Of a DNA stretch of 64,000 nt, positions 1-64,000 are shown one piece after another (position 1 is the first letter of the stretch; each line of letters opens with the position of its first letter). Below the pieces are notes generated by a model, which worked only from the letters and a program-made list of their open reading frames with translations, was not told the DNA's origin and ran no database searches. Made by a program: the position numbers and the translations under genes. The stretch is from the NCBI GenBank assembly GCA_013214705.1, contig JABSRZ010000003.1, positions 465,443 to 529,442 on the forward strand, written 5' to 3'. This DNA comes from Hyphomicrobiales bacterium (GTDB lineage Bacteria > Pseudomonadota > Alphaproteobacteria > Rhizobiales > OSC116).

Positions 1-107
1 TGCAATTTTACCACAAAACCTAAGAATTTGCTTCCCTTTCTGAATATTATTCGATAGTGTTTTGGAATATAATTTCAATTTATAACAATTAATTGGTTTT
101 TAGTCCC

Positions 108-584
108 ATGATAGACCTAACTGACAAACGCATTCTCGATATTTTACAAGATGATGCGATGCTGCCGATAGCTGAAATTGCTGACATGGTCGGGGTGTCA
201 AAATCTGTTTGTTGGCGGCGCATAAATAGTTTAACCGAAATGGGCATTATTAAAAGCAAAGTGGCTTTATTAAATGCCGAACTTTTGGGCCTTAAAGTGG
301 TGGTCTTTGCCAATGTAAAACTGATTAGAAAGGGCCGAAAAGAGTTGGAGAAATTTATGCAAGAAATTCAGAAATACCCAGAAGTAACAGAATGTTACAC
401 CATGATGGGTGGGGTTGATTTCTTGTTAAAGATTGTGGTTAAAAACGTTAAACAATTTGAAGATTTTTATTGGGATATTTTGTCACAAATGGACGAAGTT
501 ATGGAAACTTCATCAACAATTGCCATGACCGAGGTCAAGCTTACCACCAAACTTCCGCTTAATTCGGTCGAAATATCGCCATGA
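108..584 (+). CDS. Lrp/AsnC family transcriptional regulator
   Basis: The protein is a leucine-responsive-type regulator of about 158 residues. Residues 1-60 carry the winged helix-turn-helix (MIDLTDKRILDILQ, then GVSKSVCWRRI). The rest is the RAM/AsnC ligand-binding domain, with the usual TMMGGVDFLLKIVV stretch. An upstream in-frame TTG exists at 93, but the family normally begins right at the DLTDKRIL helix, so I take ATG 108; no clear Shine-Dalgarno supports either. The gene converges on the branched-chain aminotransferase gene. Control of amino-acid metabolism is typical of the family, but the target here is inference. Confidence 0.9.
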   Translation: MIDLTDKRILDILQDDAMLPIAEIADMVGVSKSVCWRRINSLTEMGIIKSKVALLNAELLGLKVVVFANVKLIRKGRKELEKFMQEIQKYPEVTECYTMMGGVDFLLKIVVKNVKQFEDFYWDILSQMDEVMETSSTIAMTEVKLTTKLPLNSVEISP

Positions 585-681
585 GGACAAAGCCACGCTG
601 CATGGCACAAAAATCCTATAACAATCAAAATATTAGTAAAATATTCCAGCCAACCATATTCATTGCTAAAAATTGAATAGC

Positions 682-1734
682 CTAATAAATGTTCTGCATC
701 CAGTTAAATCTGTCTTCGGCCTTTGCCTCGTGAATGTCATTTAATTGGGTTTTTAACAGCTTAGAAATGCGGCCGATTTCCTGACTAATTATATATTCAG
801 TTCCATCGACTTCCTTAAACGATTTAATGGGGGTTACGGCGGCGGCGGTGCCGGTCGAAAACGCTTCTATCTGTTCACCAGACTGGATGATTTTGATCAA
901 TTTATCTATGTCGATTTGTTGTTCTGATACCTTAATACCCATGTCTTTTGTCAAGCTGATTATCGAACGCCTTACCACACCGGGTAAAAAACTTGATTGT
1001 AATTTGGGGGTATGCAAAATGCCTTCATAATAGATGAAAAAATTCATCAATGAGAATTCTTCTATAAACTTGTTGTAGACAGGGTCTAACCACAGATTTG
1101 TGGCACATCCTACTTGTTGCGCCCGCCTAAGCGCGCCAAAACCAGCGGCATAATTGCCCGCGGTTTTAACATTGCCAGTGCCGCCTAAGGCGGAGCGCTT
1201 ATTTTGGCGTTCAATCAATACCGAAATCATTTCGTTGGCAAAAGGCAGTGTCGGCGCAACATGCACAGAAAAGCAATATTTTTCGGATGGGGTGATGGCC
1301 AGCGAATAATCTGTTGCGTAGGCTGAGGGCCGCAAATAAAGCGCACAACCAGTTTGCGAGGGAATATGATTTTCATATAATTTACTAATTAAATTAACGG
1401 CTTGTAAAAAAAGCTCCTCTGGCAAAGCGGGTATACACATGCGTTTCGCCGAATCATTAAACCTTTTTGCATGGTCCAAGGGTCTAAAAATCTGCGGGAT
1501 ATCTTGGTTAACCTTATAGGCCTTCATGCCTTCAAAAATACTTTGAGCATATTGCACCGCAACCGAAGCACCGGATATTTGGTTCTCACAATCAAACACG
1601 ACTTCAAGTTCCGACCATGCACCAGCTTGATAAATTGACCGGACAATGACGGGCAATAAGGCTTTGCCAAAGGTTTTGTCAGCGGGAACTTTGAGGGTTT
1701 TCAATTCATCGTAAATTTGTTGTCGTATAATCAT
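682..1734 (-). CDS. ilvE: Branched-chain amino acid aminotransferase (class IV)
   Basis: This PLP enzyme interconverts Leu/Ile/Val and their 2-oxo acids with glutamate. Its 350 residues match the class IV BCAT family. The catalytic lysine is K190 in GTGNVKTAGNYAA, the cofactor-phosphate motif FSTGTAAAVTPI lies near residue 295, and FEGMKAY is at 67-73. The loop usually read as E-V/L-G-G/T-M-N is here IEEFSLMN, so the small glycine-type residues are replaced while E, M and N remain. That could alter substrate preference. The gene stands alone and converges with the Lrp-type gene. Confidence 0.9.
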   Translation of the reverse strand: MIIRQQIYDELKTLKVPADKTFGKALLPVIVRSIYQAGAWSELEVVFDCENQISGASVAVQYAQSIFEGMKAYKVNQDIPQIFRPLDHAKRFNDSAKRMCIPALPEELFLQAVNLISKLYENHIPSQTGCALYLRPSAYATDYSLAITPSEKYCFSVHVAPTLPFANEMISVLIERQNKRSALGGTGNVKTAGNYAAGFGALRRAQQVGCATNLWLDPVYNKFIEEFSLMNFFIYYEGILHTPKLQSSFLPGVVRRSIISLTKDMGIKVSEQQIDIDKLIKIIQSGEQIEAFSTGTAAAVTPIKSFKEVDGTEYIISQEIGRISKLLKTQLNDIHEAKAEDRFNWMQNIY

Positions 1735-1906
1735 TTTAATACCAAAATTTGAGCATAAATTTATGTTTTGTGATACTAATGATAACCTGACTCAAAGAAA
1801 TTGCTTACCTAATTGAATATTATTTGGCTTGGTTTCTGGTCTATATTTTCGCAATATAATATTTTTAAGAAATATAATTCTAATAATGGCGATATTTGCA
1901 TTAATT

Positions 1907-2155
1907 TTAGGTTGCTGATGACTCGGATAGTTTCACTCTTATTTTTTGGTTGCCGACAACTTTGCCATGCAGCTCTAATATCGCAATGCGAACTTCTATC
2001 TCGTCATTCATCACCACGAACCCAAAACCTTTGGATTTTCCGGTTTTTTTATCAAGCACGATTTCGCAGGATTCAACCTTACCAAAATCTGTAAACAGTT
2101 TTTCTAGCTGTTGTTCATCTATATCTCTAGGTAAGTTAAGCACCGCTATATTCAT
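1907..2155 (-). CDS. Small RRM-type RNA-binding protein
   Basis: The 82-residue protein is a single RNA recognition motif. RNP2 is IAVLNL at residues 3-8 and RNP1 is KGFGFVVM near residue 42. A GGAG ribosome site lies about 9 bases before ATG. Free-standing bacterial RRM proteins of this size bind single-stranded RNA and are often cold-induced, but the target cannot be told here. Confidence 0.92.
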   Translation of the reverse strand: MNIAVLNLPRDIDEQQLEKLFTDFGKVESCEIVLDKKTGKSKGFGFVVMNDEIEVRIAILELHGKVVGNQKIRVKLSESSAT

Positions 2156-2327
2156 TTACATTCTCCAACAATTTTTATCTGCAAGCTCCAGCTCCGCATT
2201 ATGACAGGTATTCTAACGATAGATATGATTATTATTTCAGGCGTTAAATAGGGGTATTATTTTTTATATATTTGTTTATATACTGGTGTCTAATAGTGTC
2301 AATACAACATATTTGCAAGGCCACTTC

Positions 2328-3149
2328 ATGACCAAGATCAAGAAAAATACCGCCAAATACAAGCTTGATGCCAAGGAAAGATTCCTTATTGAAACCGGGG
2401 TTTCAGACCATAATGGCATTAAACCTAGAATGGTCAAAAAATACAAACAAATATGTCGGTTCACCGAAATATTAGCCGATAAATTGCAACAATCGGGCGC
2501 TATAAAACAAAAACGAGTTAAAGTTATAGATATCGGCGCGGGCAAGGGATATATGACTTTTGCCATCTATAATTATTTGGCCAAAAACAATCTTGACCCG
2601 GTAATCCATGCTGTTGATTTTAATAGTGATTTGATGAAAATTGGCAACGAAACCGCCGATAAATGCGGGTTTGAGAACCTGTCTTTTATCAGTGATTTTG
2701 CCGACCAATATGCCGGATTGAGCTATTATGACGCCGTGGTTTCGTTGCATGCCTGCGACACAGCGACTGATGACGCATTATTTATGGGCCTTAAGATGAA
2801 GTCCAAAATTATTTTAAGCGCACCTTGCTGCCAAAAAGAAGTTTTGTCGAGCTTAAAGGAACTAAAATCACTTTCAGAATATTATAAACATGGGCTGTTT
2901 TTGCATAAAATGGCAGACATTATCACCGACAATGCCCGGGTGATGCTGCTACAATCGCAGGGCTACCAGGTGGATGTTATTGATTTTGTCGCCTCTGAGC
3001 ACACCCAAAAAAATACCCTCATAGCGGCCACAAAAAAACGCGGGAAGCAGCCAGCTTTTTACGAAAAATACCAAGCCTACAAAGCTGAAATCGGCTTTGC
3101 TGGCATTAAACTTGAGCAAATGATGCTTGCCGAGGGCTTGTTGGAATAA
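2328..3149 (+). CDS. SAM-dependent methyltransferase (class I, METTL25-like/DUF)
   Basis: A Rossmann methyltransferase of 273 residues. The SAM-binding glycine motif VIDIGAGKG is at 67-74, an acidic ribose-binding position at HAVDFN (94-99), a conserved HACDTATDDA at 141-150 and an APCCQ loop at 165-169. The HACDTATD plus PCC combination is characteristic of the METTL25/Methyltransf_32 group; its substrate is unclear to me. I start at ATG 2328, preceded by a CAAGG site, rather than the in-frame GTG at 2286. Confidence 0.85.
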   Translation: MTKIKKNTAKYKLDAKERFLIETGVSDHNGIKPRMVKKYKQICRFTEILADKLQQSGAIKQKRVKVIDIGAGKGYMTFAIYNYLAKNNLDPVIHAVDFNSDLMKIGNETADKCGFENLSFISDFADQYAGLSYYDAVVSLHACDTATDDALFMGLKMKSKIILSAPCCQKEVLSSLKELKSLSEYYKHGLFLHKMADIITDNARVMLLQSQGYQVDVIDFVASEHTQKNTLIAATKKRGKQPAFYEKYQAYKAEIGFAGIKLEQMMLAEGLLE

Positions 3150-3175
3150 CGGCTTTCCAGCCATTTGAAGGTAAT

Positions 3176-3943
3176 TTAATTCTCTTTAATAAAAAAGTAA
3201 CGCGCTGTTGGTGCAGGCGATGTGGTTGACCAAATTTCCAGCCCATGCCACGCTTGTAACGTTTCACCAGCGGCATCCAGCAATGGGTAAATTTGATAAT
3301 GATATTCCACATACGGGCCGCTCGCATCAAACTTTGTGAAGCCAAAACCCAATGGCGGGGTGACCATATTGCCGCGCACCACATCATCGTCATGACATCT
3401 GATTTTAAACGCTGTTGAGGCGGCTTTATTAATTGTAATGCGCATAGTCAGGTCGCTAAACCCGGCAGGATCACTATTGGTATCTAAAGCGCCATTTTGG
3501 TTCATATGGCCAACACTCAGCCCTTCGCCGCGCATTCTACAACTGTCTCTAGGAGCAAACCTATCCACACCTGTGCCAAAAGTTTGACCCTGCACCAAGC
3601 CATTAAGTGGCGCTGCGGAAGCTTCAGTTTGATAATCTTCTTGAAAACTGCCCGAGTTCAAAATGGACAAACGCCGGCCAGTCGCTTTCATTATTAATAT
3701 GCCAGCCGGGGTTTCGATTTGCCCATGCACCATAACCCAAGTGCCAAGCAACGCCAGATCAACATGATTAATGTCAATTTCAGAACCATGCGGCGTTAGC
3801 GCATCTGGATGGGTCTCTGAATGTTCTGCCCGTGCAGTGGCGGCGGAAAAAATTAAAACATATATTAAGTATATTGCAAATTTGTGCATAAACATTGTCC
3901 ATTTTGGGTCGTTAATGGCCATTCTTTTTGAAATAATAGTCAT
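3176..3943 (-). CDS. Secreted hypothetical protein
   Basis: I do not recognise this family. The product has a clear signal peptide (MHKFAIYLIYVLIFSAATARA, beginning at internal residue 19) followed by about 215 residues rich in Asp, Gly and aromatics, with two cysteines (RDSCRM and IRCHDD) that could form a disulfide. Translation may really start at ATG 3895 or 3889 just before the signal peptide; no strong ribosome site decides this. The protein is probably periplasmic or extracellular. It ends 26 bases beyond the convergent methyltransferase gene. Confidence 0.65.
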   Translation of the reverse strand: MTIISKRMAINDPKWTMFMHKFAIYLIYVLIFSAATARAEHSETHPDALTPHGSEIDINHVDLALLGTWVMVHGQIETPAGILIMKATGRRLSILNSGSFQEDYQTEASAAPLNGLVQGQTFGTGVDRFAPRDSCRMRGEGLSVGHMNQNGALDTNSDPAGFSDLTMRITINKAASTAFKIRCHDDDVVRGNMVTPPLGFGFTKFDASGPYVEYHYQIYPLLDAAGETLQAWHGLEIWSTTSPAPTARYFFIKEN

Positions 3944-4051
3944 TTAACCCGGTTAGTCAAAGAAGTTTCTGAACACTGGGGAATTTGCGCCAATTCATAG
4001 GCATTTGGCTTAGGCTGAATATGGTGTAGAGACGTTAGAAATGCGAACAAT

Positions 4052-4081
4052 AAAAAACACGAGCCAAAATATGACTCGTGT
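4052..4081 (-). terminator. Rho-independent terminator of the cold-shock gene
   Basis: On the minus strand ACACGAG pairs with CTCGTGT across an 11-base loop and is followed directly by a run of T. It lies 30 bases past the cold-shock stop codon. Confidence 0.8.
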
Positions 4082-4110
4082 CTATATAATATCTAAGAAT
4101 ACCGCTTAAA

Positions 4111-4314
4111 TTAAGCAGATTTTAGGTTACAAGCAGATTGCTTGCCTTTTTCTTCTTGTACTTCATACTCGATTTTTTGGCCTTCATCCAAACCATCTAG
4201 GTCTGAAACTTGAACTGCGCTAATGTGTACAAACACATCGCCGCCACCATTTTCAGGCTCGATGAAACCAAAACCCTTAGTTGGGTTAAACCATTTTACT
4301 GTACCTATTGCCAT
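4111..4314 (-). CDS. Cold-shock protein (CspA family)
   Basis: A 67-residue cold-shock domain binding single-stranded RNA/DNA. RNP1 is KGFGFIEPE and RNP2 is VFVHISAVQ. The ribosome site AGGAGA sits about 6 bases before ATG, and a hairpin terminator follows. It is monocistronic. Csp genes often have long thermosensing leaders, and the 332-base upstream gap would allow one, but no element is proven. Confidence 0.95.
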
Positions 4315-4646
4315 GTTATTTCTCCTTGTGCAAATATTAGTATTTTATTCAACCACACGATGTGATTGGATATGTGGGCTTGATAAAGACTTTTGCCTAT
4401 TACCATCGACTGAACCCAATTGTTTGGAAAGAGAAGTAGATGTATTAATCAAACATGAGCGCCTTAGACACTATTTTTAATTATAAAACAAGCTAATTTA
4501 TAATTAATAACACAAAATGTAAATCCACTATGTCTTGCTGCCAATTTAACATGGCCGCTAAGCTATTGTTTTTGGCCGATTAGCCAGCTTTATGGTTGAT
4601 TAGTGATGACATTCTCAATCTGCCAACTAAGTAGAAATATACATCT
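4315..4646. other. Intergenic, upstream of the cold-shock gene
   Basis: 332 AT-rich bases without a supported gene. It should hold the promoter and leader of the cold-shock gene. The neighbouring glycosylasparaginase gene ends at its right edge. I see no clear terminator for that gene. Confidence 0.5.
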
Positions 4647-5570
4647 TTAGGTTTTAATTTGCTTGGCCACCCGTAACTCCGGCTTTTCCAGCTCAGGCGA
4701 CCAATACCAGTAATTGACATCTTTACCACAGCGGAAATTGGCAACTTTATAATTGCCAAATTTATCGATGGCATGAATGACCACGCCGCCAAGATATCCA
4801 GTTTTTAGTCGGCGCAAGTCGCTTATGCCAATTTCAACCGCGTCATTTAAGCTATGGCCATGCCTTAAGGCGTTAATTATAGTGTTAGATGTGGCGGCTC
4901 TGATGGTCATTTCACCGGTGTGGGTGCAGGCCACGGCGCCAAAGCGGCTATCGGCGTAAAAGCCAGCGCCGCATATAGGTGCATCGCCTAGCCTGCCGGG
5001 GTATTTCCACGCCCAACCAGACGTGCTAGAGGCGGTATTGGCGGTTTGGGCGGCATCGACGCATAAAAACACAGTTGTGTCCCTGACCCGCTCAGGATCT
5101 TGTATAAGCTGCTGTTTCTCATATAATTTGATGTTGGGGAAGTTTTTAAGTTCTTCTTCGGTCAAATGCGCTTTCAGTGTGGCTTGCCATTTTGCCTTGG
5201 AATCTGGCATTAAGGTATTTTCCTCGGCAAAACCCATTTCTTTGGCAAATAATGTGGCGCCCTCGCCTACCAGAATTTGGTGCGACAGGTTTTGCATCAC
5301 CGCCTTGGCCACTTTGGCTGCTGGCAAAATTCCTTTTAACGCCCCGACTGCACCAGTTTCTAGGGTGTCGCCATTCATAACGCTGGCGTCAAATTCCATT
5401 TCGCCAAGAATGTTTGGCCAGCCGCCGAAGCCAACACTTCTCACTTTTTCAGACTTTTCCACCAAGGATATAGCCTCGACCAATGCATCTATGCCAGCGT
5501 GTTTATTTTTGAGCATATCCGCGGCCAGATAAATTCCAGCCTCGGCTTCTTCGTTTGCGATGAGGATCAT
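4647..5570 (-). CDS. N4-(beta-N-acetylglucosaminyl)-L-asparaginase (glycosylasparaginase, Ntn hydrolase)
   Basis: An Ntn-hydrolase of the glycosylasparaginase/isoaspartyl peptidase family, 307 residues. Maturation would cleave before Thr165 (RDTTVFLCVD), the expected N-terminal nucleophile. The downstream substrate loop KYPGRLGDAPICGAGFYAD and the THTGE motif match the family. No signal peptide is seen, so it is probably cytoplasmic. ATG 5570 has a GGAAT ribosome site and begins right at the conserved MILIANEEAEAG region; the longer reading from 5615 adds 15 residues without family support. Confidence 0.88.
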   Translation of the reverse strand: MILIANEEAEAGIYLAADMLKNKHAGIDALVEAISLVEKSEKVRSVGFGGWPNILGEMEFDASVMNGDTLETGAVGALKGILPAAKVAKAVMQNLSHQILVGEGATLFAKEMGFAEENTLMPDSKAKWQATLKAHLTEEELKNFPNIKLYEKQQLIQDPERVRDTTVFLCVDAAQTANTASSTSGWAWKYPGRLGDAPICGAGFYADSRFGAVACTHTGEMTIRAATSNTIINALRHGHSLNDAVEIGISDLRRLKTGYLGGVVIHAIDKFGNYKVANFRCGKDVNYWYWSPELEKPELRVAKQIKT

Positions 5571-5756
5571 TTTATTCCGCCAATAATTGTTTTTACTTAA
5601 ACTCAGATCAAGCAAAAATTGCTATTTATCTAATTGTTTTCATCAACTTAAATTACGCTTGATATGTTAGAAAACAATATAAAAATGTTAGATAATGTGT
5701 CAAGTTTGTTTACTATTAAATGAATATAAGAATCAAAATATATAAGAGGTAGATAG

Positions 5757-6494
5757 ATGAGTGTATTGTTAGAAATATGTGTTGATAGCATCGAAGGTGT
5801 AAATAGCGCTGCAAATAATGGTGCGGATAGAATAGAATTATGCTCATCTTTGTCGGCTGGTGGGTTAACGCCTTCGGCTGGTTTGATACATTATGTAGCT
5901 AAAATGGACATTCCCGCGTATGCCATGATTCGCCCGCAAGACGGCCATTTTTGTTTCGACGAAGCCGAAATGGACATCATGAAGCGAGATATTGATTTTT
6001 GTCGGGAAAGTGGTTTGGCAGGAGTGGTTATCGGCGTAACCCACGAAAATGGCACTCTGCATTATAATAAGTTAAAGCAGTTGGTCGAACATGCAGATGG
6101 CATGGGCGTCACTTTGCATCGAGCATTTGATGTCACCCCCGACCCGCTAGAGGCCTTAGAATTGGCCATAGAGGTGGGTGTGAATAGAATTTTAACATCT
6201 GGGCAACAAGAGTCGGTAATCGACGGGTTGGCATTGATAGAGACATTGGTTGAGAAGGTGAAAGCTAAAAATAGCAGCCTTTCAATTATGCCCGGTGCGG
6301 GCATAACCGATGAAAATGTGGCTCAAGTTTTGGCCATTAGCGGCATAACCGAAGTGCATGCAGCCTGCCAATCTGTCTCAGCGGCCTATTATACCAATAA
6401 TGCGCCTTCTATGGCTGAGGATGCAGCCTTCTCGCGGTTGTTTACCGACCCACAACTGGTGAGTAAATTGGTCAAAAATGTGGCTAAGGGTTAG
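5757..6494 (+). CDS. cutC: CutC family protein (copper homeostasis-like TIM barrel)
   Basis: A 245-residue CutC-family TIM barrel. Family landmarks are LEICVDSIEG at the N-terminus, NGADRIELCSSLSAGGLTPS, MIRPQDGHF, TLHRAFDV and RILTSGQ, then MPGAGI. The start is set by a GAGG site 7 bases before ATG. The family was linked to copper tolerance, but its biochemical role is not settled. It converges on the NTF2-like gene with a 12-base gap. Confidence 0.92.
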   Translation: MSVLLEICVDSIEGVNSAANNGADRIELCSSLSAGGLTPSAGLIHYVAKMDIPAYAMIRPQDGHFCFDEAEMDIMKRDIDFCRESGLAGVVIGVTHENGTLHYNKLKQLVEHADGMGVTLHRAFDVTPDPLEALELAIEVGVNRILTSGQQESVIDGLALIETLVEKVKAKNSSLSIMPGAGITDENVAQVLAISGITEVHAACQSVSAAYYTNNAPSMAEDAAFSRLFTDPQLVSKLVKNVAKG

Positions 6495-6506
6495 CTGTTG
6501 GTGGCG

Positions 6507-6938
6507 CTATACAAATTTTATAGAATCACTAAGTTTTTCGATTTTCTTGATTGCCTCTAGGATTGATAAATTACCTTTGCCGGGTAAGTCATAGATAACA
6601 TCAACCCGCTCTATGAGATTGCCAACCACCAGCAATCTCATAAAGCCTTCGCAGCACAAAACAGGCCGGTTTACACGTGGGACAACAAGTTCAAAACTAG
6701 CGGTGAAATTAATGTCGTCATCTGTTTTGGGTTGATCAAATTCGATTTGGATATGCTCTTGAATGTTATCTTTGCGCTTGGCATATTTGCAAAAGTCCAT
6801 TTGTGGGCCGTTATCAACTGAAAATCTGAAGGTGGTTGAAAAGAGGTTGGTGAGGCTGGATTCTTCACTGGTGTAAAAATTATTCATAAAAAAACTCACC
6901 AAATTGCGGTTGTTTTCTAGATTGCGAATGTGTTCCAT
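6507..6938 (-). CDS. Hypothetical protein, possibly NTF2/SnoaL-like fold
   Basis: A 143-residue protein of unknown function. Its strand-rich C-terminal half (ASFELVVPRVNRPVLCCEGF, then GNLIERVDVIYDL) resembles the ending of NTF2/SnoaL-like small domains; this is weak pattern reading. ATG 6938 has a GGAGAG site 8 bases upstream, and that start is conserved in the truncated duplicate at 15694, so I prefer it to the upstream TTG 6965. It lies immediately downstream of a LuxR solo on the same strand and follows a conserved leader hairpin. Confidence 0.6.
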   Translation of the reverse strand: MEHIRNLENNRNLVSFFMNNFYTSEESSLTNLFSTTFRFSVDNGPQMDFCKYAKRKDNIQEHIQIEFDQPKTDDDINFTASFELVVPRVNRPVLCCEGFMRLLVVGNLIERVDVIYDLPGKGNLSILEAIKKIEKLSDSIKFV

Positions 6939-6964
6939 TTGGCTCTCCAGTTCTGGTGAAATCA

Positions 6965-6997
6965 ACGCTCCAGTGTTGTCCCCACCACTGAGAGCGT
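6965..6997 (-). promoter_or_regulatory. Conserved leader hairpin before the NTF2-like gene
   Basis: An 11-bp stem (ACGCTC plus CAGTG pairing with CACTG plus GAGCGT, one bulged base) closes a 10-base loop just upstream of the ribosome site. The same stem is kept at 15720-15755 in the duplicated block although flanking bases have drifted. That suggests selection on RNA or DNA structure. A role in translation or as a terminator/attenuator after luxR is inference. Confidence 0.55.
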
Positions 6998-7232
6998 CTG
7001 GTCAGGGCACACTATTTCGGTGGCCCAATGACGTCTCTAAGAAACTAAAGTCACCCGGTTTTAAGTCAATACATCTATTCCGATATACCTGCTGTAAACC
7101 GCGCTTTCTTCAGGTTAAAATTCACCTGTTGTTAGCGTTAGCAACAGCAATGAATTTAATATTTGGCCAACTGTAATGCTGAATTTGAATAGAAGTTAAA
7201 TTTAAACCCAAACATTCAATAAATGCCACAAA
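6998..7232. other. Intergenic between LuxR solo 1 and the NTF2-like gene
   Basis: 235 bases without a gene. The half nearest the NTF2-like gene is conserved in the duplicate at 15756-15860, so it probably belongs to that gene's leader or promoter. Confidence 0.45.
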
Positions 7233-7991
7233 TTAGAACCAAAAATAACCATCGCGTATAGCTATGGCTAGGGCTTGATCACGGGTTTTTGCACCCAACT
7301 TATTGCGGATAACGGCAAGTCGTTTCCTCACGGTAATTTCAGCCACGTTCATTTTTTCGGCAATCTCGGCATTTTGCAACCCAGCAGCAAGCCAAGACAG
7401 AGCTTCTCTATCTCTCATGCTGAGAATGTTTCCGCCAAAATTTGAAACGCCTTTGAGAGTTCCATCACGTGGTACGGCAATATAGGCCGCTATAATGGCC
7501 ATTAAATGTTGTACATGTCTATCGGGTAATATTTTGGAAAACTCATTTACCGTTATGTCAGTGGCTATGACAATCAGTTTATGGTCGCGGTTAAAATTGG
7601 TATTAAAATTTGCCGAAAGCATACTATTGTGCCCAGAGTCAGCCAGTCCCTGATCAAAATCAATCATTCTACGGCTGGCAGTGGGGGAATTTTTTAATGA
7701 ACCGGTTGCCCTAATTTGAAATTTGTTTTCCAAGGGCATATTCAATATCACCGGGTCAACCTCGTAATATTTTTCCCCTGTATATTCATCCAACCACTGA
7801 TGCGACATTGAACTGCGCAGCAAATTGATCGAATTGGCACTGGTGGTTGTCACCACACCCAGTGCGGTGCCGCCGAAATGAGCCACTAATTTGTTGGCAA
7901 TTTCCCACCTTTTATCATCATCTGAAGTGGCTGATAATTGCTCAATAGTGCTGTTGATGAGGTTGGTAAATTTTTTGTCTATATCCGTCAT
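7233..7991 (-). CDS. LuxR-family regulator with autoinducer-binding domain (LuxR solo 1)
   Basis: A 252-residue regulator. Residues 25-165 look like the acyl-homoserine-lactone binding domain, with the W-x3-Y...Y-x3-DP signature in WLDEYTGEKYYEVDPV. Residues 188-250 form a LuxR helix-turn-helix (LSMRDREALSWLAAGLQNAEIAEKM, read in two parts, then TVRKRL). No luxI-like synthase is in the window, hence a solo. A close paralogue is at 15996-16754. Its position between the chemoreceptor and the NTF2-like gene suggests a local role, which is unproven. Confidence 0.88.
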   Translation of the reverse strand: MTDIDKKFTNLINSTIEQLSATSDDDKRWEIANKLVAHFGGTALGVVTTTSANSINLLRSSMSHQWLDEYTGEKYYEVDPVILNMPLENKFQIRATGSLKNSPTASRRMIDFDQGLADSGHNSMLSANFNTNFNRDHKLIVIATDITVNEFSKILPDRHVQHLMAIIAAYIAVPRDGTLKGVSNFGGNILSMRDREALSWLAAGLQNAEIAEKMNVAEITVRKRLAVIRNKLGAKTRDQALAIAIRDGYFWF

Positions 7992-8101
7992 AACGTGTAT
8001 TTATTAGTAATATGCGGCCATTTATATTTGGCGGTACAATTTCAGAATTTGTGGTTGGTAGTAAATTTGTGGTTTAGATATTTATATAGGTATTCGCAAA
8101 C

Positions 8102-8136
8102 AAAAAAACACCCCAAAAAAATTAATTTTTGGAGCG
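8102..8136 (-). terminator. Terminator of the chemoreceptor gene
   Basis: On the minus strand an 11-bp stem (CGCTCCAAAAA with TTTTTGGGGTG, two G-U pairs) closes a short TTAATT loop and is followed by seven T. It starts 17 bases past the chemoreceptor stop. The duplicate copy near 17070 has a decayed version. Confidence 0.75.
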
Positions 8137-8152
8137 CTCGATCATGTATTGG

Positions 8153-10225
8153 CTATGCCGCTTGCACGTCAGTCAAAAATTTAGCAATATTACCTTCAAG
8201 GCTGGTTAAATGGGTTTTTAAATCCACCGCGTAATTGCCGACTTCGCCTGAGATGTTCTGGGTGTGTGCTATCGATGTGCCGACAACTTTCATAGATTCA
8301 GAACTTTTCGCCGAAAGATCAGATGTATTGCTGATATTGGTTGCAATCTCATTCATCACCGCGTTTTGTTCCTCCACTGCGCTCGCTACGCTAACTGAAG
8401 CTTCCGAAAGGTTAGAAATCAAAGTTTCAACGTCATCAATTGCTGCAGAAGCATCACGAGAATCTGCTTGAATGGTTTCTATCTGCTGGGCAATTTCCTC
8501 AGTGGCTTTTGCGGTTTGACTAGCTAAAGATTTCACCTCATTGGCCACAACTGCAAAACCACGGCCAGCTTCACCAGCCCGCGCAGACTCAATGGTCGCA
8601 TTTAATGCCAACAAATTGGTCTGCTCGGCAATTTCTTCAATCAGCCGCACAACTTGTTGAATGCTTTTGGCACTTTCTGACAATTTATTCATGATAACCA
8701 CGGTATCTTTGGTTTTGGATTTAGCCGAAACCGCCATTTCAGTCGAGCGCGCCGCCTGTATAGATATTTCATTAATAGAGGCGACCATTTCTTCGGCAGC
8801 CGAAGACACACTGCTGACATTAAGTGAGGTGTCATCGACATTGGACATTACCCCCACGCTTTGCTTTTGCATTTCATCAGCTGAGACCGACAGGCCTTCA
8901 GATACCCGCTCGAGATCGTTTGAAGTGGAGAGCACCGTGCCGATTGAATCCTTACTTTTGGTTTGAAAAACATCTATTAGATTGGCAATTTCCTTAGATT
9001 TTTTTGCATCAAACTCCACTTGTTTATGGCGTTCTAACTGGGTGTCTCGGCGCTGGATGGCGTTTTGTTTAAACACCACCAAGGCTCTAACCATTTCGCC
9101 AATTTCATCTTTACGTTTCGCATCTAGTTCAAGCTCTGAGTTCAAATCATCCTCAGCCAAACTGCCCATATATTTTGTGATAGAATTTACCGGAGCCACG
9201 ATGGAGCGAGTGATGACGATGGCAAGGACAACTACAATCAACAAAGATGCTGCAATAAGCCCAGCAATGAAGTAAAGTTGGTTTTCCATTTCATTGGTTC
9301 GAGTTTGTGTATAAATGCCGATTTCAGCCGACAAATAATCATCAATCTCTTTATAAATGTCAATTTTTTGGCTAATGGTCGAAAACCACTTATTGGCAGA
9401 CACCGAAGACAAGTTAGGCGCATCGCTGTAAAGGCTATCAATTGCCACCACACGCATAGTTTCCACATCATTAAAGACCGATGCGCCAACTTTACGTTGG
9501 TAAAAGGAGAACTGTTCTGCCATGGCTGTGCGTTCAAACATTTTTATATAGGTTTTTTGATTGCTGATAACGCTGGTGAATTTTTTATAAGTCGCCTCAT
9601 TAAATTTGCCAGAACCAAACCCACTGGCTCCCATCGCACGTTCAATACCTGAATTTTCTTTGATATGCAGAAAACTAGAATAAGCCGTAATTTTATTGGT
9701 TAAAACGGCATCATTACTTAAAATCGCCATATATGAAACCATATCAATCAATTCGGCCGTTATACCTGAATAAAATACCGCCCCTTGGCTGGCCGAAGCT
9801 CCGCCGCCATCAACATTTGATCTAAAAGCCCTTAAGCCATTTAAATCCCGCTCAGTCTGCTCAACCATTCGCACAAAATCTTGCCCATAAATTGACCAAT
9901 CTGTGGTATTTGCTACGGTTAAGAATTTTTCTAATTGTTGATCTGTGAAGCCACGTTGCACGGTTAAATCGGCCATTACGCTAGATTTATCTGATGCCGA
10001 AATATAACCAACTGTGCGGCCACGTTCTTTTTGCAATTCATGGACTAAATTGGTGATGTAAGGGGAAAATTGCCCAAGCCGGTTTACTTTCTTCATCTGC
10101 CCTGTTTCACGAAAACCTTCGTAAAATACATTTCCAGCCAACATTATCAACACCAATAATGGTATCGATAGCAATAAGTATAATCGCGTATTAATTTTTG
10201 TATTCTCTAATATGGTTTTTAGCAT
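8153..10225 (-). CDS. Methyl-accepting chemotaxis protein with periplasmic NIT domain
   Basis: A 690-residue inner-membrane chemoreceptor. TM1 is at about 15-33. The periplasmic nitrate/nitrite-sensing type NIT domain is at about 50-290 ([15 protein letters not shown] is its hallmark). TM2 is at about 316-340, followed by HAMP and a signalling coiled coil with tip [20 protein letters not shown] (20 residues) and [17 protein letters not shown] 10225 is chosen for its GAGGGG site and because the truncated duplicate keeps the same start; the TTG at 10237 is rejected. Nitrate or nitrite as ligand is inferred from the domain. No che genes are adjacent. Confidence 0.95.
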
Positions 10226-10440
10226 TTTGCCCCTCAAAAATAAACAAATTCAGTGTGACTTGTCACAACTGCATTTGTTAAAAGCTAAGAACGAAGACAT
10301 TCGTCCTAGGTTATTCGAACGGGGCCATCATTGGCCTCGTCCACATCACGTATAGGGGACACTATTAGTGAATGAGTGTTAACGTTAATAACATGTGGTT
10401 AATAAATAGTTTACATTGCCAATGCAAATTGATTTTTATA
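10226..10440 (-). promoter_or_regulatory. Structured leader/promoter region of the chemoreceptor gene
   Basis: The region is conserved at 17351-17560 in the decayed duplicate. Two hairpins stand out. One is at 10289-10306 (GGACGAA with TTCGTTC, loop TGTC); in the other copy a G-U pair becomes A-U and the stem extends to 10 bp. A GGCCA/TGGCC hairpin lies at 10321-10338. A conserved block AGTGTCCCCTAT lies just upstream. It could be a 5' UTR regulator of the receptor; this rests on two copies only. Confidence 0.5.
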
Positions 10441-10688
10441 CACTCATTGCCGAAACCTCACTTAAATCAACCCCACCGAAAAGACTCAATTGGAGTTTTT
10501 TAAACCAAATTATATTAAGAATTTCACGGCCGCGTTCTAGCGAAAGCTAACGAAACTGCAGGCCTAAAGTTATTTAGAAATAATTTCGGCCGAGTAAAAA
10601 CACCATGAGAAGCAAAAAAACTTGATGGACAATTTGTCAGCTATATTTATTATCAATTCCATCGTTAAATAAAAAAAGGACACTGACC
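10441..10688. other. Intergenic between the chemoreceptor leader and the rhodanese gene
   Basis: 248 bases with no supported gene. It must hold the rhodanese promoter. A GCCGAAATTATTT / AAATAATTTCGGC-like symmetry lies near 10566-10595 but has no T-run and is not called. Confidence 0.4.
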
Positions 10689-11063
10689 ATGAAAACAGCA
10701 GCGATATATTTAGCAGAAGCCAATGAAGCCGTACCTCGCATTAGTGCCGAAGCGGCGATAGAAAAGCACAAGCAAGCCGGCAGTGTTTTTATTGACGTGC
10801 GTGATTCTGGCGAGATTGCCAAAAGCGGCACTGTTGAAGGTGCGCTTCGCATTAGCCGCGGTATGATTGAATTTATTGCCGATGACGCAACGCCGCACCA
10901 TAATGCAGCGCTTACCAAAGATGCTGACATTTATCTTATTTGTGCCGCCGGTGGACAAGCGGCATTAACCGGCAAAACAATGGTCGATATGGGGTATAAA
11001 AACATTACCAATGTTGGTGGTTTTAGCGACTGGAAAGCCGCTGGCGGCCCGACAGAAGATTAA
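10689..11063 (+). CDS. Rhodanese-like domain protein
   Basis: A single rhodanese domain of 124 residues. FIDVRDSGEIAKSGTVEGAL is the CH2-type entry motif and the active-site loop is CAAGGQAA, with catalytic Cys85. It ends in the usual NVGGFSDWKAAGGP. An AGGA site precedes ATG. It probably acts in sulfane-sulfur transfer in the cytoplasm; the acceptor is unknown. Confidence 0.9.
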   Translation: MKTAAIYLAEANEAVPRISAEAAIEKHKQAGSVFIDVRDSGEIAKSGTVEGALRISRGMIEFIADDATPHHNAALTKDADIYLICAAGGQAALTGKTMVDMGYKNITNVGGFSDWKAAGGPTED

Positions 11064-11138
11064 TGCAATATCAAGCCTTGGCATCGCAGTCGTTGCCAAG
11101 GCCAATATCAAAAGCCCCTATATGCAGTTGCAAAAAGT

Positions 11139-11933
11139 TTAACTCAATAACAGGCTATCGTCTGCCAATTCTTGGCCTTGGTCGCGTTTAAACAGGTCCA
11201 GCAGATCCTTCACTTGCATATTGGCGCGCTCCTCGCCTGTAATGTCAAAAATAATCTTGCCCTGATGGAACATAATGGTGCGATCGCCGGTTTCCAAAGC
11301 TTGGCTCATAGAATGTGTCACCATCACCACGGTCAAGTTCAGTTTTTTCACCAGTTTGTTGGTCAGCTCCATCACAAAGGCAGCGGTTTTGGGGTCTAAC
11401 GCCGCTGTATGCTCATCAAGCAGCAATACTTTTGTATCGCCGGTGGTGGCCATCAACAAACTTAAGGCTTGGCGCTGCCCGCCGGACAATAGGCCGACCA
11501 TATCATTTAACCGATCTTCTAGCCCCAAACCTAGCACGCTCAGGTTTTTGGCGGCTTGCTCTCGAATGTTAGAATTGACAGCAAAGCCAAAGCCTTTTGG
11601 CTGTGTGCGGCCACAAGCAATGGCGTAATTCTCCAATATCGACAAGTTTTCACAAGTCCCCATTTTAGGGTCTTGAAACACCCGTGATATAATTTTCGAC
11701 CGCTTATGAACCGCCCATTTGGTGATGTTGATGCCATTGACCACCACACTACCCTGCCCGACCGGCACAATGCCAGCTATCGAGTTTAATGAGGTCGATT
11801 TACCCGCCCCATTCGAGCCGATTACGGTCAAAAACTGGCCTTCGGGAATGTTCAAATCTATGCCGCGTAACGCCCGGGTTTCCAAGGGTGAGCCGGCGTT
11901 AAAAGTCACATGAATATTTTTCAGATCAATCAT
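11139..11933 (-). CDS. ABC transporter ATP-binding protein
   Basis: The 264-residue ATPase of the three-gene importer. It has Walker A GSNGAGKST near residue 40, signature LSGGQRQAL, Walker B VLLLDEHTAALDP and the H-loop VMVTHSM. Its ATG overlaps the permease stop by four bases, showing translational coupling. The E to EH change in LLDEHTAALDP is typical of this importer subfamily. Confidence 0.93.
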   Translation of the reverse strand: MIDLKNIHVTFNAGSPLETRALRGIDLNIPEGQFLTVIGSNGAGKSTSLNSIAGIVPVGQGSVVVNGINITKWAVHKRSKIISRVFQDPKMGTCENLSILENYAIACGRTQPKGFGFAVNSNIREQAAKNLSVLGLGLEDRLNDMVGLLSGGQRQALSLLMATTGDTKVLLLDEHTAALDPKTAAFVMELTNKLVKKLNLTVVMVTHSMSQALETGDRTIMFHQGKIIFDITGEERANMQVKDLLDLFKRDQGQELADDSLLLS

Positions 11934-12844
11934 GATTTACGGCCTTTCTTAGCGGCAAAATAATTGCGGCTATAATATTGAGCCACCAACACCAAAATTA
12001 CCAAGCCCGCTGTCACCATTTGCAAATCAGAGGCATTCAGGCCAGTGCCATCAGCATTCAGTGCCACGGCAATTGCCGAACGGTAGGCCACTGTCCCCAA
12101 AATCACTGCAAAAGTCGCTTGCCACATAAGCCGCGATGGCATTAATGACATGCCAATGATAACCGATGCCAAACCAATGATAATCATCCCGATGCCCGAT
12201 TGCGCGTCGGACGCGCCGATGGTTTGGGCAAATAATGCACCCGAAACACCCGCCAATGCATTGGCAATGCCAAGCCCGTATAATTTCATCTTATCGACAT
12301 TTATGCCGTTGGCGCGCGCCATTTCGGGGTTTGCCCCAGCGGCCCGCATCGATAGGCCTATGCCGGTCGATAAAAAGGCATCAAGCAATAGTTTAATCAC
12401 AATAATCAACGCGCCCAAAAACAACGTCTTGGCTTCAAACGATGCCATAACTTCTACAGTGTCAAACCAAGTATAAACCGTATCGACATTCAGCAATGGC
12501 TCATTAGGGCCGTCCATTACACGTATGTTGATAGAGTAAAGCGCTGTCGCCACCAATATGCCCGATAATATATGCAATATTTTAAATTTAACATTTAAAG
12601 TTGCGGTTAGATAACCTGCGCCAAAACCGGCGATGCCGGCGCAAAATGTCGCCACCCATGGGTTGGATAAAACCGGTAAGCCAGAGGTGATCAACACCGC
12701 CGCAACCGATGCCCCAAACGGAAAGCTGCCCTCTACCGTCAGGTCAGGAAAATCTAATATTTTAAAGGTGATAAACGCACCAAGCGCCAATATCGCAAAG
12801 ATAAAGGCCAGCTCCAACGTTCCCATAAACTCATAATAAGACAT
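11930..12844 (-). CDS. ABC transporter permease (branched-chain-like importer family)
   Basis: A 304-residue polytopic inner-membrane permease of the BPD_transp_2 family, with many hydrophobic helices and the conserved MRAAGANPEMARANGI loop that contacts the ATPase. Its neighbours are the binding protein upstream and the ATPase downstream. The set matches the ABC_sub_bind importer family, some of which handle aromatic amino acids (TrpXYZ); the substrate here is not known. Confidence 0.92.
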   Translation of the reverse strand: MSYYEFMGTLELAFIFAILALGAFITFKILDFPDLTVEGSFPFGASVAAVLITSGLPVLSNPWVATFCAGIAGFGAGYLTATLNVKFKILHILSGILVATALYSINIRVMDGPNEPLLNVDTVYTWFDTVEVMASFEAKTLFLGALIIVIKLLLDAFLSTGIGLSMRAAGANPEMARANGINVDKMKLYGLGIANALAGVSGALFAQTIGASDAQSGIGMIIIGLASVIIGMSLMPSRLMWQATFAVILGTVAYRSAIAVALNADGTGLNASDLQMVTAGLVILVLVAQYYSRNYFAAKKGRKS

Positions 12845-12867
12845 TCATTCCCCGTCCAATCAGTCGC

Positions 12868-12899
12868 AAAAAAGACCAGCATAAATAAATATGCTGGCC
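12868..12899 (-). terminator. Intra-operon terminator after the binding-protein gene
   Basis: The minus strand reads CCAGCATA, an A/T loop, TATGCTGG, then TCTTTTTT. It lies between the binding-protein stop and the permease start. Partial termination here would give more binding protein than membrane subunits, a common arrangement. Confidence 0.8.
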
Positions 12900-12915
12900 T
12901 CATTATATTTATATT

Positions 12916-13899
12916 TTATTCAAACACTTGAGTGGCGCTTGCAATCACATCAGCAGGTATAGTCACACCCATTTTTACGGCAGAAGCTAAATTCACCACA
13001 ATTTTAAAATCGGTTACATTTTTGTAAGCGACCAAAGCGTCAATATCACCAACTGTTTGGCCGTCCAAAATATCGGCAACCATGCCACCAGCAACAATGC
13101 CATGCGCAAAGTAATCTAGACCAACAGAAGCTATAACACCCACTTCAACATGGCCAGTTTCACCAGCAAATATTGGCGTATCAGTGTCTTGACCAATTTT
13201 GATAATACCAGCAATGGCCGAAATTACAGTTGTGTCGTTCGGCACGTATATCGCATCGACCTTGCCAACCAATCGCTTAGTGGCTATCAACACTTCATTC
13301 ACTGTTGGTGCTGCGCTTTCGACAACTATAATGCCCATTTTGGCACTTTCTTCTTTTAACCAACCTAAAGTGGCCAAAGCGTTATCTAAGCCAGGGTTAT
13401 AAATAAAGCCGATTTTTGTCAAACCGGGTACAATTTTCTTAAACAATGCAAGCTGGGTTGCAATGGGCGCGGCGTCAGAAACACCGGTTACATTTTTACC
13501 GGGCTTGATATATTGCGCAATCAACTCGGCTTTAACCGGATCGGTAATGGCTGCAAATACAATCGGAATGTCTTTGGTATTGGCAACAGCGGCTTGGGCT
13601 GTTGGGGTGGTGATGGCCACCAAAACATCTGGGTTTTGGCCAATAAATTTCTTAACAATCTGGGCATTGGTATCCATTTTACCATTGGCTTGCTTGTAAT
13701 CAATGGTCAGGTTTTCACCGACCACCCAGCCGCGTAGCTTCAGTCCTTCAATAATGCCTTCTTTGGTTTCGACCAATGGCGGCACATCTACCAAGTTAGC
13801 AATCGCCACGGTTTTCATCTCAGCTGCAAAGGCTGCGCCCGCAATTAAAGTTGAGGCCACTAAACCAGTTAGCCCTTTAATAAACATATTCTTTTTCAT
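12916..13899 (-). CDS. ABC transporter substrate-binding protein (ABC_sub_bind family)
   Basis: A periplasmic binding protein of 327 residues, first gene of the importer operon. The signal peptide is at 1-25 (MKKNMFIKGLTGLVAST, then AGAAFAAE). The family pattern KTVAIANLVDVPPL ... VGENLTIDYKQANG ... KNVTGVSDAAP is clear. ATG 13899 with a GGGAGAG site is preferred to GTG 13905. Confidence 0.92.
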   Translation of the reverse strand: MKKNMFIKGLTGLVASTLIAGAAFAAEMKTVAIANLVDVPPLVETKEGIIEGLKLRGWVVGENLTIDYKQANGKMDTNAQIVKKFIGQNPDVLVAITTPTAQAAVANTKDIPIVFAAITDPVKAELIAQYIKPGKNVTGVSDAAPIATQLALFKKIVPGLTKIGFIYNPGLDNALATLGWLKEESAKMGIIVVESAAPTVNEVLIATKRLVGKVDAIYVPNDTTVISAIAGIIKIGQDTDTPIFAGETGHVEVGVIASVGLDYFAHGIVAGGMVADILDGQTVGDIDALVAYKNVTDFKIVVNLASAVKMGVTIPADVIASATQVFE

Positions 13900-14250
13900 A
13901 TACACTCTCCCACTAATCGCTGATTAAATCAGCTTAAAAAATTGATTTTCTAGCCACCACCGCACATTGTCAAGTTTATTTTCACTGACCATAAGAAGCT
14001 AACGATATATAGTGTTACTTATCAAAGGCATGATTATGCACCAGGTCGGTATTATATGGCAAATAATGCCCGTATTTTCATCGCCTAATTAATGCGCCAG
14101 ACACAAACCAGAAACACATGCATACCTCAAGTATTGCCCTATAAAAACTCCATAGAAGCTGTGATAATGGTATTTTGGAACAAAATAAGCGAGATGCCCC
14201 GGCCACCTCTCACCCAGTATACAATATGATAAAGTTGAAAAATATTGTCA
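13900..14250. other. Intergenic before the decayed gene
   Basis: About 350 bases holding the importer promoter. Nothing else was recognised. Confidence 0.4.
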
Positions 14251-15292
14251 TATGGAAATATTAACCAATGCAAATACAATAAATAAAAATTTTAAGGCAA
14301 TCCTGAACAAGAAAGATATGGGTCGAGGCCAAAAATCTGCTTTTACGCGACTATTGTAATGAAACTAAAACTGAAATTGCTCCGATAACTGACAGATTCA
14401 ACCAAGATTTGGAACAAATAGCAGGATATCGAGAAGATTTAATTGGCAATGGCGAAGAAAATATTGAAACAGAAATAGAAAATTTTAGAACCAACATATT
14501 AGATAGGTCAGGAAATTTTAATCCTCATTAAGAAAAAATAAAAACTGTTTATACAGATATTGATAATCCCCATGACAATGACGAAGGCGAGAAAGGATAT
14601 TGCCAAGTAATTCAAGATAACGTGGAGGAAACCGAGAATTTTGAAAACTCAACTCTAAAATTAGAGCCGGATTTGACGATGTCCCTTTAAAATTATATGG
14701 GAATCCAGAATTAAAGATAACAGGCTTAAAAGATGATTATATCGAGTTGTTCGAGATTTGTGAAAAATAACGACAAAAAATTGAAGCCAAGAATGAAGAA
14801 TTTTCGAAAATTATTGCTAATACGTTAGAAAAGGCAACAAACGCGGCTTGCCAAAACATTTGAAGACCAAAAGAGTAAATACTTAATACCAAAAACACTA
14901 TGGAACGGGATATTTATGTTGTGCATGTTTGCAATGGCATTTGTAGCTTTACCAATATTTGATATACAAAAGTTCACTCCAGCAAATTTTAGCTTATCAA
15001 TAGCACATATCTCTGAATTAGCAGCAGACGTTCAGACGACTATATTGGAAACATATATATATACAATTCTTCACCAAAACTAACACTTATTTTACCGCTG
15101 ATTTGGTTGGCAATTTATGCCAGCAACCAACAAAGCCAAAATAAAAGATTAGAGGAAGAATATGCTCACAAACCAAATGTTGCAAAAACATACATGGGCC
15201 ACAAGAGACAACTTGAAGCACTTGATGATAGCGAAGACAAGTCCAGACGGCCGTTAGATCGAGTCTGCACTAATACATGTAATTATCTTTGA
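14251..15292 (+). pseudogene. Decayed membrane/coiled-coil protein gene
   Basis: A row of open segments in shifting frames reads as one broken protein. It opens with MEILTNANTINKNFKAIL, then an acidic central part interrupted by at least five stops or frameshifts. Next is a hydrophobic helix (GIFMLCMFAMAFVALPIF), a second one (LTLILPLIWLAIYA), and a C-terminal coiled coil (EEYAHKPNVAKTYMGHKRQL). The last part resembles the EYAHKE-x-AKSY pattern of a widespread uncharacterised membrane family. No intact copy is in the window. Function unknown. Confidence 0.6.
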
Positions 15293-15625
15293 TTTAGATC
15301 TTTAGAAACGATTATTGCCCGACAGTATTCTACTTTTTGTCAGATTTGGCACCATGTTCTCGATTTGATCATGAGCCGCTGGCTCACCGACAAATGAGCT
15401 AAAAAAACAGCGTCTTCGAACCAACATACCTATAAAATAGATTAGCGCACGCGATTTCCAAATCCACACTAAATAGTCAAAGCAAGGTACTGGTTGCCCT
15501 AGGGGTCGGGGAGACTAATCAAGCAACCAGTAAAAAATAGTTTTACCACTATTTATACTAATGTATACTTAATTATAACAGTAATACATTAATATTAAAT
15601 ATTGATTTATTTAATTAATTTATAT
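15293..15625. other. Intergenic, AT-rich
   Basis: About 330 bases with no gene seen. It ends at the left edge of the second copy of the duplicated LuxR/chemoreceptor block. Confidence 0.4.
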
Positions 15626-15694
15626 TTAGTAAATCTTGATTGCAAAAAAACTCACTAAGTTGAAGTTATTTCCCAAATTGCGAATGTGATTCAT
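15626..15694 (-). pseudogene. Truncated 5' end of the NTF2-like gene (duplicate)
   Basis: The first codons (MNHIRNLGNNFNLVSFF) match the start of the intact gene at 6938, with a GGAGGG ribosome site. After about 17 residues similarity ends and a stop follows. This edge marks the left end of the second duplicated block. Confidence 0.7.
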
Positions 15695-15719
15695 TTGTCC
15701 CTCCAACTCCGGTAAATTC

Positions 15720-15755
15720 GACGCTCCAGTGTTGTCCCTAACCACTGAAAGCGTC
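15720..15755 (-). promoter_or_regulatory. Second copy of the NTF2-gene leader hairpin
   Basis: GACGCT pairs with AGCGTC and CAGTG with CACTG around a loop of about 11 bases. It is the counterpart of the hairpin at 6965-6997. Confidence 0.5.
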
Positions 15756-15995
15756 TGGTCAAATGAGCCCACTAGTGTGCCAAAAATAACGTACAATAAG
15801 TATTTAAGGTCACCGGCCTTGAAGTCAATATATCGAAACCGATAAAAGTCCGGTGGGATGGGTGATAAATAGATTGGCAAATGCTTAATTAGTTATCTGA
15901 TAAGGCGAGTGATAAATTTGTATTTTGGAAACAAACATATCTATTAATTTATTAAGTGTTTGAATTCACACTGTATATCCAACAATTATTAAAGA

Positions 15996-16754
15996 CTAAA
16001 ATGAAAAGTGACCATCGCGGACTGCTATGGCGAGAGCTTGATCCCTTGTTTTTGCCCCCAGCTTATTTCGTATAATCGTGAGCCGTTTTCGAACGGTTAT
16101 TTCAGCAATGTTCATTTTTTCGGCAATCGCTGCATTTTGCAACCCAGCAGCAAGCCAGGCCAAAACTTCTTTCTCTTTTGGCGAAAGAACATTTCCACCA
16201 AAATTTGAAACTCCTTTGAGGTCTGCATCGTGTGGCACTGCAACATATGCCGAAATAATTGCCATTAAATGTTGTATATGTTTGAAGGAAAGTATTTTTG
16301 CGAATTCCTCCATAGGCATATCCGTGGCAATGCCAACGAGTTTATGATCTCGGTTAAAATTCATATTAAAATTTCCCGTATACAAACTGTTATAGTCAGC
16401 GTCAGCGAGACTACGATTAAGTTCTATTAGTTTACGACTTTCAACAAACCCTTTTTTGAGTAAATTGGGTGCCCTAATTTGAAATTTATTTTCAAATGGC
16501 ATATTCAGTACAAATGGGTCAACTTCATAATATTTTTCTACTAAATATTCGTTCACCCACTCCTCCGACATGGAACTACGCAGCCAATTGACCGAACTAG
16601 CTCCAGAGCTAGCCACTACACATAGTGAAGTCCCGCCAAACTGACGAACTAAATTATCGGCGATTGCCCATCTCATGTCATCATCTGACGTGGATGAAAA
16701 TTGTTCAATTGCATCATTGATTTGATAGGTGAAGTTTTTGTCTATATTTGTCAT
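15996..16754 (-). CDS. LuxR-family regulator with autoinducer-binding domain (LuxR solo 2)
   Basis: A 252-residue paralogue of the regulator at 7233-7991, the same length and alignable throughout. The ligand-domain signature is kept (WVNEYLVEKYYEVDPF), as is the C-terminal HTH (KEKEVLAWLAAGLQNAAIAE, then TVRKRLTIIRNKLG). The frame is fully open, whereas both neighbours in this duplicated block are ruined, so the gene seems to be under selection. Divergence is greater in the ligand domain than in the HTH. No luxI is present. Confidence 0.87.
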   Translation of the reverse strand: MTNIDKNFTYQINDAIEQFSSTSDDDMRWAIADNLVRQFGGTSLCVVASSGASSVNWLRSSMSEEWVNEYLVEKYYEVDPFVLNMPFENKFQIRAPNLLKKGFVESRKLIELNRSLADADYNSLYTGNFNMNFNRDHKLVGIATDMPMEEFAKILSFKHIQHLMAIISAYVAVPHDADLKGVSNFGGNVLSPKEKEVLAWLAAGLQNAAIAEKMNIAEITVRKRLTIIRNKLGAKTRDQALAIAVRDGHFSF

Positions 16755-17116
16755 AACTTGTTTTCAATTTTTTTTAATTTATCGGAAATGTGCAGCCAAA
16801 ATATTTTGAAAAATTACACTGCTAGAAAACCTCGATTACTAAATTAATCGGTATAATACATGTAATGTACAATTCAATAATATCAATTTTTTGGGTTCTG
16901 TTCGTTGAGAAAATACAAATCAAATTCATTGGCCAGCTTAATCGTAGGCTAAACAGAATGGACTTAATTTCCGTTAGAATTCACTCTTTTGACAGCTGAT
17001 GGATGCACAATAAACTCGGCCAATACACTACCTGATGTTTCTTTAATTTTGGAGCGAGAAAAACCATAAAAAGCACCCCAAAAATCAATTTTGTGTTGCT
17101 CGAACTATATTTTCAA
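16755..17116. other. Intergenic between LuxR solo 2 and the chemoreceptor remnant
   Basis: 362 bases with no gene. The part near 17065-17110 is a degenerate copy of the chemoreceptor terminator. Confidence 0.4.
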
Positions 17117-17350
17117 TTACGCCGCTTGCCCGTCAGTCAAAAATTTTGCAATATTTTTTAAACGCTACTTAAGTGGTTCTTAAATCCCTTGCATAATTGC
17201 CCAATTCGCCGGAGATATTTAGGGTATACGCAATCGATATACCGACAACTTTCATTGATTCTGAGTTTTTTGTCGGAAGTTCAAATGAATTGTTAGTAAT
17301 AAATAAATTCGCATATTGATTTTAGTATTTTCTAAAATAGTTTTAAGCAT
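17117..17350 (-). pseudogene. Chemoreceptor remnant: both ends kept, middle deleted
   Basis: The right part begins with ATG at 17350 and encodes [12 protein letters not shown], as in the intact chemoreceptor. The left part matches its last about 60 codons, down to a terminal DGQAA before TAA. The junction is near 17293-17305, so about 1.8 kb of the receptor gene is missing, and the joined frame is broken. Confidence 0.8.
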
Positions 17351-17560
17351 TTAGTCCCCCAAGATCTGCCAAATTCAGTTTAAATTGTTACAACTGCATT
17401 TGTTAGAATTTAAGAACGAAGACATTCGTTCTTAAAAATGGAATTCGGCCACCATTGGCGTCGTTCGTATCACGCATAGGGGACACTATGATTGATTGAG
17501 TATTAACGTTAACTAGGGCTGGTTAATAAATAGTTTACAATGTGCTTTCAATTTAATATT
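17351..17560 (-). promoter_or_regulatory. Second copy of the chemoreceptor leader
   Basis: Matches 10226-10440. The hairpin at 17411-17434 is a perfect 10-bp stem (TAAGAACGAA / TTCGTTCTTA) with the same four-base loop, and the GCCA/TGGC hairpin at 17448-17460 is also kept. Confidence 0.5.
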
Positions 17561-17991
17561 TGTAATAAAACTACATAAACCGCCAGTACTCGAACATTTT
17601 GGACCAACTACATATTTACCCAAAACTCTAGGTGTAAATGATCTAAAATAGCGCCAAGGTTAAACTTTGGAATATTTTTTTGATGGTCGATCCATCATAA
17701 TATATCTGTGTAAAGTTACATTTTCTGATGCATCTAAATGTGAGCCAGCATCAGGTCTTGCAGATTTAATCTAAACGCAGGATTTTAACAATTCAAATGG
17801 TTTGAGATAAATTGTTGTTTGAACTAGGCAGAGTTTCTTTCATTTTTGTCGGGTAATTATTCACAACGCCGGGCTTTCTAAACGACATAGGCACAAAAAA
17901 TTAATTGATGGCTATGTGGTAGCTAGACTAAATCACCAAGCCAAATACAAGAATGATAATTATACAATTTACTGGTATATTAAAGTGACTT
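17561..17991. other. Intergenic before island 1
   Basis: About 430 bases of AT-rich DNA. No gene, promoter or repeat that I can support. It is the last chromosomal stretch before the first tRNA-Arg partial copy. Confidence 0.4.
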
Positions 17992-18102
17992 TGGTGCACC
18001 CGACGAGATTCGAACTCATGACCTCTGCCTTCGGAGGGCAGCTTAAGCTATTATAGACATTAAATACATACCCACCTAACGCTCTGATATATAATGTCGT
18101 AG
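17992..18102 (-). repeat. Attachment-site repeat 1 (tRNA-Arg 3' half plus element flank)
   Basis: 17992-18042 is identical to the 3' part of tRNA-Arg(CCG), including the anticodon-stem side, T-arm, acceptor and CCA. 18043-18102 is a flank shared with the copies at 26271 and 29618 (CCACCTAACGCTCTGATATA core) but not with the intact tRNA. It is the outer end of the island array. Confidence 0.88.
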
Positions 18103-18156
18103 AAGTATCAATTCAAATGCTGGACTATATCTGCGCTCAGATGCATTTCATAATTG

Positions 18157-20517
18157 CTAGTTCAACGGTACAGAAAAGCTCACGGATCCGCCGAAGCTGG
18201 TTGAAGATTTGCCGATACCGCCATACAGAACATTCAGAGCCAGTTTAACGCCGCCGATGGTGTAAATGTCAACGCCAGCACTCGCCGAAGCACTGAGCCC
18301 GGTCATGTTGGCAGCGAACGACCCTGGAACACCAGTCGCACCGAAGGAATAAACGCCCGTCAAGGAGGCCCAGGGGGTCAGATTGGTGCCGTCTTCAAGC
18401 GTATGAGAGTAGCTCACGCGCGGCGCAAACCGCAAATCGCCTTGAGAATTGCTCTGACCCGGAATCAAATTGCCAAGACCATCGACATAGGCGTGTCGGT
18501 TTTCCTCGATGAATTGCACGGATAAAACAGGCCACAGAATCCAGTCACCAATGTCAAACGCGTCTATCAAAGCTCCAGAGACCATCCACCGATCGGTTCC
18601 AAACTCGTCCGAATAGGTGCCAAAAGGGCTGGCGGTGTTATTCGATTGCCCCCAAGACGCGCTCAGGTCGATGTAAAAGCTATCGTCCAGTTTGACCAAG
18701 GCATAGGGCCCCACCATCCAGCCGACACCTTCAATTTGGCCAATGCCACCTAAAAACTGCTGTTGCATCCAGTCCATTTGCGCTTGAACGCCTAACAATA
18801 CATTAGGTGAGGCCAGATAGTCCACTCCTATCGAAGCAAGACCAAAAAACCCGCCATCTGTGGCCTGATCATCGAACCAGATCAAACTGCCTGTCGACCA
18901 GATGTCCCATGAGCTGATGTTAGGGCCTACCTGCACGGCTTCACCGGCAAAATTCGAGAGAGTTGCGGAATAGGCCATCAGGTCTTTACTAATGTGAATG
19001 TCCATCGGCCACGGAATATGTGGACTAAACCCCAGAAAACTCGCGCTGGCCGAACCTTGGGATGATGGCGTGCCATTAATTCTATTTATCCGACGGCCCG
19101 GATCACGCTGATTGGAAAGTAACAAGGAATTCCGCGCGCCGCTGAATTCGGAAATAATTTGCTGCGTCGCCGCAATATTATCGTTGCGTACAATCACAGG
19201 AACAGCTGCATCGCTGAGATTGCCCGATCCATCATACGCCGCACCGGCATTGACCCCGATCACAACATCACCCGCGCTGGTTGGTATGATGAGCGCAGTG
19301 TAAACGGAAGTAATTGTCGCGGAAAATCCAGACGCGGTCGCATTCGACAAAGCCGCCGAAATGTCGCTCAGATCAAAGCCAGTAACGGCTTCATTAAACG
19401 TGAAGGACAACGAAAACGGTGTGACGCCAGTAAATTGAGCAGGCGCGTCGGTGATCTCAACGGACGCCCCGGCAACGTCCTCGACAACAAAATCAGTGAC
19501 GGTCACAGCGATGTTGATGACATCGGTCAGTGCACCGGCATCGGTGACTGTGACCTGCACTTCATAGATACCGTCCAAACCACTGTCGGTGGGTGTTTCA
19601 AAATCTGGTGCAGCCCTGAAAGTCAGCACACCGCCGTCGCCATCGATGTCAAATTTACCTTGATCGGCGCCGCCAGTCAGCGCATAGGTCAGTCCGGATG
19701 CTTCTGAACTTGCATCATCCGTCGTCGCCAGATCGGTGACCGCGGTTTGGTTTTCGGCCGCGTTTACGCTCGCCGCTGCCGCGTTGGCGGGCACTATGAT
19801 CGTTGGCGCTGTATTGGCCAGTACTGTATTTGATGCCACTGAATTTGAGTTACCTGCTGCATCGGTGAAGGCACCGACGCCAACAGACAAAGCAACGGCA
19901 CCATCCGCAATAGGTGTCAAAACAGCCGTGTAGCTTGAACCCGGTCCAGAAAGAGTTGCGGTTGCATTCGTAAGCGTAAGATCGCCAACTACAAAGTCAG
20001 TACTGTCCTCGGACAATGCAACCACGGCGGTTTGTAGACCGGTTACAACGCCAGTAAAACCGGCAATGCTCACTATCGGGGCGGTGATATCAGCTGAAAT
20101 TCCTTTGGCCAAAATCCAGAATCCAAAAGCAGAATTGTTCGCATCACTAAATATTTGTAGGGTAGCTGAACTGTGCCCGACATAATCCGGATCAAACTGA
20201 ATGGTCAGGTTAGCGGTCCCTCCCGGTAAAATAGTCATCGAGGTCGGCGTTAAGATAGAAAACTTTGTTGGCGTATATACTATAGAGATATCTGTAATAT
20301 TAAGCGGCACAGCGCTTGGATTGGTAATCACAAATGTCCGGTCCACAATTCCACCGAACACAGGAGTTCCACCAAAATCGGTGCCGTTAGCGATCGACAC
20401 CGTGATATCATTATACCCAATCACCTGACCATTGCCCGTTAGGTTGATCTCAGGCAAACCTTGTGCATTGGCACTCGAGCTGCCAAACCCGCCAAGAAAT
20501 GAAAACAAGGAGTGCAA
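18157..20517 (-). CDS. Autotransporter-like surface protein with Ig-type repeats
   Basis: A 786-residue exported protein. In order: a region ending SSANAQG that looks like a signal-peptidase site; an ASPM/Hydin-like (choice-of-anchor D) domain at about 45-140; an Ig-like repeat at about 145-235; a cadherin-like domain at about 240-345; a second Ig-like repeat at about 355-440; and a C-terminal autotransporter beta-barrel from about 530 to the terminal FSVPLN. The hydrophobic part of the signal peptide seems to lie in another frame upstream (20450-20692, ending near VFIFWHIALLVF), so the N-terminus looks frameshifted near 20490. GC is visibly higher than the neighbours, which points to transfer. 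It is cargo of island 1. Confidence 0.8.
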   Translation of the reverse strand: MHSLFSFLGGFGSSSANAQGLPEINLTGNGQVIGYNDITVSIANGTDFGGTPVFGGIVDRTFVITNPSAVPLNITDISIVYTPTKFSILTPTSMTILPGGTANLTIQFDPDYVGHSSATLQIFSDANNSAFGFWILAKGISADITAPIVSIAGFTGVVTGLQTAVVALSEDSTDFVVGDLTLTNATATLSGPGSSYTAVLTPIADGAVALSVGVGAFTDAAGNSNSVASNTVLANTAPTIIVPANAAAASVNAAENQTAVTDLATTDDASSEASGLTYALTGGADQGKFDIDGDGGVLTFRAAPDFETPTDSGLDGIYEVQVTVTDAGALTDVINIAVTVTDFVVEDVAGASVEITDAPAQFTGVTPFSLSFTFNEAVTGFDLSDISAALSNATASGFSATITSVYTALIIPTSAGDVVIGVNAGAAYDGSGNLSDAAVPVIVRNDNIAATQQIISEFSGARNSLLLSNQRDPGRRINRINGTPSSQGSASASFLGFSPHIPWPMDIHISKDLMAYSATLSNFAGEAVQVGPNISSWDIWSTGSLIWFDDQATDGGFFGLASIGVDYLASPNVLLGVQAQMDWMQQQFLGGIGQIEGVGWMVGPYALVKLDDSFYIDLSASWGQSNNTASPFGTYSDEFGTDRWMVSGALIDAFDIGDWILWPVLSVQFIEENRHAYVDGLGNLIPGQSNSQGDLRFAPRVSYSHTLEDGTNLTPWASLTGVYSFGATGVPGSFAANMTGLSASASAGVDIYTIGGVKLALNVLYGGIGKSSTSFGGSVSFSVPLN

Positions 20518-20692
20518 TGTGCCAAAAAATAAACACGCCTTTTTTCCACCGGCCCAAGATACCGGTATCTACGCGCTCAATAGCCTGTGGTTTTTCTATG
20601 GGTTTTGGCAAAGTTATATCAACGGACGTCGGTGTAAATTTCGTCTTGGTAATGAAGTTTGAACTCGATGAACCGTTTAACAGGTTATACAT

Positions 20693-20934
20693 ATGCGCAA
20701 CCTGATTTGATACGACCCGTCTGAAGCGATTATTTGATCGAAATATTTACTGAACTCTGTCTTGCACATTTTTGGACTTAAATCACATCTCGGCACAATG
20801 TTTGCCTAATATTGAACCCAACGCGCCGTATGGTTATGCTGTATCATACTCAAATTTGCAATACATATTAAGTAAAACTCTATAGTAAAACAATGTAGTT
20901 CGCCGTCTGTTCAGCTACGCTTTAATATAACGCT
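20693..20934. other. Intergenic upstream of the Ig-repeat autotransporter
   Basis: 242 bases with the presumed promoter of the autotransporter. No other element was recognised. Confidence 0.35.
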
Positions 20935-21076
20935 CTCGATTATCTTTAATCAACCTCAACGAATAAGTAATGAGTAATGAGTAATTTGTTGTAGCATGGG
21001 CGAAGCAATTAGTGAATCTCCTTGGAGGTGTTGCGGTTGCTCGATGGCCCAACGGCAGACCAATATTTACTAGATG
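20935..21076. repeat. Dispersed repeat A, copy 1
   Basis: About 140 bases similar to 32912-33038 in island 3. Shared blocks include AATCAACCTCAACGAAT, GTAATGAGTAATTTGTTGT, GGCGAAGCAATTA and TGGATGAAAG-like ends. A shorter piece recurs at 33788-33825. No reading frame is kept across the copies. Confidence 0.6.
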
Positions 21077-21166
21077 AAAGGCACCCCCAAGAAGTGGCAG
21101 CCCAGACATAATATTGATTAATGCAAAGCAGACTATGAGAACATAACAGTCACTCGCACCTATCAA

Positions 21167-22186
21167 TCAAGTCGCTAACAAACGATATTCAGCTGGTGTT
21201 TGCCCTGTCCATCGTCTAAAAGCGCGTATAAATGGCGACGGTTCGGAAAATCCGACAAGATATGCCGTTTGATTTACAGAAACTTTACGAGCGCTTATGT
21301 AATCGACCGCCATACGATGGCGCAATTCATCATGTATTTTTACAAATGTCGCATCTTCATCTCTTAACCGTCGATAAAGTGTTTGTCGGCTCATGCCCAT
21401 TTCAGCTGCCACTTCTTCAATGCCAATTTCGCCACGGTGCAGATTAGTCATTACATAGGCCTCAATGCGCCCGCGCATACTGGTTTGGGTCTCCAGCTTT
21501 TTCATCAAAGCATCCGCTCGCTCGGCAAAAACCCCAAACACATATGATGTTTCAGCAACAAAGTCAGTCGTCAGCCATATGGGGTCAATTTCCATAGCGT
21601 TGCGGTCGGCTTCAAAATGTGTCGGGATTCTAAAAATCTCATCATAGCTTTGGGCATGTTCAGGCTGCTTATGCGTTACCTCTATTTGCAAGCCAAATGA
21701 GCGGTCAGGAAAATGACGACGAAACTCACCAATAAACCAACCAAAAGAAGTTTCCGTTAGTTCAGGATATAAATTAGGGTTAGGTCGGTTGTCGACAATC
21801 CAAATACCTCCGCGGTCTTCTATTATACTAAAGCGCTCTTCACCACTCATCACATCAACCTCAACCATCAGTTTAGAATAGCGGTTAAGCTGCTCCATCG
21901 AATCTGGCATGGACTTTGAAGAATGAATGACAAGACCAACAATAGAAATATTTTCAATGCGCGTTTCAGTGCTTACACGCAATGGCAAAGCTGGGTCATT
22001 TGTCAGCTTAACCGCATCTCTCACCAATTTTATATAGGTATCTAGTGGCACCCGCGCATCCTGATCAACAAGGTCGTTTGGGGTCAAGCCCGCATTGCTC
22101 AGCAATACATCTCCTGACACACCTTTCAACTCAGCAAAATCTATAAAATTTTGGACAAAACCCGCAGCAACCGATCCAACACGCAT
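21167..22186 (-). CDS. AraC-family transcriptional regulator
   Basis: A 339-residue regulator of the OruR/ArgR-like AraC branch. An N-terminal Arabinose_bd-type domain (about 20-205) is followed by an HTH_18 at about 245-335 (GIEEVAAEMGMSRQTLYRRL, then AYLVGFSEPSPFIRAFRRW). It is divergent from a DUF4386 membrane gene and an NAD(P)-binding protein gene, which are probable targets by position. Confidence 0.92.
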   Translation of the reverse strand: MRVGSVAAGFVQNFIDFAELKGVSGDVLLSNAGLTPNDLVDQDARVPLDTYIKLVRDAVKLTNDPALPLRVSTETRIENISIVGLVIHSSKSMPDSMEQLNRYSKLMVEVDVMSGEERFSIIEDRGGIWIVDNRPNPNLYPELTETSFGWFIGEFRRHFPDRSFGLQIEVTHKQPEHAQSYDEIFRIPTHFEADRNAMEIDPIWLTTDFVAETSYVFGVFAERADALMKKLETQTSMRGRIEAYVMTNLHRGEIGIEEVAAEMGMSRQTLYRRLRDEDATFVKIHDELRHRMAVDYISARKVSVNQTAYLVGFSEPSPFIRAFRRWTGQTPAEYRLLAT

Positions 22187-22328
22187 AACTCTTTATCCAC
22201 CCTCAGTTCAGAAATATCGCAATTGTTACGAAATGTCAATTATCTGTTACGGGCGGTCATTTTCTTGTTTTGCATACTGTTTTATCAATGACATCACAAA
22301 CAAAAACACTAAAATTTAGGAAAACCAC

Positions 22329-23012
22329 ATGAAAAATATAGCAAAAATCGGGGGCATTGCCGCCCTTATAGACGCTGCCACTTATTTATTCGGCATGGTA
22401 ATACTCATCGCATATTTAACCCCACCAGACTATGGCAACAATGATGCAGATATGCTGCAAAAGGTCGGGTTTCTAGTCGACAACTCAACATTATTATACA
22501 TCTTTAATTTCGTAATCTACGTAGTCAATGCCATATTCTTAGCTATTTTGGCCGTGGCTCTATACAAACGGTTAGAAATAAAAACCCCTGCTCTTGCACA
22601 ATTGTCTCTGACCATTGGCGGCATTTGGGCAACACTCGTATTAGGCGCAGGTATGGTAGCAAATGTTGGCTTTGCAGAGGTTTTACTCCTATACGAAACA
22701 GACAAGCAAGCCGCCACATCACTTTGGCACATTCTCAACACCATCGAAAATGGCTTAGGCGGAGGCAATGAAATTGCGGGCGGCGTATGGGCAATTGTTT
22801 TAGGCATGGGTTTTTTAGCAAGCAAATGTTTTTCAAAGCCTTTGGGCTATTTTAGCCTCATCATTGGTGCAGCAGGTCTATCGACTATTTTCCCACCATT
22901 TAGTGAAATTGGCGGCGCTATATTTGGCCTTGGCTTCATCCTCTGGTTTGTTTGGGTAGGCGTAGCATTATTGCGCCCCGCTAAAGATGACCAATTTCAA
23001 ACACAGGGTTGA
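22329..23012 (+). CDS. DUF4386-type multipass membrane protein
   Basis: A 227-residue inner-membrane protein with about six hydrophobic helices, starting MKNIAKIGGIAALIDAATYL. The pattern fits DUF4386, a family of unknown function. An AGGA site precedes ATG. The stop overlaps the start of the next gene, so the two are translationally coupled. A second DUF4386 protein is at 63020-63727. Confidence 0.78.
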   Translation: MKNIAKIGGIAALIDAATYLFGMVILIAYLTPPDYGNNDADMLQKVGFLVDNSTLLYIFNFVIYVVNAIFLAILAVALYKRLEIKTPALAQLSLTIGGIWATLVLGAGMVANVGFAEVLLLYETDKQAATSLWHILNTIENGLGGGNEIAGGVWAIVLGMGFLASKCFSKPLGYFSLIIGAAGLSTIFPPFSEIGGAIFGLGFILWFVWVGVALLRPAKDDQFQTQG

Positions 23013-23881
23013 TAAAAATTGTGAAACGCGTATTTATTGCGGGCGCTACAGGTTATCTTGGCCGATTTTTGGTTAACGAATTTGGGGCGCAGGGCTGGGA
23101 AGTACACGCACTTTACCGCAATACCGAACAAGCCGTTAGATCTGGCCTCATTGCCGATAAAATGGTGCAAGGCAAAGCCACAGAGCCAAAAGATTTACAG
23201 GGTAAAATGGGTGGGGTGGATTTAGTCATATCCACCCTTGGCATCACCCGCCAGAAAGATGGAATGACTTATCAGGATGTAGATTATCAAGCCAATATAA
23301 ACCTATTGCGCGAAGCTGAATATGTCGGCGTTAAGAGATTTTGTTACATTCATGTGCTCAACGCGCATAAAATGAAACATGTCGCTTTAATAGCCGCAAA
23401 ACAAGCATTTGCAGATGAACTTCAAACCTCACCCATTGCCTCGACGATAATTTCTCCAAGCGGTTATTTCTCTGACATGGATGATTTTCTAGATATGGCA
23501 AAGTCTGGTAGAATCTACCTATTTGGCGATGGAGAAAAACGCCTAAACCCCATACATGGATCAGATCTTGCCACCTCGATTCATAATGCAGTTACAAATG
23601 AGCTAGCTGATTTGCAAATTGGCGGGCCCGAAACATTCACCCAAAATGAAATTGCTCGGTTGGCATTTGAAGCAACCGGAAAACCCATTAAAATAATGCA
23701 CTTGCCCGTTAGTTTGGTAACAATTGCACAATTCTTCTTAAAAACATTCACTTCACAAAGCTTTTATGGCCCCTACCAGTTTTTCCTCACTGCTTTGCGT
23801 TTGGACATGGCAGCACAAGAACACGGCAACAGGCGACTGATTGATCATTTTACCAACCAACAAAATGAAAGGAGAGTTTAA
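23009..23881 (+). CDS. NAD(P)-binding NmrA/atypical SDR protein
   Basis: A 290-residue Rossmann protein with the dinucleotide motif VFIAGATGYLGRFL at the N-terminus. DLVISTLGITRQKDG and the IISPSGYFSDM region fit the NmrA-like atypical short-chain dehydrogenases. Translation begins at TTG 23009 (coupled to the upstream stop) or GTG 23021. It forms an operon with the DUF4386 gene under likely AraC control. Substrate unknown. Confidence 0.85.
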   Translation: MIKIVKRVFIAGATGYLGRFLVNEFGAQGWEVHALYRNTEQAVRSGLIADKMVQGKATEPKDLQGKMGGVDLVISTLGITRQKDGMTYQDVDYQANINLLREAEYVGVKRFCYIHVLNAHKMKHVALIAAKQAFADELQTSPIASTIISPSGYFSDMDDFLDMAKSGRIYLFGDGEKRLNPIHGSDLATSIHNAVTNELADLQIGGPETFTQNEIARLAFEATGKPIKIMHLPVSLVTIAQFFLKTFTSQSFYGPYQFFLTALRLDMAAQEHGNRRLIDHFTNQQNERRV

Positions 23882-23941
23882 CGGCACTTTCCAACAAATC
23901 ATGAGTCTCCAAGGCAAAAATCTAAACATCTTTAAAGCAAT

Positions 23942-24061
23942 ATGTCAAATTATTTACCAAAGGAAATTTCAGAAAACATTTCGCAAGCCCCCAGTGCGGC
24001 CTCTGCTGTTATTGTTGGCCGTGCGGACAATGGTAGAACATCATGGAAAATAAGGGTGTGA
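23942..24061 (+). pseudogene. DUF4357 domain fragment
   Basis: A 39-codon frame whose end (APSAASAVIVGRADNGRTSW) matches the SPSAA...G(R)A.NG...W pattern of DUF4357. That domain is found at the C-terminus of the GIY-YIG protein at 43243-44163. The fragment breaks off a few bases before a copy of the dispersed short motif at 24064. Probably the debris of a lost gene. Confidence 0.5.
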
Positions 24062-24063
24062 AT

Positions 24064-24093
24064 CGTCAGCTTCTATGGAACAGGTTGGTGTGT
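24064..24093 (+). repeat. Dispersed short motif, copy 1
   Basis: Contains CTTCTATGGAACAGGTTGGT. One of six copies in the islands; see 29156, 29995, 32721, 33044 and 46084. Confidence 0.6.
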
Positions 24094-24300
24094 CTGCTTA
24101 AAATGTGTTTTGGTTCACCGCAGCGCTTTGCAGGCGTGAAAATGACAACAAGACCAGTATCTAAGCGGGCAAGAGACAAAAAATGCAGCAATCAAATGAT
24201 AGGAATAAAATTTAAAATCTGGTTGCTAATTGGTTGCTAGGACAAAATAATAAGTATTAAAAATTTATGTGACTTATTGATTTTGTTGGTGCACCAAGAC

Positions 24301-24444
24301 ATGCCTGAAACGAACTTAAATGCCTCATTTAACAGCGCAAATTCAGGTGGCAATATCGATCAATTATTTGATGAATTGTCTGATTGGAATCATGTTTTGA
24401 AAAATTCTGATCTCCAAAAAACCATCGATAAACTAGAGCCATAA
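24301..24444 (+). CDS. Small ORF or gene fragment
   Basis: 47 codons starting MPETNLNASFNSANSGG and ending LQKTIDKLEP. I do not recognise it. It may be the tail of a lost gene; there is no convincing ribosome site. It sits in a 730-base zone between the NAD(P)-binding gene and hipB that otherwise holds only remnants. Confidence 0.3.
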   Translation: MPETNLNASFNSANSGGNIDQLFDELSDWNHVLKNSDLQKTIDKLEP

Positions 24445-24610
24445 TTAACAAATATGATTAAAATCGGTAGCTTATTTGAATTTTGTCGGAAGTTTATTAG
24501 ACATTTATTCGAATCATTGCAAAATGACCTATGACTTGCCCCCCTTCATAAATAAGAGTATACTAATAATATATTATCGTTATCAGCAAATAAAACGGAA
24601 AAGTAATAAA

Positions 24611-24919
24611 ATGTTATCACTTTTAACCGCCTCTCAAGCACAAGAATCTATTGCGAAGAACCTACGCACAAAACGACTAGGGACAGGCCTAACTCAAGCT
24701 GGCCTTGCTGATCGCTCTGGGGTTAGCCTTCCATCATTGCGGCGGTTTGAGCAAAGTGGCAACATTTCTCTCGAGTCGCTCTTAAAGTTACTTATGACTT
24801 TAAACAGCCTAGAGCAATTTGTGCAATCAACAGAACCCATTTCTACTGAATTTTCTTCAATTGATGATGTGCTGAATGACAAGAAGAAAAAGACACCTAA
24901 AAAGGGTTGGCGTAAATGA
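24611..24919 (+). CDS. hipB: HipB-type antitoxin (XRE helix-turn-helix)
   Basis: A 102-residue protein with an XRE HTH (TQAGLADRSGVSLPSLRRFE) and a Lys-rich C-terminal tail. I take ATG 24611; the longer frame from 24476 adds 45 residues unlike the family. It overlaps hipA by 4 bases (ATGA). Known function of the family: binds the operon promoter and neutralises HipA. Confidence 0.88.
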   Translation: MLSLLTASQAQESIAKNLRTKRLGTGLTQAGLADRSGVSLPSLRRFEQSGNISLESLLKLLMTLNSLEQFVQSTEPISTEFSSIDDVLNDKKKKTPKKGWRK

Positions 24920-26148
24920 AACACACACCCATAACAGAAATCAAAGTCGGTCTCGAAATTACCAACAAAATTACCCCCGTCGGCAGGCTAGCCCTTAATG
25001 ATGGTAAAATTTATTTTGAATATGACCGTGATTTTTTACAATCTTCTCTAGAGTTATCGCCCTTAAAGTTGCCAAGACAAGCAGGCCTGCAAACATTTGA
25101 TAGATATTTATTCGAAGGCCTATCTGGATTATTTAATGATAGCTTGCCCGATGGTTGGGGGCGATTGTTATTAGATAGATCAGCACGGCTACAAGGCATA
25201 TTACCCGATGAATTAAGCCCACTTGATCGACTTGCGCATGTTGGCAAAATAGGAATGGGTGCACTAACCTATGAACCTGACCAGCAGACCGACACATCGA
25301 GCGGTCAAATTGATCTAGATGCTCTTGCAGTACAGACGCAAGAAGTCATGGATGGCGAGGCATCTGAAGTATTGCAAGAGCTGATATCGCTAAATGGATC
25401 ATCAGCGGGGGTGCGCCCTAAAGCGCTTATTGGTTTAGATGCTGAGCGTATAAACATTATTCATGGCACAGATACAACACAAACAGGATTTGAGCCATGG
25501 TTAGTCAAATTTTCAAATAGTGAAGATGGGTCAGATGCGGGCGCAATTGAACATATTTACGCAATCATGGCAAAAGATGCGGGACTAGAAATGATGCCAA
25601 CACATCTATTTTCTGCCCAAAAAGGCGCGGGCTATTTTGCGACAAAAAGATTTGACCGCGACAATAATAAGCGCATTCACACACATAGCGCATGCGGCCT
25701 GCTACATTCCGATTTCAGAACACCCTCGCTAGATTATGCTGATTTACTTAAACTCACGTCAATTCTAACGCGTGATGTACGAGAGGTTGAGAAGATGTTT
25801 AGATTAGCTGTTTTTAACGTCTTGGCACATAACCGTGACGACCACTCAAAGAATTTCAGCTTTTTAATGAACGAAACAGGAGAGTGGAAACTGTCACCTG
25901 CCTATGATTTAACATTCTCATCAGGACCTAGAGGCGAGCAAAGTACGATGGTTATGGGTGAAGGGAAAAACCCAGCAGATGAACAGCTAACCAAACTTGG
26001 CATCGAAGCAAATATTAACCAACAATCAATCGTTGCAATTGTCGACCAAACGCAAGCAGCACTTAGTCAATGGCGAGCATTAGCAATAAAATATAGCGTA
26101 AGCAAAGCTAATATTAAACTGATCGATGAAAGGATAAATAAGTCATAA
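24916..26148 (+). CDS. hipA: HipA-type serine/threonine kinase toxin
   Basis: A 410-residue HipA kinase. The Gly-rich autophosphorylation/ATP loop is NGSSAGVRPKAL at 160-171. The catalytic HNRDDHSKNFSF is at 305-316 and the metal-binding PAYDLTF at 328-334. All expected catalytic residues are present, so the toxin looks active. HipA proteins phosphorylate aminoacyl-tRNA synthetases; the target here is not known. It is cargo of island 1, next to its right attachment repeat, and may help stabilise the island. Confidence 0.93.
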   Translation: MKHTPITEIKVGLEITNKITPVGRLALNDGKIYFEYDRDFLQSSLELSPLKLPRQAGLQTFDRYLFEGLSGLFNDSLPDGWGRLLLDRSARLQGILPDELSPLDRLAHVGKIGMGALTYEPDQQTDTSSGQIDLDALAVQTQEVMDGEASEVLQELISLNGSSAGVRPKALIGLDAERINIIHGTDTTQTGFEPWLVKFSNSEDGSDAGAIEHIYAIMAKDAGLEMMPTHLFSAQKGAGYFATKRFDRDNNKRIHTHSACGLLHSDFRTPSLDYADLLKLTSILTRDVREVEKMFRLAVFNVLAHNRDDHSKNFSFLMNETGEWKLSPAYDLTFSSGPRGEQSTMVMGEGKNPADEQLTKLGIEANINQQSIVAIVDQTQAALSQWRALAIKYSVSKANIKLIDERINKS

Positions 26149-26270
26149 GAGCACAAATTAACACTCAAAAGGATTTCGAACCTCAATCCTTCATACAAAA
26201 CAGTAATTTAAGAAAATTATTCAAAATTACAAAAAAATTCAACAACAAATATAATCAATGTGTTGAATAA

Positions 26271-26385
26271 TGGTGCATCCGACGAGATTCGAACTCATGA
26301 CCTCTGCCTTCGGAGGGCAGCGCAAACTATTATAGTCAATAATTAATTATCCACCTAACGCTCTGATATATATAACGATAGAGCA
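26271..26385 (-). repeat. Attachment-site repeat 2
   Basis: 26271-26323 matches the tRNA-Arg(CCG) 3' half with one acceptor-stem mismatch (GCATCC for GCACCC). The following 60 bases carry the shared element flank (CCACCTAACGCTCTGATATA). It separates islands 1 and 2. Confidence 0.87.
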
Positions 26386-26447
26386 ATGATGTCAACTAAT
26401 ATCACTTGCCTTACCACACAGATATAAAGATAAATACGGTGCAAAGA

Positions 26448-26466
26448 TGTGGCAGGATTGTGGCAG
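26448..26466 (+). promoter_or_regulatory. Putative integrase arm-type sites (island 2, left end)
   Basis: Two TGTGGCAG words with an 11-base period, 125 bases inside repeat 2. The same pair occurs at 29794-29812 and 50637-50655. Confidence 0.55.
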
Positions 26467-26749
26467 GATCGTAGGGGGTATGGGGAAGTTCAAAAAGTTA
26501 ATTGTATGGGTCGAGACGCGCATAACCAAGCAATTTTAAATTTCAAAATTTATTTATAATCACAATTCATTCAAGATCATAATACACTTAATTCGCAAGA
26601 AGAGTGTCTATGAGTATACCCTCTTGCGTAGCCTCCGGCAAACCCGGTGCGGTTCACACATATACTACAAATCGATATGTTAATTATATTCTAGGTTCTT
26701 TAAAAAAACTAATTTAGTATGAATTAACGAATCAATTGAGGTTACTTAT
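26467..26749. other. Intergenic, left part of island 2
   Basis: No gene. It contains a GC-rich patch at 26630-26656 (listed separately) and the promoter zone of the hybrid kinase. Confidence 0.4.
26630..26656 (-). mobile_element. Possible solo terminal repeat of an IS3-like element
   Basis: Read on the minus strand the patch starts TGAACCGCACCGGGTTTGCC. It is GC-rich against an AT-rich background and begins TGA, as IS3-family ends do. No second end and no transposase are seen, so at most it is a relic. Weak call. Confidence 0.25.
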
Positions 26750-28990
26750 ATGCGCCTGATTAATAAGTTTATATTTCCTATTGCGACGTTAATCATTGGC
26801 ATATTCGTGTCATTATTCGGAACTGCAACTATAATTAATTTGGAAAACGGCCGAATTATTAAGAATTTTCAACAAAATTCTGCAGACCATATCGCAACCA
26901 TAGAGCAGTCCTTAATCGTCAATTTAAACGCTCTGACACAAATTAGAACTTTTTTTGACTCAAGCAATTTTATTACGAGACATGAGTTTAAAACACTCAC
27001 CTCGCCTTATCTTTTAACCAACCAACATGTTCAGGCATTGGAGTGGATTCCCGCTGTCAATCATTCTCAACGTAGCCACTTCGAAACACTCGCCATAAAT
27101 GACGGTTTCGTTGACTTTCAATTCAAACAACGCAGCGAAACAGGTGAAATGATAGTCGCCCCGGAAAAAGATACATATTACCCAGTATTTTATGTAGAAC
27201 CCGTCGCCGGTAATGAGGCAGCCATCGGCTTTGATTTAGGTTCAAACCCAGCACGGCTAGCAGCTTTAGATAAGTCTATCCAAAGTGGCTTAGCTGTAGC
27301 AACGGCACCTATTACACTTGTACAAGAGACCGAAAAACAAACTGGAATACTCGTATTTGTACCCATATATAGCAATAAAGTCTTAGACACTGCTGCCTCT
27401 GAATGGAGCCTGGCGCAAAGGCGAGAAAACATCACTGGATTTGGTTTACTTGTGTTACGAGTTGGTGATTTAATCACATCATCTATCGACCACTTTCATA
27501 CCAATAATGTTGTGATAATCGATGACATAACCGACACAGAAAACATCCATGGCCTCTATAATCTAAATCAACAAATAGAATATAAATACGACCTAAAAGT
27601 GGAAAAGTTAATTGATGTGGCTGGCCGAACATGGCGTATAACCGTGTTTCCCGAAAGTAAAAACTATTTACTAAATAACGACTCTAGGGTATGGTTAATT
27701 TTCTTATTGGGCACCATAGTTACTTTAATTTTGAGCTATTATTTAAAGCAAATGATATCCCGCGAAGATATTATTAATCAACAAGTGGCGCAAAAAACAA
27801 CCGAATTGGCGCAAAGTTTATTAGATGTGGAGGCAGCCAACGCCATCAAATCTGAATTTCTAGCTGCTATGAGCCATGAAATACGCACACCAATGGCTGG
27901 TATAATTGGTATGTCGGACCTTATTTTAAGCCGTGATTTGGAACCAAATGTGCAAGAATGGGCTACAAGCATCAAGTCTTCCAGCAACCACCTAATGAAA
28001 ATACTGAACGAAATTTTAGACCAATCAAAACTTGATGCGGGTAAGATAGTGATCGATTCTGTCGATTTCCACATCGCCTCTTTTGTCAAACAAGTGTCCG
28101 ACTTGTTCCGCCCCAAGATTGTATCAAAAGGGCTCACACTAACCATAGATATTGACGAAGCGGTTTCGGAAGGAGCCCGCGCGGATCCCTTCCGTGTCAC
28201 GCAGGTTCTAACAAACCTACTCAGCAACGCCCTTAAGTTTTCAGAAAAAGGTGATATTTTGCTGCATGTGGGGCAAGAAGAGACGGTTGAGGGCAAAATC
28301 TTTCTCAAATTTTCGGTTATTGACAACGGCATTGGGTTAAGTCTCGATGCCCAGAAGAGCCTTTTCTCACCTTTCGTCCAAGCTGATAGCTCTACCAGCA
28401 GAACCTATGGTGGAACCGGACTCGGGCTGTCTATCTCAAAACAACTAGTGGAATTGATGGGTGGCGAGATAGGCGTTTCTAGCGTTAAGGGAGTAGGGAG
28501 TAAATTTTGGTTTACGGTAGAAATAATGCCGACCCAAGGAAAGTTAACGACATATGGTACCAAAGAAGTAGGTCATAAATGGCAAGCAAATAGGGCGATG
28601 AAGATTTTGGTGGCTGAAGATACGGACTATCTTCAAGAACTTATAAGGACCATTTTGGTTAACCTAGGTCATGAAGTAACCATAGTGGCCAATGGGGAGT
28701 TAGCTGTCAAGGCTGTTCAAAAACAGGACTTCGAACTCATTTTGATGGACATCCGTATGCCTGTAATGGACGGGTTGGAGGCCACTGCAATCATTCGATC
28801 GCTTAAAGACAATAAATCAATTATTCCTATTATTGCAATAACGGCAGATGTCTCTTCGAGCAATGTGGGTGAATATCTCAAAAAGGGAATGAATCACGTT
28901 TGTAGCAAGCCGATTGACCTCGCTGATTTGCTTAATCAAATAAATAAGGTGGTTGGCGAAGAAGTCCATACCAAATCGATCAAGTTCTGA
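26750..28990 (+). CDS. CHASE-domain hybrid sensor histidine kinase
   Basis: A 746-residue inner-membrane sensor. TM1 is at about 7-30, a periplasmic CHASE domain at about 70-250 and TM2 at about 313-333. The dimerisation domain carries phospho-acceptor His376 (MSHEIRTPM). The ATPase domain has LLSNALKF (491-498), VIDNGIGL and [11 protein letters not shown]. The C-terminal receiver has Asp667 ([13 protein letters not shown]). There is no output domain, so a phosphotransfer protein or response regulator must act elsewhere. It is the only intact gene of island 2, placed between attachment repeats 2 and 3. Confidence 0.93.
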
Positions 28991-29155
28991 CGGTGGTGGT
29001 ACACAACGAATTTCACTAGGACTGGACTGCCTGATAAAAGGGGACACTTTGAAAAGGTGCAAAAAACTCAAAAAATTTGCAGTTTATAAAATCATTTTAT
29101 TCGGTGAATACCTGGTAAGTGAACTTTCTGTTTTCTCATAATAATTGACTGTAAA

Positions 29156-29190
29156 TCATCAGCTACTATGGAACAGATTTGTATCTTTGT
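29156..29190 (+). repeat. Dispersed short motif, copy 2
   Basis: Contains CTACTATGGAACAGATTTGT, 165 bases past the hybrid kinase. Confidence 0.55.
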
Positions 29191-29617
29191 ACAAGAACAA
29201 GACAGACATCGAACTGGCAAAATAGTGTTAGAAGTATTGGCGCATTAATAGAGAATAGGTGCTAATTATATTATGTAGCATATCCGCACATAAGACTGAG
29301 TTAAGGGGCACAATGCCTGCAGGTCTAATTATTCTGACGATTTGTGACCGCAACAGCTTAAAAGTCATTCATTAGTTGGGTGGTTTTTAACCCAATCAGA
29401 GGCCATTTGTTGTGCCTTTTCAATTTGGGATGGTGTCATTTTTTAGCGATTGCATCCCTGACTTAAATCCAGCTGAGCAAATTCATAAAAACAATCATCC
29501 TAGTTTGGTTGCTTAATGTTGCCTGTAATATGACGAAAGAAGAATTATGGTGATTGCTATGTGATTGTTAGCGGGTTTAATGGTGTTTAGGTTAATGCGT
29601 CAAACCATTGCTGAGAT
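29191..29617. other. Intergenic, right part of island 2
   Basis: About 430 bases without an intact gene. It holds a possible Sel1-protein tail (29365-29439). Confidence 0.4.
29365..29439 (-). pseudogene. Possible C-terminal tail of a Sel1-repeat protein
   Basis: 24 codons reading MTPSQIEKAQQMASDWVKNH and ending in TGA. The TPxQIxxAQ-x(2)-A-x-(D/E)W pattern is common at the C-terminus of Sel1/TPR-like proteins. Upstream codons contain a stop. A fragment at best. Confidence 0.35.
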
Positions 29618-29728
29618 TGGTGCACCCGACGAGATTCGAACTCATGACCTCTGCCTTCGGAGGGCAGCTTAAGCTATTACAGACATTAAATACATATCCA
29701 CCTAACACTCTGATGTATATGGTCATGT
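29618..29728 (-). repeat. Attachment-site repeat 3
   Basis: 29618-29668 is identical to the tRNA-Arg(CCG) 3' half, followed by the same element flank as repeats 1 and 2. It is the left end of island 3, whose right end is the intact tRNA gene at 50722. Confidence 0.88.
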
Positions 29729-29793
29729 GGGTGTATTGTCAACCCTTTTGCCACCTCATATCATGGATAAGACACATGAAACCAATGTGTAGT

Positions 29794-29812
29794 TGTGGCA
29801 GGATTGTGGCTG
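29794..29812 (+). promoter_or_regulatory. Putative integrase arm-type sites (island 3, left end)
   Basis: TGTGGCAG and TGTGGCTG with an 11-base period, inside island 3. They match the pair next to the integrase gene at 50637. Confidence 0.55.
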
Positions 29813-29994
29813 TACTGGATGGGGTATGGGGGGGACATTTGCAATCTTTATCATATAGGGAGTGTCGCGTATGACAACATCATTTTCAAGTCGCCAAAAC
29901 CAAAATGTCTAAATTTAATTGTCTAACACGTTGTAACATCAAATGAATGCTGCATAATTAATCAGCAAGACAAGTCCAAAACTATATCGCTTCC

Positions 29995-30026
29995 AAATAT
30001 ACCAATCTGTTCCATATAACCTGACG
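29995..30026 (-). repeat. Dispersed short motif, copy 3
   Basis: Inverted copy; the minus strand contains TATATGGAACAGATTGGTAT. It ends 2 bases from the stop codon of the autotransporter gene. Confidence 0.6.
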
Positions 30027-30028
30027 AT

Positions 30029-32620
30029 TTAAAAATTAAGTTTATATCCAGCGCTGGCACCAACATTTACCGATGTACGAGACAGATCACCAAAAGCCGC
30101 GAATGTTAATGAACTATTGTCAGATAATGGCAAAGTTGCACTGGCATTGAGCATAATTTTATTGCGTGCCTCTGTCGGTGTGGTGCTGGTATAGCTTGTC
30201 GGTGAACCGGCCAAAGTATTTGTGGTTGTGTGGTTCACATCACCATATTCATGCCGCCAAGCAGCGGATATTGCGGTTGAGATGTCTCCGACTTTATTTG
30301 CTATTCCTAAGCCAATTGTGCTGCCTAGTTTTTTCGATGAGCTGGCATCAGTGCTGATGTTGAGTAAGCCGGCGCCAGTTTCGGCAAATGCAGAATTACG
30401 GGTGTGCGAAGCGTCTAAGCCAGCAAATGTCGAGAGGATAATATTGTCGCCAATATCCATACCATAGCGTGCGGTTACTGTGCCGCCAATGGTAACACCA
30501 GAATAATCGGAAGTGGCCGTGCTGGTAACCGTGCCAATGACAATGTTGCGTTTGGTATGATAATTATGCTGGGTGGCATCTACACCCGCTGATAAACCAA
30601 AGCCAGTGTCAAAAGCTGAACTTGCGCCTAGATGCGCGCTTGCACCAAAATGGAAGTTATCGGCATAAGAGCTAGAACCGGTGGTTTGAACGCTAAAGTT
30701 TGCGCGCGTATAGCCTGCACTTAAGCCAAGCGTTGTATCGTCAGCCACATAATATTCTACACCACCAACAACCCCATATGTGGCGGTGATTAAATCGGCT
30801 GCTGTTGTGCCTTTATCTAATTTAGAATATCCGCCTAAGGCTCTGGCCCAAATGGCTGTACCAATTGATGGCACATCGCCCGTGGCTGAAACAGTATAAC
30901 CAGTGACTGCTGGTTCGGAATTACCACCACCATTAGCGCCGCCTGTTGTGCCACCATTGGCTCCGCCCATCATGGCGTTGTGGAAGCCAGAGGATGTACC
31001 TGCGCCAGATTGAGATGCACCTTGATGATCGCCACCACCAATTTGTTTTATGGCATCTTTGGCTTCATCATTTGTAAGTGCTAAAAACTCAGTTTCAAGT
31101 GTTTGGCCCTCGGTAGAGGAATAATCAAAAGCATCCATCGCTGTGGCTGCACCACCTTGATTATTGCCATTGGAATATGATTTAAAATCAATAGCTGAGA
31201 CAACAAATTTATAATAGACATCACCACCTACAATATAAACATCTAAGTACAAGTTTGCCAAGTTATCGGTCACGGTTACAAAACTGCCTGAAGCTGTGCC
31301 TGAGCCATTGTTGCGAAATAAAATATGATATCTAGCATTTGCTGCAGAATATAGCGCTTTGTCTCCAATAGCGTTTACCTCTAAAGCGCCATCTAACACG
31401 ATATCACCATAGCCATAGATTGTATTGACATTGTATATGCTGCTAATATCAACATCTACTTTAATAAGCGATGTAGCCAGAAGAGTTATGTCGCCCAATA
31501 CTGATACGGTATCCAAAGCGCTATTGCCTTGTAAATTGAGTGTTCCGCTGTTTATTAGGTCGCCAGAAAAAGAGTTTGATAAGCCATAGGTGTTCCATAC
31601 TCCTCTATTTTTCAGAGTGGAGCTGTTAATGTCAGAACCGCTGACTTGAATGGCTCCATTAATAACAGCAGTCGAGCTTATGGTTAAGTCCATTCCAACG
31701 GCTGAATTCATAACGGCATGAACCCCCATTGGGGCTGTGCCAGCACCTGTGTCAATGGTACCGTTGATGGTAACAGAAGTGCCATTTGTTGAATTTGCAG
31801 AATTTGAAATAAGGATTGCTCGGCCTTCTGAAGCAGCATTCATTGTGATATCTCCGACGGTTATGTCGGTGGCGCCTCGTTCTGACGTAACATAAAGCCC
31901 ATAGGTTGTGCCAGTACCCGTATTGACAATTTCATTGCTGGTATTGAGAGTGGTGCTGCCAAGGGTGTTATTGTTCATGTATATAGTTTTGGAAGCTACA
32001 CCGGACGCAGAAGCAGCGCCAATGTCTGTTATGCTCAAGGAATCGGTATTGGTCGCGGAATGATCTAACATGCTATAAATAGCCGAACCAACGCCTGATA
32101 TTGCACCGCTTCTGGTGATGGTCGTATCGCCAACGCCACTATCTGTGTACGTATAAATGGCCAGGGAATCAGTGCTTGTTGTCTTGCCCGTACCGCTGAC
32201 AAGTGTGTCGCCATTGCTGCTGTGGGCATAAATGCCATATCTTCCTGCGGATGAAATATTGCCTCCGCCAGTTACTGTTACTCCAGCCCCTAGAGCAAAT
32301 AACCCAACGTCGGAGTTGCTGCTTACACTTGCATCTACACTAACTGATACATCACCAGTTCCATTCTCTAGGGCGAAGACCCCGTAAACAGAAGAATTTA
32401 TCGGATCAAAAACATTAACAGAAATGCCATTAACATCGCCAACTATTACAACACCGTCATCGGCATTATTAGAGCTTGTGGCCAGTGTACCGCCCACAGA
32501 ATCGACTACCGTTGCTACGGATGGCCCAGCTGCAAATGCTGGGTCAATACACAAACTAGTGCCTAGCGCGGTCACTGCTAAAAGCGGCAACATGAATTTG
32601 TTATTTTTTATGTTACACAT
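30029..32620 (-). CDS. Autotransporter (type V secretion) with AT-rich low-complexity passenger
   Basis: An 863-residue autotransporter. A signal peptide (about 1-30, ending AFAAG) is followed by a Ser/Thr/Gly/Asn-rich passenger of beta-helix type (about 31-500) with many TVTGGG/SSTAVINGA-like strands. A Gly-rich linker lies near 545-575 (GGANGGTTGGANGGG) and a 12-strand barrel runs from about 590 to the terminal aromatic GYKLNF. An outer-membrane surface protein, possibly adhesive. Outward-facing copies of the dispersed short motif lie on both sides (29995 and 32721). Confidence 0.92.
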   Translation of the reverse strand: MCNIKNNKFMLPLLAVTALGTSLCIDPAFAAGPSVATVVDSVGGTLATSSNNADDGVVIVGDVNGISVNVFDPINSSVYGVFALENGTGDVSVSVDASVSSNSDVGLFALGAGVTVTGGGNISSAGRYGIYAHSSNGDTLVSGTGKTTSTDSLAIYTYTDSGVGDTTITRSGAISGVGSAIYSMLDHSATNTDSLSITDIGAASASGVASKTIYMNNNTLGSTTLNTSNEIVNTGTGTTYGLYVTSERGATDITVGDITMNAASEGRAILISNSANSTNGTSVTINGTIDTGAGTAPMGVHAVMNSAVGMDLTISSTAVINGAIQVSGSDINSSTLKNRGVWNTYGLSNSFSGDLINSGTLNLQGNSALDTVSVLGDITLLATSLIKVDVDISSIYNVNTIYGYGDIVLDGALEVNAIGDKALYSAANARYHILFRNNGSGTASGSFVTVTDNLANLYLDVYIVGGDVYYKFVVSAIDFKSYSNGNNQGGAATAMDAFDYSSTEGQTLETEFLALTNDEAKDAIKQIGGGDHQGASQSGAGTSSGFHNAMMGGANGGTTGGANGGGNSEPAVTGYTVSATGDVPSIGTAIWARALGGYSKLDKGTTAADLITATYGVVGGVEYYVADDTTLGLSAGYTRANFSVQTTGSSSYADNFHFGASAHLGASSAFDTGFGLSAGVDATQHNYHTKRNIVIGTVTSTATSDYSGVTIGGTVTARYGMDIGDNIILSTFAGLDASHTRNSAFAETGAGLLNISTDASSSKKLGSTIGLGIANKVGDISTAISAAWRHEYGDVNHTTTNTLAGSPTSYTSTTPTEARNKIMLNASATLPLSDNSSLTFAAFGDLSRTSVNVGASAGYKLNF

Positions 32621-32720
32621 AACTCTACTTATTAAAAACTCGTGTATTAAATATACATTAGTAATGTAATTAGTAATAGCAAGATATAAAGCATCCCAAT
32701 AAATTTTTACTTGAATAAAT

Positions 32721-32750
32721 AGTCAACTTCTTTGGAACAGGTTGCTATTG
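32721..32750 (+). repeat. Dispersed short motif, copy 4
   Basis: Contains CTTCTTTGGAACAGGTTGCT, 100 bases upstream of the autotransporter start and inverted with respect to copy 3. Confidence 0.55.
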
Positions 32751-32911
32751 AGCGAAAAGGTTATCGCCAAACATTGTTATTTTAGAACCCAAAGAAAAGA
32801 ATCGTTTTAAGAGTTATAGGGACTCACAGGTAGCGACCAGGTGGGTTGGGTGTCGATTTTAGAAGACGACTTCTGGTGACTCTGTGTGGGGTCTCAAATG
32901 GGTATCTGTAA

Positions 32912-33038
32912 TCAACTTCAACGAACAGGTAATGAGTAATTTGTTGTTGAGTAGGCGAAGCAATTAATGAAACCCACATGGTGGTGTTGAGGTTATTCGA
33001 AGGCTCGTCGACGGGCCATATTTTATTGGATGAAAGTG
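32912..33038. repeat. Dispersed repeat A, copy 2
   Basis: Similar to 20935-21076 in island 1, with shared blocks GTAATGAGTAATTTGTTG, GGCGAAGCAATTAATGAA and TTGGATGAAAG. The reading frames are broken in both. Confidence 0.6.
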
Positions 33039-33043
33039 CAATT

Positions 33044-33076
33044 TATGAGCTTCTTCGGAACAGATTGGTATATTTT
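33044..33076 (+). repeat. Dispersed short motif, copy 5
   Basis: Contains CTTCTTCGGAACAGATTGGT and runs directly up to the integrase remnant at 33087. Confidence 0.6.
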
Positions 33077-33086
33077 CATAAGATAG

Positions 33087-33269
33087 GGTTTTTGTTCATC
33101 GCACGGCTGCAGAAGAACCTTCATCAATAATGCCACGAAGAAGATTTCGACCCTTGGAGGTTCATTTCGTAATGTGCAGTTTTTGGCAGGTCATACACCG
33201 CTACAAACGACGAAACGGTATATTGAAGGAGACTGTGATGCGATGAAACGGATGGTGAACTTAGTGTAA
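33087..33269 (+). pseudogene. C-terminal remnant of a tyrosine recombinase
   Basis: 60 codons after an in-frame TAG. SSHGCRRTFINNATKKIS matches the H-x-x-R-R-T-F box. LGGSFRNVQFLAGHTPLQTT carries the LAGH histidine and KRYIEGD the catalytic tyrosine. It is not derived from the integrase at 49611, whose boxes read HDLRHEA, SGHRDP and KYTHL. Only the C-terminal third of the catalytic domain remains, so it is inactive. It is a trace of a different integrated element. Confidence 0.8.
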
Positions 33270-33284
33270 CTAGGCAAGTGCACC

Positions 33285-33695
33285 TTAGTCCTGAATTGTT
33301 TTATAGTCAAATTCCGTTGCACCATTAGTTGGATCTTTAAAAACTTCAGGACGTAAATACATATATGCCATCAGATCACGTATATCGCTATATGTAACCT
33401 TTTCTGTAGGAATATCAGATTTACCATCTGAGGTCCAACTAAACTGACCGGGTTGCCAGACTACTTCGCAAATTGAATTGGGGAAATCTTCAGAATTTAC
33501 GCGATTTAGTGTAACAAACGCTACAGCGAATTTCCCCGTCTCTGTTTGATTTCGAGCTTCGAAATAAACATTATCAACGAAACATTTGAATTCTCTAATG
33601 TTGCGGCTATCTTTTGGTCCTAAATCATGGGCGAATACTGGTTGGGTAATGGCACATGCCGCCAAAAAAGTTAGAGCGGTTAACGATTTTTTCAT
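33285..33695 (-). CDS. Cell-wall hydrolase, SleB/Hydrolase_2 family, probably C-truncated
   Basis: A 136-residue exported protein. The signal peptide is MKKSLTALTFLAACAITQPV ending at VFA. It is followed by CFVDNVYFEARNQTETGKFA and VTLNRVNSEDFPNSICEVVW, both typical of Hydrolase_2. The catalytic Glu would be in YFEAR. The family normally continues about 30 residues past the DPTNGAT motif, but here the frame stops after 11 residues, close to the end of the integrase remnant, so the C-terminus has probably been cut. ATG 33695 has a GGAAGA site. Confidence 0.8.
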   Translation of the reverse strand: MKKSLTALTFLAACAITQPVFAHDLGPKDSRNIREFKCFVDNVYFEARNQTETGKFAVAFVTLNRVNSEDFPNSICEVVWQPGQFSWTSDGKSDIPTEKVTYSDIRDLMAYMYLRPEVFKDPTNGATEFDYKTIQD

Positions 33696-34090
33696 ACCAG
33701 ATCTTCCTTTTGTTATGATACTAATATAAGGGTCCATAGGAGTTTGTTAATCTCACAGTTCAACTTTTATTCTATTATTTGTAAAATTGGTGAAGCAATT
33801 AATGAAACGCCTTGGCTGTGTCGTAGTTTGAAATCGCCTCTTTATTCGTTATATAAATGCTTCTGAAAACCTATAAAGGCATCTCTGATACTTGCTATGG
33901 CACCAAGCTGGTTTGCGGCGTCAGCGGTGGAGCTGTATTTCAACTCCAACAGGCTACGTAACTTACCGTGGCGAGTTCATTGACACCCTCTGCCATCGAA
34001 GTGCTGCAAGCTTGTTATTTTCTTGAAATACATTCATTTTTTTTCATGTATAATGGATTAGTAATCTTATGAAATTCAGTCATTACATTT
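33696..34090. other. Intergenic between hydrolase and defence operon
   Basis: About 395 bases. A short piece at 33788-33825 matches dispersed repeat A (GAAGCAATTAATGAAACGCC). No gene was recognised. Confidence 0.4.
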
Positions 34091-35128
34091 TTAATTCCGA
34101 AGTGTGTTTAACATGAATGCTATAAGTTCATCATCACCATTATTACAATGGTGGTGGATCATCTTAAATGTAGCTAATTTTAGAAAGGCTTTATCGTTTA
34201 GGCCTTCAACCTCTAAAAATAAAATGTAATTATCCAATTGTGTGATGAGAGTACCTATATCCGTTGGAGAAGAATCTCGACAGTAAGCTACGAAAGCTGT
34301 AATCCAATTTGAATAATTGACATCTAGCACATCATCTTTCCAGCGCCTACGTATATCAAAAACATCGTCCCATGTTGTCACCTTGTCATTGTCGCCAATC
34401 AATTGAATATCCCAATCAGGCCGCATAGCGTCTACTTGTAATGGGGCACTATTAATTAACGACAATTTAGCAGTTTCATTTAGATAAGGGTCAAATGCAC
34501 TGCGAGTATTATCTGCACCATCTTTTAAGATATTATTTGCTCCTTTATACCTCTCATTACACTTCATGCCCATTGGGGCTAAGTTGCGTAAATTTGACCC
34601 CGCAAAGGGATAGAGCGATATAGGTATATAATGGTCTAGGTCTTCTCTTTTGCTTTTAGGGGAATCAAATTCTTCACAACCACAAAAAGGGCAAACCTTA
34701 GCGCTCAAGCTATCATATATAGCTTTATAATGAGTGTCTCTAATGCCAAAGTCAGTAAGCTTTTTGAAAGCATATTTCATTAATTCAGCTAATTTCTCTA
34801 GCGCCATCGCGTGAAAGTCAGATGCACAGTCACAAGCGGCGTTTGCAGCAAGTAATTGCTCAATTTCATTCTGTTTTGTTAGAGCATTTTCTAAGACATC
34901 TATTTCATCGTCACATAAATCGCTAACCACCTCGAAATAGCCTTTTAATTTTTTATTCAAACCAAAATTAGGACGGACAGTTTCTTTATGAATAGCTGGC
35001 ACTGAGTTCATCCAATCAGGGCGCACAAGATCATTTTTAACGGCATTATGAATGGCGCTTATCATGTCCATTACACAATCATGGAACCAATTGTCACTCG
35101 TCGCATTTAAAGGATATGTTGCCAGCAT
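34091..35128 (-). CDS. HNH endonuclease (PtuB-like partner of the AAA ATPase)
   Basis: A 345-residue protein with an HNH nuclease at about 140-205. CPFCG at 146-150 is a zinc pair, DLDHYIPISLYP carries the catalytic His166, NLRNLAPM carries the Asn, and C190 is in KCNERYKGANN. The N-terminal 140 residues are not recognised. Its ATG directly follows the ATPase stop (TAAATG), indicating coupled translation. It is the last gene of the defence operon. ATPase plus HNH pairs are known as Septu (PtuA/PtuB) and in some retron systems; equivalence here is inference. Confidence 0.82.
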   Translation of the reverse strand: MLATYPLNATSDNWFHDCVMDMISAIHNAVKNDLVRPDWMNSVPAIHKETVRPNFGLNKKLKGYFEVVSDLCDDEIDVLENALTKQNEIEQLLAANAACDCASDFHAMALEKLAELMKYAFKKLTDFGIRDTHYKAIYDSLSAKVCPFCGCEEFDSPKSKREDLDHYIPISLYPFAGSNLRNLAPMGMKCNERYKGANNILKDGADNTRSAFDPYLNETAKLSLINSAPLQVDAMRPDWDIQLIGDNDKVTTWDDVFDIRRRWKDDVLDVNYSNWITAFVAYCRDSSPTDIGTLITQLDNYILFLEVEGLNDKAFLKLATFKMIHHHCNNGDDELIAFMLNTLRN

Positions 35129-36715
35129 TTAGTTAACAACCTCACTTTTCAGTTTAGTTAACCGATGTATCAAGTGAGCGCGTTCTACCGAATTGGCTAT
35201 ATACTCCAAGGCTACTTCAATTTCTTTTGCGGATCCCGATTTCATTAGTTTATCGATTTCATTGAAGGCAGCAGTTGAAATGGGAGGGTTAATTTCAAAG
35301 CAATCTTCTAATATACGATCAAACCTTGCCCCATATGTTTGATTTTCAGGGTGAGTGACTTTCAGAATGCCTTTATCTTTCCTGAAGACAAACACATTTT
35401 CCTTCTTCATGTCTGACGGCACAAAAGGTGAGTGTGTCGTTAGAATACAGTCCTGATATATTTTCTTTTTAGGCATCAACTCACGAAGAGCTCGGATAAA
35501 TTCCACGCGCCATTTTGGGTTAAAATGTGACTCAGGCTCATCAAGTAAGAAGAGTATGTTTTCACCACGCAAGATGTTGAACATACTGAATATTTGTGCT
35601 CGTTGATGTTCACCGTCTGACAAGGCAATATAATCGCCTGAGAGTTTCTTTTGTTTGGATTTGAGCTTTATGCCTTCAATACGAAAGACGAAATCATCTT
35701 CGCTTGGTCGTGGTAGCTTTGCTGCATAGCTGCCATTTTTAATGTTGCTCAGGTATTTGTTGCGAGAGGCACGCTTTAATATCAAGTCATTAAGCATTGA
35801 TAGTTTGTGGAATGTTGAAAAGACATCATTAGCACCCCCTTGCCAATATAGGTCAATGCCCTCTCTTGTGGCATCAGATACTAAGAAATCAAATGTATAG
35901 CTTTCAGTTTCTTCTTCATAAAGATAACAGGTAGAGCAGCTTTGAAGGTAATCAAGAACTGCCTCAAGCTCCATTGTTAGCTGAACGCCCTTACGCTTTG
36001 AATTTTTACTTCGAGCTCCGGGGGCAGCACCATGAGCCAATTGCACGATAATACGAAATGAAAGCAAATCGGCAAAATTTGTCAACTTCAAGAATGGTCT
36101 TAATTGTGAGATTGAATTACCCAACAAGTTAGCGACAAAAGCTTCTTGATGAGTATCATGATCAATATAAATTAGCCGACCGTCTTGCACTTCCTTTGTC
36201 ATATACTTGTTATCGAATGCAGCTTGTCTCACTGCTTCGGCATATGCCGCCCGACTTACATAGAATGGCGCACTTAGTGTCTCATTACCACCAGACGTGT
36301 ATCCAATGATAGCACTTGGATATAGTTGAAACTCTACTAAATATTCGCCGGAAATTATTTCGTAATGTCCTTTAGAATTGATTTTGAAATCCCAAGTTAG
36401 GGAGCGGCCTTTCATTTTACGACCAACGAAAACATCCATGACTTTCTTTTGTTTTTTACAATAAACCGAATATTCAACCTCAAACTGACAGGTTTGATTT
36501 AGCTCGTCGCGCTCTGCCCCTTGATCAAGGTGATGAAGAATACTTTGAAATATCTCTGCCGTAGCTTGCAAGAATTGGGATTTGCCAGAACCGTTGGGGC
36601 CCACAAGGCAGATCGGGTCAAAATCTGAACTGCGATCAGGAAAGCGAACATCTAAACCTTTTAACAGACCATCACATGAGTTGGTTGATATGATGTGAAC
36701 ACGCTTTAGCTTCAT
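35129..36715 (-). CDS. AAA/ABC-type ATPase associated with restriction system (PtuA-like)
   Basis: A 528-residue SMC/ABC-like ATPase. Walker A GPNGSGKS is at 39-46, the ABC signature variant LSDGEHQR at 365-372, Walker B LFLLDEPES at 388-396 and the H-loop TTHS at 426-429. The arrangement fits the restriction-associated AAA family (TIGR04435-like) and PtuA. It overlaps hsdS by four bases and abuts the HNH gene, so it is built into the restriction operon. It probably acts as a regulator or sensor for the HNH nuclease. Confidence 0.88.
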   Translation of the reverse strand: MKLKRVHIISTNSCDGLLKGLDVRFPDRSSDFDPICLVGPNGSGKSQFLQATAEIFQSILHHLDQGAERDELNQTCQFEVEYSVYCKKQKKVMDVFVGRKMKGRSLTWDFKINSKGHYEIISGEYLVEFQLYPSAIIGYTSGGNETLSAPFYVSRAAYAEAVRQAAFDNKYMTKEVQDGRLIYIDHDTHQEAFVANLLGNSISQLRPFLKLTNFADLLSFRIIVQLAHGAAPGARSKNSKRKGVQLTMELEAVLDYLQSCSTCYLYEEETESYTFDFLVSDATREGIDLYWQGGANDVFSTFHKLSMLNDLILKRASRNKYLSNIKNGSYAAKLPRPSEDDFVFRIEGIKLKSKQKKLSGDYIALSDGEHQRAQIFSMFNILRGENILFLLDEPESHFNPKWRVEFIRALRELMPKKKIYQDCILTTHSPFVPSDMKKENVFVFRKDKGILKVTHPENQTYGARFDRILEDCFEINPPISTAAFNEIDKLMKSGSAKEIEVALEYIANSVERAHLIHRLTKLKSEVVN

Positions 36716-38361
36716 GCAGATACCTTCTTGAACATAATGCCTTTCTGAGATCCATCAAATACTTGTTGTATAGGTGGATTTTTCATTTGAAGAATTTCAA
36801 ACAGGGCTACTTTAAAGTCATCATAAACCGTACCAGCAACAGCTTGTAATTCGTCTAACTGCAAAGTATCTCCCGGAAAAGTTTCTATTCCGTGGATAAG
36901 CTTTTCGATAACCTGTTCCACGGGTTTAGAAATAGCCCCAGCACTAAAAGAAAGTGGCAATTGGCGACTGCTCTTTTCAATAACCCTCTTTTTCGCTGCT
37001 GCTTTTTTCACTTTAGGCTTCTTCTTTGCTTCCTTGGGCTTGGTAGCCTTTTCTTCACGTTCAGCTTTGATGCGTTTTAGCAGCTCGCTTGCGGGCTCAT
37101 CACTAGGGTCTTGTGGCACTAAACCGCCACGGAAAGCTTTTGCGAGAATGGATTGGTTGAGTTTAGGCTGAAGTTCATATGCTTCGTCATATGCTTTTTT
37201 TAGCTTAGCGATTTTTTGAAATGCTTTGTCTAGGGCTCCAACAATTTTGGTTTGAATTTCTAACGACGGCACTTTTACATTAAATGATCTTAGCCCCTTC
37301 AGAGGGACAGTGACTTGAGCTGTTCCTGTAGCAACCGCCTTAGCTTGTTCTTTTATGTCTTGTGTATCTAACAAATAAACAAGGAATTTACTAAGCACAC
37401 GATCTTTATTTGGTTTTATAATTGCTATATGTCGCTGGAATACGAAGGGTTTCTCCTCCAGCACTAAGGCAGGAATTGCTATAGATCCTGTCACTGAGAA
37501 AAGTATGTCGTCAATCTCAGCTCTTCGTATCGGTTTTAGATTGTCGTAATATTCTTGAGGAACATACCGGGTAGCTTTCTCTAACTTGATTTTACCAGTG
37601 TTCATTGCAGAGATAGTGATAAACGGTATGCCTGTTTCTGCTTTAGGCGGAGCTTGATGGTCTCCATCTGAAATAGAATTGCAAATATCAGCTAATTCCA
37701 CATCATCCCATGAACTTTGATCATCTTTGGTGAGGTCACCACGGAATGCGGCGGCGAGGATGGATTGGCGGTATTGATCAAGTAAGGCTGGAATAGTGTC
37801 CAGTGCTTCTTTCGCTTTCCCACTCCTTGCAAACAAGGCATCAACCTTATCCACTATCCGCTTTTGTTCATTTTGTGCAGGAAGAGGAAGAAGAATATCA
37901 TTAATTGTTTTTGAAGATAAGTGTTTAACCGTTACAGAAGATGTATGAGCATTTATTGCTGCCAAATAGCCGGGTAAAGTATAACCAAGAAACCTTTTGT
38001 CGTAAAAGTTCTCATTAGGAGTAATCTTAGCAACTCGTTGATTTAATAATGCCTTCTTTCCCTTCCAATAAGCTGAATTAAAATCGCCGTCCATTCCCAC
38101 CAAAAGATCGTTGGAATTTATTACGTAATTTTCCTCAATAGGACCTTCGTAAAACGTTTTAGTTTTGCCAGAAACAACGTCTCTTATCCTTATAAGTGGA
38201 AAACCATTCTCCTCCTTAGAGAAATATTTAGACTTAAAAGCATAGCCATTCAATACTTCCGATACACAGGAAAGCTTAATGCGCTGCCATGAACGGTGCG
38301 AAGACAATAAGCCACCTTTGTTCTCTTCAATTAGTTCAGGGAAATCTTTTATAAAGCTCAC
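36712..38361 (-). CDS. hsdS: Type I restriction-modification specificity subunit
   Basis: A 549-residue HsdS with two target-recognition domains (about 20-180 and 220-390), each ending in the conserved helical spacer with LDTIPALLDQYRQSILAAAF and QPKLNQSILAKAFRGGL. After residue 410 come a Lys/Ala-rich linker and an extra about 75-residue C-terminal domain (QVIEKLIHGIETFPGD onward), seen in some EcoEI-like HsdS. The bipartite target sequence cannot be read from this. It overlaps hsdM and the ATPase gene by four bases each. Confidence 0.93.
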   Translation of the reverse strand: MSFIKDFPELIEENKGGLLSSHRSWQRIKLSCVSEVLNGYAFKSKYFSKEENGFPLIRIRDVVSGKTKTFYEGPIEENYVINSNDLLVGMDGDFNSAYWKGKKALLNQRVAKITPNENFYDKRFLGYTLPGYLAAINAHTSSVTVKHLSSKTINDILLPLPAQNEQKRIVDKVDALFARSGKAKEALDTIPALLDQYRQSILAAAFRGDLTKDDQSSWDDVELADICNSISDGDHQAPPKAETGIPFITISAMNTGKIKLEKATRYVPQEYYDNLKPIRRAEIDDILFSVTGSIAIPALVLEEKPFVFQRHIAIIKPNKDRVLSKFLVYLLDTQDIKEQAKAVATGTAQVTVPLKGLRSFNVKVPSLEIQTKIVGALDKAFQKIAKLKKAYDEAYELQPKLNQSILAKAFRGGLVPQDPSDEPASELLKRIKAEREEKATKPKEAKKKPKVKKAAAKKRVIEKSSRQLPLSFSAGAISKPVEQVIEKLIHGIETFPGDTLQLDELQAVAGTVYDDFKVALFEILQMKNPPIQQVFDGSQKGIMFKKVSA

Positions 38362-39818
38362 GACTTAACTCCGGATGCATCATCAAGGATGGATTGAAGG
38401 GCTTCCATTTCTGTTAAGGCCGTTTGCAGGTTTCCCATGATTTGAGTGGCAATGACGTCAGGTTCAGGCAAGTCAGATTGGTCTGTGACGTTTTCGTCAC
38501 GTAGCCAACTAATATCTAGATTATCATTCCGTTTTTTAATCTCTGCGCGGGTAAATTTCCTGAAACGGCCTTGCTCGCCTTCATCCTTGCGTTTTGCTTT
38601 GCCATATGGGTCTTCACCGTAAGCATCGACAAATTCCTCAAAGTGCTTCTTAGTCAATGGGGTTCGTTTCCCAAAGCTAGGCATATTGGTGCGTAGGTCA
38701 TAGACCCATGTTTCTTTTGTATTGCCTTTGTCAGTTTTGCCACGCGTAAAAAAGAGCACATTGGTTTTAACGCCTTGAGCATAGAAAATACCTGTGGGCA
38801 GGCGCAATATAGTATGCAAATCACATTTATCCATTAAGTCTTCACGGATTTGTCGTCCCATATTATCTTCAAACAATACGTTATCAGGTATAACAACTGC
38901 CGCACGGCCGCCGGGCTTAAGGCCTCGATAGATATGCTGCATAAAGGCAAGCTGTTTATTTGATGTTTCAAAAGTGAAATCATCACGGCTTGGTTTTCCG
39001 CCACCTTTGCTTGATCCGAAAGGAGGATTAGCAAGAATAAGGTCAGCTTTTGGAAGTCTCTCTCCGGCAGGAGACAAGGTATCATCAAGGGCGATGACAT
39101 CTTCTTCGATGCCGTGCAGCATCATATTCATTAGGCCAAGGCGGTGCGCACGGGGCACAAATTCCATGCCGTAGATGGCGCGTTTATACTGAAAATCTTT
39201 CTGGCTATCACTCAAGTCAAAAAAGTCTTGCTCGTCTCTTAGATGATTATTCGCAGCAATTAAAAATCCGCCCGTTCCACAAGCTGGGTCTTGGATAACT
39301 TCACCGATTTGCGGCTTCATCAGCTCGACCATCATGTTAATCAGTGGGCGTGGTGTAAAATATTGTCCTGCACCTTTTTTGCCCTCACTTGCGGATTTTT
39401 CAAGAAGCCCTTCAAAGGCATCACCCATGGCATCACGGTCTTCAGAAAACCAATCTATCCTCTTAATTTCTGTAATAATATTTTGCAGGGTGATTGGCTT
39501 ACTGATCGCAGTGCCTGCATTAGCAAAAATCTTCTGGATAAGAATGGATTTACTTTCACCCAGTTTAAGTAAGGATTTTTTATAATGCGCGAGGAGCTCA
39601 ATACCTTTTTTACTTTCAAGGTCAGTCCAGCGGTAGCCTTCTGGTATCAGAATATCAAAATCACGGTCAGAATGAATGCCAGACTTTGAAACTTCATGAG
39701 CCATTTTGAAGAATAAAATATAGGTCAATTCATCAAGGTACTCGTCATATGAACGGCCTTCATCACGAAGAATATCGCAGTAGCCCCAAAGTTTTGAAAC
39801 AATATCTGTAGCATTCAT
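38358..39818 (-). CDS. hsdM: Type I restriction-modification DNA methyltransferase subunit
   Basis: A 486-residue N6-adenine methyltransferase. There is an N-terminal HsdM helical domain, then GQYFTPRPLI at 151-160, SAM motif I DPACGTGG at 177-184 and catalytic motif IV NPPF at 264-267. All key residues are present. It protects host DNA and, with HsdS and HsdR, forms the restriction complex. A gap of 37 bases separates it from hsdR. Confidence 0.96.
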   Translation of the reverse strand: MNATDIVSKLWGYCDILRDEGRSYDEYLDELTYILFFKMAHEVSKSGIHSDRDFDILIPEGYRWTDLESKKGIELLAHYKKSLLKLGESKSILIQKIFANAGTAISKPITLQNIITEIKRIDWFSEDRDAMGDAFEGLLEKSASEGKKGAGQYFTPRPLINMMVELMKPQIGEVIQDPACGTGGFLIAANNHLRDEQDFFDLSDSQKDFQYKRAIYGMEFVPRAHRLGLMNMMLHGIEEDVIALDDTLSPAGERLPKADLILANPPFGSSKGGGKPSRDDFTFETSNKQLAFMQHIYRGLKPGGRAAVVIPDNVLFEDNMGRQIREDLMDKCDLHTILRLPTGIFYAQGVKTNVLFFTRGKTDKGNTKETWVYDLRTNMPSFGKRTPLTKKHFEEFVDAYGEDPYGKAKRKDEGEQGRFRKFTRAEIKKRNDNLDISWLRDENVTDQSDLPEPDVIATQIMGNLQTALTEMEALQSILDDASGVKS

Positions 39819-39855
39819 TGTTTTGTTTTCTTTTCGATTTAAAATTTAATTATTA

Positions 39856-42800
39856 TTAAGCAGTCTTATGCCATATCGCGTCAGTAATATCATCTAGAAT
39901 TTTACTTAATCGACCTTCAAATACTTTATTAAGACGATCATAACCGCCCCGCCTTGCAAACTCACCGCTGTTTAGCGCAGATTTGTCGACAATCACTTCT
40001 TTCTTAAGCTGCTTACCTATGCGGGTTAGCCATTGCTTTTGAACGGCGGTATATTCACCCGCGCTCATAATGGATTTTAGCGCCATATCAACCCGCTGTT
40101 CGTAAGGCAGTAGAGGATCACCAATTGCAGCTTGGCGAATAAAGCCAATAATATTGGCGGCAATGTCTTCATTCTTTGTATCCCGCCACGCTGCACGTAA
40201 ATCTTGTTCACGGAAGCCTTCACTTTCCAGCTGCAATTGAAGTCCTTTCAACTGTTGACGGGTTAGGTCTTTTGGTCGCTGCGTCACGGCCAACAAGGCA
40301 GGTAATTTATTTTTGTTGTCTTCAATATAGACTTTGAAACTATCCAAATAGTCTTCAGGTTTTTCTGCGTCACCGTACCCAGTCCGTACATCAAGCAATT
40401 CATCATTATGTTCGGAGATAGCAGTGAAGGGATTAAAACTTCGGCCTTTAGTGTCGAGCAACACAATGATATGTGAATTATCTTTAAACCATTCAGCTAC
40501 TTCAGTCACGGGGGTATCTTTTACCCAGTCCATAAAATCATCAAGTGGCGTTTTCGTGATGAGTTCAATTTTTTCAATTGTCTCATCCTTATAGCGCCTG
40601 CTCGCACGATGTAATTTAGCGGTTAGTTCATCCTTTATTGTATCGCGGGCTTTTTCATCTATGACCTTTTCCAGTCCTTCAACCAGATGCGCAAAGGTGG
40701 TTTTGGGATTTGCCGCAACAGGCTTCATTTCCGTCACTTTTTTAAGGCGATTGTATATATCTACAGCATCAAATATTCTGAAAGTTTCTTTGCCAATCTC
40801 ATCGCATAGGCGCGTTGCACGGCCCAGCATCTGCTCAAAAAGGATACGGCTGTTTACTTGCCTTAGAAAGACAAGGTTACAGATTTTTGGAACATCTATT
40901 CCAGTGGTCAATAGGTCAACTGTAACGGCGATATTGGGTAGGGTTTCGTTCTTGTAGCGGCGAATAAGCTGTGACGGTTTATCAGATTTTCCTGTAATTT
41001 TTGCAATCGCATTATCTTCTATTTCGCCGTAAGTTGCCTGCATGGCCTCTTTTAATTTTTGAACTACAAGGTCAGCATGTTTGTCATTCACACAAAATAT
41101 AAGCGTTTTTGCCTGCATACTTGGATCAATATAATCGGCAAGAGCTTCGCAAATTACCCTGTTGAAATCAGGTGTTATGACACGTTTATTGAAAGCTTCA
41201 ATATCCATTTTTAGGTTATCAGGAAGGTGTACGGTATCTATTTCACCTGTAGTGTTGTCGATAACCTCTACTTCTTCTCCAGCTTCCCATTCGATACCAT
41301 TTTCGGCAAGCTTAGTGATTAGGCGTACTGGTGCTTCATGGTCGGTTAACCACCCGTCGATCACAGCCTCGCGGTAGGTGTACCTATATATTGGTGAGCC
41401 AAAGATATCCGTTGTATGTAAGGCAGGTGTCGCAGTTAAACCAATTTTGACCGCATCAAAATGCTCAATAACGCGGCGGTACTTAGATACATAATCATCT
41501 TGATCTCTGAAAGCGAATTCGCTGTCACCTAGTTCTTTATCAAGTAAGTAACCACGATGACATTCATCAACAATAATACAGTCATATTGGTCAACGGTTG
41601 GGACTGCACTACTATCATCATTGTACATGATGCGCTTAACAAAGCTTTGCACAGTTGCTATTTGAATACGCGTGTCACTTTCAACTACCCCATCGCCAAG
41701 TTCTTTAACGCCAAAGATATTTGCAAAAGTTTGCAGGTTTTCCATCTGCGTGCCTTGGAAGTCCTCTCCCGTTTGCTCTCCTAATGCGGAACGGTCTACA
41801 AGAAAGAGAATGCGTCTGAAACGATTGGTGTTTAAGAGGCGATACGCCATGGCTAAACAGGTTTTTGTTTTCCCTGTTCCCGTTGCCATTGCCAGTAAAA
41901 TCTCACGTTGACCGTTGGATATAGCTTCCTCAGATTTTAGAATGGCTTTTTTCTGATAATCCCGAAGTGTGAAACCATAATCGAAACCTTCAGTCTCAAG
42001 CTTTTCTGCTGCCTTTTGCTCATCTTGATCTAAGAGTTTTTCAATACCTTCAGGGGAATACCAGCCCGTTAAAGCGCGACGAAGGTTTGTCGGCTTACGA
42101 AGATCACAAAACCAAATACCGCTTGCAGTTTCTAATTGCTTTAAATACGGGCGGCCATTTGTGGAGAATGCCAGAGGTACATAATAAGAGGTTTTATCGC
42201 CATCTGACCAAGGGGCTTCATCGCTGATAAAATCAGCTCCTTTACTTTGAAACCCTTTTGAATACCTTTTGGCCTGATCTATAGCACCAGAAACATCAAG
42301 GCGTTTCCGTTTGGCTTCAACTGTAGCAACGGCTTTTAAACCAATGAATAAAACATAATCAGAAGGGCCTGTTTCTGTCGGCCATTCAGCTATTGCAATA
42401 TTCTTACCTTTTTGAGGGCGAACACCTTTGCTGTATTTGATGTTGTCGCTATTTACTTCCCATCCAGCATCACGTAATTGCCCATCGATAATTCTGCGAG
42501 TGTCAGCTTCATCAAGATCAATTGCTTCAGCGAATTTATTGGCTGATGAAACAAGTTGCGATATGTCTTTTGGAGATGCTTTTTCAGATTGCTCTTGCAA
42601 TGCTTCCAGCTTGACTTGTAACTCTGATGTTGCAGCTTCGGCTTCTTCATTTAATTTTAATAAAGACTGCCTTTCTTCTTCAACACTTAAGCGTAAACGA
42701 GCTTCTTTTGCTTGTAACCTCGATGCTCTCTCTTTCTCAGACAGAGCTTGCTCAAGTTTTTGTTGCAGCTCAGAAATTTCTAGCCTTAAAGCTTCATCTT

Positions 42801-43236
42801 GCAGGGTTTCTTTCTCTGGTGGTGAGAAAGGGGTGGCAGTGAAGTCGCGATCATTTCCAAACGACCGATGGTACCAAATGGCTAATTTATGGGCTATTTT
42901 TAGGTTAGTAAGGGCAGTCCCATGATCATCCTTTAATGCATGAACCGCCTGGTTTCCTGATTTCCTAAGTTGATGGAACAAGTCAATAATAACTTTGTTG
43001 ATGCCAGATGTTTGACCAAGCCTAGTTAAAACTGAAATTTGCCTCGTATCATCAGCTATATAAACACCGAGTTTCGCGGCAGTTTCCGAAGCGAGTAGTT
43101 CTCCGTATTGGCGTAATTTCATAGTACTGGTATTTGGATCTTCAGCAAAATAACGCTCAGCCAATGTGCCGAGCCTAGCCAATTGAGGGGCGTGACCATC
43201 TAAGAAATTAAAATTGGGTGATGTATCTTGTGTCAT
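39856..43236 (-). CDS. hsdR: Type I restriction endonuclease subunit (EcoEI-like)
   Basis: A 1126-residue translocase-nuclease. In order: a DUF4145-like domain (about 20-130), a long coiled coil (about 145-220), a PD-(D/E)xK nuclease with D293 and VEAKR at 306-310, SF2 helicase motifs ATGTGKT (451-457) and DECH (557-560), TATPALHTTDIFG, the helicase C domain, and an EcoEI-type C-terminal domain. Full length and intact. It starts 6 bases after the GIY-YIG stop, so it is in the same transcript. Confidence 0.95.
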   Translation of the reverse strand: MTQDTSPNFNFLDGHAPQLARLGTLAERYFAEDPNTSTMKLRQYGELLASETAAKLGVYIADDTRQISVLTRLGQTSGINKVIIDLFHQLRKSGNQAVHALKDDHGTALTNLKIAHKLAIWYHRSFGNDRDFTATPFSPPEKETLQDEALRLEISELQQKLEQALSEKERASRLQAKEARLRLSVEEERQSLLKLNEEAEAATSELQVKLEALQEQSEKASPKDISQLVSSANKFAEAIDLDEADTRRIIDGQLRDAGWEVNSDNIKYSKGVRPQKGKNIAIAEWPTETGPSDYVLFIGLKAVATVEAKRKRLDVSGAIDQAKRYSKGFQSKGADFISDEAPWSDGDKTSYYVPLAFSTNGRPYLKQLETASGIWFCDLRKPTNLRRALTGWYSPEGIEKLLDQDEQKAAEKLETEGFDYGFTLRDYQKKAILKSEEAISNGQREILLAMATGTGKTKTCLAMAYRLLNTNRFRRILFLVDRSALGEQTGEDFQGTQMENLQTFANIFGVKELGDGVVESDTRIQIATVQSFVKRIMYNDDSSAVPTVDQYDCIIVDECHRGYLLDKELGDSEFAFRDQDDYVSKYRRVIEHFDAVKIGLTATPALHTTDIFGSPIYRYTYREAVIDGWLTDHEAPVRLITKLAENGIEWEAGEEVEVIDNTTGEIDTVHLPDNLKMDIEAFNKRVITPDFNRVICEALADYIDPSMQAKTLIFCVNDKHADLVVQKLKEAMQATYGEIEDNAIAKITGKSDKPSQLIRRYKNETLPNIAVTVDLLTTGIDVPKICNLVFLRQVNSRILFEQMLGRATRLCDEIGKETFRIFDAVDIYNRLKKVTEMKPVAANPKTTFAHLVEGLEKVIDEKARDTIKDELTAKLHRASRRYKDETIEKIELITKTPLDDFMDWVKDTPVTEVAEWFKDNSHIIVLLDTKGRSFNPFTAISEHNDELLDVRTGYGDAEKPEDYLDSFKVYIEDNKNKLPALLAVTQRPKDLTRQQLKGLQLQLESEGFREQDLRAAWRDTKNEDIAANIIGFIRQAAIGDPLLPYEQRVDMALKSIMSAGEYTAVQKQWLTRIGKQLKKEVIVDKSALNSGEFARRGGYDRLNKVFEGRLSKILDDITDAIWHKTA

Positions 43237-43242
43237 CTCTAC

Positions 43243-44163
43243 TTATTCAACCTTAATGCTTTCATCTTCAGAAGATGCAAGCTGCTCTGCTTCCCAATCT
43301 TTATAGGACTTGCGGGTTCCTTTAACTATCCAATAACGGGGGCCATTTGTGGCTCGACCGTTTAACATCGCCCCTGCAGCACTTGGACTTGAAAATGCAT
43401 AGTTCTCCGTAAAAGTAGCATGGTTGCCATCAATTGAGAGTATTCCTTTTTGAACCATTTTTTCAAATAGTTGACGGTAGTTATGTGTTAATGAACCGCC
43501 CCATTCTTTTCTGCCGATTGATCCTTTGAGGACAATGAATTCACCCCCTCTAAGAATAGCCTCACCCTTTACCCCATGTTTTGGTGTTCTCATTTCAAAC
43601 TGAACATCTTCATTAATATCAGAGCGTTCGGGTTGTTGTTTCTGCAACGTAGAGCGAGTTTCCTTAAGGAAACAATCAATACGCAGTGCAGGAAGAACTA
43701 ATAAAATATTTTCAAGAAAACCTTCCATATTAGCTATTGCAGCTTCACTTAATGACGGTAATACAGGGATAGTCCCATTTTCAAGAGGTATGCGATCTGC
43801 GTCTTGGGCAATTGCTACTAATCGACTTTCAAGGTATCGAACATGGGCTTTGTTTAATTCGTCTCCTGTATCCGTAATCATTACGACGGACGTCCACCAA
43901 TCTTTAGTTCGTGCATGGTTTTTGATGCGCTGGCGGATTTCTTCTGTTTCTCCAATGTACGCAAGTGCGCCCTCTTCATTTTCACCAAATAAGATGTATA
44001 CACCAGAGCGTGAAGCTTCTTTACGTTTCAGAGCTTCACTAATTTGATTACGGCTGGTCATTAATACATGACCTGTCCACTGAAAAGGTACAGTAGCTGT
44101 CAGCATCCCATCTGGTTTGCCGTTTATAAAGTACAATTCTAGTGATCTGCCCGAAGTAGCCAT
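43243..44163 (-). CDS. GIY-YIG nuclease domain protein with DUF4357
   Basis: A 306-residue protein, first gene of the defence operon. The GIY-YIG signature is GVYIL at 54-58 and YIG at 69-71, followed by RQRIKNH. A DUF4357 domain lies at about 245-295 (SSPSAAGAMLNGRATNG then W). Start ATG 44163 has a GGGAGA site. The N-terminal GIY-YIG is degenerate in parts, so nuclease activity is not certain. Its place ahead of hsdR suggests a role in the restriction system, for example as an accessory nuclease or control factor. Confidence 0.85.
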   Translation of the reverse strand: MATSGRSLELYFINGKPDGMLTATVPFQWTGHVLMTSRNQISEALKRKEASRSGVYILFGENEEGALAYIGETEEIRQRIKNHARTKDWWTSVVMITDTGDELNKAHVRYLESRLVAIAQDADRIPLENGTIPVLPSLSEAAIANMEGFLENILLVLPALRIDCFLKETRSTLQKQQPERSDINEDVQFEMRTPKHGVKGEAILRGGEFIVLKGSIGRKEWGGSLTHNYRQLFEKMVQKGILSIDGNHATFTENYAFSSPSAAGAMLNGRATNGPRYWIVKGTRKSYKDWEAEQLASSEDESIKVE

Positions 44164-44801
44164 AGGTTCTCCCAAAGAAACAATGATTATAAAATAGTCA
44201 AATGTTACACCTTTGGCGAGAACTTTCTCAATTTAGATGAATAGGGACTTAGATGTACTACTGTAATGGGTGTTTGGTTAGGTATTTAAATAGTTATGAC
44301 CTTAGCAGAAACGCCCAGTCTGCTGCTTTATAGTATTGTGATTAGCGTTATATGCTGGATGTGAGTGATGGGTACTCGACAGCCCTTATCTTTAAGGTTG
44401 TAGAAATTTGCTTGGCATTTTCAGTTTAGTATTATTGTTTTCGTTCACAACAACAAAACAGCCTTGATAATATCTCACAACAGACTGAAATGTAGCGTCC
44501 ACACAAGCGCACGTGCAAGAAGTGGCTCCTCATATTGAGCTCCCAAATTGTATGGATACGTAAAATACACACAGGAAACAGATCGTAGAGACCGCTGATG
44601 TCAGCAGTTTTTACTGTCTGTCTTTCCACCTAATAAGTAGTGATTATTCGATATGTAAATATTGATCTAGTTCAATACACCCTAAAACATCCAATGAAAT
44701 ATAAAATGCGCTACTCAGCAATACCGATCTTAGTTGCACGTATACAGTCGTTATTCCGAACAATTTAAGCGACATGCTGCGGTCCAAATCACGGGTCGAG
44801 G
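44164..44801. other. Intergenic upstream of the defence operon
   Basis: About 640 bases without a supported gene. The operon promoter should lie near its left end. A 12-base palindrome GCTGATGTCAGC followed by AGTTTTT lies near 44594 and could terminate a plus-strand transcript, but no plus-strand gene precedes it. Confidence 0.4.
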
Positions 44802-45113
44802 CTATCCGACAAACCCCATATCTCGTGCGGCGTTGATTACTTTAAGTTGACGACCGCCGTATTTCACACCTGAGTAGACCTTAGCAATATTTATATAATG
44901 TCGAGCTGATTCAACATCTGTTCTAAAAAGCATGGTTAAATCAATACTGTTAGCCATTCGGTTTGCCTCTTCAGTTGTAATATCTGGGTCGCTTTTATAG
45001 ATAAGAAAATGGGCGGCTTTTACAAATCGAGGTGATCTCTCTTTATAAGTTTTCCATAAATAATAAATCACTCCGATAATGACTATGATTATTAATCTGC
45101 CAATTACATCCAT
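44802..45113 (-). CDS. Small membrane-anchored hypothetical protein
   Basis: 103 residues with one N-terminal membrane helix (LIIIVIIGVIYYLW) and a soluble C-terminal part. A strong GGGGG ribosome site precedes ATG. It lies 20 bases downstream of another hypothetical gene and forms an operon with it. Function unknown. Confidence 0.6.
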   Translation of the reverse strand: MDVIGRLIIIVIIGVIYYLWKTYKERSPRFVKAAHFLIYKSDPDITTEEANRMANSIDLTMLFRTDVESARHYINIAKVYSGVKYGGRQLKVINAARDMGFVG

Positions 45114-45132
45114 GTCTCGCCCCCTTTTGTAA

Positions 45133-45573
45133 TTATGAATTTTTTAATGCACCTAAATCTTGCCAAATACTCGACCTAGAGAACCTGTCATCTTCTTTTT
45201 CTGCAACAGCCAGAGCGGGTGAAATAAAATGCCTGTCTATCGGCCTATCAAGTAAATGCCGATATCTAGATTCAACTTCAGTCAAAGCGACAAGCAGTGA
45301 CGCAATTAGCACTTCTCTTTTATTGTCTGAATGGTTTTCACTCATCACGGCGTAAGAAAGAGATGCCACACAGATTGATAACTTATTTGGCCAATTGATA
45401 TAACGCCAATTGAAAAAATCTTCTTCTTTGATCCACAACTCATTGACTAAATCAATAGATAGTTTTTCAGCATCGAATTGAATACCCAAACTGGTTTTTT
45501 GTAGGTTGAGAAGATTCTCTAAAATTAGTGACGCACTTGATTTGTGCAAATTCCCTATAATAGTACCGATCAT
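45133..45573 (-). CDS. Hypothetical protein
   Basis: 146 residues, mostly helical, no family recognised. A good ribosome site (GGAGT) precedes ATG. It is divergent from the XRE regulator and heads a two-gene operon with the membrane protein. The promoter regions overlap, which suggests control by that regulator. Confidence 0.6.
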   Translation of the reverse strand: MIGTIIGNLHKSSASLILENLLNLQKTSLGIQFDAEKLSIDLVNELWIKEEDFFNWRYINWPNKLSICVASLSYAVMSENHSDNKREVLIASLLVALTEVESRYRHLLDRPIDRHFISPALAVAEKEDDRFSRSSIWQDLGALKNS

Positions 45574-45669
45574 TTATTTACTCCTGTTAGAATATTATAC
45601 TTAATACGTAATATGCTTCGTGTTAAATTACAAGGGAAGTTTCCTAATATAGTTTCATCAATTGTTAGG

Positions 45670-45930
45670 ATGACGATGGAATCTGGGAAAACTGAAATTT
45701 ATAAAGATGCTTTTCCAATTGTGCTGAAATCGCATCGGAAGCTCGCAAAGCTCACTCAAGAACAGTTAGCCGAAAAAGCTAATATCGCAGTTCGGTTTGT
45801 GCAGCACTTAGAGGCTGGCAAATATCAGCCTTCAATATCTACATTCTGCGAGCTTGCGTACGCTCTAAACACTAGTCCTGATAAGTTTATGCTCGAATTA
45901 GTTAAGGCACTGCCAAATGACACTAGTTAA
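45670..45930 (+). CDS. XRE-family helix-turn-helix regulator
   Basis: About 86 residues with a Cro/CI-type HTH (LTQEQLAEKANIAVRFVQHL, EAGKYQPS). ATG 45670 or 45676 is more likely than the far upstream GTG 45544, which would overlap the divergent gene. It is likely the local repressor of the 45133-44802 operon, and possibly of the element. Confidence 0.8.
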   Translation: MTMESGKTEIYKDAFPIVLKSHRKLAKLTQEQLAEKANIAVRFVQHLEAGKYQPSISTFCELAYALNTSPDKFMLELVKALPNDTS

Positions 45931-45954
45931 GCCTGATCATATACCGATGTCTAT

Positions 45955-46095
45955 AGAGGGCTATAGGTTCCGGTTAAAGCCTTCTCAAGAGGCCTTTCTG
46001 CGTTTCTGAACATCCTATAGTCTGGGCCACTCAAAGTCCCCTTGGACTCTTAAAAAGAAGCCTTCTGCATGTCCGTCGTTGAACACCAATATGTT
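45955..46095 (-). pseudogene. Decayed partial copy of the HNH gene
   Basis: The minus strand is similar over about 130 bases to codons 50-85 of the HNH gene at 46165-46647. DYRMFRNAERPLEKALTGTY in the remnant aligns with TYRMFRNVQRRAGQALNGIY. It has in-frame stops. Its upstream edge merges with copy 6 of the dispersed short motif. Confidence 0.65.
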
Positions 46096-46110
46096 CCATA
46101 GAAGGCGATT
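46084..46110 (-). repeat. Dispersed short motif, copy 6
   Basis: The minus strand contains CTTCTATGGAACATATTGGT. It abuts the HNH remnant. Confidence 0.55.
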
Positions 46111-46164
46111 GTAGTCAATTTAAATTAAGATTAATAGTGCACTCGCGAGTTCGAAAAACGAAGC

Positions 46165-46647
46165 CTAAGCTCCGCCCTTCTTTCTATTCTCGCGTTTCCA
46201 CAATGGTTGCAGGTTTTGGTAGTTGCATAACTTGATAATGTTAACACTATCATTCGCCGCAGACAGTGGGATAATGTGATCCACTTCCCATTGCCCATAT
46301 TTCTCCCAGCACATACCTTCTTTAAATTGGGCCTCAATATATTGCCCTAACTTAACCTGATTGCATGCTAGCGCTTTAAGTGGGCTGTAGATTCCATTTA
46401 AAGCCTGCCCAGCACGCCTCTGTACGTTTCGGAACATTCGGTAAGTAGGGTCATTTACCGCCCTCCTCGACTCGTTAAAACGAGCCTTTTCAGCATTGCA
46501 AGTAACGCATTGCCGATTAGACACATATCGGTTTGCGAAATGACCATATTTACACGCTTTGCCAGTATTATAAAAGGCCATGCGATAGTCGATGGCCTGC
46601 TCTTTAGTGATGATAATATTTGTTGGGATTGAGCTATGCAGCGACAT
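46165..46647 (-). CDS. HNH endonuclease (zinc-finger type)
   Basis: A 160-residue HNH protein. An N-terminal CKYGHFANRYVSNRQCVTC forms a zinc finger. The C-terminal WEVDHIIPLSAAN then LCNYQNLQPLWKRENRKKG is a complete HNH core. It overlaps the upstream helicase gene by 14 bases, so the two are translated together. Such small HNH proteins occur in phages and mobile elements. Confidence 0.85.
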   Translation of the reverse strand: MSLHSSIPTNIIITKEQAIDYRMAFYNTGKACKYGHFANRYVSNRQCVTCNAEKARFNESRRAVNDPTYRMFRNVQRRAGQALNGIYSPLKALACNQVKLGQYIEAQFKEGMCWEKYGQWEVDHIIPLSAANDSVNIIKLCNYQNLQPLWKRENRKKGGA

Positions 46648-48580
46648 TGAAAATCTCCTCCAAGTTTATGTGCTCGGCACGCTCAAACCATTGCCTAGCA
46701 CCCTTCCCAGAGCCTACTGAATAGTATGACCAACCACGAACAGCCAAACTAGAAATCAATTGCTCATCGTTATCTTTGAGCCGTTTTTTAAAACGGTCAA
46801 AACTGCTTTTGGAAATACCCAAATCCTCTTTGAGGTCTTTCAACAATATCGGCTCTTTGGAAACGCTTTTGTTCAAATAATCCAACACCTGAACAACACA
46901 TCTATTGCCACCTCTATTGGTTGTAACATCGCCATATTTCAACTCCCCAAACTGAGTGTTCGGCATTTCTGATCGAATTGCATCCAAAATGAAATTGGCT
47001 TCGTTTTCAGCTCCTAATGGAAGATAGATGTTTGTTGGAGGACAAAGACCACTAGAATTTACAGAAGTACGAATTTGGCATCTGTTCAACGCTTGGATAA
47101 TCGAGGAGATCATATGACCCTGCTTTATTCTCCTCACAACACTTTTTCTATCACCGGCATTGTCATTTGAAGACTGCAACCATGCAGGAGATTGTTGACC
47201 TGCCAATGCGAAATATTCCAACAATGATGAGAAGTTATCTCTGTAGGGCAAACCAAATAGAAATAAAGAGCTCGTATTTATCCAATCATTTTTGCCATCA
47301 ATAGCACCCCATGTACCAAAAGATACTGAGTGCACATTATACTTCAACTTCTTGACATCTGTTTCAACAGATTTCGGGCAGACGATAAGCAAATCTTCAG
47401 ACGAGGAACCAGATTGCTTAATAGCGCCAGTCAGACATTTTGAATGTTGCGCGAAGTTCTTCCGCAGTTGCGTTTTACCTACAGTGTTGCCATTCGAAGA
47501 GAACACAGTAAGATTAGAATAATCCCTAGATCCTTCAATACGTGGTGATATTTTAACGCGTTCAACCATAAGTTCATAAAGCGGGAACAGGCTTGCAGTC
47601 GCATCCAATATCAAAATATTTGAATGTTCATCTTTCGGCATCAAAGAAACAGATGTACCAATTTTCAGGCGGTTGCCGGATCGCTCTACTAAGCAATAAC
47701 TGGTTGAAATCCGATGAAGGGTTTCTAGGACATCTTTGATAATGCGAACTAGTTTTGCTCTCGCAACTCCATCTTCGCCAATAAGCAATACATGGTGTAA
47801 TTTAGAACTAGAAACCTTCGCAGACAATCCCATAAAATCACATTCTATTTGATGGTCTTTAAAATCAAAAACTGTGAGGGTGCCGCAATCTTTCAATTTA
47901 TCTATTAGCACTTGTATAAAATGCATTTCATTTGAAAAATCCTTATCATTCTCAGCAGAATATTCGTCACCAATAGTATCAGAGATTAAAGCGTGCACTT
48001 GCCTTAATGACGATAGATCAGTTACCCAGCTTTTCGTAAAGCCATATGATTCATCGATAATTGTTAAATCTCGTCTAAAGCAACTATAGGTCATAAGCTG
48101 GTTATCCAACTTTGCAAAAGGACAGCCATCATATTGTTCCAATAATAAGTTTTCATACTTTGCTGCTGTAATTACTAAAACAGGATAATGGCTAAGGCTA
48201 TTAGCTTCAGATTTAGTATCTGAATTAAATGCGAATGCAATCGGTTCTGCTCTTTCACAATTAATCTCATCTGCAAGTTTACGACCTTGCTGAATTGTTC
48301 TGCAAACAACTAGAATGCCATTTGAATATTTACCTTGCAGAAAAGCATCTGTTTCTGTTGGTAGACAATTGCTAAGATACTTCGCAAGGCAATGTGTCTT
48401 ACCTGTGCCAGTAGACATTTGTGAGACAACAATACCGTTCTTTCCAGAAGCTACCATAGTATCAAGTTGAGTTGCCAGTTGTTGCCAGTTTGCAACGAGG
48501 GATGTGTTTGGCATAAAACCAAAGTTTCTATTGTAGCTATCTGATAAATCATCTAGCAGGTTATATTTAGAATCTTGCAT
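46634..48580 (-). CDS. DEAD/SF2-like helicase with C-terminal winged helix
   Basis: A 648-residue protein. Walker A STGTGKT is at 56-62, a DExH-like IIDES at 174-178, LILDATASLF near 335, LLIVCPKS near 405, and the arginine-finger-type ALNRCQIRT near 505. The last about 100 residues look like a winged helix (LLKDLKEDLGISKSSFDRFK). It resembles helicases of integrative and satellite elements, so element replication is the first guess; a defence role with the HNH partner is the alternative. A GAAAGGAAA site precedes ATG. Confidence 0.72.
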   Translation of the reverse strand: MQDSKYNLLDDLSDSYNRNFGFMPNTSLVANWQQLATQLDTMVASGKNGIVVSQMSTGTGKTHCLAKYLSNCLPTETDAFLQGKYSNGILVVCRTIQQGRKLADEINCERAEPIAFAFNSDTKSEANSLSHYPVLVITAAKYENLLLEQYDGCPFAKLDNQLMTYSCFRRDLTIIDESYGFTKSWVTDLSSLRQVHALISDTIGDEYSAENDKDFSNEMHFIQVLIDKLKDCGTLTVFDFKDHQIECDFMGLSAKVSSSKLHHVLLIGEDGVARAKLVRIIKDVLETLHRISTSYCLVERSGNRLKIGTSVSLMPKDEHSNILILDATASLFPLYELMVERVKISPRIEGSRDYSNLTVFSSNGNTVGKTQLRKNFAQHSKCLTGAIKQSGSSSEDLLIVCPKSVETDVKKLKYNVHSVSFGTWGAIDGKNDWINTSSLFLFGLPYRDNFSSLLEYFALAGQQSPAWLQSSNDNAGDRKSVVRRIKQGHMISSIIQALNRCQIRTSVNSSGLCPPTNIYLPLGAENEANFILDAIRSEMPNTQFGELKYGDVTTNRGGNRCVVQVLDYLNKSVSKEPILLKDLKEDLGISKSSFDRFKKRLKDNDEQLISSLAVRGWSYYSVGSGKGARQWFERAEHINLEEIFNVAA

Positions 48581-48664
48581 GTGAATTTCCTTTCATCGGG
48601 GTGAACCGAATTTGCAATATTTTAAAATGGAGAATGGAATAGAAGGAATTAGCCCTAATAATCG

Positions 48665-49115
48665 AAGGAAGTTATCACCCCAGAATCTCTATAAGAGATA
48701 AGTTAAAAAAAAGTGAGGTAATAAACGTGAGAATGCCTAGACGACAAATCATCTAATACATCTACTGATAAAATTGGATAAAGTTCTAAACTTAATGGAA
48801 GCAAGTATATTCAGCGCAATCAATGCCAAATATAAAAGCTAGCTCTATCGTTTGGTAGATTGCACAAAACAACGCTATCTTCAGGATTTTTCGGCAATGA
48901 TCTTAATCAATAAAGCAATCATTCATATTGGATAAACTCAAAACATCAAAACAAGTTTTATAGAAAATTTACTACATAAGCTGAGGTGAAATTGAATTTT
49001 TAAAACGACGGTCACTGTGTACAAGACCAGGCACTTTAGTCAAATTAGATAACACTTCAGACAAATTTCTTTGTTTTCATAACAAAATCAAATGGTTACT
49101 CTATTCCGAGCAAAA
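48665..49115. repeat. Structured repeat, unit 1
   Basis: Blocks shared with unit 2, in the same order: GTTATCACCCCAGAATCTCT with a hairpin ATCTCT/AGAGAT, then GTGAGGTAATAA (near-complement of the first block, making an outer imperfect stem), GTCACTGTGTACA at 49011, and a GTTACT block near 49090. Confidence 0.7.
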
Positions 49116-49269
49116 AGAGCTATTTGAATAATTTTAGCACGAATTTCTGCTGTTATCTGATCTTATGCAAACAGCATTCTAGGTATTCATTGGCTGCAAC
49201 TAATATCAATTTCTAGAACAAATGAAATAGTTTAATCAGCCTTTATTAGAATAAATAACACAGATTGCT

Positions 49270-49545
49270 ATGGGAAGTTATCACCCCAGAATCTCTATAA
49301 AGAGATATATAAATGAAAGTGAGGTAATAAATAATTATGGCCTAGTACAAAGCAAAATACATAACACTGCGCATTAGGGAATTGATTGTATTGGTAGTAA
49401 GACTTTCAAAGTAGGCATAATCTACAACGTACAAACTGGCCAAGTGTATCCTTAGCCAAGGAGCGTCACTGTGTACATAACCCGTCGGTTTTGAAAACTC
49501 CAATATTCATATGACGAAAACAAACAGTTACTGTTATTTCGTGTA
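49270..49545. repeat. Structured repeat, unit 2
   Basis: Same blocks as unit 1, with GTTATCACC at 49277, the ATCTCT/AGAGAT hairpin, GTGAGGTAATAA to 49331, GTCACTGTGTACA at 49465, and a GTTACT block near 49525. Internal spacings are shorter than in unit 1. Confidence 0.7.
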
Positions 49546-49610
49546 ATTGGACATAGAATACAAAATCAATATACAAATCAATCTATTAAACCAATATCAC
49601 GGCAACTCGT

Positions 49611-50618
49611 TTATCCAAGTTTATCTGCAATGTTTTCAGGTTTTAAATGGGTGTATTTAAACAGCATTCTGGGGTCTCTATGACCGCTTATGAGAGCTAC
49701 TTCTGGCACTGACAGGCCAAGTTCAAACAACCTACTAATTGCCTCGTGGCGCAGGTCGTGAAACCTTAATTCTAGTATTGTGGGAATTTTCTTAGCTGCT
49801 CTTTGTTTGCATCTTTCCCATGCCAATCTAAATGCATTTCCAGTGATCTCGAATAACCTTTGGTTATCACTACAGAGCTGCTTTAGCCTAGCTTTGAAAA
49901 TTGACAGCGATGTTGATGATAACGGAATTGTTCTAGTGAACCCATTCTTTGTATGAGGAATTTTCAGCACTCTAGCCTTAAAGTCCAGATCGCACTTTCT
50001 AACATTCAATAGCTCACCGCGACGCATACCAGTTTCAATGGCAAGCAGTATGCATTTGGTAAGCCAATCATCCTGACACTTCAAATTCACTTTTATTAGT
50101 GTTTCTAGTTCATCATCTTCTAGTCTTCGGGTACGTGATTCTGGCTGTCGAGGTTTACGAACTTTAACCAATGGATTTTCATGAAGTGGTATATCCCATT
50201 CATTACGAGCGGTTTCAAATATAGCCCTCAGTAGCCCTAGTTCGCGTATAACAGTGCCAGCACTAACTTGTTTGTTGCGCATGTCTCTATGCTCTACAAA
50301 TGTATATGGAGTTATTTGAATGAGGGTAAGCTTCGCCCAATCGTATTTAAGGAATACATTCAGCCTTAAAACTTCCGCATCTTTGCCTCTGTGGTGAATT
50401 GAAACATTATCTCTAAACCGCTCTATCAGATCACCTACAGTCAGCACCTTCAAAATACTGGTGTTAACTGGCAAGACGCGTTTATCCATATCACTTTCAA
50501 TCAGGCGCACCCATGCCTGAGCATCACTTTTTGATATAAATGAATTACATTGTGATTTATGCCCAACACGCCTTACTTGTGCGTGCCATTTATTATTCCG
50601 TTTTCTTATACTCGCCAT
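49611..50618 (-). CDS. int: Tyrosine recombinase / integrase of the tRNA-Arg islands
   Basis: A 335-residue phage-type integrase. An N-terminal arm-binding region is followed by a core-binding domain (about 60-150) and a catalytic domain with R199 (GMRRGEL), K224, H287 and R290 (FHDLRHEA), H313 (SGHRDP) and nucleophile Y322 (LFKYTH). All catalytic residues are present, so it is probably active. It points away from the intact tRNA-Arg(CCG) gene 104 bases away, the standard layout for integration into a tRNA 3' end. Confidence 0.95.
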   Translation of the reverse strand: MASIRKRNNKWHAQVRRVGHKSQCNSFISKSDAQAWVRLIESDMDKRVLPVNTSILKVLTVGDLIERFRDNVSIHHRGKDAEVLRLNVFLKYDWAKLTLIQITPYTFVEHRDMRNKQVSAGTVIRELGLLRAIFETARNEWDIPLHENPLVKVRKPRQPESRTRRLEDDELETLIKVNLKCQDDWLTKCILLAIETGMRRGELLNVRKCDLDFKARVLKIPHTKNGFTRTIPLSSTSLSIFKARLKQLCSDNQRLFEITGNAFRLAWERCKQRAAKKIPTILELRFHDLRHEAISRLFELGLSVPEVALISGHRDPRMLFKYTHLKPENIADKLG

Positions 50619-50636
50619 TAATCAATTCCTTTTAGC

Positions 50637-50655
50637 TGTGGCAGGATTGTGGCAG
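50637..50655 (+). promoter_or_regulatory. Putative integrase arm-type sites (integrase end)
   Basis: Two perfect TGTGGCAG words with an 11-base period, between the integrase gene and the attachment site. They match the pairs at 26448 and 29794. Confidence 0.6.
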
Positions 50656-50721
50656 AACATATTTATTGGGAATAATAGCTTTTAGCCTAAACCATATCTC
50701 ATTGATATATTTAGGTAATTT

Positions 50722-50798
<77 letters not shown>

Positions 50799-50880
50799 AA
50801 TTTTGTAGAAAATAGCTCAATCTAATTTCAGCTGCAATCTAAAAACTAATTTTTTACAATCTGATTTCAACAGGCTGATT

Positions 50881-51810
50881 TTAATCATTGCCGGTTAACT
50901 GCAAAAATATCTCCTCTAAGCCAGCTTCTTCGGTGCTTATGTCTTTGATTCCGATATTTTGGTTTTGCAATTTAGCGATAATTTCCATCACTTCGGTCTT
51001 TTTAGGCGCGTAATCTATAACCAAATTGCCAAATCCATCTAATTCGGCACGTATGTCCGCGCCCAAATCTGGTGCCACCGCAATTTCTGTTTTCGGGGTT
51101 ACAATCATCCTTTTACCATCCACTCGGGCTAACAATTGTTGAGTTGGCTCGTTGGTAATGAGTTTACCATGGTCGATAATGGCTATTTGGTCACACAGCT
51201 CTTGGGCTTCCTCCAAATAATGAGTGGTCAGCACAATGGTTGTGCCTCTGGCGTTTAATTCACGTACATAATCCCACATTTGGCGGCGCAACTGCACATC
51301 CACCCCGGCTGTTGGCTCATCCAAAATTAAAACCGGTGGGTTATGCACTAAGGCTTTGGCCACCAGCAAGCGCCTTTTCATCCCGCCCGATAGGCTGCGT
51401 GAATAGGCATGGGCTTTATCGCCAAGGCCGATGGCTTCCAATATTTCCATGCTACGGCGCTCTGATTTTGGCACACCGTATAGGCCGGCTTGTTGCTCCA
51501 AAGTCTCGATTGGTGGAAAGAATGGATCAAAATTTAGCTCTTGTGGCACCACGCCGATAGACCCACGCGATTGGCGCGGGTTGGCATCCATATCAAAACC
51601 CCAAATAGAGACTTGGCCAGATGTTTTGGTGGTCAACCCGGCCATGATGTTAATGAGTGTCGATTTACCTGCGCCATTCGGCCCCAATAGGCCAAAAATT
51701 GAACCGGTTTTTACCTCAAGGCTTATCGAATGCAGAGCTTTCACTTCGCCCTGTTTGCCTTGATTATAGGTTTTCTTGAGATTTTTAATTTCTATGGCGT
51801 TTTGCGACAT
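50881..51810 (-). CDS. ABC-2 type transporter ATP-binding protein
   Basis: A 309-residue ATPase of the drug/polysaccharide exporter class. It has Walker A GPNGAGKST at 43-51, signature LSGGMKRRL, Walker B LILDEPTAGVD and the H-loop LTTHYLEEA. A C-terminal domain of about 80 residues is typical of YadG-like exporters. The membrane partner that normally follows is absent; the next feature is the tRNA and then the island. Confidence 0.92.
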   Translation of the reverse strand: MSQNAIEIKNLKKTYNQGKQGEVKALHSISLEVKTGSIFGLLGPNGAGKSTLINIMAGLTTKTSGQVSIWGFDMDANPRQSRGSIGVVPQELNFDPFFPPIETLEQQAGLYGVPKSERRSMEILEAIGLGDKAHAYSRSLSGGMKRRLLVAKALVHNPPVLILDEPTAGVDVQLRRQMWDYVRELNARGTTIVLTTHYLEEAQELCDQIAIIDHGKLITNEPTQQLLARVDGKRMIVTPKTEIAVAPDLGADIRAELDGFGNLVIDYAPKKTEVMEIIAKLQNQNIGIKDISTEEAGLEEIFLQLTGND

Positions 51811-51899
51811 TATCCACCTGATTCTATATTAGACTGAAACCAATACATTATTTAACACCGATCTACAATCTAAACTCTACAGCCTGAACCCGGCTGCGA

Positions 51900-52739
51900 C
51901 TAACGCATTAACTGCTCATAATGCCAGTGCAAATGTTTGTCTATAAATGTGGCGATGAAATGATAGCCGTGGTCATAACCATGATGTTCACCAAATTCGA
52001 GAGGGTAGCCGTTTTCAATGGCCGCAGCGATTAAATTTTCCGGTTTTAGCTGCTCATTTAACACAGCATCATCAAGCCCTTGTTCAATTAATATTGGGGT
52101 TTTGGCTGTGGCACGGCCAATAAGATAAGTGGCATCATATTGTTGCCAAGTGGATTTGTCTTCGCCCAAATAACCCGAAAATGCTTTTTGACCCCATGGG
52201 CATTCACTCGGGTTGCATATAGGCGCAAACGCCGAGATGGCTCGGTATCGGTCGGGGTTTTTTAGGCCAATTGTGAGTGCGCCATGCCCGCCCATCGAAT
52301 GCCCCATTAATGAGCGTTTGTCAGTTACCGGAAATCTATTGTCGATCAATTTGGGCAACTCATCGACAATGTAATCATACATTTTATAATGTGCATCCCA
52401 CGGCGGCTGGGTGGCGTTTAGATAAAAACCTGCGCCTTGGCCCATGTCATATTCTGGGTCATCCGCAATGTCTGTGCCGCGCGGGCTGGTGTCTGGGGTT
52501 ACAATGGCCACACCCAATTTGGACGCCAAACGCTGCACACCCGATTTTTGCATAAAATTTTCGTCAGTGCAGGTGAGGCCAGAAAGAAAATAAATAACCG
52601 GAACAGGGTGGCCATCATTGGCTTGCAAAGGTAGAAAAATTGAAAACTTCATTTTGCAGTTTAGAGCGCTAGAGAAATGTTCGAAACGGTTCAGCCAGCC
52701 GTCAAAACATTTATTGGCACTGATCTCAGTTAAGGGCAT
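51900..52739 (-). CDS. fghA: S-formylglutathione hydrolase
   Basis: A 279-residue alpha/beta hydrolase (esterase D). The nucleophile is Ser148 in GHSMGGHGA, with Asp224 (GLDD) and His257 (YDHGYH) completing the triad. The LSGLTCTDENF motif is typical. It converts S-formylglutathione to formate and glutathione, the second step of formaldehyde detoxification. It starts 8 bases past the dehydrogenase stop, so the two are one operon. Confidence 0.96.
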   Translation of the reverse strand: MPLTEISANKCFDGWLNRFEHFSSALNCKMKFSIFLPLQANDGHPVPVIYFLSGLTCTDENFMQKSGVQRLASKLGVAIVTPDTSPRGTDIADDPEYDMGQGAGFYLNATQPPWDAHYKMYDYIVDELPKLIDNRFPVTDKRSLMGHSMGGHGALTIGLKNPDRYRAISAFAPICNPSECPWGQKAFSGYLGEDKSTWQQYDATYLIGRATAKTPILIEQGLDDAVLNEQLKPENLIAAAIENGYPLEFGEHHGYDHGYHFIATFIDKHLHWHYEQLMR

Positions 52740-52747
52740 AATGTTTC

Positions 52748-53896
<1,149 letters not shown>

Positions 53897-53969
53897 TTAT
53901 TTTAAGTTATGGTTAATAAGAAGTTAACATTAACCAAGTTACAAACTATAGGCGTAACCATGATAATGG

Positions 53970-54545
53970 TTACAGGTCTTCAAATATATGTTCAAGCGCA
54001 GATAACCGCTGGCTGACATTTTCTGATAAAGTTGCGCCGCTGGTAACCCAAGATTCTAAGCCAACACGCACTGACACCATTATCAGTGCCGCAACATGCT
54101 TCACATCAACATTTTGGTGGTTATTGCCAAAGCGTTTGGTCAATATCGTGGTCATTTCTTCTTCAAATCCATCAAACACACTTAGCTTAAGAGCCAACAA
54201 TTTTGGGTTTTTGAGTGAAATTTCATGATTTTTTATAAAATGCTCGCGGTCAAAATCTATTTCTGAAAGTTGGGCTAAAAATAGGCTTACCAAATCCGCT
54301 ATAAGATTGTCTTTAGAGGCGATGAAAATATCGACAGCCTCGCCGGATAAACTAGCTGCGGGCGGCAAAAATGCGGCTTCTTTGAAGGCAAAATAGTTGA
54401 AAAATGTGCGCGGGCTGATGTTGGCAGCGTCGCTAATCATCTCTGTGGTTACATTGTCTAAACCATGTTCGTAAGCTAAATCTACTGCGGCATTGCGGAT
54501 GGTTTGCTCGGTTCTGCGGCGGCGGCTTTCTCTTAAGCTTGACAC
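53970..54545 (-). CDS. TetR-family transcriptional repressor
   Basis: A 191-residue regulator. The N-terminal TetR HTH runs from about 10 to 55 (TEQTIRNAAVDLAYEHGLDN, VTTEMISDAANISPRTFFNY). GTG is the start. It is divergent from the HlyD-RND pump genes, with two overlapping palindromes between them, so it probably represses the pump and itself. Confidence 0.9.
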   Translation of the reverse strand: MSSLRESRRRRTEQTIRNAAVDLAYEHGLDNVTTEMISDAANISPRTFFNYFAFKEAAFLPPAASLSGEAVDIFIASKDNLIADLVSLFLAQLSEIDFDREHFIKNHEISLKNPKLLALKLSVFDGFEEEMTTILTKRFGNNHQNVDVKHVAALIMVSVRVGLESWVTSGATLSENVSQRLSALEHIFEDL

Positions 54546-54569
54546 GTAAATTCCTTTAATTTATACCTC

Positions 54570-54591
54570 TGCATAATATGCAATAATTGCA
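54570..54591. promoter_or_regulatory. Putative TetR operator (overlapping palindromes)
   Basis: Two perfect 13-base palindromes share four bases: TGCATAATATGCA (54570-54582) and TGCAATAATTGCA (54579-54591). They sit between the divergent tetR and pump genes, the usual place for the operator. Confidence 0.6.
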
Positions 54592-54704
54592 CAAACTGCA
54601 ATAACATAAATTATTTAACCGATATAACTTAAATTAATAACTTGATTCCCAAAATACATCACCTATATCAAGTGAAAAATAACTTCAGAAAGTCAGCCTT
54701 TATC

Positions 54705-55976
54705 ATGCGTGCATTAAAATCTTACGGTATTGCGGCAATTTTAATATTATCAGGCGCCTTTTGGTTGAGCACTGGGCTTTATGTAGAAGGTGGCAACGGC
54801 CCCGTAGATGGCGAACTTACAGTTGTCGAGGCATTGGAAAAAGATGGCGGCCCGCTAACTGACATGGTTGCCGCCACCGGCTTAGGCAGAACATTGCATC
54901 AGGTCGATGAAACCAACGACCCGGCATTATCCATCCGCGCGCGCTCAGATGCGGCAAAACAAGGTGATGGTGTTAAACAATCTGTGCGGACTGGTAAATT
55001 TATCGTTCAACCCATGCCACTGGAAGTGACATTACGCGGCTATACCGCAGCCAAAGCCTCGGTTAAAGCCACCGCGCAGACAAGTGACACTGTGCGCAGT
55101 GTAGATGTAAGAGAAGGCCAAAATGTTAAAATCGGCACGCTAATTTGCACCTTAGATGATGGCACTCGTCTGGCAAGTGTCGAGCAAGCTAAAGCCGCCG
55201 TGTCGCAAGCCGAAGCCAGTTTAAAACAAGCACAGTTGAGTTATAAAACCAACCAAGCTTTGCTGAAAAAGAAATTGGTCTCTGAAAATAGTGCCGAGGG
55301 TAAAATTGCTACATTGCGTAGCGCCGAAGCCAATGTGCAAGCGGCTAAAGTGGCATTACGCAACCGTGAAGTCGAGTTAGAAAACACAAAAATCAAAGCG
55401 CCGGTTGCTGGCGTTATACAGCGCCCACTTGCCGAAGTTGGCGATCAAATGAGCCGGGGCGGCTCTTGCGCCACCATCGTACAATTGGACCCTATGGTGT
55501 TTGTTGGTTCTGTGCCGCAAGCCCGCATCGATTTAGCGCGTTTGGGTTTAACCGCTAAAATAACCACCATTAACAACAAAACCGCCGTCGGCAAAGTTAG
55601 TTTTGTATCCGTGAGTTCAGACCCAGCGACGCGCAGCTTTGCCATTGAAATTGAATTCCCCAACGTTGGCGGGGTTATATTGGATGGCCTCACCGCCGAA
55701 GCCGAAGTTAATTTGGGCAACATACCAGCACATTTTATTCCACAATCGGTTATGACTTTGGATAATGATGGCAATTTAGGCGTGAGAGCGGTTAATGACA
55801 ATGTGGTTGCCTTCCACTCGATTAGCATTTTAAAAGACACCAATGAAGGCGCATGGGTGACCGGTTTGCCGGTCAGCGTCGACATTATAATATTGGGGCA
55901 GGAATATGTGACAGCCGGCCAAATTGTAGATGCTGTTGCGCAAAGCGACATAGCCGCCCAAGATGAGGTGAAATGA
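54705..55976 (+). CDS. RND efflux periplasmic adaptor (HlyD/MFP family)
   Basis: About 423 residues. An N-terminal membrane anchor (SYGIAAILILSGAFWLSTGL) is followed by a lipoyl-like half (VDVREGQNVKIGTLICTLDD), an alpha-hairpin at about 175-230, and a beta-barrel domain. It links the inner-membrane RND pump to an outer-membrane channel, which is not encoded here. ATG 54705 begins at the membrane anchor; a longer reading from TTG 54642 exists. It overlaps the pump gene by four bases. Confidence 0.92.
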   Translation: MRALKSYGIAAILILSGAFWLSTGLYVEGGNGPVDGELTVVEALEKDGGPLTDMVAATGLGRTLHQVDETNDPALSIRARSDAAKQGDGVKQSVRTGKFIVQPMPLEVTLRGYTAAKASVKATAQTSDTVRSVDVREGQNVKIGTLICTLDDGTRLASVEQAKAAVSQAEASLKQAQLSYKTNQALLKKKLVSENSAEGKIATLRSAEANVQAAKVALRNREVELENTKIKAPVAGVIQRPLAEVGDQMSRGGSCATIVQLDPMVFVGSVPQARIDLARLGLTAKITTINNKTAVGKVSFVSVSSDPATRSFAIEIEFPNVGGVILDGLTAEAEVNLGNIPAHFIPQSVMTLDNDGNLGVRAVNDNVVAFHSISILKDTNEGAWVTGLPVSVDIIILGQEYVTAGQIVDAVAQSDIAAQDEVK

Positions 55977-58900
55977 TGATAAACGCCATTGAAAATATTT
56001 TGCGCATGCCAAAAGTTGTCATGACCGTAATGATGCTGCTATTGGTAGCAGGTGGCGCGGCTTATATGTCATTGCCAAAAGAAAGCTTTCCGTCGATTGA
56101 TATACCGTATTTTTACGTGTCTGTTGGGCAAAAAGGCATTTCGCCTAAAGATGCCGAACGCCTGCTAGCCAAACCAATCGAAGAGCGGTTAAATTCTCTA
56201 GATGGCCTTAAAAATATCAGTTCAACATCCACCACCGGCCATGTTTCGGTGTTTCTAGAATTCGATGTTAATGCCGATAAGGACGAAGCATTATCTGACA
56301 TTCGAGATGAATTGGATGGCATAAATAATGAATTACCATCCGACGCTGATGATGTTAAAATTAATGAAATTTCATTAACCGATAGACCCGTATTATCGGT
56401 GGCTATTTATGGTGAAATACCCGAACGCACTCTTATTAAACATGCAAACGAATTAAAAGAAGCGCTCGAAGGCATTGCCACGGCGCAAAAAGTAGAAATG
56501 TCGGGTGACCGCCAAGAAGTGCTTGAAGTGCGCATAGACCAGCTACGTTTAGAAGGTTATAACCTTACCGCAGCGCAATTGTTAAATGCATTAGCGACCA
56601 ATAATGCGATGGTGGCGGGCGGGACTTTGGATAGTGGCCAAGGCTCGTTTAATGTCGAAGTTCCGGGGCTTATATCTAGCGCCGAAGATGTGTTTAGCAT
56701 GCCGCTTAAAACGGTTGGCGATACGGTGGTTACTTTTGGCGATGTGGCCACAGTCACCAGAACTTTTAAAGATGCCACACAATATGCCTATGTAAATGGT
56801 TCACCTGCCATCACCATCGGCATTACCAAAAAATTAGGCACAAACCTTATTGAAGTGGCAGATGAAATTCGTGCGGTAACCGAAGAAGTTGTTAAAGATT
56901 GGCCTAAAGGCATTTCTTATGCTTATTTGCTCGATCAATCAAAAAGTACAAAAAGTTTATTTAGGTCGTTAGAAGCCACAGTTTTAACCGCCGTGGTTTT
57001 GGTTATCATTATGTGTATCGCGTTTTTGGGCGTGCGGCCGGCTATTCTCATAGGTATGTCTATTCCGATTTCCTTTATGATGGCGTTTATGGTTCTCGAT
57101 TTCATGGGCATGTCAATTAACATCATGGTGATGTTTGGGCTGGTGATTGCCGTGGGCGTGTTGGTGGATGACCCCATTGTGGTGGTCGAATATGCCGAAC
57201 GAAAACTCGCGGAAGGTATTTCTAGAAAACAAGCCTTTATAATGGCGGCACGTAAAATGTTTGTGCCCGTGGTGTTTGCTACAGCTACCACTTTAGGGGC
57301 GTTTGTGCCTTTGCTATTCTGGCCGGGTATTATCGGCAAATTCATGTCCTATCTACCGATTGTGGTGATTGTGGTTATGGTGGCATCGCTTATTTCTGCG
57401 CTTATTTTTATGCCGGTCATTGGGGCATTTATCGCCAAGGTCGAAATTTCAGATGAAGAAAAAGAAGCCGCCGATGTGGTGATGTATCCGGATAAATTCC
57501 ATGTGTCTAAAGTGCGCGGCGTCATTGGCATATATGTGCGCATTATGGCAACATTATTGCTGCATCCGATTCTCACTTTAACGGTTGGTTTTTCCATCGT
57601 TGGCGCGGGTTTTTACGCCTATAGCCTCAACCCCACGGGCACAGAGGCATTCCCAGCTTCTGAACCTGAATATGGTACGGTTTCGGTGGTCACACGCGGC
57701 AATTATTCGCCGATCGAGATAAGAGATTTCTTGCTAGAAGTGCAAGATGAAGTGTTGCAAGTGCCGGGCATTCAAGATGTCATCATGTCGTTTGGCGGTG
57801 GCAATGGCTCACCTCCAGACACCATTGGCAACCTACAGTTACAGCTGCAACCGTGGGAAAAACGCATACCCGCCGCACAGATATTTGATGACATTCGCCA
57901 ACGTGTGGCGCATATTTCTGGCCTAGAAGTGCAATTAGCGGTGCAAGAAATGGGGCCCCCAGCGGGCAAAGATATTAACCTACGGGTTGAGACCGATAAA
58001 TTTGATGACCTTGCGCCAGCGGTAGCGAAATTGCGCAATTATCTGGAGAATGAATTAGGCGGCACAATTGAGCTAGAAGATGGCCGCCCTGCCCCCGGCA
58101 TTGACTGGAAGTTAACTTTCAACCGGGCTGAGGCATCTAAATTTGGCATCGGCATCAGAGACATTGGCCCTTATATTCAATTGGTCACTGGCGGGGTTAA
58201 TATTGGTTCATATCGCCCATCCGATGCCGTTGATGAGCTAGACATTATGGTGCGGCTGCCCAAAGCTGACCGCAATTTCGAAGCGCTCGACTCCATTCGC
58301 ATCGTGACCACCAAGGGTCTGATTCCACTATCTAACTTTATCACTCGTAAAGCTGTGCCAAAAACTGGCAACATCACCCGCCGTAATGGCATATATTCGA
58401 TGACAGTGGCGGCAAATTTAGAAGAAGGCATTGCCACCGATAAAAAAGTAGAGCAATTGCAAGCTTGGGATGAAACGCAAGAATGGCCAGAAGGCATCGA
58501 GATTATTTATGGTGGTGCGGCCGAGCAAACCGATGAAACCAATGCGTTCATCATCAAGGCATTTGGCGGCGCGATGTTCCTGATTTTCTTTATCTTATTG
58601 CTCGAATATAACAGTTTCTACCAAGTTATTGTTACGCTAACCACGGTAGTTATGTCTATATCTGGGGTGTTAATTGGCATGTTGATTACCGGCATGACAT
58701 TTTCGGCCATTATGACCGGCCTCGGCATTGTGGCACTCACCGGCATTGTGGTTAAAAACGGCATTGTGCTGATAGATACCTATAATGAATATAACCGAAA
58801 CCAAAATGTCGAACCGGTTAAAGCCATGCTGATAACTGTGGCACAGCGCATTCGGCCAGTATTGTTAACCGCCATTGTGACGGCTTTGGGTGTTTTGCCG

Positions 58901-59203
58901 ATGGCATTTAACGTCGAGTTTGATTTTATCCGCCGCGAAGTGGTGATGGGCGGTCTAGCTGGGACGATATTTATCCATCTTTCGGCGGCATTGGTGTCTG
59001 GCCTGTTATTCTCTACAGTTTTGACCTTGGTCATGGTGCCAGTTATGATCACCGCGCCATCGGTTATAAAACAAGGGATTATCAGTTGGAGCGTGCGCAT
59101 TAAAGCCATGTTAAAACCTAAACCTAAACCTAAACCTAAACCCGAACCAGACCTAAGTGAAGAAGACGAAAAGGTTGAACCTAAATTAAAAGCTGCCGAA
59201 TAG
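55973..59203 (+). CDS. RND-family efflux pump (HAE1-type permease)
   Basis: A 1076-residue inner-membrane pump with twelve expected helices. TM1 begins VVMTVMMLLLVAGG, the first porter part PKESFPSIDIPYFYVSVG is typical, and the proton-relay region GLVIAVGVLVDDPIVVVEYA has the conserved Asp pair. The C-terminal half repeats the design. The tail has a (Lys-Pro)5 run coded by a CCTAAA hexamer array at 59112-59141. Export substrate unknown. Confidence 0.95.
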   Translation: MMINAIENILRMPKVVMTVMMLLLVAGGAAYMSLPKESFPSIDIPYFYVSVGQKGISPKDAERLLAKPIEERLNSLDGLKNISSTSTTGHVSVFLEFDVNADKDEALSDIRDELDGINNELPSDADDVKINEISLTDRPVLSVAIYGEIPERTLIKHANELKEALEGIATAQKVEMSGDRQEVLEVRIDQLRLEGYNLTAAQLLNALATNNAMVAGGTLDSGQGSFNVEVPGLISSAEDVFSMPLKTVGDTVVTFGDVATVTRTFKDATQYAYVNGSPAITIGITKKLGTNLIEVADEIRAVTEEVVKDWPKGISYAYLLDQSKSTKSLFRSLEATVLTAVVLVIIMCIAFLGVRPAILIGMSIPISFMMAFMVLDFMGMSINIMVMFGLVIAVGVLVDDPIVVVEYAERKLAEGISRKQAFIMAARKMFVPVVFATATTLGAFVPLLFWPGIIGKFMSYLPIVVIVVMVASLISALIFMPVIGAFIAKVEISDEEKEAADVVMYPDKFHVSKVRGVIGIYVRIMATLLLHPILTLTVGFSIVGAGFYAYSLNPTGTEAFPASEPEYGTVSVVTRGNYSPIEIRDFLLEVQDEVLQVPGIQDVIMSFGGGNGSPPDTIGNLQLQLQPWEKRIPAAQIFDDIRQRVAHISGLEVQLAVQEMGPPAGKDINLRVETDKFDDLAPAVAKLRNYLENELGGTIELEDGRPAPGIDWKLTFNRAEASKFGIGIRDIGPYIQLVTGGVNIGSYRPSDAVDELDIMVRLPKADRNFEALDSIRIVTTKGLIPLSNFITRKAVPKTGNITRRNGIYSMTVAANLEEGIATDKKVEQLQAWDETQEWPEGIEIIYGGAAEQTDETNAFIIKAFGGAMFLIFFILLLEYNSFYQVIVTLTTVVMSISGVLIGMLITGMTFSAIMTGLGIVALTGIVVKNGIVLIDTYNEYNRNQNVEPVKAMLITVAQRIRPVLLTAIVTALGVLPMAFNVEFDFIRREVVMGGLAGTIFIHLSAALVSGLLFSTVLTLVMVPVMITAPSVIKQGIISWSVRIKAMLKPKPKPKPKPEPDLSEEDEKVEPKLKAAE

Positions 59204-59307
59204 AAATTATATCATTTTTGATATCAGATTGCCAGACTTGCTATTTATAGCCAGTGTGGCTAGTGTGTTAACGATAATATAAACCTTTTAAGAGTTTTAG
59301 GTCGCTT

Positions 59308-60222
59308 ATGTCAACCACTTCGTCAATGTCTCAACGCCCACACCATCCACGCCGCCAATTGAGCAGCGGCCAAACCTCTGAACTTATTGTCATCGATAAA
59401 AATGGCGAAAACCGCCAAGTGATTTATGAAACGGCGGCGCTTATAGAAGCCCCGAATTGGACAGCAGACGGTAAATGGCTGGTTTATAACAGCGATGGGC
59501 GTTTGTTTAAAATTTCGCCAGATGGCCAAGATGGCCCCCACCGCATTAACACCGCGCCGATAGAGAATTTAAATAATGACCATTGCCTCGCACCAGATGG
59601 CAAAAAAATATTCATTTCGGCCAATGACGGGCATATATATAGTGTTGACATAGATGGTGGCACACCGACAAAAATAACCAACAATCATGATGCATTCAGG
59701 CATTATTTGCACGGCGTTTCACCAGATGGCAGCCACCTTATTTATATTGGCATCCAACGTGATGGCGATGACAAGATGGTTTCAAGCATATATTCGATTC
59801 CCACCACTGGTGGCGCTGACACTATGCTAACCGATGGCAAATATTTTGTAGATGGCTGCGAATATACCCCCGATGGCGCGTGGATATATTATAATTCCGA
59901 ACAAGCGGCACAACGTGCCGGCCATGCGCAAATTTTCAGAATGCGCCCAGATGGCAGCGACCAACAACAAATCACGTTTGACGAGCGGGTAAATTGGTTT
60001 CCGCATTTTCCAGCCAATGGCTCTATCATTGCCTATATCAGCTTCCCAAAAAATACCCTTGGCCACCCAGCAGATAAACACATCCTCATCCGCACCATGG
60101 ATTTAAACGGTAAAAACATCAAAACCATAGACAAATTTAACGGCGGCCAAGGCAGCATAAACGTAAATTCATGGGCACCAGATAGCACTCGACTGGCCTA
60201 TATCGCCTATCCGATTGGTTAA
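59308..60222 (+). CDS. TolB-like beta-propeller protein (PD40 repeats)
   Basis: A 304-residue protein with repeated WxxDGKWLVYNS/PDGKKIFI-type blades (WTADGKWLVYNSDG, APDGKKIFISANDG, SPDGSHLIYI, TPDGAWIYYNSE, WAPDSTRLAYIA). It has no signal peptide, so it is probably cytoplasmic, unlike TolB. Function unknown. Confidence 0.85.
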   Translation: MSTTSSMSQRPHHPRRQLSSGQTSELIVIDKNGENRQVIYETAALIEAPNWTADGKWLVYNSDGRLFKISPDGQDGPHRINTAPIENLNNDHCLAPDGKKIFISANDGHIYSVDIDGGTPTKITNNHDAFRHYLHGVSPDGSHLIYIGIQRDGDDKMVSSIYSIPTTGGADTMLTDGKYFVDGCEYTPDGAWIYYNSEQAAQRAGHAQIFRMRPDGSDQQQITFDERVNWFPHFPANGSIIAYISFPKNTLGHPADKHILIRTMDLNGKNIKTIDKFNGGQGSINVNSWAPDSTRLAYIAYPIG

Positions 60223-60231
60223 CTTGTTTGG

Positions 60232-61410
60232 CTAAACTTTAGCTTGGTTAAGGCCAGCAGCTAACCGCTCCAAAGCTGGTTGCAAAATATCTGTCGGTTG
60301 GGCATAGCAAATGCGTAAATAGCCTTCGCCGGCTGTGCCGAATGCTGCCCCGGGGGCAACCCCGACTTTGGCTATATCGAGCAAGTTTTTGGCGGTTTGT
60401 AGGCTGTCAGTCATGGCTTTGACTTTAAAGAAACAATAAAATGCGCCATCTGGTTGGATAAATTCTACGCCATCAATTTGTTGCAACATTTCGCTGGCGA
60501 TTTGATAACCGGCTTTAAGCCGTTGGTTTAATAGTTTAACCTCGCCCTCACCGGCCTGTAGCATTTTTATGCCAGCTTGTTGTACAAAGCCTGCTGGCCC
60601 AGCTATGCTAAATTCGCTCAACATGGCAAATGTATTTTCTAGTGCCGATGGCGCGCATATCCAGCCCAATCGCCACCCGGTCATCGACCAAGCTTTCGAA
60701 AAACTGTTAATCGAAATAAACCTATCTTCATCAGTTGCCCATTGCAGAAACGATGGTGCACAATGGCCGTGCCGGTATAGGCGGGCATATACATCATCGG
60801 CAAGGAGCCAAATGCCGTATTTGCGGCAATGGTCAAATAAAATGCGCATGTCAGCTTCGGGCATGGTCCAACCCGTTGGGTTATTGGGCGAATTTAGCAC
60901 CACGGCTTTGGTATTTGGGGTTAATAGGCTGATAAATTGGTCTAAATCTAGCGCCCATTTGCCGTCTTTGACTTGCAAATTTTGGCAAATAACCTCTGCA
61001 CCCGAAATTTTAAACGCTTCTAATACATTCGGCCAACTTGGCAATATGCTAACAATGCGGTCATTGGGCGTGGTGATGGCCTGCGCCACCAGTGCCAACC
61101 CCTGCATGCCCGATGCAGTAACGGTGATGCGGCTTTGGTTAAATTCTTGGCCATATAATTGCTGTTGATAGTGGCAAATTTGCTGGCGCAATTGAGGTTT
61201 ACCGCTATTGGGTTGGTAAAAATGGTCACCGGATTTAAGCGCGTCAACCGCGGCATCGACCGCCAAATGAGAGGTTTGCCAAGGGGTTTCGCCAAACCAT
61301 AGCGGGATAATGTCATCCATGCCCATACCGGCCTCGGCCACTTCGCGTATTTGGCTAGGTTTAAGCCGCAATGCCCGGTCGGATATTGGCAATTTGTCTA
61401 TATCATTCAT
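60232..61410 (-). CDS. Class I/II pyridoxal-phosphate aminotransferase
   Basis: 392 residues of the aspartate-aminotransferase fold. The PLP lysine is K239 in [18 protein letters not shown], and NSPNNPTGW is at 174-182. Its start overlaps the stop of the dehydrogenase gene by four bases. The substrate is not predictable. Confidence 0.92.
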
Positions 61411-62447
61411 TTATCGGCCATTATTATTTGTAATTTAACATCTGCCGGGCGGCCTTCAACCGCGCGGTCAAACGCCTCGATGGATTGCTCAAAGCTATAT
61501 GTATCACTAATTAGCGGTTTTAAATCCACCTTGCCAGAGGCGATGAGGTTTAACGCCCGGTCAAATACATTGGCATATCTAAATACGGTTTGGATGCTAA
61601 TCTCTTTGTCTATCGCGCTGTTGATGTTTAGCGAATGTTTTTCGGTTGGTAAACCGACCAAAACCACGTTGCCACCGGGGCGGACAAAATCGGTTAAGCT
61701 GGCAATGGCGTGCGGGTTGCCCGATGCCTCAAACACCACATCTGCGCCCCAATATTCGGTATCAGCCATCAGTTTTGCCACCGCATCATTATTTTGAATG
61801 TTAATGCCTATTATGCCATTATAGGCGCTGGCAATGTCTAATTTCGGTTGGTGGACATCGGTAATATACACTTTGGCGCAACCGGCGGCTAACGCTGCAA
61901 TGGCTATCATAATGCCTATTGTGCCTGCGCCCAACACCACGCCGATGTCGCCGGGTTTAATTTGGGCTTTTATCGCGGCGTGCATGCCAACCGCAAACGG
62001 TTCAACCATGGCCGCTTCGGCAAAACTTACATTATCGGCTAGTTTATAAGTAAAGGCTGCGGGGTGCACAACGCTTGCGGTTAAGCAACCATGCACCGGC
62101 GGTGTGGCCCAAAACCTCACTGCTGGGTCGACATTATATATGCCCAATTTTGTCGCGCGAGATTTAAAGTTAGGCACGCCCGGCTCCATACACACCCTGT
62201 CGCCAATAGCCAAGCCAGACACATTTGCGCCAACTTCGGTGACTACGCCTGATGCCTCATGCCCCAAAACCATGGGTGCATTTACGACAAAATTGCCAAT
62301 GGAACCATGGGTGTAATAATGCACATCACTGCCACATATACCCACTGTATGAATTTGAATGCGTACATCATCCGCGCTCAAAAAACTTGGCACATCTATA
62401 TCTCGCAAGTTTAATTGATGTTTTTTTTCTAATACCAAAGCACGCAT
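61407..62447 (-). CDS. Zinc-dependent alcohol dehydrogenase (xylitol/sorbitol dehydrogenase-like)
   Basis: 346 residues. It has the zinc motif [21 protein letters not shown], the NAD fold [17 protein letters not shown] and VGLPTEKHS. The pattern is that of polyol (xylitol/L-iditol) dehydrogenases. ATG 62447 with an AGGTGAGGA site is preferred to GTG 62459. It is cotranscribed with the aminotransferase. Confidence 0.92.
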
Positions 62448-62471
62448 ATTTTTCCTCACCTAAAACTAAGC

Positions 62472-62981
62472 CTATATTAATGTCAATTGCTCGGCAGGTA
62501 TAGTGATGCCTTCCAATTGCAATAATATTTTTTTGTTTTTTATGCCGCCACCAAACCCGGTCATCGAGCCATCTGCGCCAATGATGCGATGGCAAGGGAT
62601 GATGATAGGGATAGGGTTGGCATTATTGGCCCGGCCAACCGCGCGGCTGGCGCCTTTATTGCCAATTTTAGCCGCAATGTCGCCATAAGACGCGGTTTCC
62701 CCATATTTTATGCCACATAAAGCTTGCCAAACAGAAAGTTGGAATTCTGTGCCTGATGGTGATATGGCAATGTCAAACTCGGCCGCCTCGCCGGCAAAGT
62801 ATCGCTCAAGTGGCGATATAGCGTATAGAAGCGGAGCGGCATCGTGTCGCCATTCGGCCTGTATTTTGAACGGCTCGGTTGCAGCGAAGGCGGTAAAATG
62901 CAATTCGCTATCTGTGCCGATTGTTAAAAACTTACCGACCGGGCTAGGCATAAAATCATAATAAACTTGTTGCATATTCAC
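62472..62981 (-). CDS. ogt: Methylated-DNA-protein-cysteine methyltransferase
   Basis: 169 residues. The acceptor is Cys130 in IPIIIPCHRIIG, with GRANNANP before and GFGGG after. It repairs O6-methylguanine by suicidal alkyl transfer. It lies 24 bases upstream of the dehydrogenase, on the same strand. Confidence 0.96.
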   Translation of the reverse strand: MNMQQVYYDFMPSPVGKFLTIGTDSELHFTAFAATEPFKIQAEWRHDAAPLLYAISPLERYFAGEAAEFDIAISPSGTEFQLSVWQALCGIKYGETASYGDIAAKIGNKGASRAVGRANNANPIPIIIPCHRIIGADGSMTGFGGGIKNKKILLQLEGITIPAEQLTLI

Positions 62982-63019
62982 ACCAAAATCAACTGACCTT
63001 AAACCTAGCCCGATTCTAG

Positions 63020-63727
63020 CTAGTTGGATAGCTTATTAAAGCCTTTGAAAATTAACCACAGGCTCAAGAAAACTTCGAACAACCCACCGGGGATGACGCT
63101 TATCATCTCGACCAGGTCATTATGGCCATAAATTTCTAACACCGAACCGATAAACAACACTGAATAGCCAACAATTCCCCACACGGCCATAAACCGTGGC
63201 AATAGTTTTGAGCTGAATAACAGGCTGCAAAATAACAAGCCAGCCACCGACCATATCGCCATGCCCATATGATAGGCGTAGACTCCAGCTTGGGTCAGCA
63301 AGGTGGCGATAAGCTCATAATTGGCCATTTGGTCGGCTTGTGCAGTCAAAAATGCCTCGCCCAATGGAATGAGCGATAAAAGCATAATCACCCCAATGAT
63401 AAGCGTTATGGTGGCGGCAATTGCCAGTGAAAGATAGCCATAGGCCAAGCGTTGGTTATATGGTTTTAATATCGGCAGAACCAACACTGGCAGAGCTATA
63501 TTCATAAAAGTATGCACCAAAGCCATTAATATCGCGCCTGATGCAATGTCAAAACGGCTCGCAAATGCCATGCCGAGTGGATTTTCGCTGCCGGTAACGT
63601 CAGAAATCAAGAAGCTGCCAAAGCCATATGACAGAAAGGTAAGGATAAAAAATATCCCGAACCATCTTGCCGATTGTCTTATGTCATTGGTCTGTTGGCT
63701 TGAGCCGGTGGTGGTTTGTGAATTCAT
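63020..63727 (-). CDS. DUF4386-type multipass membrane protein
   Basis: 235 residues with about six membrane helices, starting after a Gln/Thr/Ser-rich tail. The DUF4386-type sequence (RWFGIFFILTFLSYGFGSFL and LLPRFMAVWGIVGY) is clear. Function unknown. It precedes ogt by 38 bases. Confidence 0.8.
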   Translation of the reverse strand: MNSQTTTGSSQQTNDIRQSARWFGIFFILTFLSYGFGSFLISDVTGSENPLGMAFASRFDIASGAILMALVHTFMNIALPVLVLPILKPYNQRLAYGYLSLAIAATITLIIGVIMLLSLIPLGEAFLTAQADQMANYELIATLLTQAGVYAYHMGMAIWSVAGLLFCSLLFSSKLLPRFMAVWGIVGYSVLFIGSVLEIYGHNDLVEMISVIPGGLFEVFLSLWLIFKGFNKLSN

Positions 63728-63843
63728 AATAATCTCCTATTTTCACATGGTTTAAATTTAATGATGCGAATATAGGCGCTGCAAATAATAATGAAATTGC
63801 CTAAATATGTAGAATTGATATGCAAAAATGCATGGAACAGTGT

Positions 63844-64000
63844 TTATTTGGCCAATTCTTGCGCCAATAAATCATAGACTATGCGAATGCGAGCGCTTGA
63901 GTTTAACTCTCTATGCGCCACCAACCAGACCGAGGCTGTTAGCGGCTTAAGATTGGGCAATACCCGCGCTACCTTGGGTTCTAAATCACCAAAATTGCTA
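63844..64000 (-). CDS. LysR-type regulator, C-terminal part (cut by window edge)
   Basis: 52 codons to a TAA stop. The sequence KVARVLPNLKPLTASVWLVA, then HRELNSSARIRIVYDLLAQE, is the C-terminal end of the LysR substrate-binding domain. The rest lies beyond the window. Confidence 0.85.
   Translation of the reverse strand, partial: SNFGDLEPKVARVLPNLKPLTASVWLVAHRELNSSARIRIVYDLLAQELAK

Follow-up and report, generated by a model that had tools for sequence, protein, structure and literature searches.

An old duplicated block with an intact second LuxR solo and a decayed chemoreceptor copy in a Hyphomicrobiales bacterium

LuxR solos of Alphaproteobacteria, in the sections of PMC4338825 used here, combine an autoinducer-binding domain with a LuxR HTH, have no cognate luxI, occur several to a genome and are inferred to have been duplicated. 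For Rhizobiales, the same sections describe adjacent solo pairs that likely stem from duplication, clusters of solos within the same strain and varying pocket residues. The two LuxR proteins analyzed here resemble these solos in the LuxR HTH, the missing luxI, the number of solos in one genome, the duplication and the varying pocket residues, and their match to the autoinducer-binding domain is borderline. In contrast to the described cases, a whole block was copied, the neighbours decayed and one neighbour is a chemoreceptor. In addition, the pair is 66% identical and lies 8.8 kb apart, whereas the pairs in these sections of PMC4338825 are adjacent and share 30-40%. A second likeness is to the PAB LuxR solos (OryR/XccR group), which also carry altered AHL-pocket residues; according to the portions of PMC10134790 and PMC3821632 considered here they replace W57 and Y61, whereas the present proteins keep these two and replace W85 and G113. 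The best NCBIfam match of both proteins was TIGR03541 (reg_near_HchA, PA1136-family autoinducer-binding regulator). However, only the HTH matched (residues 183-249), scoring 49 bits where 215.6 are required, and both are thus not members of this family. Duplicated LuxR solos have already been described, and the present pair is best read as an ordinary case of a kept duplicated regulator.

The window, that is the whole stretch of 64,000 nt that was analyzed, contains a block at 6873-10440 on the minus strand with the 5' end of a small gene, luxR A and a NIT chemoreceptor (MCP) including its upstream region. This block recurs on the same strand at 15629-17564. A repeat search, BLASTN and a whole-genome DNA search agreed on the recurrence, which an earlier note had proposed. 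The start at 6.5 kb given there had to be corrected, because copy 2 ends inside the small gene and the common part begins at 6873. The repeat finder paired 6873-6982 with 15629-15738, 7214-7989 with 15977-16752 and 8213-8330 with 17175-17292 (72-79% identity; spacings of 8756, 8763 and 8962), and a fourth piece, 10164-10440 with 17289-17564, followed at a spacing of about 7125. BLASTN joined the repeat into three pieces of 1140, 277 and 231 columns (E 3e-40 to 0), and in the whole-genome search the copy-2 pieces ranked near the top, behind the block itself. Beyond the block, similarity on the CutC side was shuffle-like, with 278 of 300 shuffles reaching the observed score, and beyond 10440 it was only borderline (1 of 300 shuffles as high). 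The GC content of copy 2 is 0.359 versus 0.412 for copy 1. Beside copy 2, all three frames of 14257-15250 (plus strand) are broken and hold no intact ORF; this segment is a decayed gene.

In copy 2 only luxR stays open, over 252 codons, and both neighbours are broken, as the earlier note had stated. The chemoreceptor of copy 1 is intact (8153-10225, minus strand, ATG at 10225) and shows the NIT, HAMP and MCPsignal domains. Its counterpart is a remnant at 17115-17350 (minus strand) in which the 3' end is joined to the 5' end, matching 8153-8330 and 10164-10225. An internal deletion of about 1.83 kb, the counterpart of 8331-10163, has fused the first ~20 codons to the last ~58. The 3' remnant is disrupted by two gaps of 1 nt each and by a nonsense codon (GAA to TAA), and the first 20 codons have no stop and no gap. 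The small gene of copy 1 is an ORF of 152 aa (6507-6965, minus strand) with a likely start at an ATG near 6938 behind GGAG. In copy 2, alignment and the repeat finder revealed a remnant of its start at 15629-15738 (minus strand), where the first ~22-31 codons are left before unrelated AT-rich sequence and the 3' part is gone. The earlier label of this gene as NTF2-like could not be substantiated, as the window member had no Pfam or NCBIfam match at E 0.001. The small-gene family occupies 12 places in its own genome, G000 (E<=0.01), with members on C44, C23, C2, C14, C41 and C13, and 1 to 11 places in each of five other genomes of the genus. A hairpin-forming segment directly before the small-gene start is conserved in both copies (6936-7010 and 15692-15768, minus strand).

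Both luxR genes are ORFs of 252 codons on the minus strand, luxR A at 7233-7991 and luxR B at 15996-16754. They align without gaps over 759 nt (556/759 identical), with a GC content of 0.395 in luxR B versus 0.428 in luxR A, and 167 of 252 residues (66%) are identical in the proteins. GerE, the C-terminal LuxR HTH, scored above its cut-off of 23.5 bits in both (47.5 in A, 54.9 in B). Autoind_bind (PF03472, cut-off 23.0) was just exceeded by A with 23.1 bits and just missed by B with 22.7, only the first 63 of 149 profile positions being matched. The two domains have diverged to a different extent, since 56/70 residues of the HTH (80%) but only 111/182 of the sensor domain (61%) are identical (p 0.005). 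For the AHL pocket we used the six residues W57, Y61, D70, P71, W85 and G113 (TraR numbering), as listed in the portions used of PMC10134790, PMC3821632 and PMC4338825. Four of these are kept in both proteins as W66, Y70, D79 and P80. In a MAFFT alignment with L040, read by eye, the W85 column is R94 in both and the G113 column is M124 in A and L124 in B, so that neither protein has the complete pocket of an AHL-responsive LuxR. At the HTH positions E178, L182 and G188, with columns set by motif spacing and without a TraR alignment, B has E194, L198 and G204, and A has D194, L198 and G204. The luxI family (PF00765, Autoind_synth) had no match in the own genome, which is 98.87% complete, and both proteins are therefore LuxR solos; among the six genus genomes one had an Autoind_synth match. 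An AlphaFold prediction of LuxR B from an alignment whose sole other row was LuxR A reached a mean pLDDT of 36.5 and was too poor for use.

Age and selection were evaluated with a codon model on four taxa, luxR A, luxR B and the relatives G001:C85 and G003:C152. The A branch has 0.47 and the B branch 0.68 neutral substitutions per nt, which places the two copies about 1.2 neutral substitutions per site apart, similar to the distance between the two relatives (0.86 + 0.62). The block duplication is thus an old event; a recent second luxR, the objection that the earlier note had raised against its own proposal, was not what we found. Omega was 0.24 for luxR A and 0.15 for luxR B. In this comparison of dN/dS, which that note had suggested, omega=1 was rejected for B (2dlnL 5.66) and not for A (2.74, not significant). 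How omega divides between the two branches is poorly constrained, as the outgroups are distant, at 42% identity with an internal branch of about 2.3 neutral substitutions per nt, and polarisation is weak. At sites on which the outgroups agree, A and B each have 16 residues unique to them, and relative rates are hence equal. Differences between the copies fall on codon positions 1/2/3 as 61/35/106, a strong third-position bias (p 4e-11), and no gap event occurred in the 759 nt of luxR, against nine in the spacer between luxR and the small gene and two in what is left of the MCP 3' end. Simulations, in which the indel rate was scaled to the MCP remnant and rests on two events, gave an unselected luxR B a probability of staying intact of 0.47 at 0.01, 0.22 at 0.02, 0.024 at 0.05 and 0.0013 at 0.10 neutral substitutions per site.

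The earlier note had taken the survival of luxR alone as its argument for a function of the second copy. A chemoreceptor copy that is neutral from the time of duplication should be highly divergent at every codon position and barely alignable. In contrast, the MCP remnants differ from copy 1 at 20/158 of positions 1-2 and at 31/80 of third positions (p 9e-6), although the still-working copy 1 supplies part of this bias. Divergence was similar to that of luxR at third positions (31/80 versus 106/253, p 0.70) and no higher than that of luxR at positions 1-2 (20/158 versus 96/506, p 0.07). From the third-position bias and the low divergence at positions 1-2 we conclude that selection maintained the copy-2 chemoreceptor during much of the interval and that its loss came late; by our own estimate from 20/158, its neutral time is at most roughly 0.135 substitutions per site. 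The outlasting of its neighbours by luxR is thus weaker evidence than it seemed, since the MCP remnants were also constrained and luxR B had little time to decay on its own, and the survival argument does not hold as it was put. The case for retention is carried by the rate data and less by differential survival. A function of its own is nevertheless likely for luxR B, because an old copy was kept as a protein, as judged from the equal rates (16 versus 16), the codon-position bias and an omega of 0.15.

The control regions of the copies were compared as well. Sequence directly upstream of luxR is not common to them (31 of 300 shuffles score as well), and the segment upstream of luxR B (16755-17060, minus strand) is unlike that of luxR A and occurs only once in the genome. 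Both copies have the MCP upstream region in common (0 of 300 shuffles). In copy 2 this region lies at 17351-17564 (minus strand), has one gap and is identical to copy 1 at 162/214 positions, above the third codon positions (196/333, p 5e-5). In each copy it folds well (z -3.6 and -3.4) and contains the dyad AAGAACGAAGACATTCGT, which occurs only at two places in the genome, the two block copies. This dyad, on the plus strand, forms a conserved hairpin in a structured MCP leader (10226-10330 and 17351-17455, minus strand). Close to the MCP start lies a palindrome that we considered as a candidate lux box; this idea was dropped, as nothing links the palindrome to LuxR. After the stop of the copy-1 MCP, a terminator-like hairpin with a T run is located at 8106-8139 (minus strand, fold z -4.12), which suggests that luxR A is transcribed separately from the MCP, and a single MCP-luxR operon in copy 1 was rejected on this ground. 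The corresponding hairpin of copy 2 is weaker (-8.7 versus -17.0 kcal/mol). Together, the MCP upstream region, the luxR upstream regions and the copy-1 hairpin suggest that expression differs between the two luxR genes.

Relatives were searched in five other genomes of the genus, in a collection with one genome per species. Two of the five contain full-length luxR relatives (42-44% identity) in a different gene setting. In both, G001 and G003, the gene is not beside a chemoreceptor and is divergent from a neighbouring regulator, which we take to be alpha/beta-hydrolase-like. No close relative with a retained luxR B was found in these five genomes. Among 397 genomes of the order, 12 including the own one matched at 1e-12, and only the own genome, G001 and G003 exceeded 40% over the full length; among 385 genomes of the class only the own one matched at 1e-20. 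Plasmids yielded 14 records, eight of them listed, with no more than 28% over the length, and a scan of genome contigs gave only HTH-level matches at four loci (residues 190-248). The ABC operon between the two copies was found in four of the five other genus genomes. In the neighbourhoods listed, L085, L087 and L088 (L086 was left out), a gene that is presumably undecaprenyl-diphosphate-synthase-like lies directly upstream of the operon or one gene away. MCP and luxR were absent from the ABC-operon stretches of the four relatives (tblastn with 11 window genes), where gene order has changed too much for the insertion to be dated. CutC relatives occur in four of six genomes including the own one (~40%) and the rhodanese-like gene only in the own one, so that neither provides a synteny anchor. 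Rfam matched only the tRNA in the window. This tRNA-Arg(CCG) at 50722-50798 adjoins a phage-type integrase (49611-50618), and its 3' 51-53 nt recur near 17992, 26271 (one mismatch) and 29618, within repeat places at 17986-18098, 26265-26377 and 29612-29724. Nested or tandem integrative elements probably extend from ~18.0 to 50.7 kb, ending just beside copy 2. A HipA-like protein (24916-26148) and a CHASE hybrid histidine kinase (26750-28990) are located in the region of these repeats.

We consider it probable that luxR B is a retained paralogous LuxR solo with DNA targets similar to those of luxR A and with a signal and an expression pattern of its own. The block, comprising the small gene, a luxR solo and the NIT chemoreceptor, would have been duplicated long ago in the lineage, or a related block acquired, and purifying selection would have maintained both LuxR proteins. 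The copy-2 chemoreceptor would also have been kept for long before its late loss through the internal deletion and small lesions, and with the small gene truncated luxR B would now persist on its own as a functional LuxR solo. Given the conserved HTH, its DNA sites are probably similar to those of luxR A, and it likely answers a different signal or condition, because its upstream sequence is distinct and its sensor domain has diverged more than the HTH. Two observations count against retention: at ~0.02 neutral substitutions per site or less an unselected luxR B survives with a probability of 0.2 or more, and luxR B has a lower GC content and lies within a segment of low GC (13906-18156, 0.353) that holds no other intact long ORF. 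Alternatively, the whole of copy 2 may have been functional until recently and then lost its purpose, with luxR B merely not yet hit. The biased MCP remnants (20/158 versus 31/80), no more diverged than luxR at positions 1-2, their first 20 codons without stop or gap and the low GC would all fit such a course. We still regard it as unlikely, as small lesions are concentrated in the remnants, with three in the 3' part of the MCP and none in the 759 nt of luxR, luxR B shows no excess of specific residue changes and its neutrality was rejected over the whole branch.

It is unlikely that copy 2 is a related block gained from another lineage, with the luxR genes as xenologues. The large synonymous distance and the lower GC of copy 2 agree with such a gain, as does the tRNA-Arg-linked integrative region that starts at 17986. 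However, copy 2 lies outside the tRNA-fragment repeats, decay may explain the low GC, and the two copies were each other's closest relatives in all genus, order, class and plasmid searches; on these matches we infer an origin within the genome. A variant of retention, compatible with the main reading, is that luxR B is driven from the preserved MCP upstream region by readthrough of the MCP remnant, so that promoter and regulator form the retained unit. This is rather doubtful: the conservation of that region, the leader folded in both copies and the weaker hairpin after the copy-2 MCP point in its direction, yet the conservation may stem from the era of the intact chemoreceptor, and ~600 nt separate the region from luxR B. 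Returning to retention as such, a split-input pair, in which luxR B with a new promoter and a changed pocket acts on the same operators as luxR A and one ancestral circuit would receive two signals, is a tentative extension of rather low probability.

The general picture of LuxR solos is unchanged by luxR A and luxR B. On a small scale, the locus cleanly illustrates a way in which LuxR solos may multiply, in that a block is copied, the DNA-reading half is kept, the sensing half drifts and linked genes are lost. Intact and broken copies in one genome would provide built-in controls for shared targets versus different signals.

What the first reader, a model, noticed from the sequence alone, without database searches (positions are those of the whole stretch)
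34091..44163. Composite defence operon: GIY-YIG/DUF4357, HsdR, HsdM, HsdS, AAA ATPase, HNH
Six genes on one strand with 4-base overlaps or gaps of at most 37 bases. A full type I restriction system is fused at the operon level to a PtuA/PtuB-like ATPase-HNH pair and headed by a GIY-YIG protein. Restriction-associated AAA proteins are known, but translational coupling of all three nuclease types suggests one integrated system, perhaps with the ATPase-HNH acting as backup when restriction fails.
Basis: partly seen in the sequence, partly recalled or inferred. Interest (0 to 1): 0.8.

Follow-up and report, generated by a model that had tools for sequence, protein, structure and literature searches.

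The report
Type I restriction operon carrying PtuAB-like pair
A bacterial DNA-restriction operon carries, directly behind its DNA-recognition gene, an ATPase–nuclease pair related to the Septu anti-phage system; across several phyla that pair stays with the modification and recognition genes even where the restriction motor gene is missing, so it looks like a second, separately triggered weapon rather than part of one six-gene machine.

Summary
In detail: six intact minus-strand genes with overlaps or gaps of at most 37 bp: GIY-YIG/DUF4357, HsdR, HsdM, HsdS, PtuA-like ATPase, HNH nuclease. The six-gene "integrated system" is not conserved. In about 34 related loci (Pseudomonadota, Bacteroidota, Bacillota, Cyanobacteriota, Melainabacteria) the constant unit is HsdM-HsdS-ATPase-HNH, nearly always translationally coupled (S-ATPase overlap or abut in 27 of 32 junctions). 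HsdR is optional: present in 18, absent in 12–13, with at least six changes on the ATPase tree; some deeply diverged R-less lineages keep intact motifs. The GIY-YIG gene is a separate type I accessory, usually found without the pair. The ATPase belongs to TIGR04435 ("restriction system-associated AAA family ATPase") and its nearest solved structures are PtuA; NCBI had thus already noted the association, but I found no paper on function and the HNH partner is annotated "hypothetical". Best reading: HsdMS gates a PtuAB-like effector, as RT/msDNA gates PtuAB in retron Eco7 and a type Ic enzyme gates PrrC. Whether the trigger is unmodified DNA or anti-restriction attack is untested. The operon sits in an island integrated in tRNA-Arg(CCG). 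New variant of a known kind.

The parts
43243..44163 (-). GIY-YIG + DUF4357 protein (PADLOC candidate PDC-S14), optional accessory of type I operons
   Evidence: in type I operons without ATPase-HNH in 6 of 8 plasmid loci
39856..43236 (-). HsdR, EcoEI-type R subunit (1126 aa), PD-ExK/Walker A/DECH intact
   Evidence: (NF008521, 1566 bits)
38358..39818 (-). HsdM, N6-adenine methyltransferase (486 aa), DPACGTGG and NPPF motifs intact
36712..38361 (-). HsdS, two target-recognition domains (549 aa, GTG start), overlaps hsdM by 4 bp
35129..36715 (-). PtuA-like AAA/ABC ATPase (528 aa), TIGR04435; Walker A, SDGEHQ signature, Walker B and H-loop intact; overlaps hsdS by 4 bp
34091..35128 (-). HNH nuclease (345 aa), diverged PtuB-like, CPFCG..DHY..N..NL..CN..K; abuts the ATPase gene
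49611..50618 (-). Tyrosine integrase of the island that carries the operon
   Evidence: Phage_integrase 5e-26
50720..50772 (.). att copy in the 3' part of tRNA-Arg(CCG) (tRNA 50722-50798)
29617..29668 (.). Direct repeat (52 bp) of the tRNA-Arg 3' end = far end of the island with the operon; further copies at 17990-18042 and 26279-26323

Best explanation
A type I restriction-modification operon carrying a conserved four-gene module: HsdM, HsdS, a PtuA-like ATPase and an HNH nuclease. The HsdMS methyltransferase most likely acts as sensor and silencer of the ATPase-HNH pair. The pair would assemble PtuAB-style, stay inactive while HsdMS is in its normal state on methylated host DNA, and be switched on when HsdMS meets unmodified invading DNA or is bound by a phage anti-restriction protein; the HNH then cuts nucleic acid (DNA or tRNA). 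HsdR, where present, is a parallel conventional restriction arm. The GIY-YIG/DUF4357 protein is a separate accessory. Shown here: gene content, conservation, coupling, intact motifs, optional HsdR, PtuA fold match. Inferred: physical contact with HsdMS, silencing, trigger, substrate.
For: M-S-ATPase-HNH in that order in nearly all ATPase relatives collected at E<=1e-20; S-ATPase overlap or abut in 27 of 32 junctions, ATPase-HNH within 25 bp in 32 of 32. HsdR absent from 12-13 loci; no HsdR in the R-less plasmids or in genomes G375, G623, G930 (only a 157-aa fragment in G091); in five other genomes the HsdRs found have their own M and S, whose M is only 23-30% identical to the linked M. R presence changes at least 6 times on the ATPase tree and the embedded ATPases group apart from stand-alone PtuA (91/89). 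HsdM keeps NPPF in 26 of 26 loci, R-less ones included. An R-less Bacteroidia clade about 50% identical in the ATPase keeps intact genes. ATPase and HNH distances correlate best (r 0.81). Structural best hits all PtuA. The HNH partner in R-less Pseudoalteromonas is full-length PtuB (2e-106). Precedent for interchangeable gating: in retron Eco7 RT plus msrmsd neutralise PtuAB toxicity (PMC11555353); a type Ic enzyme silences PrrC (PMC3874168).
Against: No direct evidence of interaction, toxicity or defence. The loci were collected with an ATPase profile built from restriction-linked proteins. HsdR absence is not significantly commoner than among similar HsdM loci without the pair (12 of 30 against 3 of 18 lacking R, Fisher p = 0.12). 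One locus (L073) has S-ATPase-HNH without HsdM (the latter had no positive control). In the window's own clade HsdR is usually present, and the two R-less members are ambiguous (L038, with an HsdR on another contig) or have a split ATPase frame (L080). The HNH structure model was poor and gave no fold match.
Confidence: 0.6

Rival explanations
1. PrrC-like guard: the ATPase-HNH pair is a latent suicide nuclease sequestered by the type I complex and released only when a phage anti-restriction protein disables that complex.
For: PrrC, also an ABC-type ATPase nuclease embedded in a type I operon, is silenced by the R-M protein and activated by a T4 anti-restriction peptide (PMC3874168; PMC3874165). 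PtuAB of retron Eco7 is toxic unless neutralised by its partner (PMC11555353).
Against: In R-less lineages there is no restriction to guard, yet HsdM catalytic motifs are kept, which suggests that methylation itself matters. A decoy role of HsdMS is not excluded.
Confidence: 0.3
2. Methylation-directed second restriction enzyme: HsdMS recruits the ATPase-HNH complex to unmodified target sites, so that the pair substitutes for or adds to HsdR.
For: R-less M-S-ATPase-HNH lineages with intact HsdM; S specificity varies while the ATPase stays similar (L079/L179: S 38%, ATPase 85%, HNH 84%), as expected of an effector that reads any target through HsdS.
Against: PtuAB relatives that were studied cleave tRNA (Eco7, Septu EcB88) or nicked DNA (Septu ATCC25922, as cited in PMC11555353), not sites chosen by a methyltransferase. 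HsdR is present beside the pair in 18 loci.
Confidence: 0.35
3. An ordinary Septu-like pair parked in a type I operon for co-expression or co-mobilisation, working independently of HsdMS.
For: Stand-alone PtuAB pairs are common, including one in the same genome (L167); the operon lies on a mobile island.
Against: In relatives of this ATPase the pair is behind S in the same order, with overlapping frames, across several phyla; random parking would give varied positions and neighbours.
Confidence: 0.2
4. One six-gene machine with GIY-YIG, HsdR, ATPase and HNH all needed.
For: Tight operon in the window; the same six families in Sphingobium pKN1, in another order and with one more gene.
Against: GIY-YIG in 2 of about 34 loci and common without the pair; HsdR missing in 12-13 loci.
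Confidence: 0.04

Closest known systems
TIGR04435 restrict_AAA_1 loci (NCBIfam 'restriction system-associated AAA family ATPase')
   Same: The window ATPase passes the curated cut-off; same neighbourhood (HsdM, HsdS)
   Different: The family names the ATPase only; the partner HNH, the fixed M-S-ATPase-HNH order and the optional HsdR were not found described
Septu (PtuA-PtuB)
   Same: ATPase + HNH adjacent genes; full-length PtuA1 model match; best fold matches are PtuA of Septu and of retron I-A; relatives L037, L085, L086, L088 have the PtuB-type partner
   Different: Not stand-alone in this family; the window HNH is too diverged for PtuB models (3e-4) and matches PDC-M62B/M01B better, themselves near-duplicates of Septu calls (PMC11811056)
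Retron Eco7/Ec78 (RT-msDNA gating PtuAB)
   Same: PtuAB-type effector placed under another defence sensor
   Different: Sensor here would be HsdMS; no reverse transcriptase gene in the operon
EcoprrI/PrrC
   Same: ABC-ATPase nuclease embedded in a type I operon
   Different: PrrC is one protein with an anticodon nuclease domain; here separate ATPase and HNH genes, and hosts with EcoEI-type or another, shorter HsdR type rather than type IC only
RloA/RloB of Campylobacter hsd loci
   Same: Two overlapping genes inside a type I locus (PMC2928727)
   Different: Not compared by sequence here; the similarity is of arrangement only. M-S-AAA-x-R loci L166 and L173 may be of that sort (x has no Pfam hit)

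Membership tests
Type I restriction-modification system | HsdR with PD-ExK nuclease and DExH translocase | tested here: met
Type I restriction-modification system | HsdM with SAM motif and NPPF | tested here: met
Type I restriction-modification system | HsdS with two target-recognition domains | tested here: met
TIGR04435 | Score above curated cut-off (300 bits) | tested here: met
   386 bits
Septu (PtuAB) | PtuA-type ATPase | tested here: met
   PtuA1 PDLC00293 1.7e-41 over residues 1-488; best fold hits are PtuA; below the 500-bit cut-off of the retron PtuA equivalog NF041760
Septu (PtuAB) | PtuB-type HNH partner | tested here: inconclusive
   HNH motif conserved, PtuB models only 3e-4; fold model too poor
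Septu (PtuAB) | Two-gene stand-alone operon | tested here: not met
   with S, and nearly always M, in this family
PrrC/EcoprrI | Single ABC-ATPase protein with C-terminal anticodon nuclease | tested here: not met
   separate ATPase and HNH genes
PrrC/EcoprrI | Nuclease silenced by the linked type I enzyme | not testable with these tools
   needs a bench assay
Retron I-A (Eco7) | Reverse transcriptase and msr-msd | tested here: not met
   all six ORFs of the operon assigned, none an RT; no msr-msd search was run
PDC-S14 (GIY-YIG/DUF4357) | Full-length profile match | tested here: met
   8.6e-110

The most novel reading that the evidence does not exclude
HsdM-HsdS-ATPase-HNH is a self-sufficient restriction-modification type in which a PtuAB-like ATPase/HNH complex, not HsdR, is the effector triggered by HsdMS at unmodified sites; the window's operon is a double-armed version with both effectors on one methyltransferase.
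Probability: 0.3. Interest if true: 0.78.

Novelty: new variant of a known kind. Interest (0 to 1): 0.5.

Why it matters
If HsdMS gates a PtuAB-like effector, the PtuAB nuclease becomes a plug-in effector with at least three inputs (alone, retron, type I methyltransferase), and some annotated orphan HsdMS pairs might be complete defence systems whose effector is labelled 'hypothetical protein'. It also offers a PrrC-like second layer that could be tested with standard anti-restriction proteins.

Tried and rejected
Viral-contig and phage searches for the ATPase found nothing. Full-text searches for TIGR04435, its name and Septu+HsdMS found no paper on the arrangement. Idea that absence of HsdR is specially enriched beside the pair: difference from control HsdM loci not significant (p = 0.12). 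Idea that variable ATPase segments track HsdS domain 2 or the HNH: suggestive in three sequences, whole-protein comparison of more sequences showed no simple tracking. HNH fold prediction failed. The six-gene unit was rejected as a conserved entity. Promoter and terminator scans gave counts no higher than shuffles.

Full report
Observation. Six intact minus-strand ORFs lie at 34091-44163. In transcription order: GIY-YIG/DUF4357 (PDC-S14), HsdR (EcoEI-type; PRK11448 equivalog), HsdM, HsdS (GTG start), an AAA/ABC ATPase and an HNH protein.

The ATPase scores 386 bits against TIGR04435 'restriction system-associated AAA family ATPase' (cut-off 300) and matches a full-length PtuA1 model at 1.7e-41. 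Its predicted structure (pTM 0.70) finds PtuA of Septu and retron I-A as best PDB matches (E 3e-14, TM-scores about 0.4, so the fold family is clear but the superposition is partial). The HNH protein has no Pfam hit, but across 24 homologues CxxC, DH, N..NL and CN are invariant or nearly so. Its structure model was too poor to use.

Conservation. ATPase relatives were collected from plasmids, GTDB contigs and whole-genome searches that together covered 1,993 genomes, and their neighbourhoods were annotated with profiles built from the anchors. HsdS, ATPase and HNH are on the same strand and in this order throughout; HsdM precedes S except in L080 (M after the HNH), L073 (no M found) and two loci cut by contig ends (L041, L078). 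L044 has two extra genes between S and ATPase. L042 (Niabella) is broken by frameshifts. S-ATPase overlap or abut in 27 of 32 loci and ATPase-HNH lie within 25 bp in 32 of 32. The lineages are Pseudomonadota (alpha, beta/Burkholderiales, gamma), Bacteroidota, Bacillota, Cyanobacteriota and Melainabacteria. The system is rare: above the cut-off in 1 of 289 genomes of the window's class (the window itself), 8 of 395 genomes of the Pedobacter class and 3 of 300 of the Ramlibacter order, the centre genomes included. Weaker PtuA-like hits are mostly stand-alone ATPase-HNH pairs, plus two M-S-ATPase-x-R loci, so the link to M-S is a property of this branch (support 91/89, not fully settled) and not of PtuA at large.

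HsdR is optional. It is adjacent in 18 loci and absent in 12-13. The R-less plasmids of Priestia, Hymenobacter and Pseudoalteromonas hold no HsdR (their chromosomes were not searched), and genomes G375, G623 and G930 have none by two searches (G091 only a fragment). In G949, G374, G1077, G334 and G1008 the HsdRs examined lie beside their own M and S, whose M is 23-30% identical to the ATPase-linked M, so sharing in trans is unlikely. Stutzerimonas (L038) is ambiguous: an EcoEI-type HsdR sits on another contig. On the ATPase tree HsdR presence changes at least 6 times. An R-less Bacteroidia clade, about 50% identical in the ATPase, keeps all motifs, and NPPF is intact in every HsdM examined. 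Caution: R absence is not significantly commoner than in 18 control HsdM loci without the pair (p = 0.12).

GIY-YIG is a separate accessory. It is with the pair only in the window and in Sphingobium pKN1 (there between M and S). Relatives occur on 50 plasmids, and in 6 of 8 loci inspected it sits in a type I operon lacking the pair. The window operon thus stacks two recurrent type I add-ons.

Evolution rates. Among near relatives R and M stay at about 80-95% identity while S falls to 35-70% and HNH to 37-84%; ATPase similarity does not follow S similarity. ATPase and HNH distances correlate best of the pairs tested among M, S, ATPase and HNH (Mantel r 0.81; R with M reaches 0.96 where R is present). 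So the pair travels together and works with changing target specificities, and the HNH evolves fast.

Mechanism. PtuAB is a toxic effector that another module can hold in check: in retron Eco7 the RT with msrmsd neutralises it, and its action depletes tRNA-Tyr; Septu EcB88 cleaves tRNA-Tyr, and another Septu was reported to cut nicked DNA (PMC11555353, PMC13096335). PrrC, likewise an ABC-ATPase nuclease within a type I operon, is silenced by the R-M enzyme and freed by an anti-restriction peptide (PMC3874168, PMC3874165). With M-S as the constant neighbours and R optional, the simplest reading is that HsdMS is the sensor/silencer of the pair. Whether unmodified DNA or anti-restriction proteins trigger it, and what the HNH cuts, is inference.

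Setting. The operon lies between a 52-bp repeat of the tRNA-Arg(CCG) 3' end at 29617 and the tRNA gene at 50722-50798, with a tyrosine integrase at 49611-50618; further att-like copies at 26279 and 17990 suggest a tandem array of islands. The same genome carries a stand-alone PtuAB-like pair on another contig (L167).

Verdict. The association was implicit in an NCBI family name; the module, its partner nuclease and its independence of HsdR appear undescribed in the papers searched, which leave out most subscription journals and bioRxiv.

Noticed in passing
window 17990-18042, 26279-26323, 29617-29668, 50720-50772: Three direct repeats of the tRNA-Arg(CCG) 3' end plus the tRNA gene itself: apparently a tandem array of integrated islands; the stretch 17990-26279 carries a HipA-like toxin gene with an HTH partner (24476-26148).
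   Followed up: partly
L167 (own genome G000:C44, about 182.7-185.1 kb): A stand-alone PtuAB-like pair (PDC-M01/PtuA1 models, E down to 1e-200) in the same genome as the embedded pair.
   Followed up: partly
L166 and L173: Type I operons with order M-S-AAA-x-R, where x (209-234 aa) has no Pfam hit: another ATPase + unknown partner pair in a type I operon.
   Followed up: partly
L136 (G047): Type I operon R - AbiJ_NTD4 protein - OLD-like/AAA_15 ATPase - S - M: yet another ATPase accessory inside a type I locus.
   Followed up: partly
L073 (G930): S-ATPase-HNH directly behind a tyrosine recombinase and no HsdM found: possible invertible specificity cassette or relic.
   Followed up: partly
L036:9893-10747 (Sinorhizobium): A homologue of the HNH protein without ATPase, HsdM or HsdS nearby.
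   Followed up: no
window 46165-48580: Small HNH protein (160 aa) overlapping a 648-aa ResIII-type helicase in the same island; no PADLOC match for either.
   Followed up: partly
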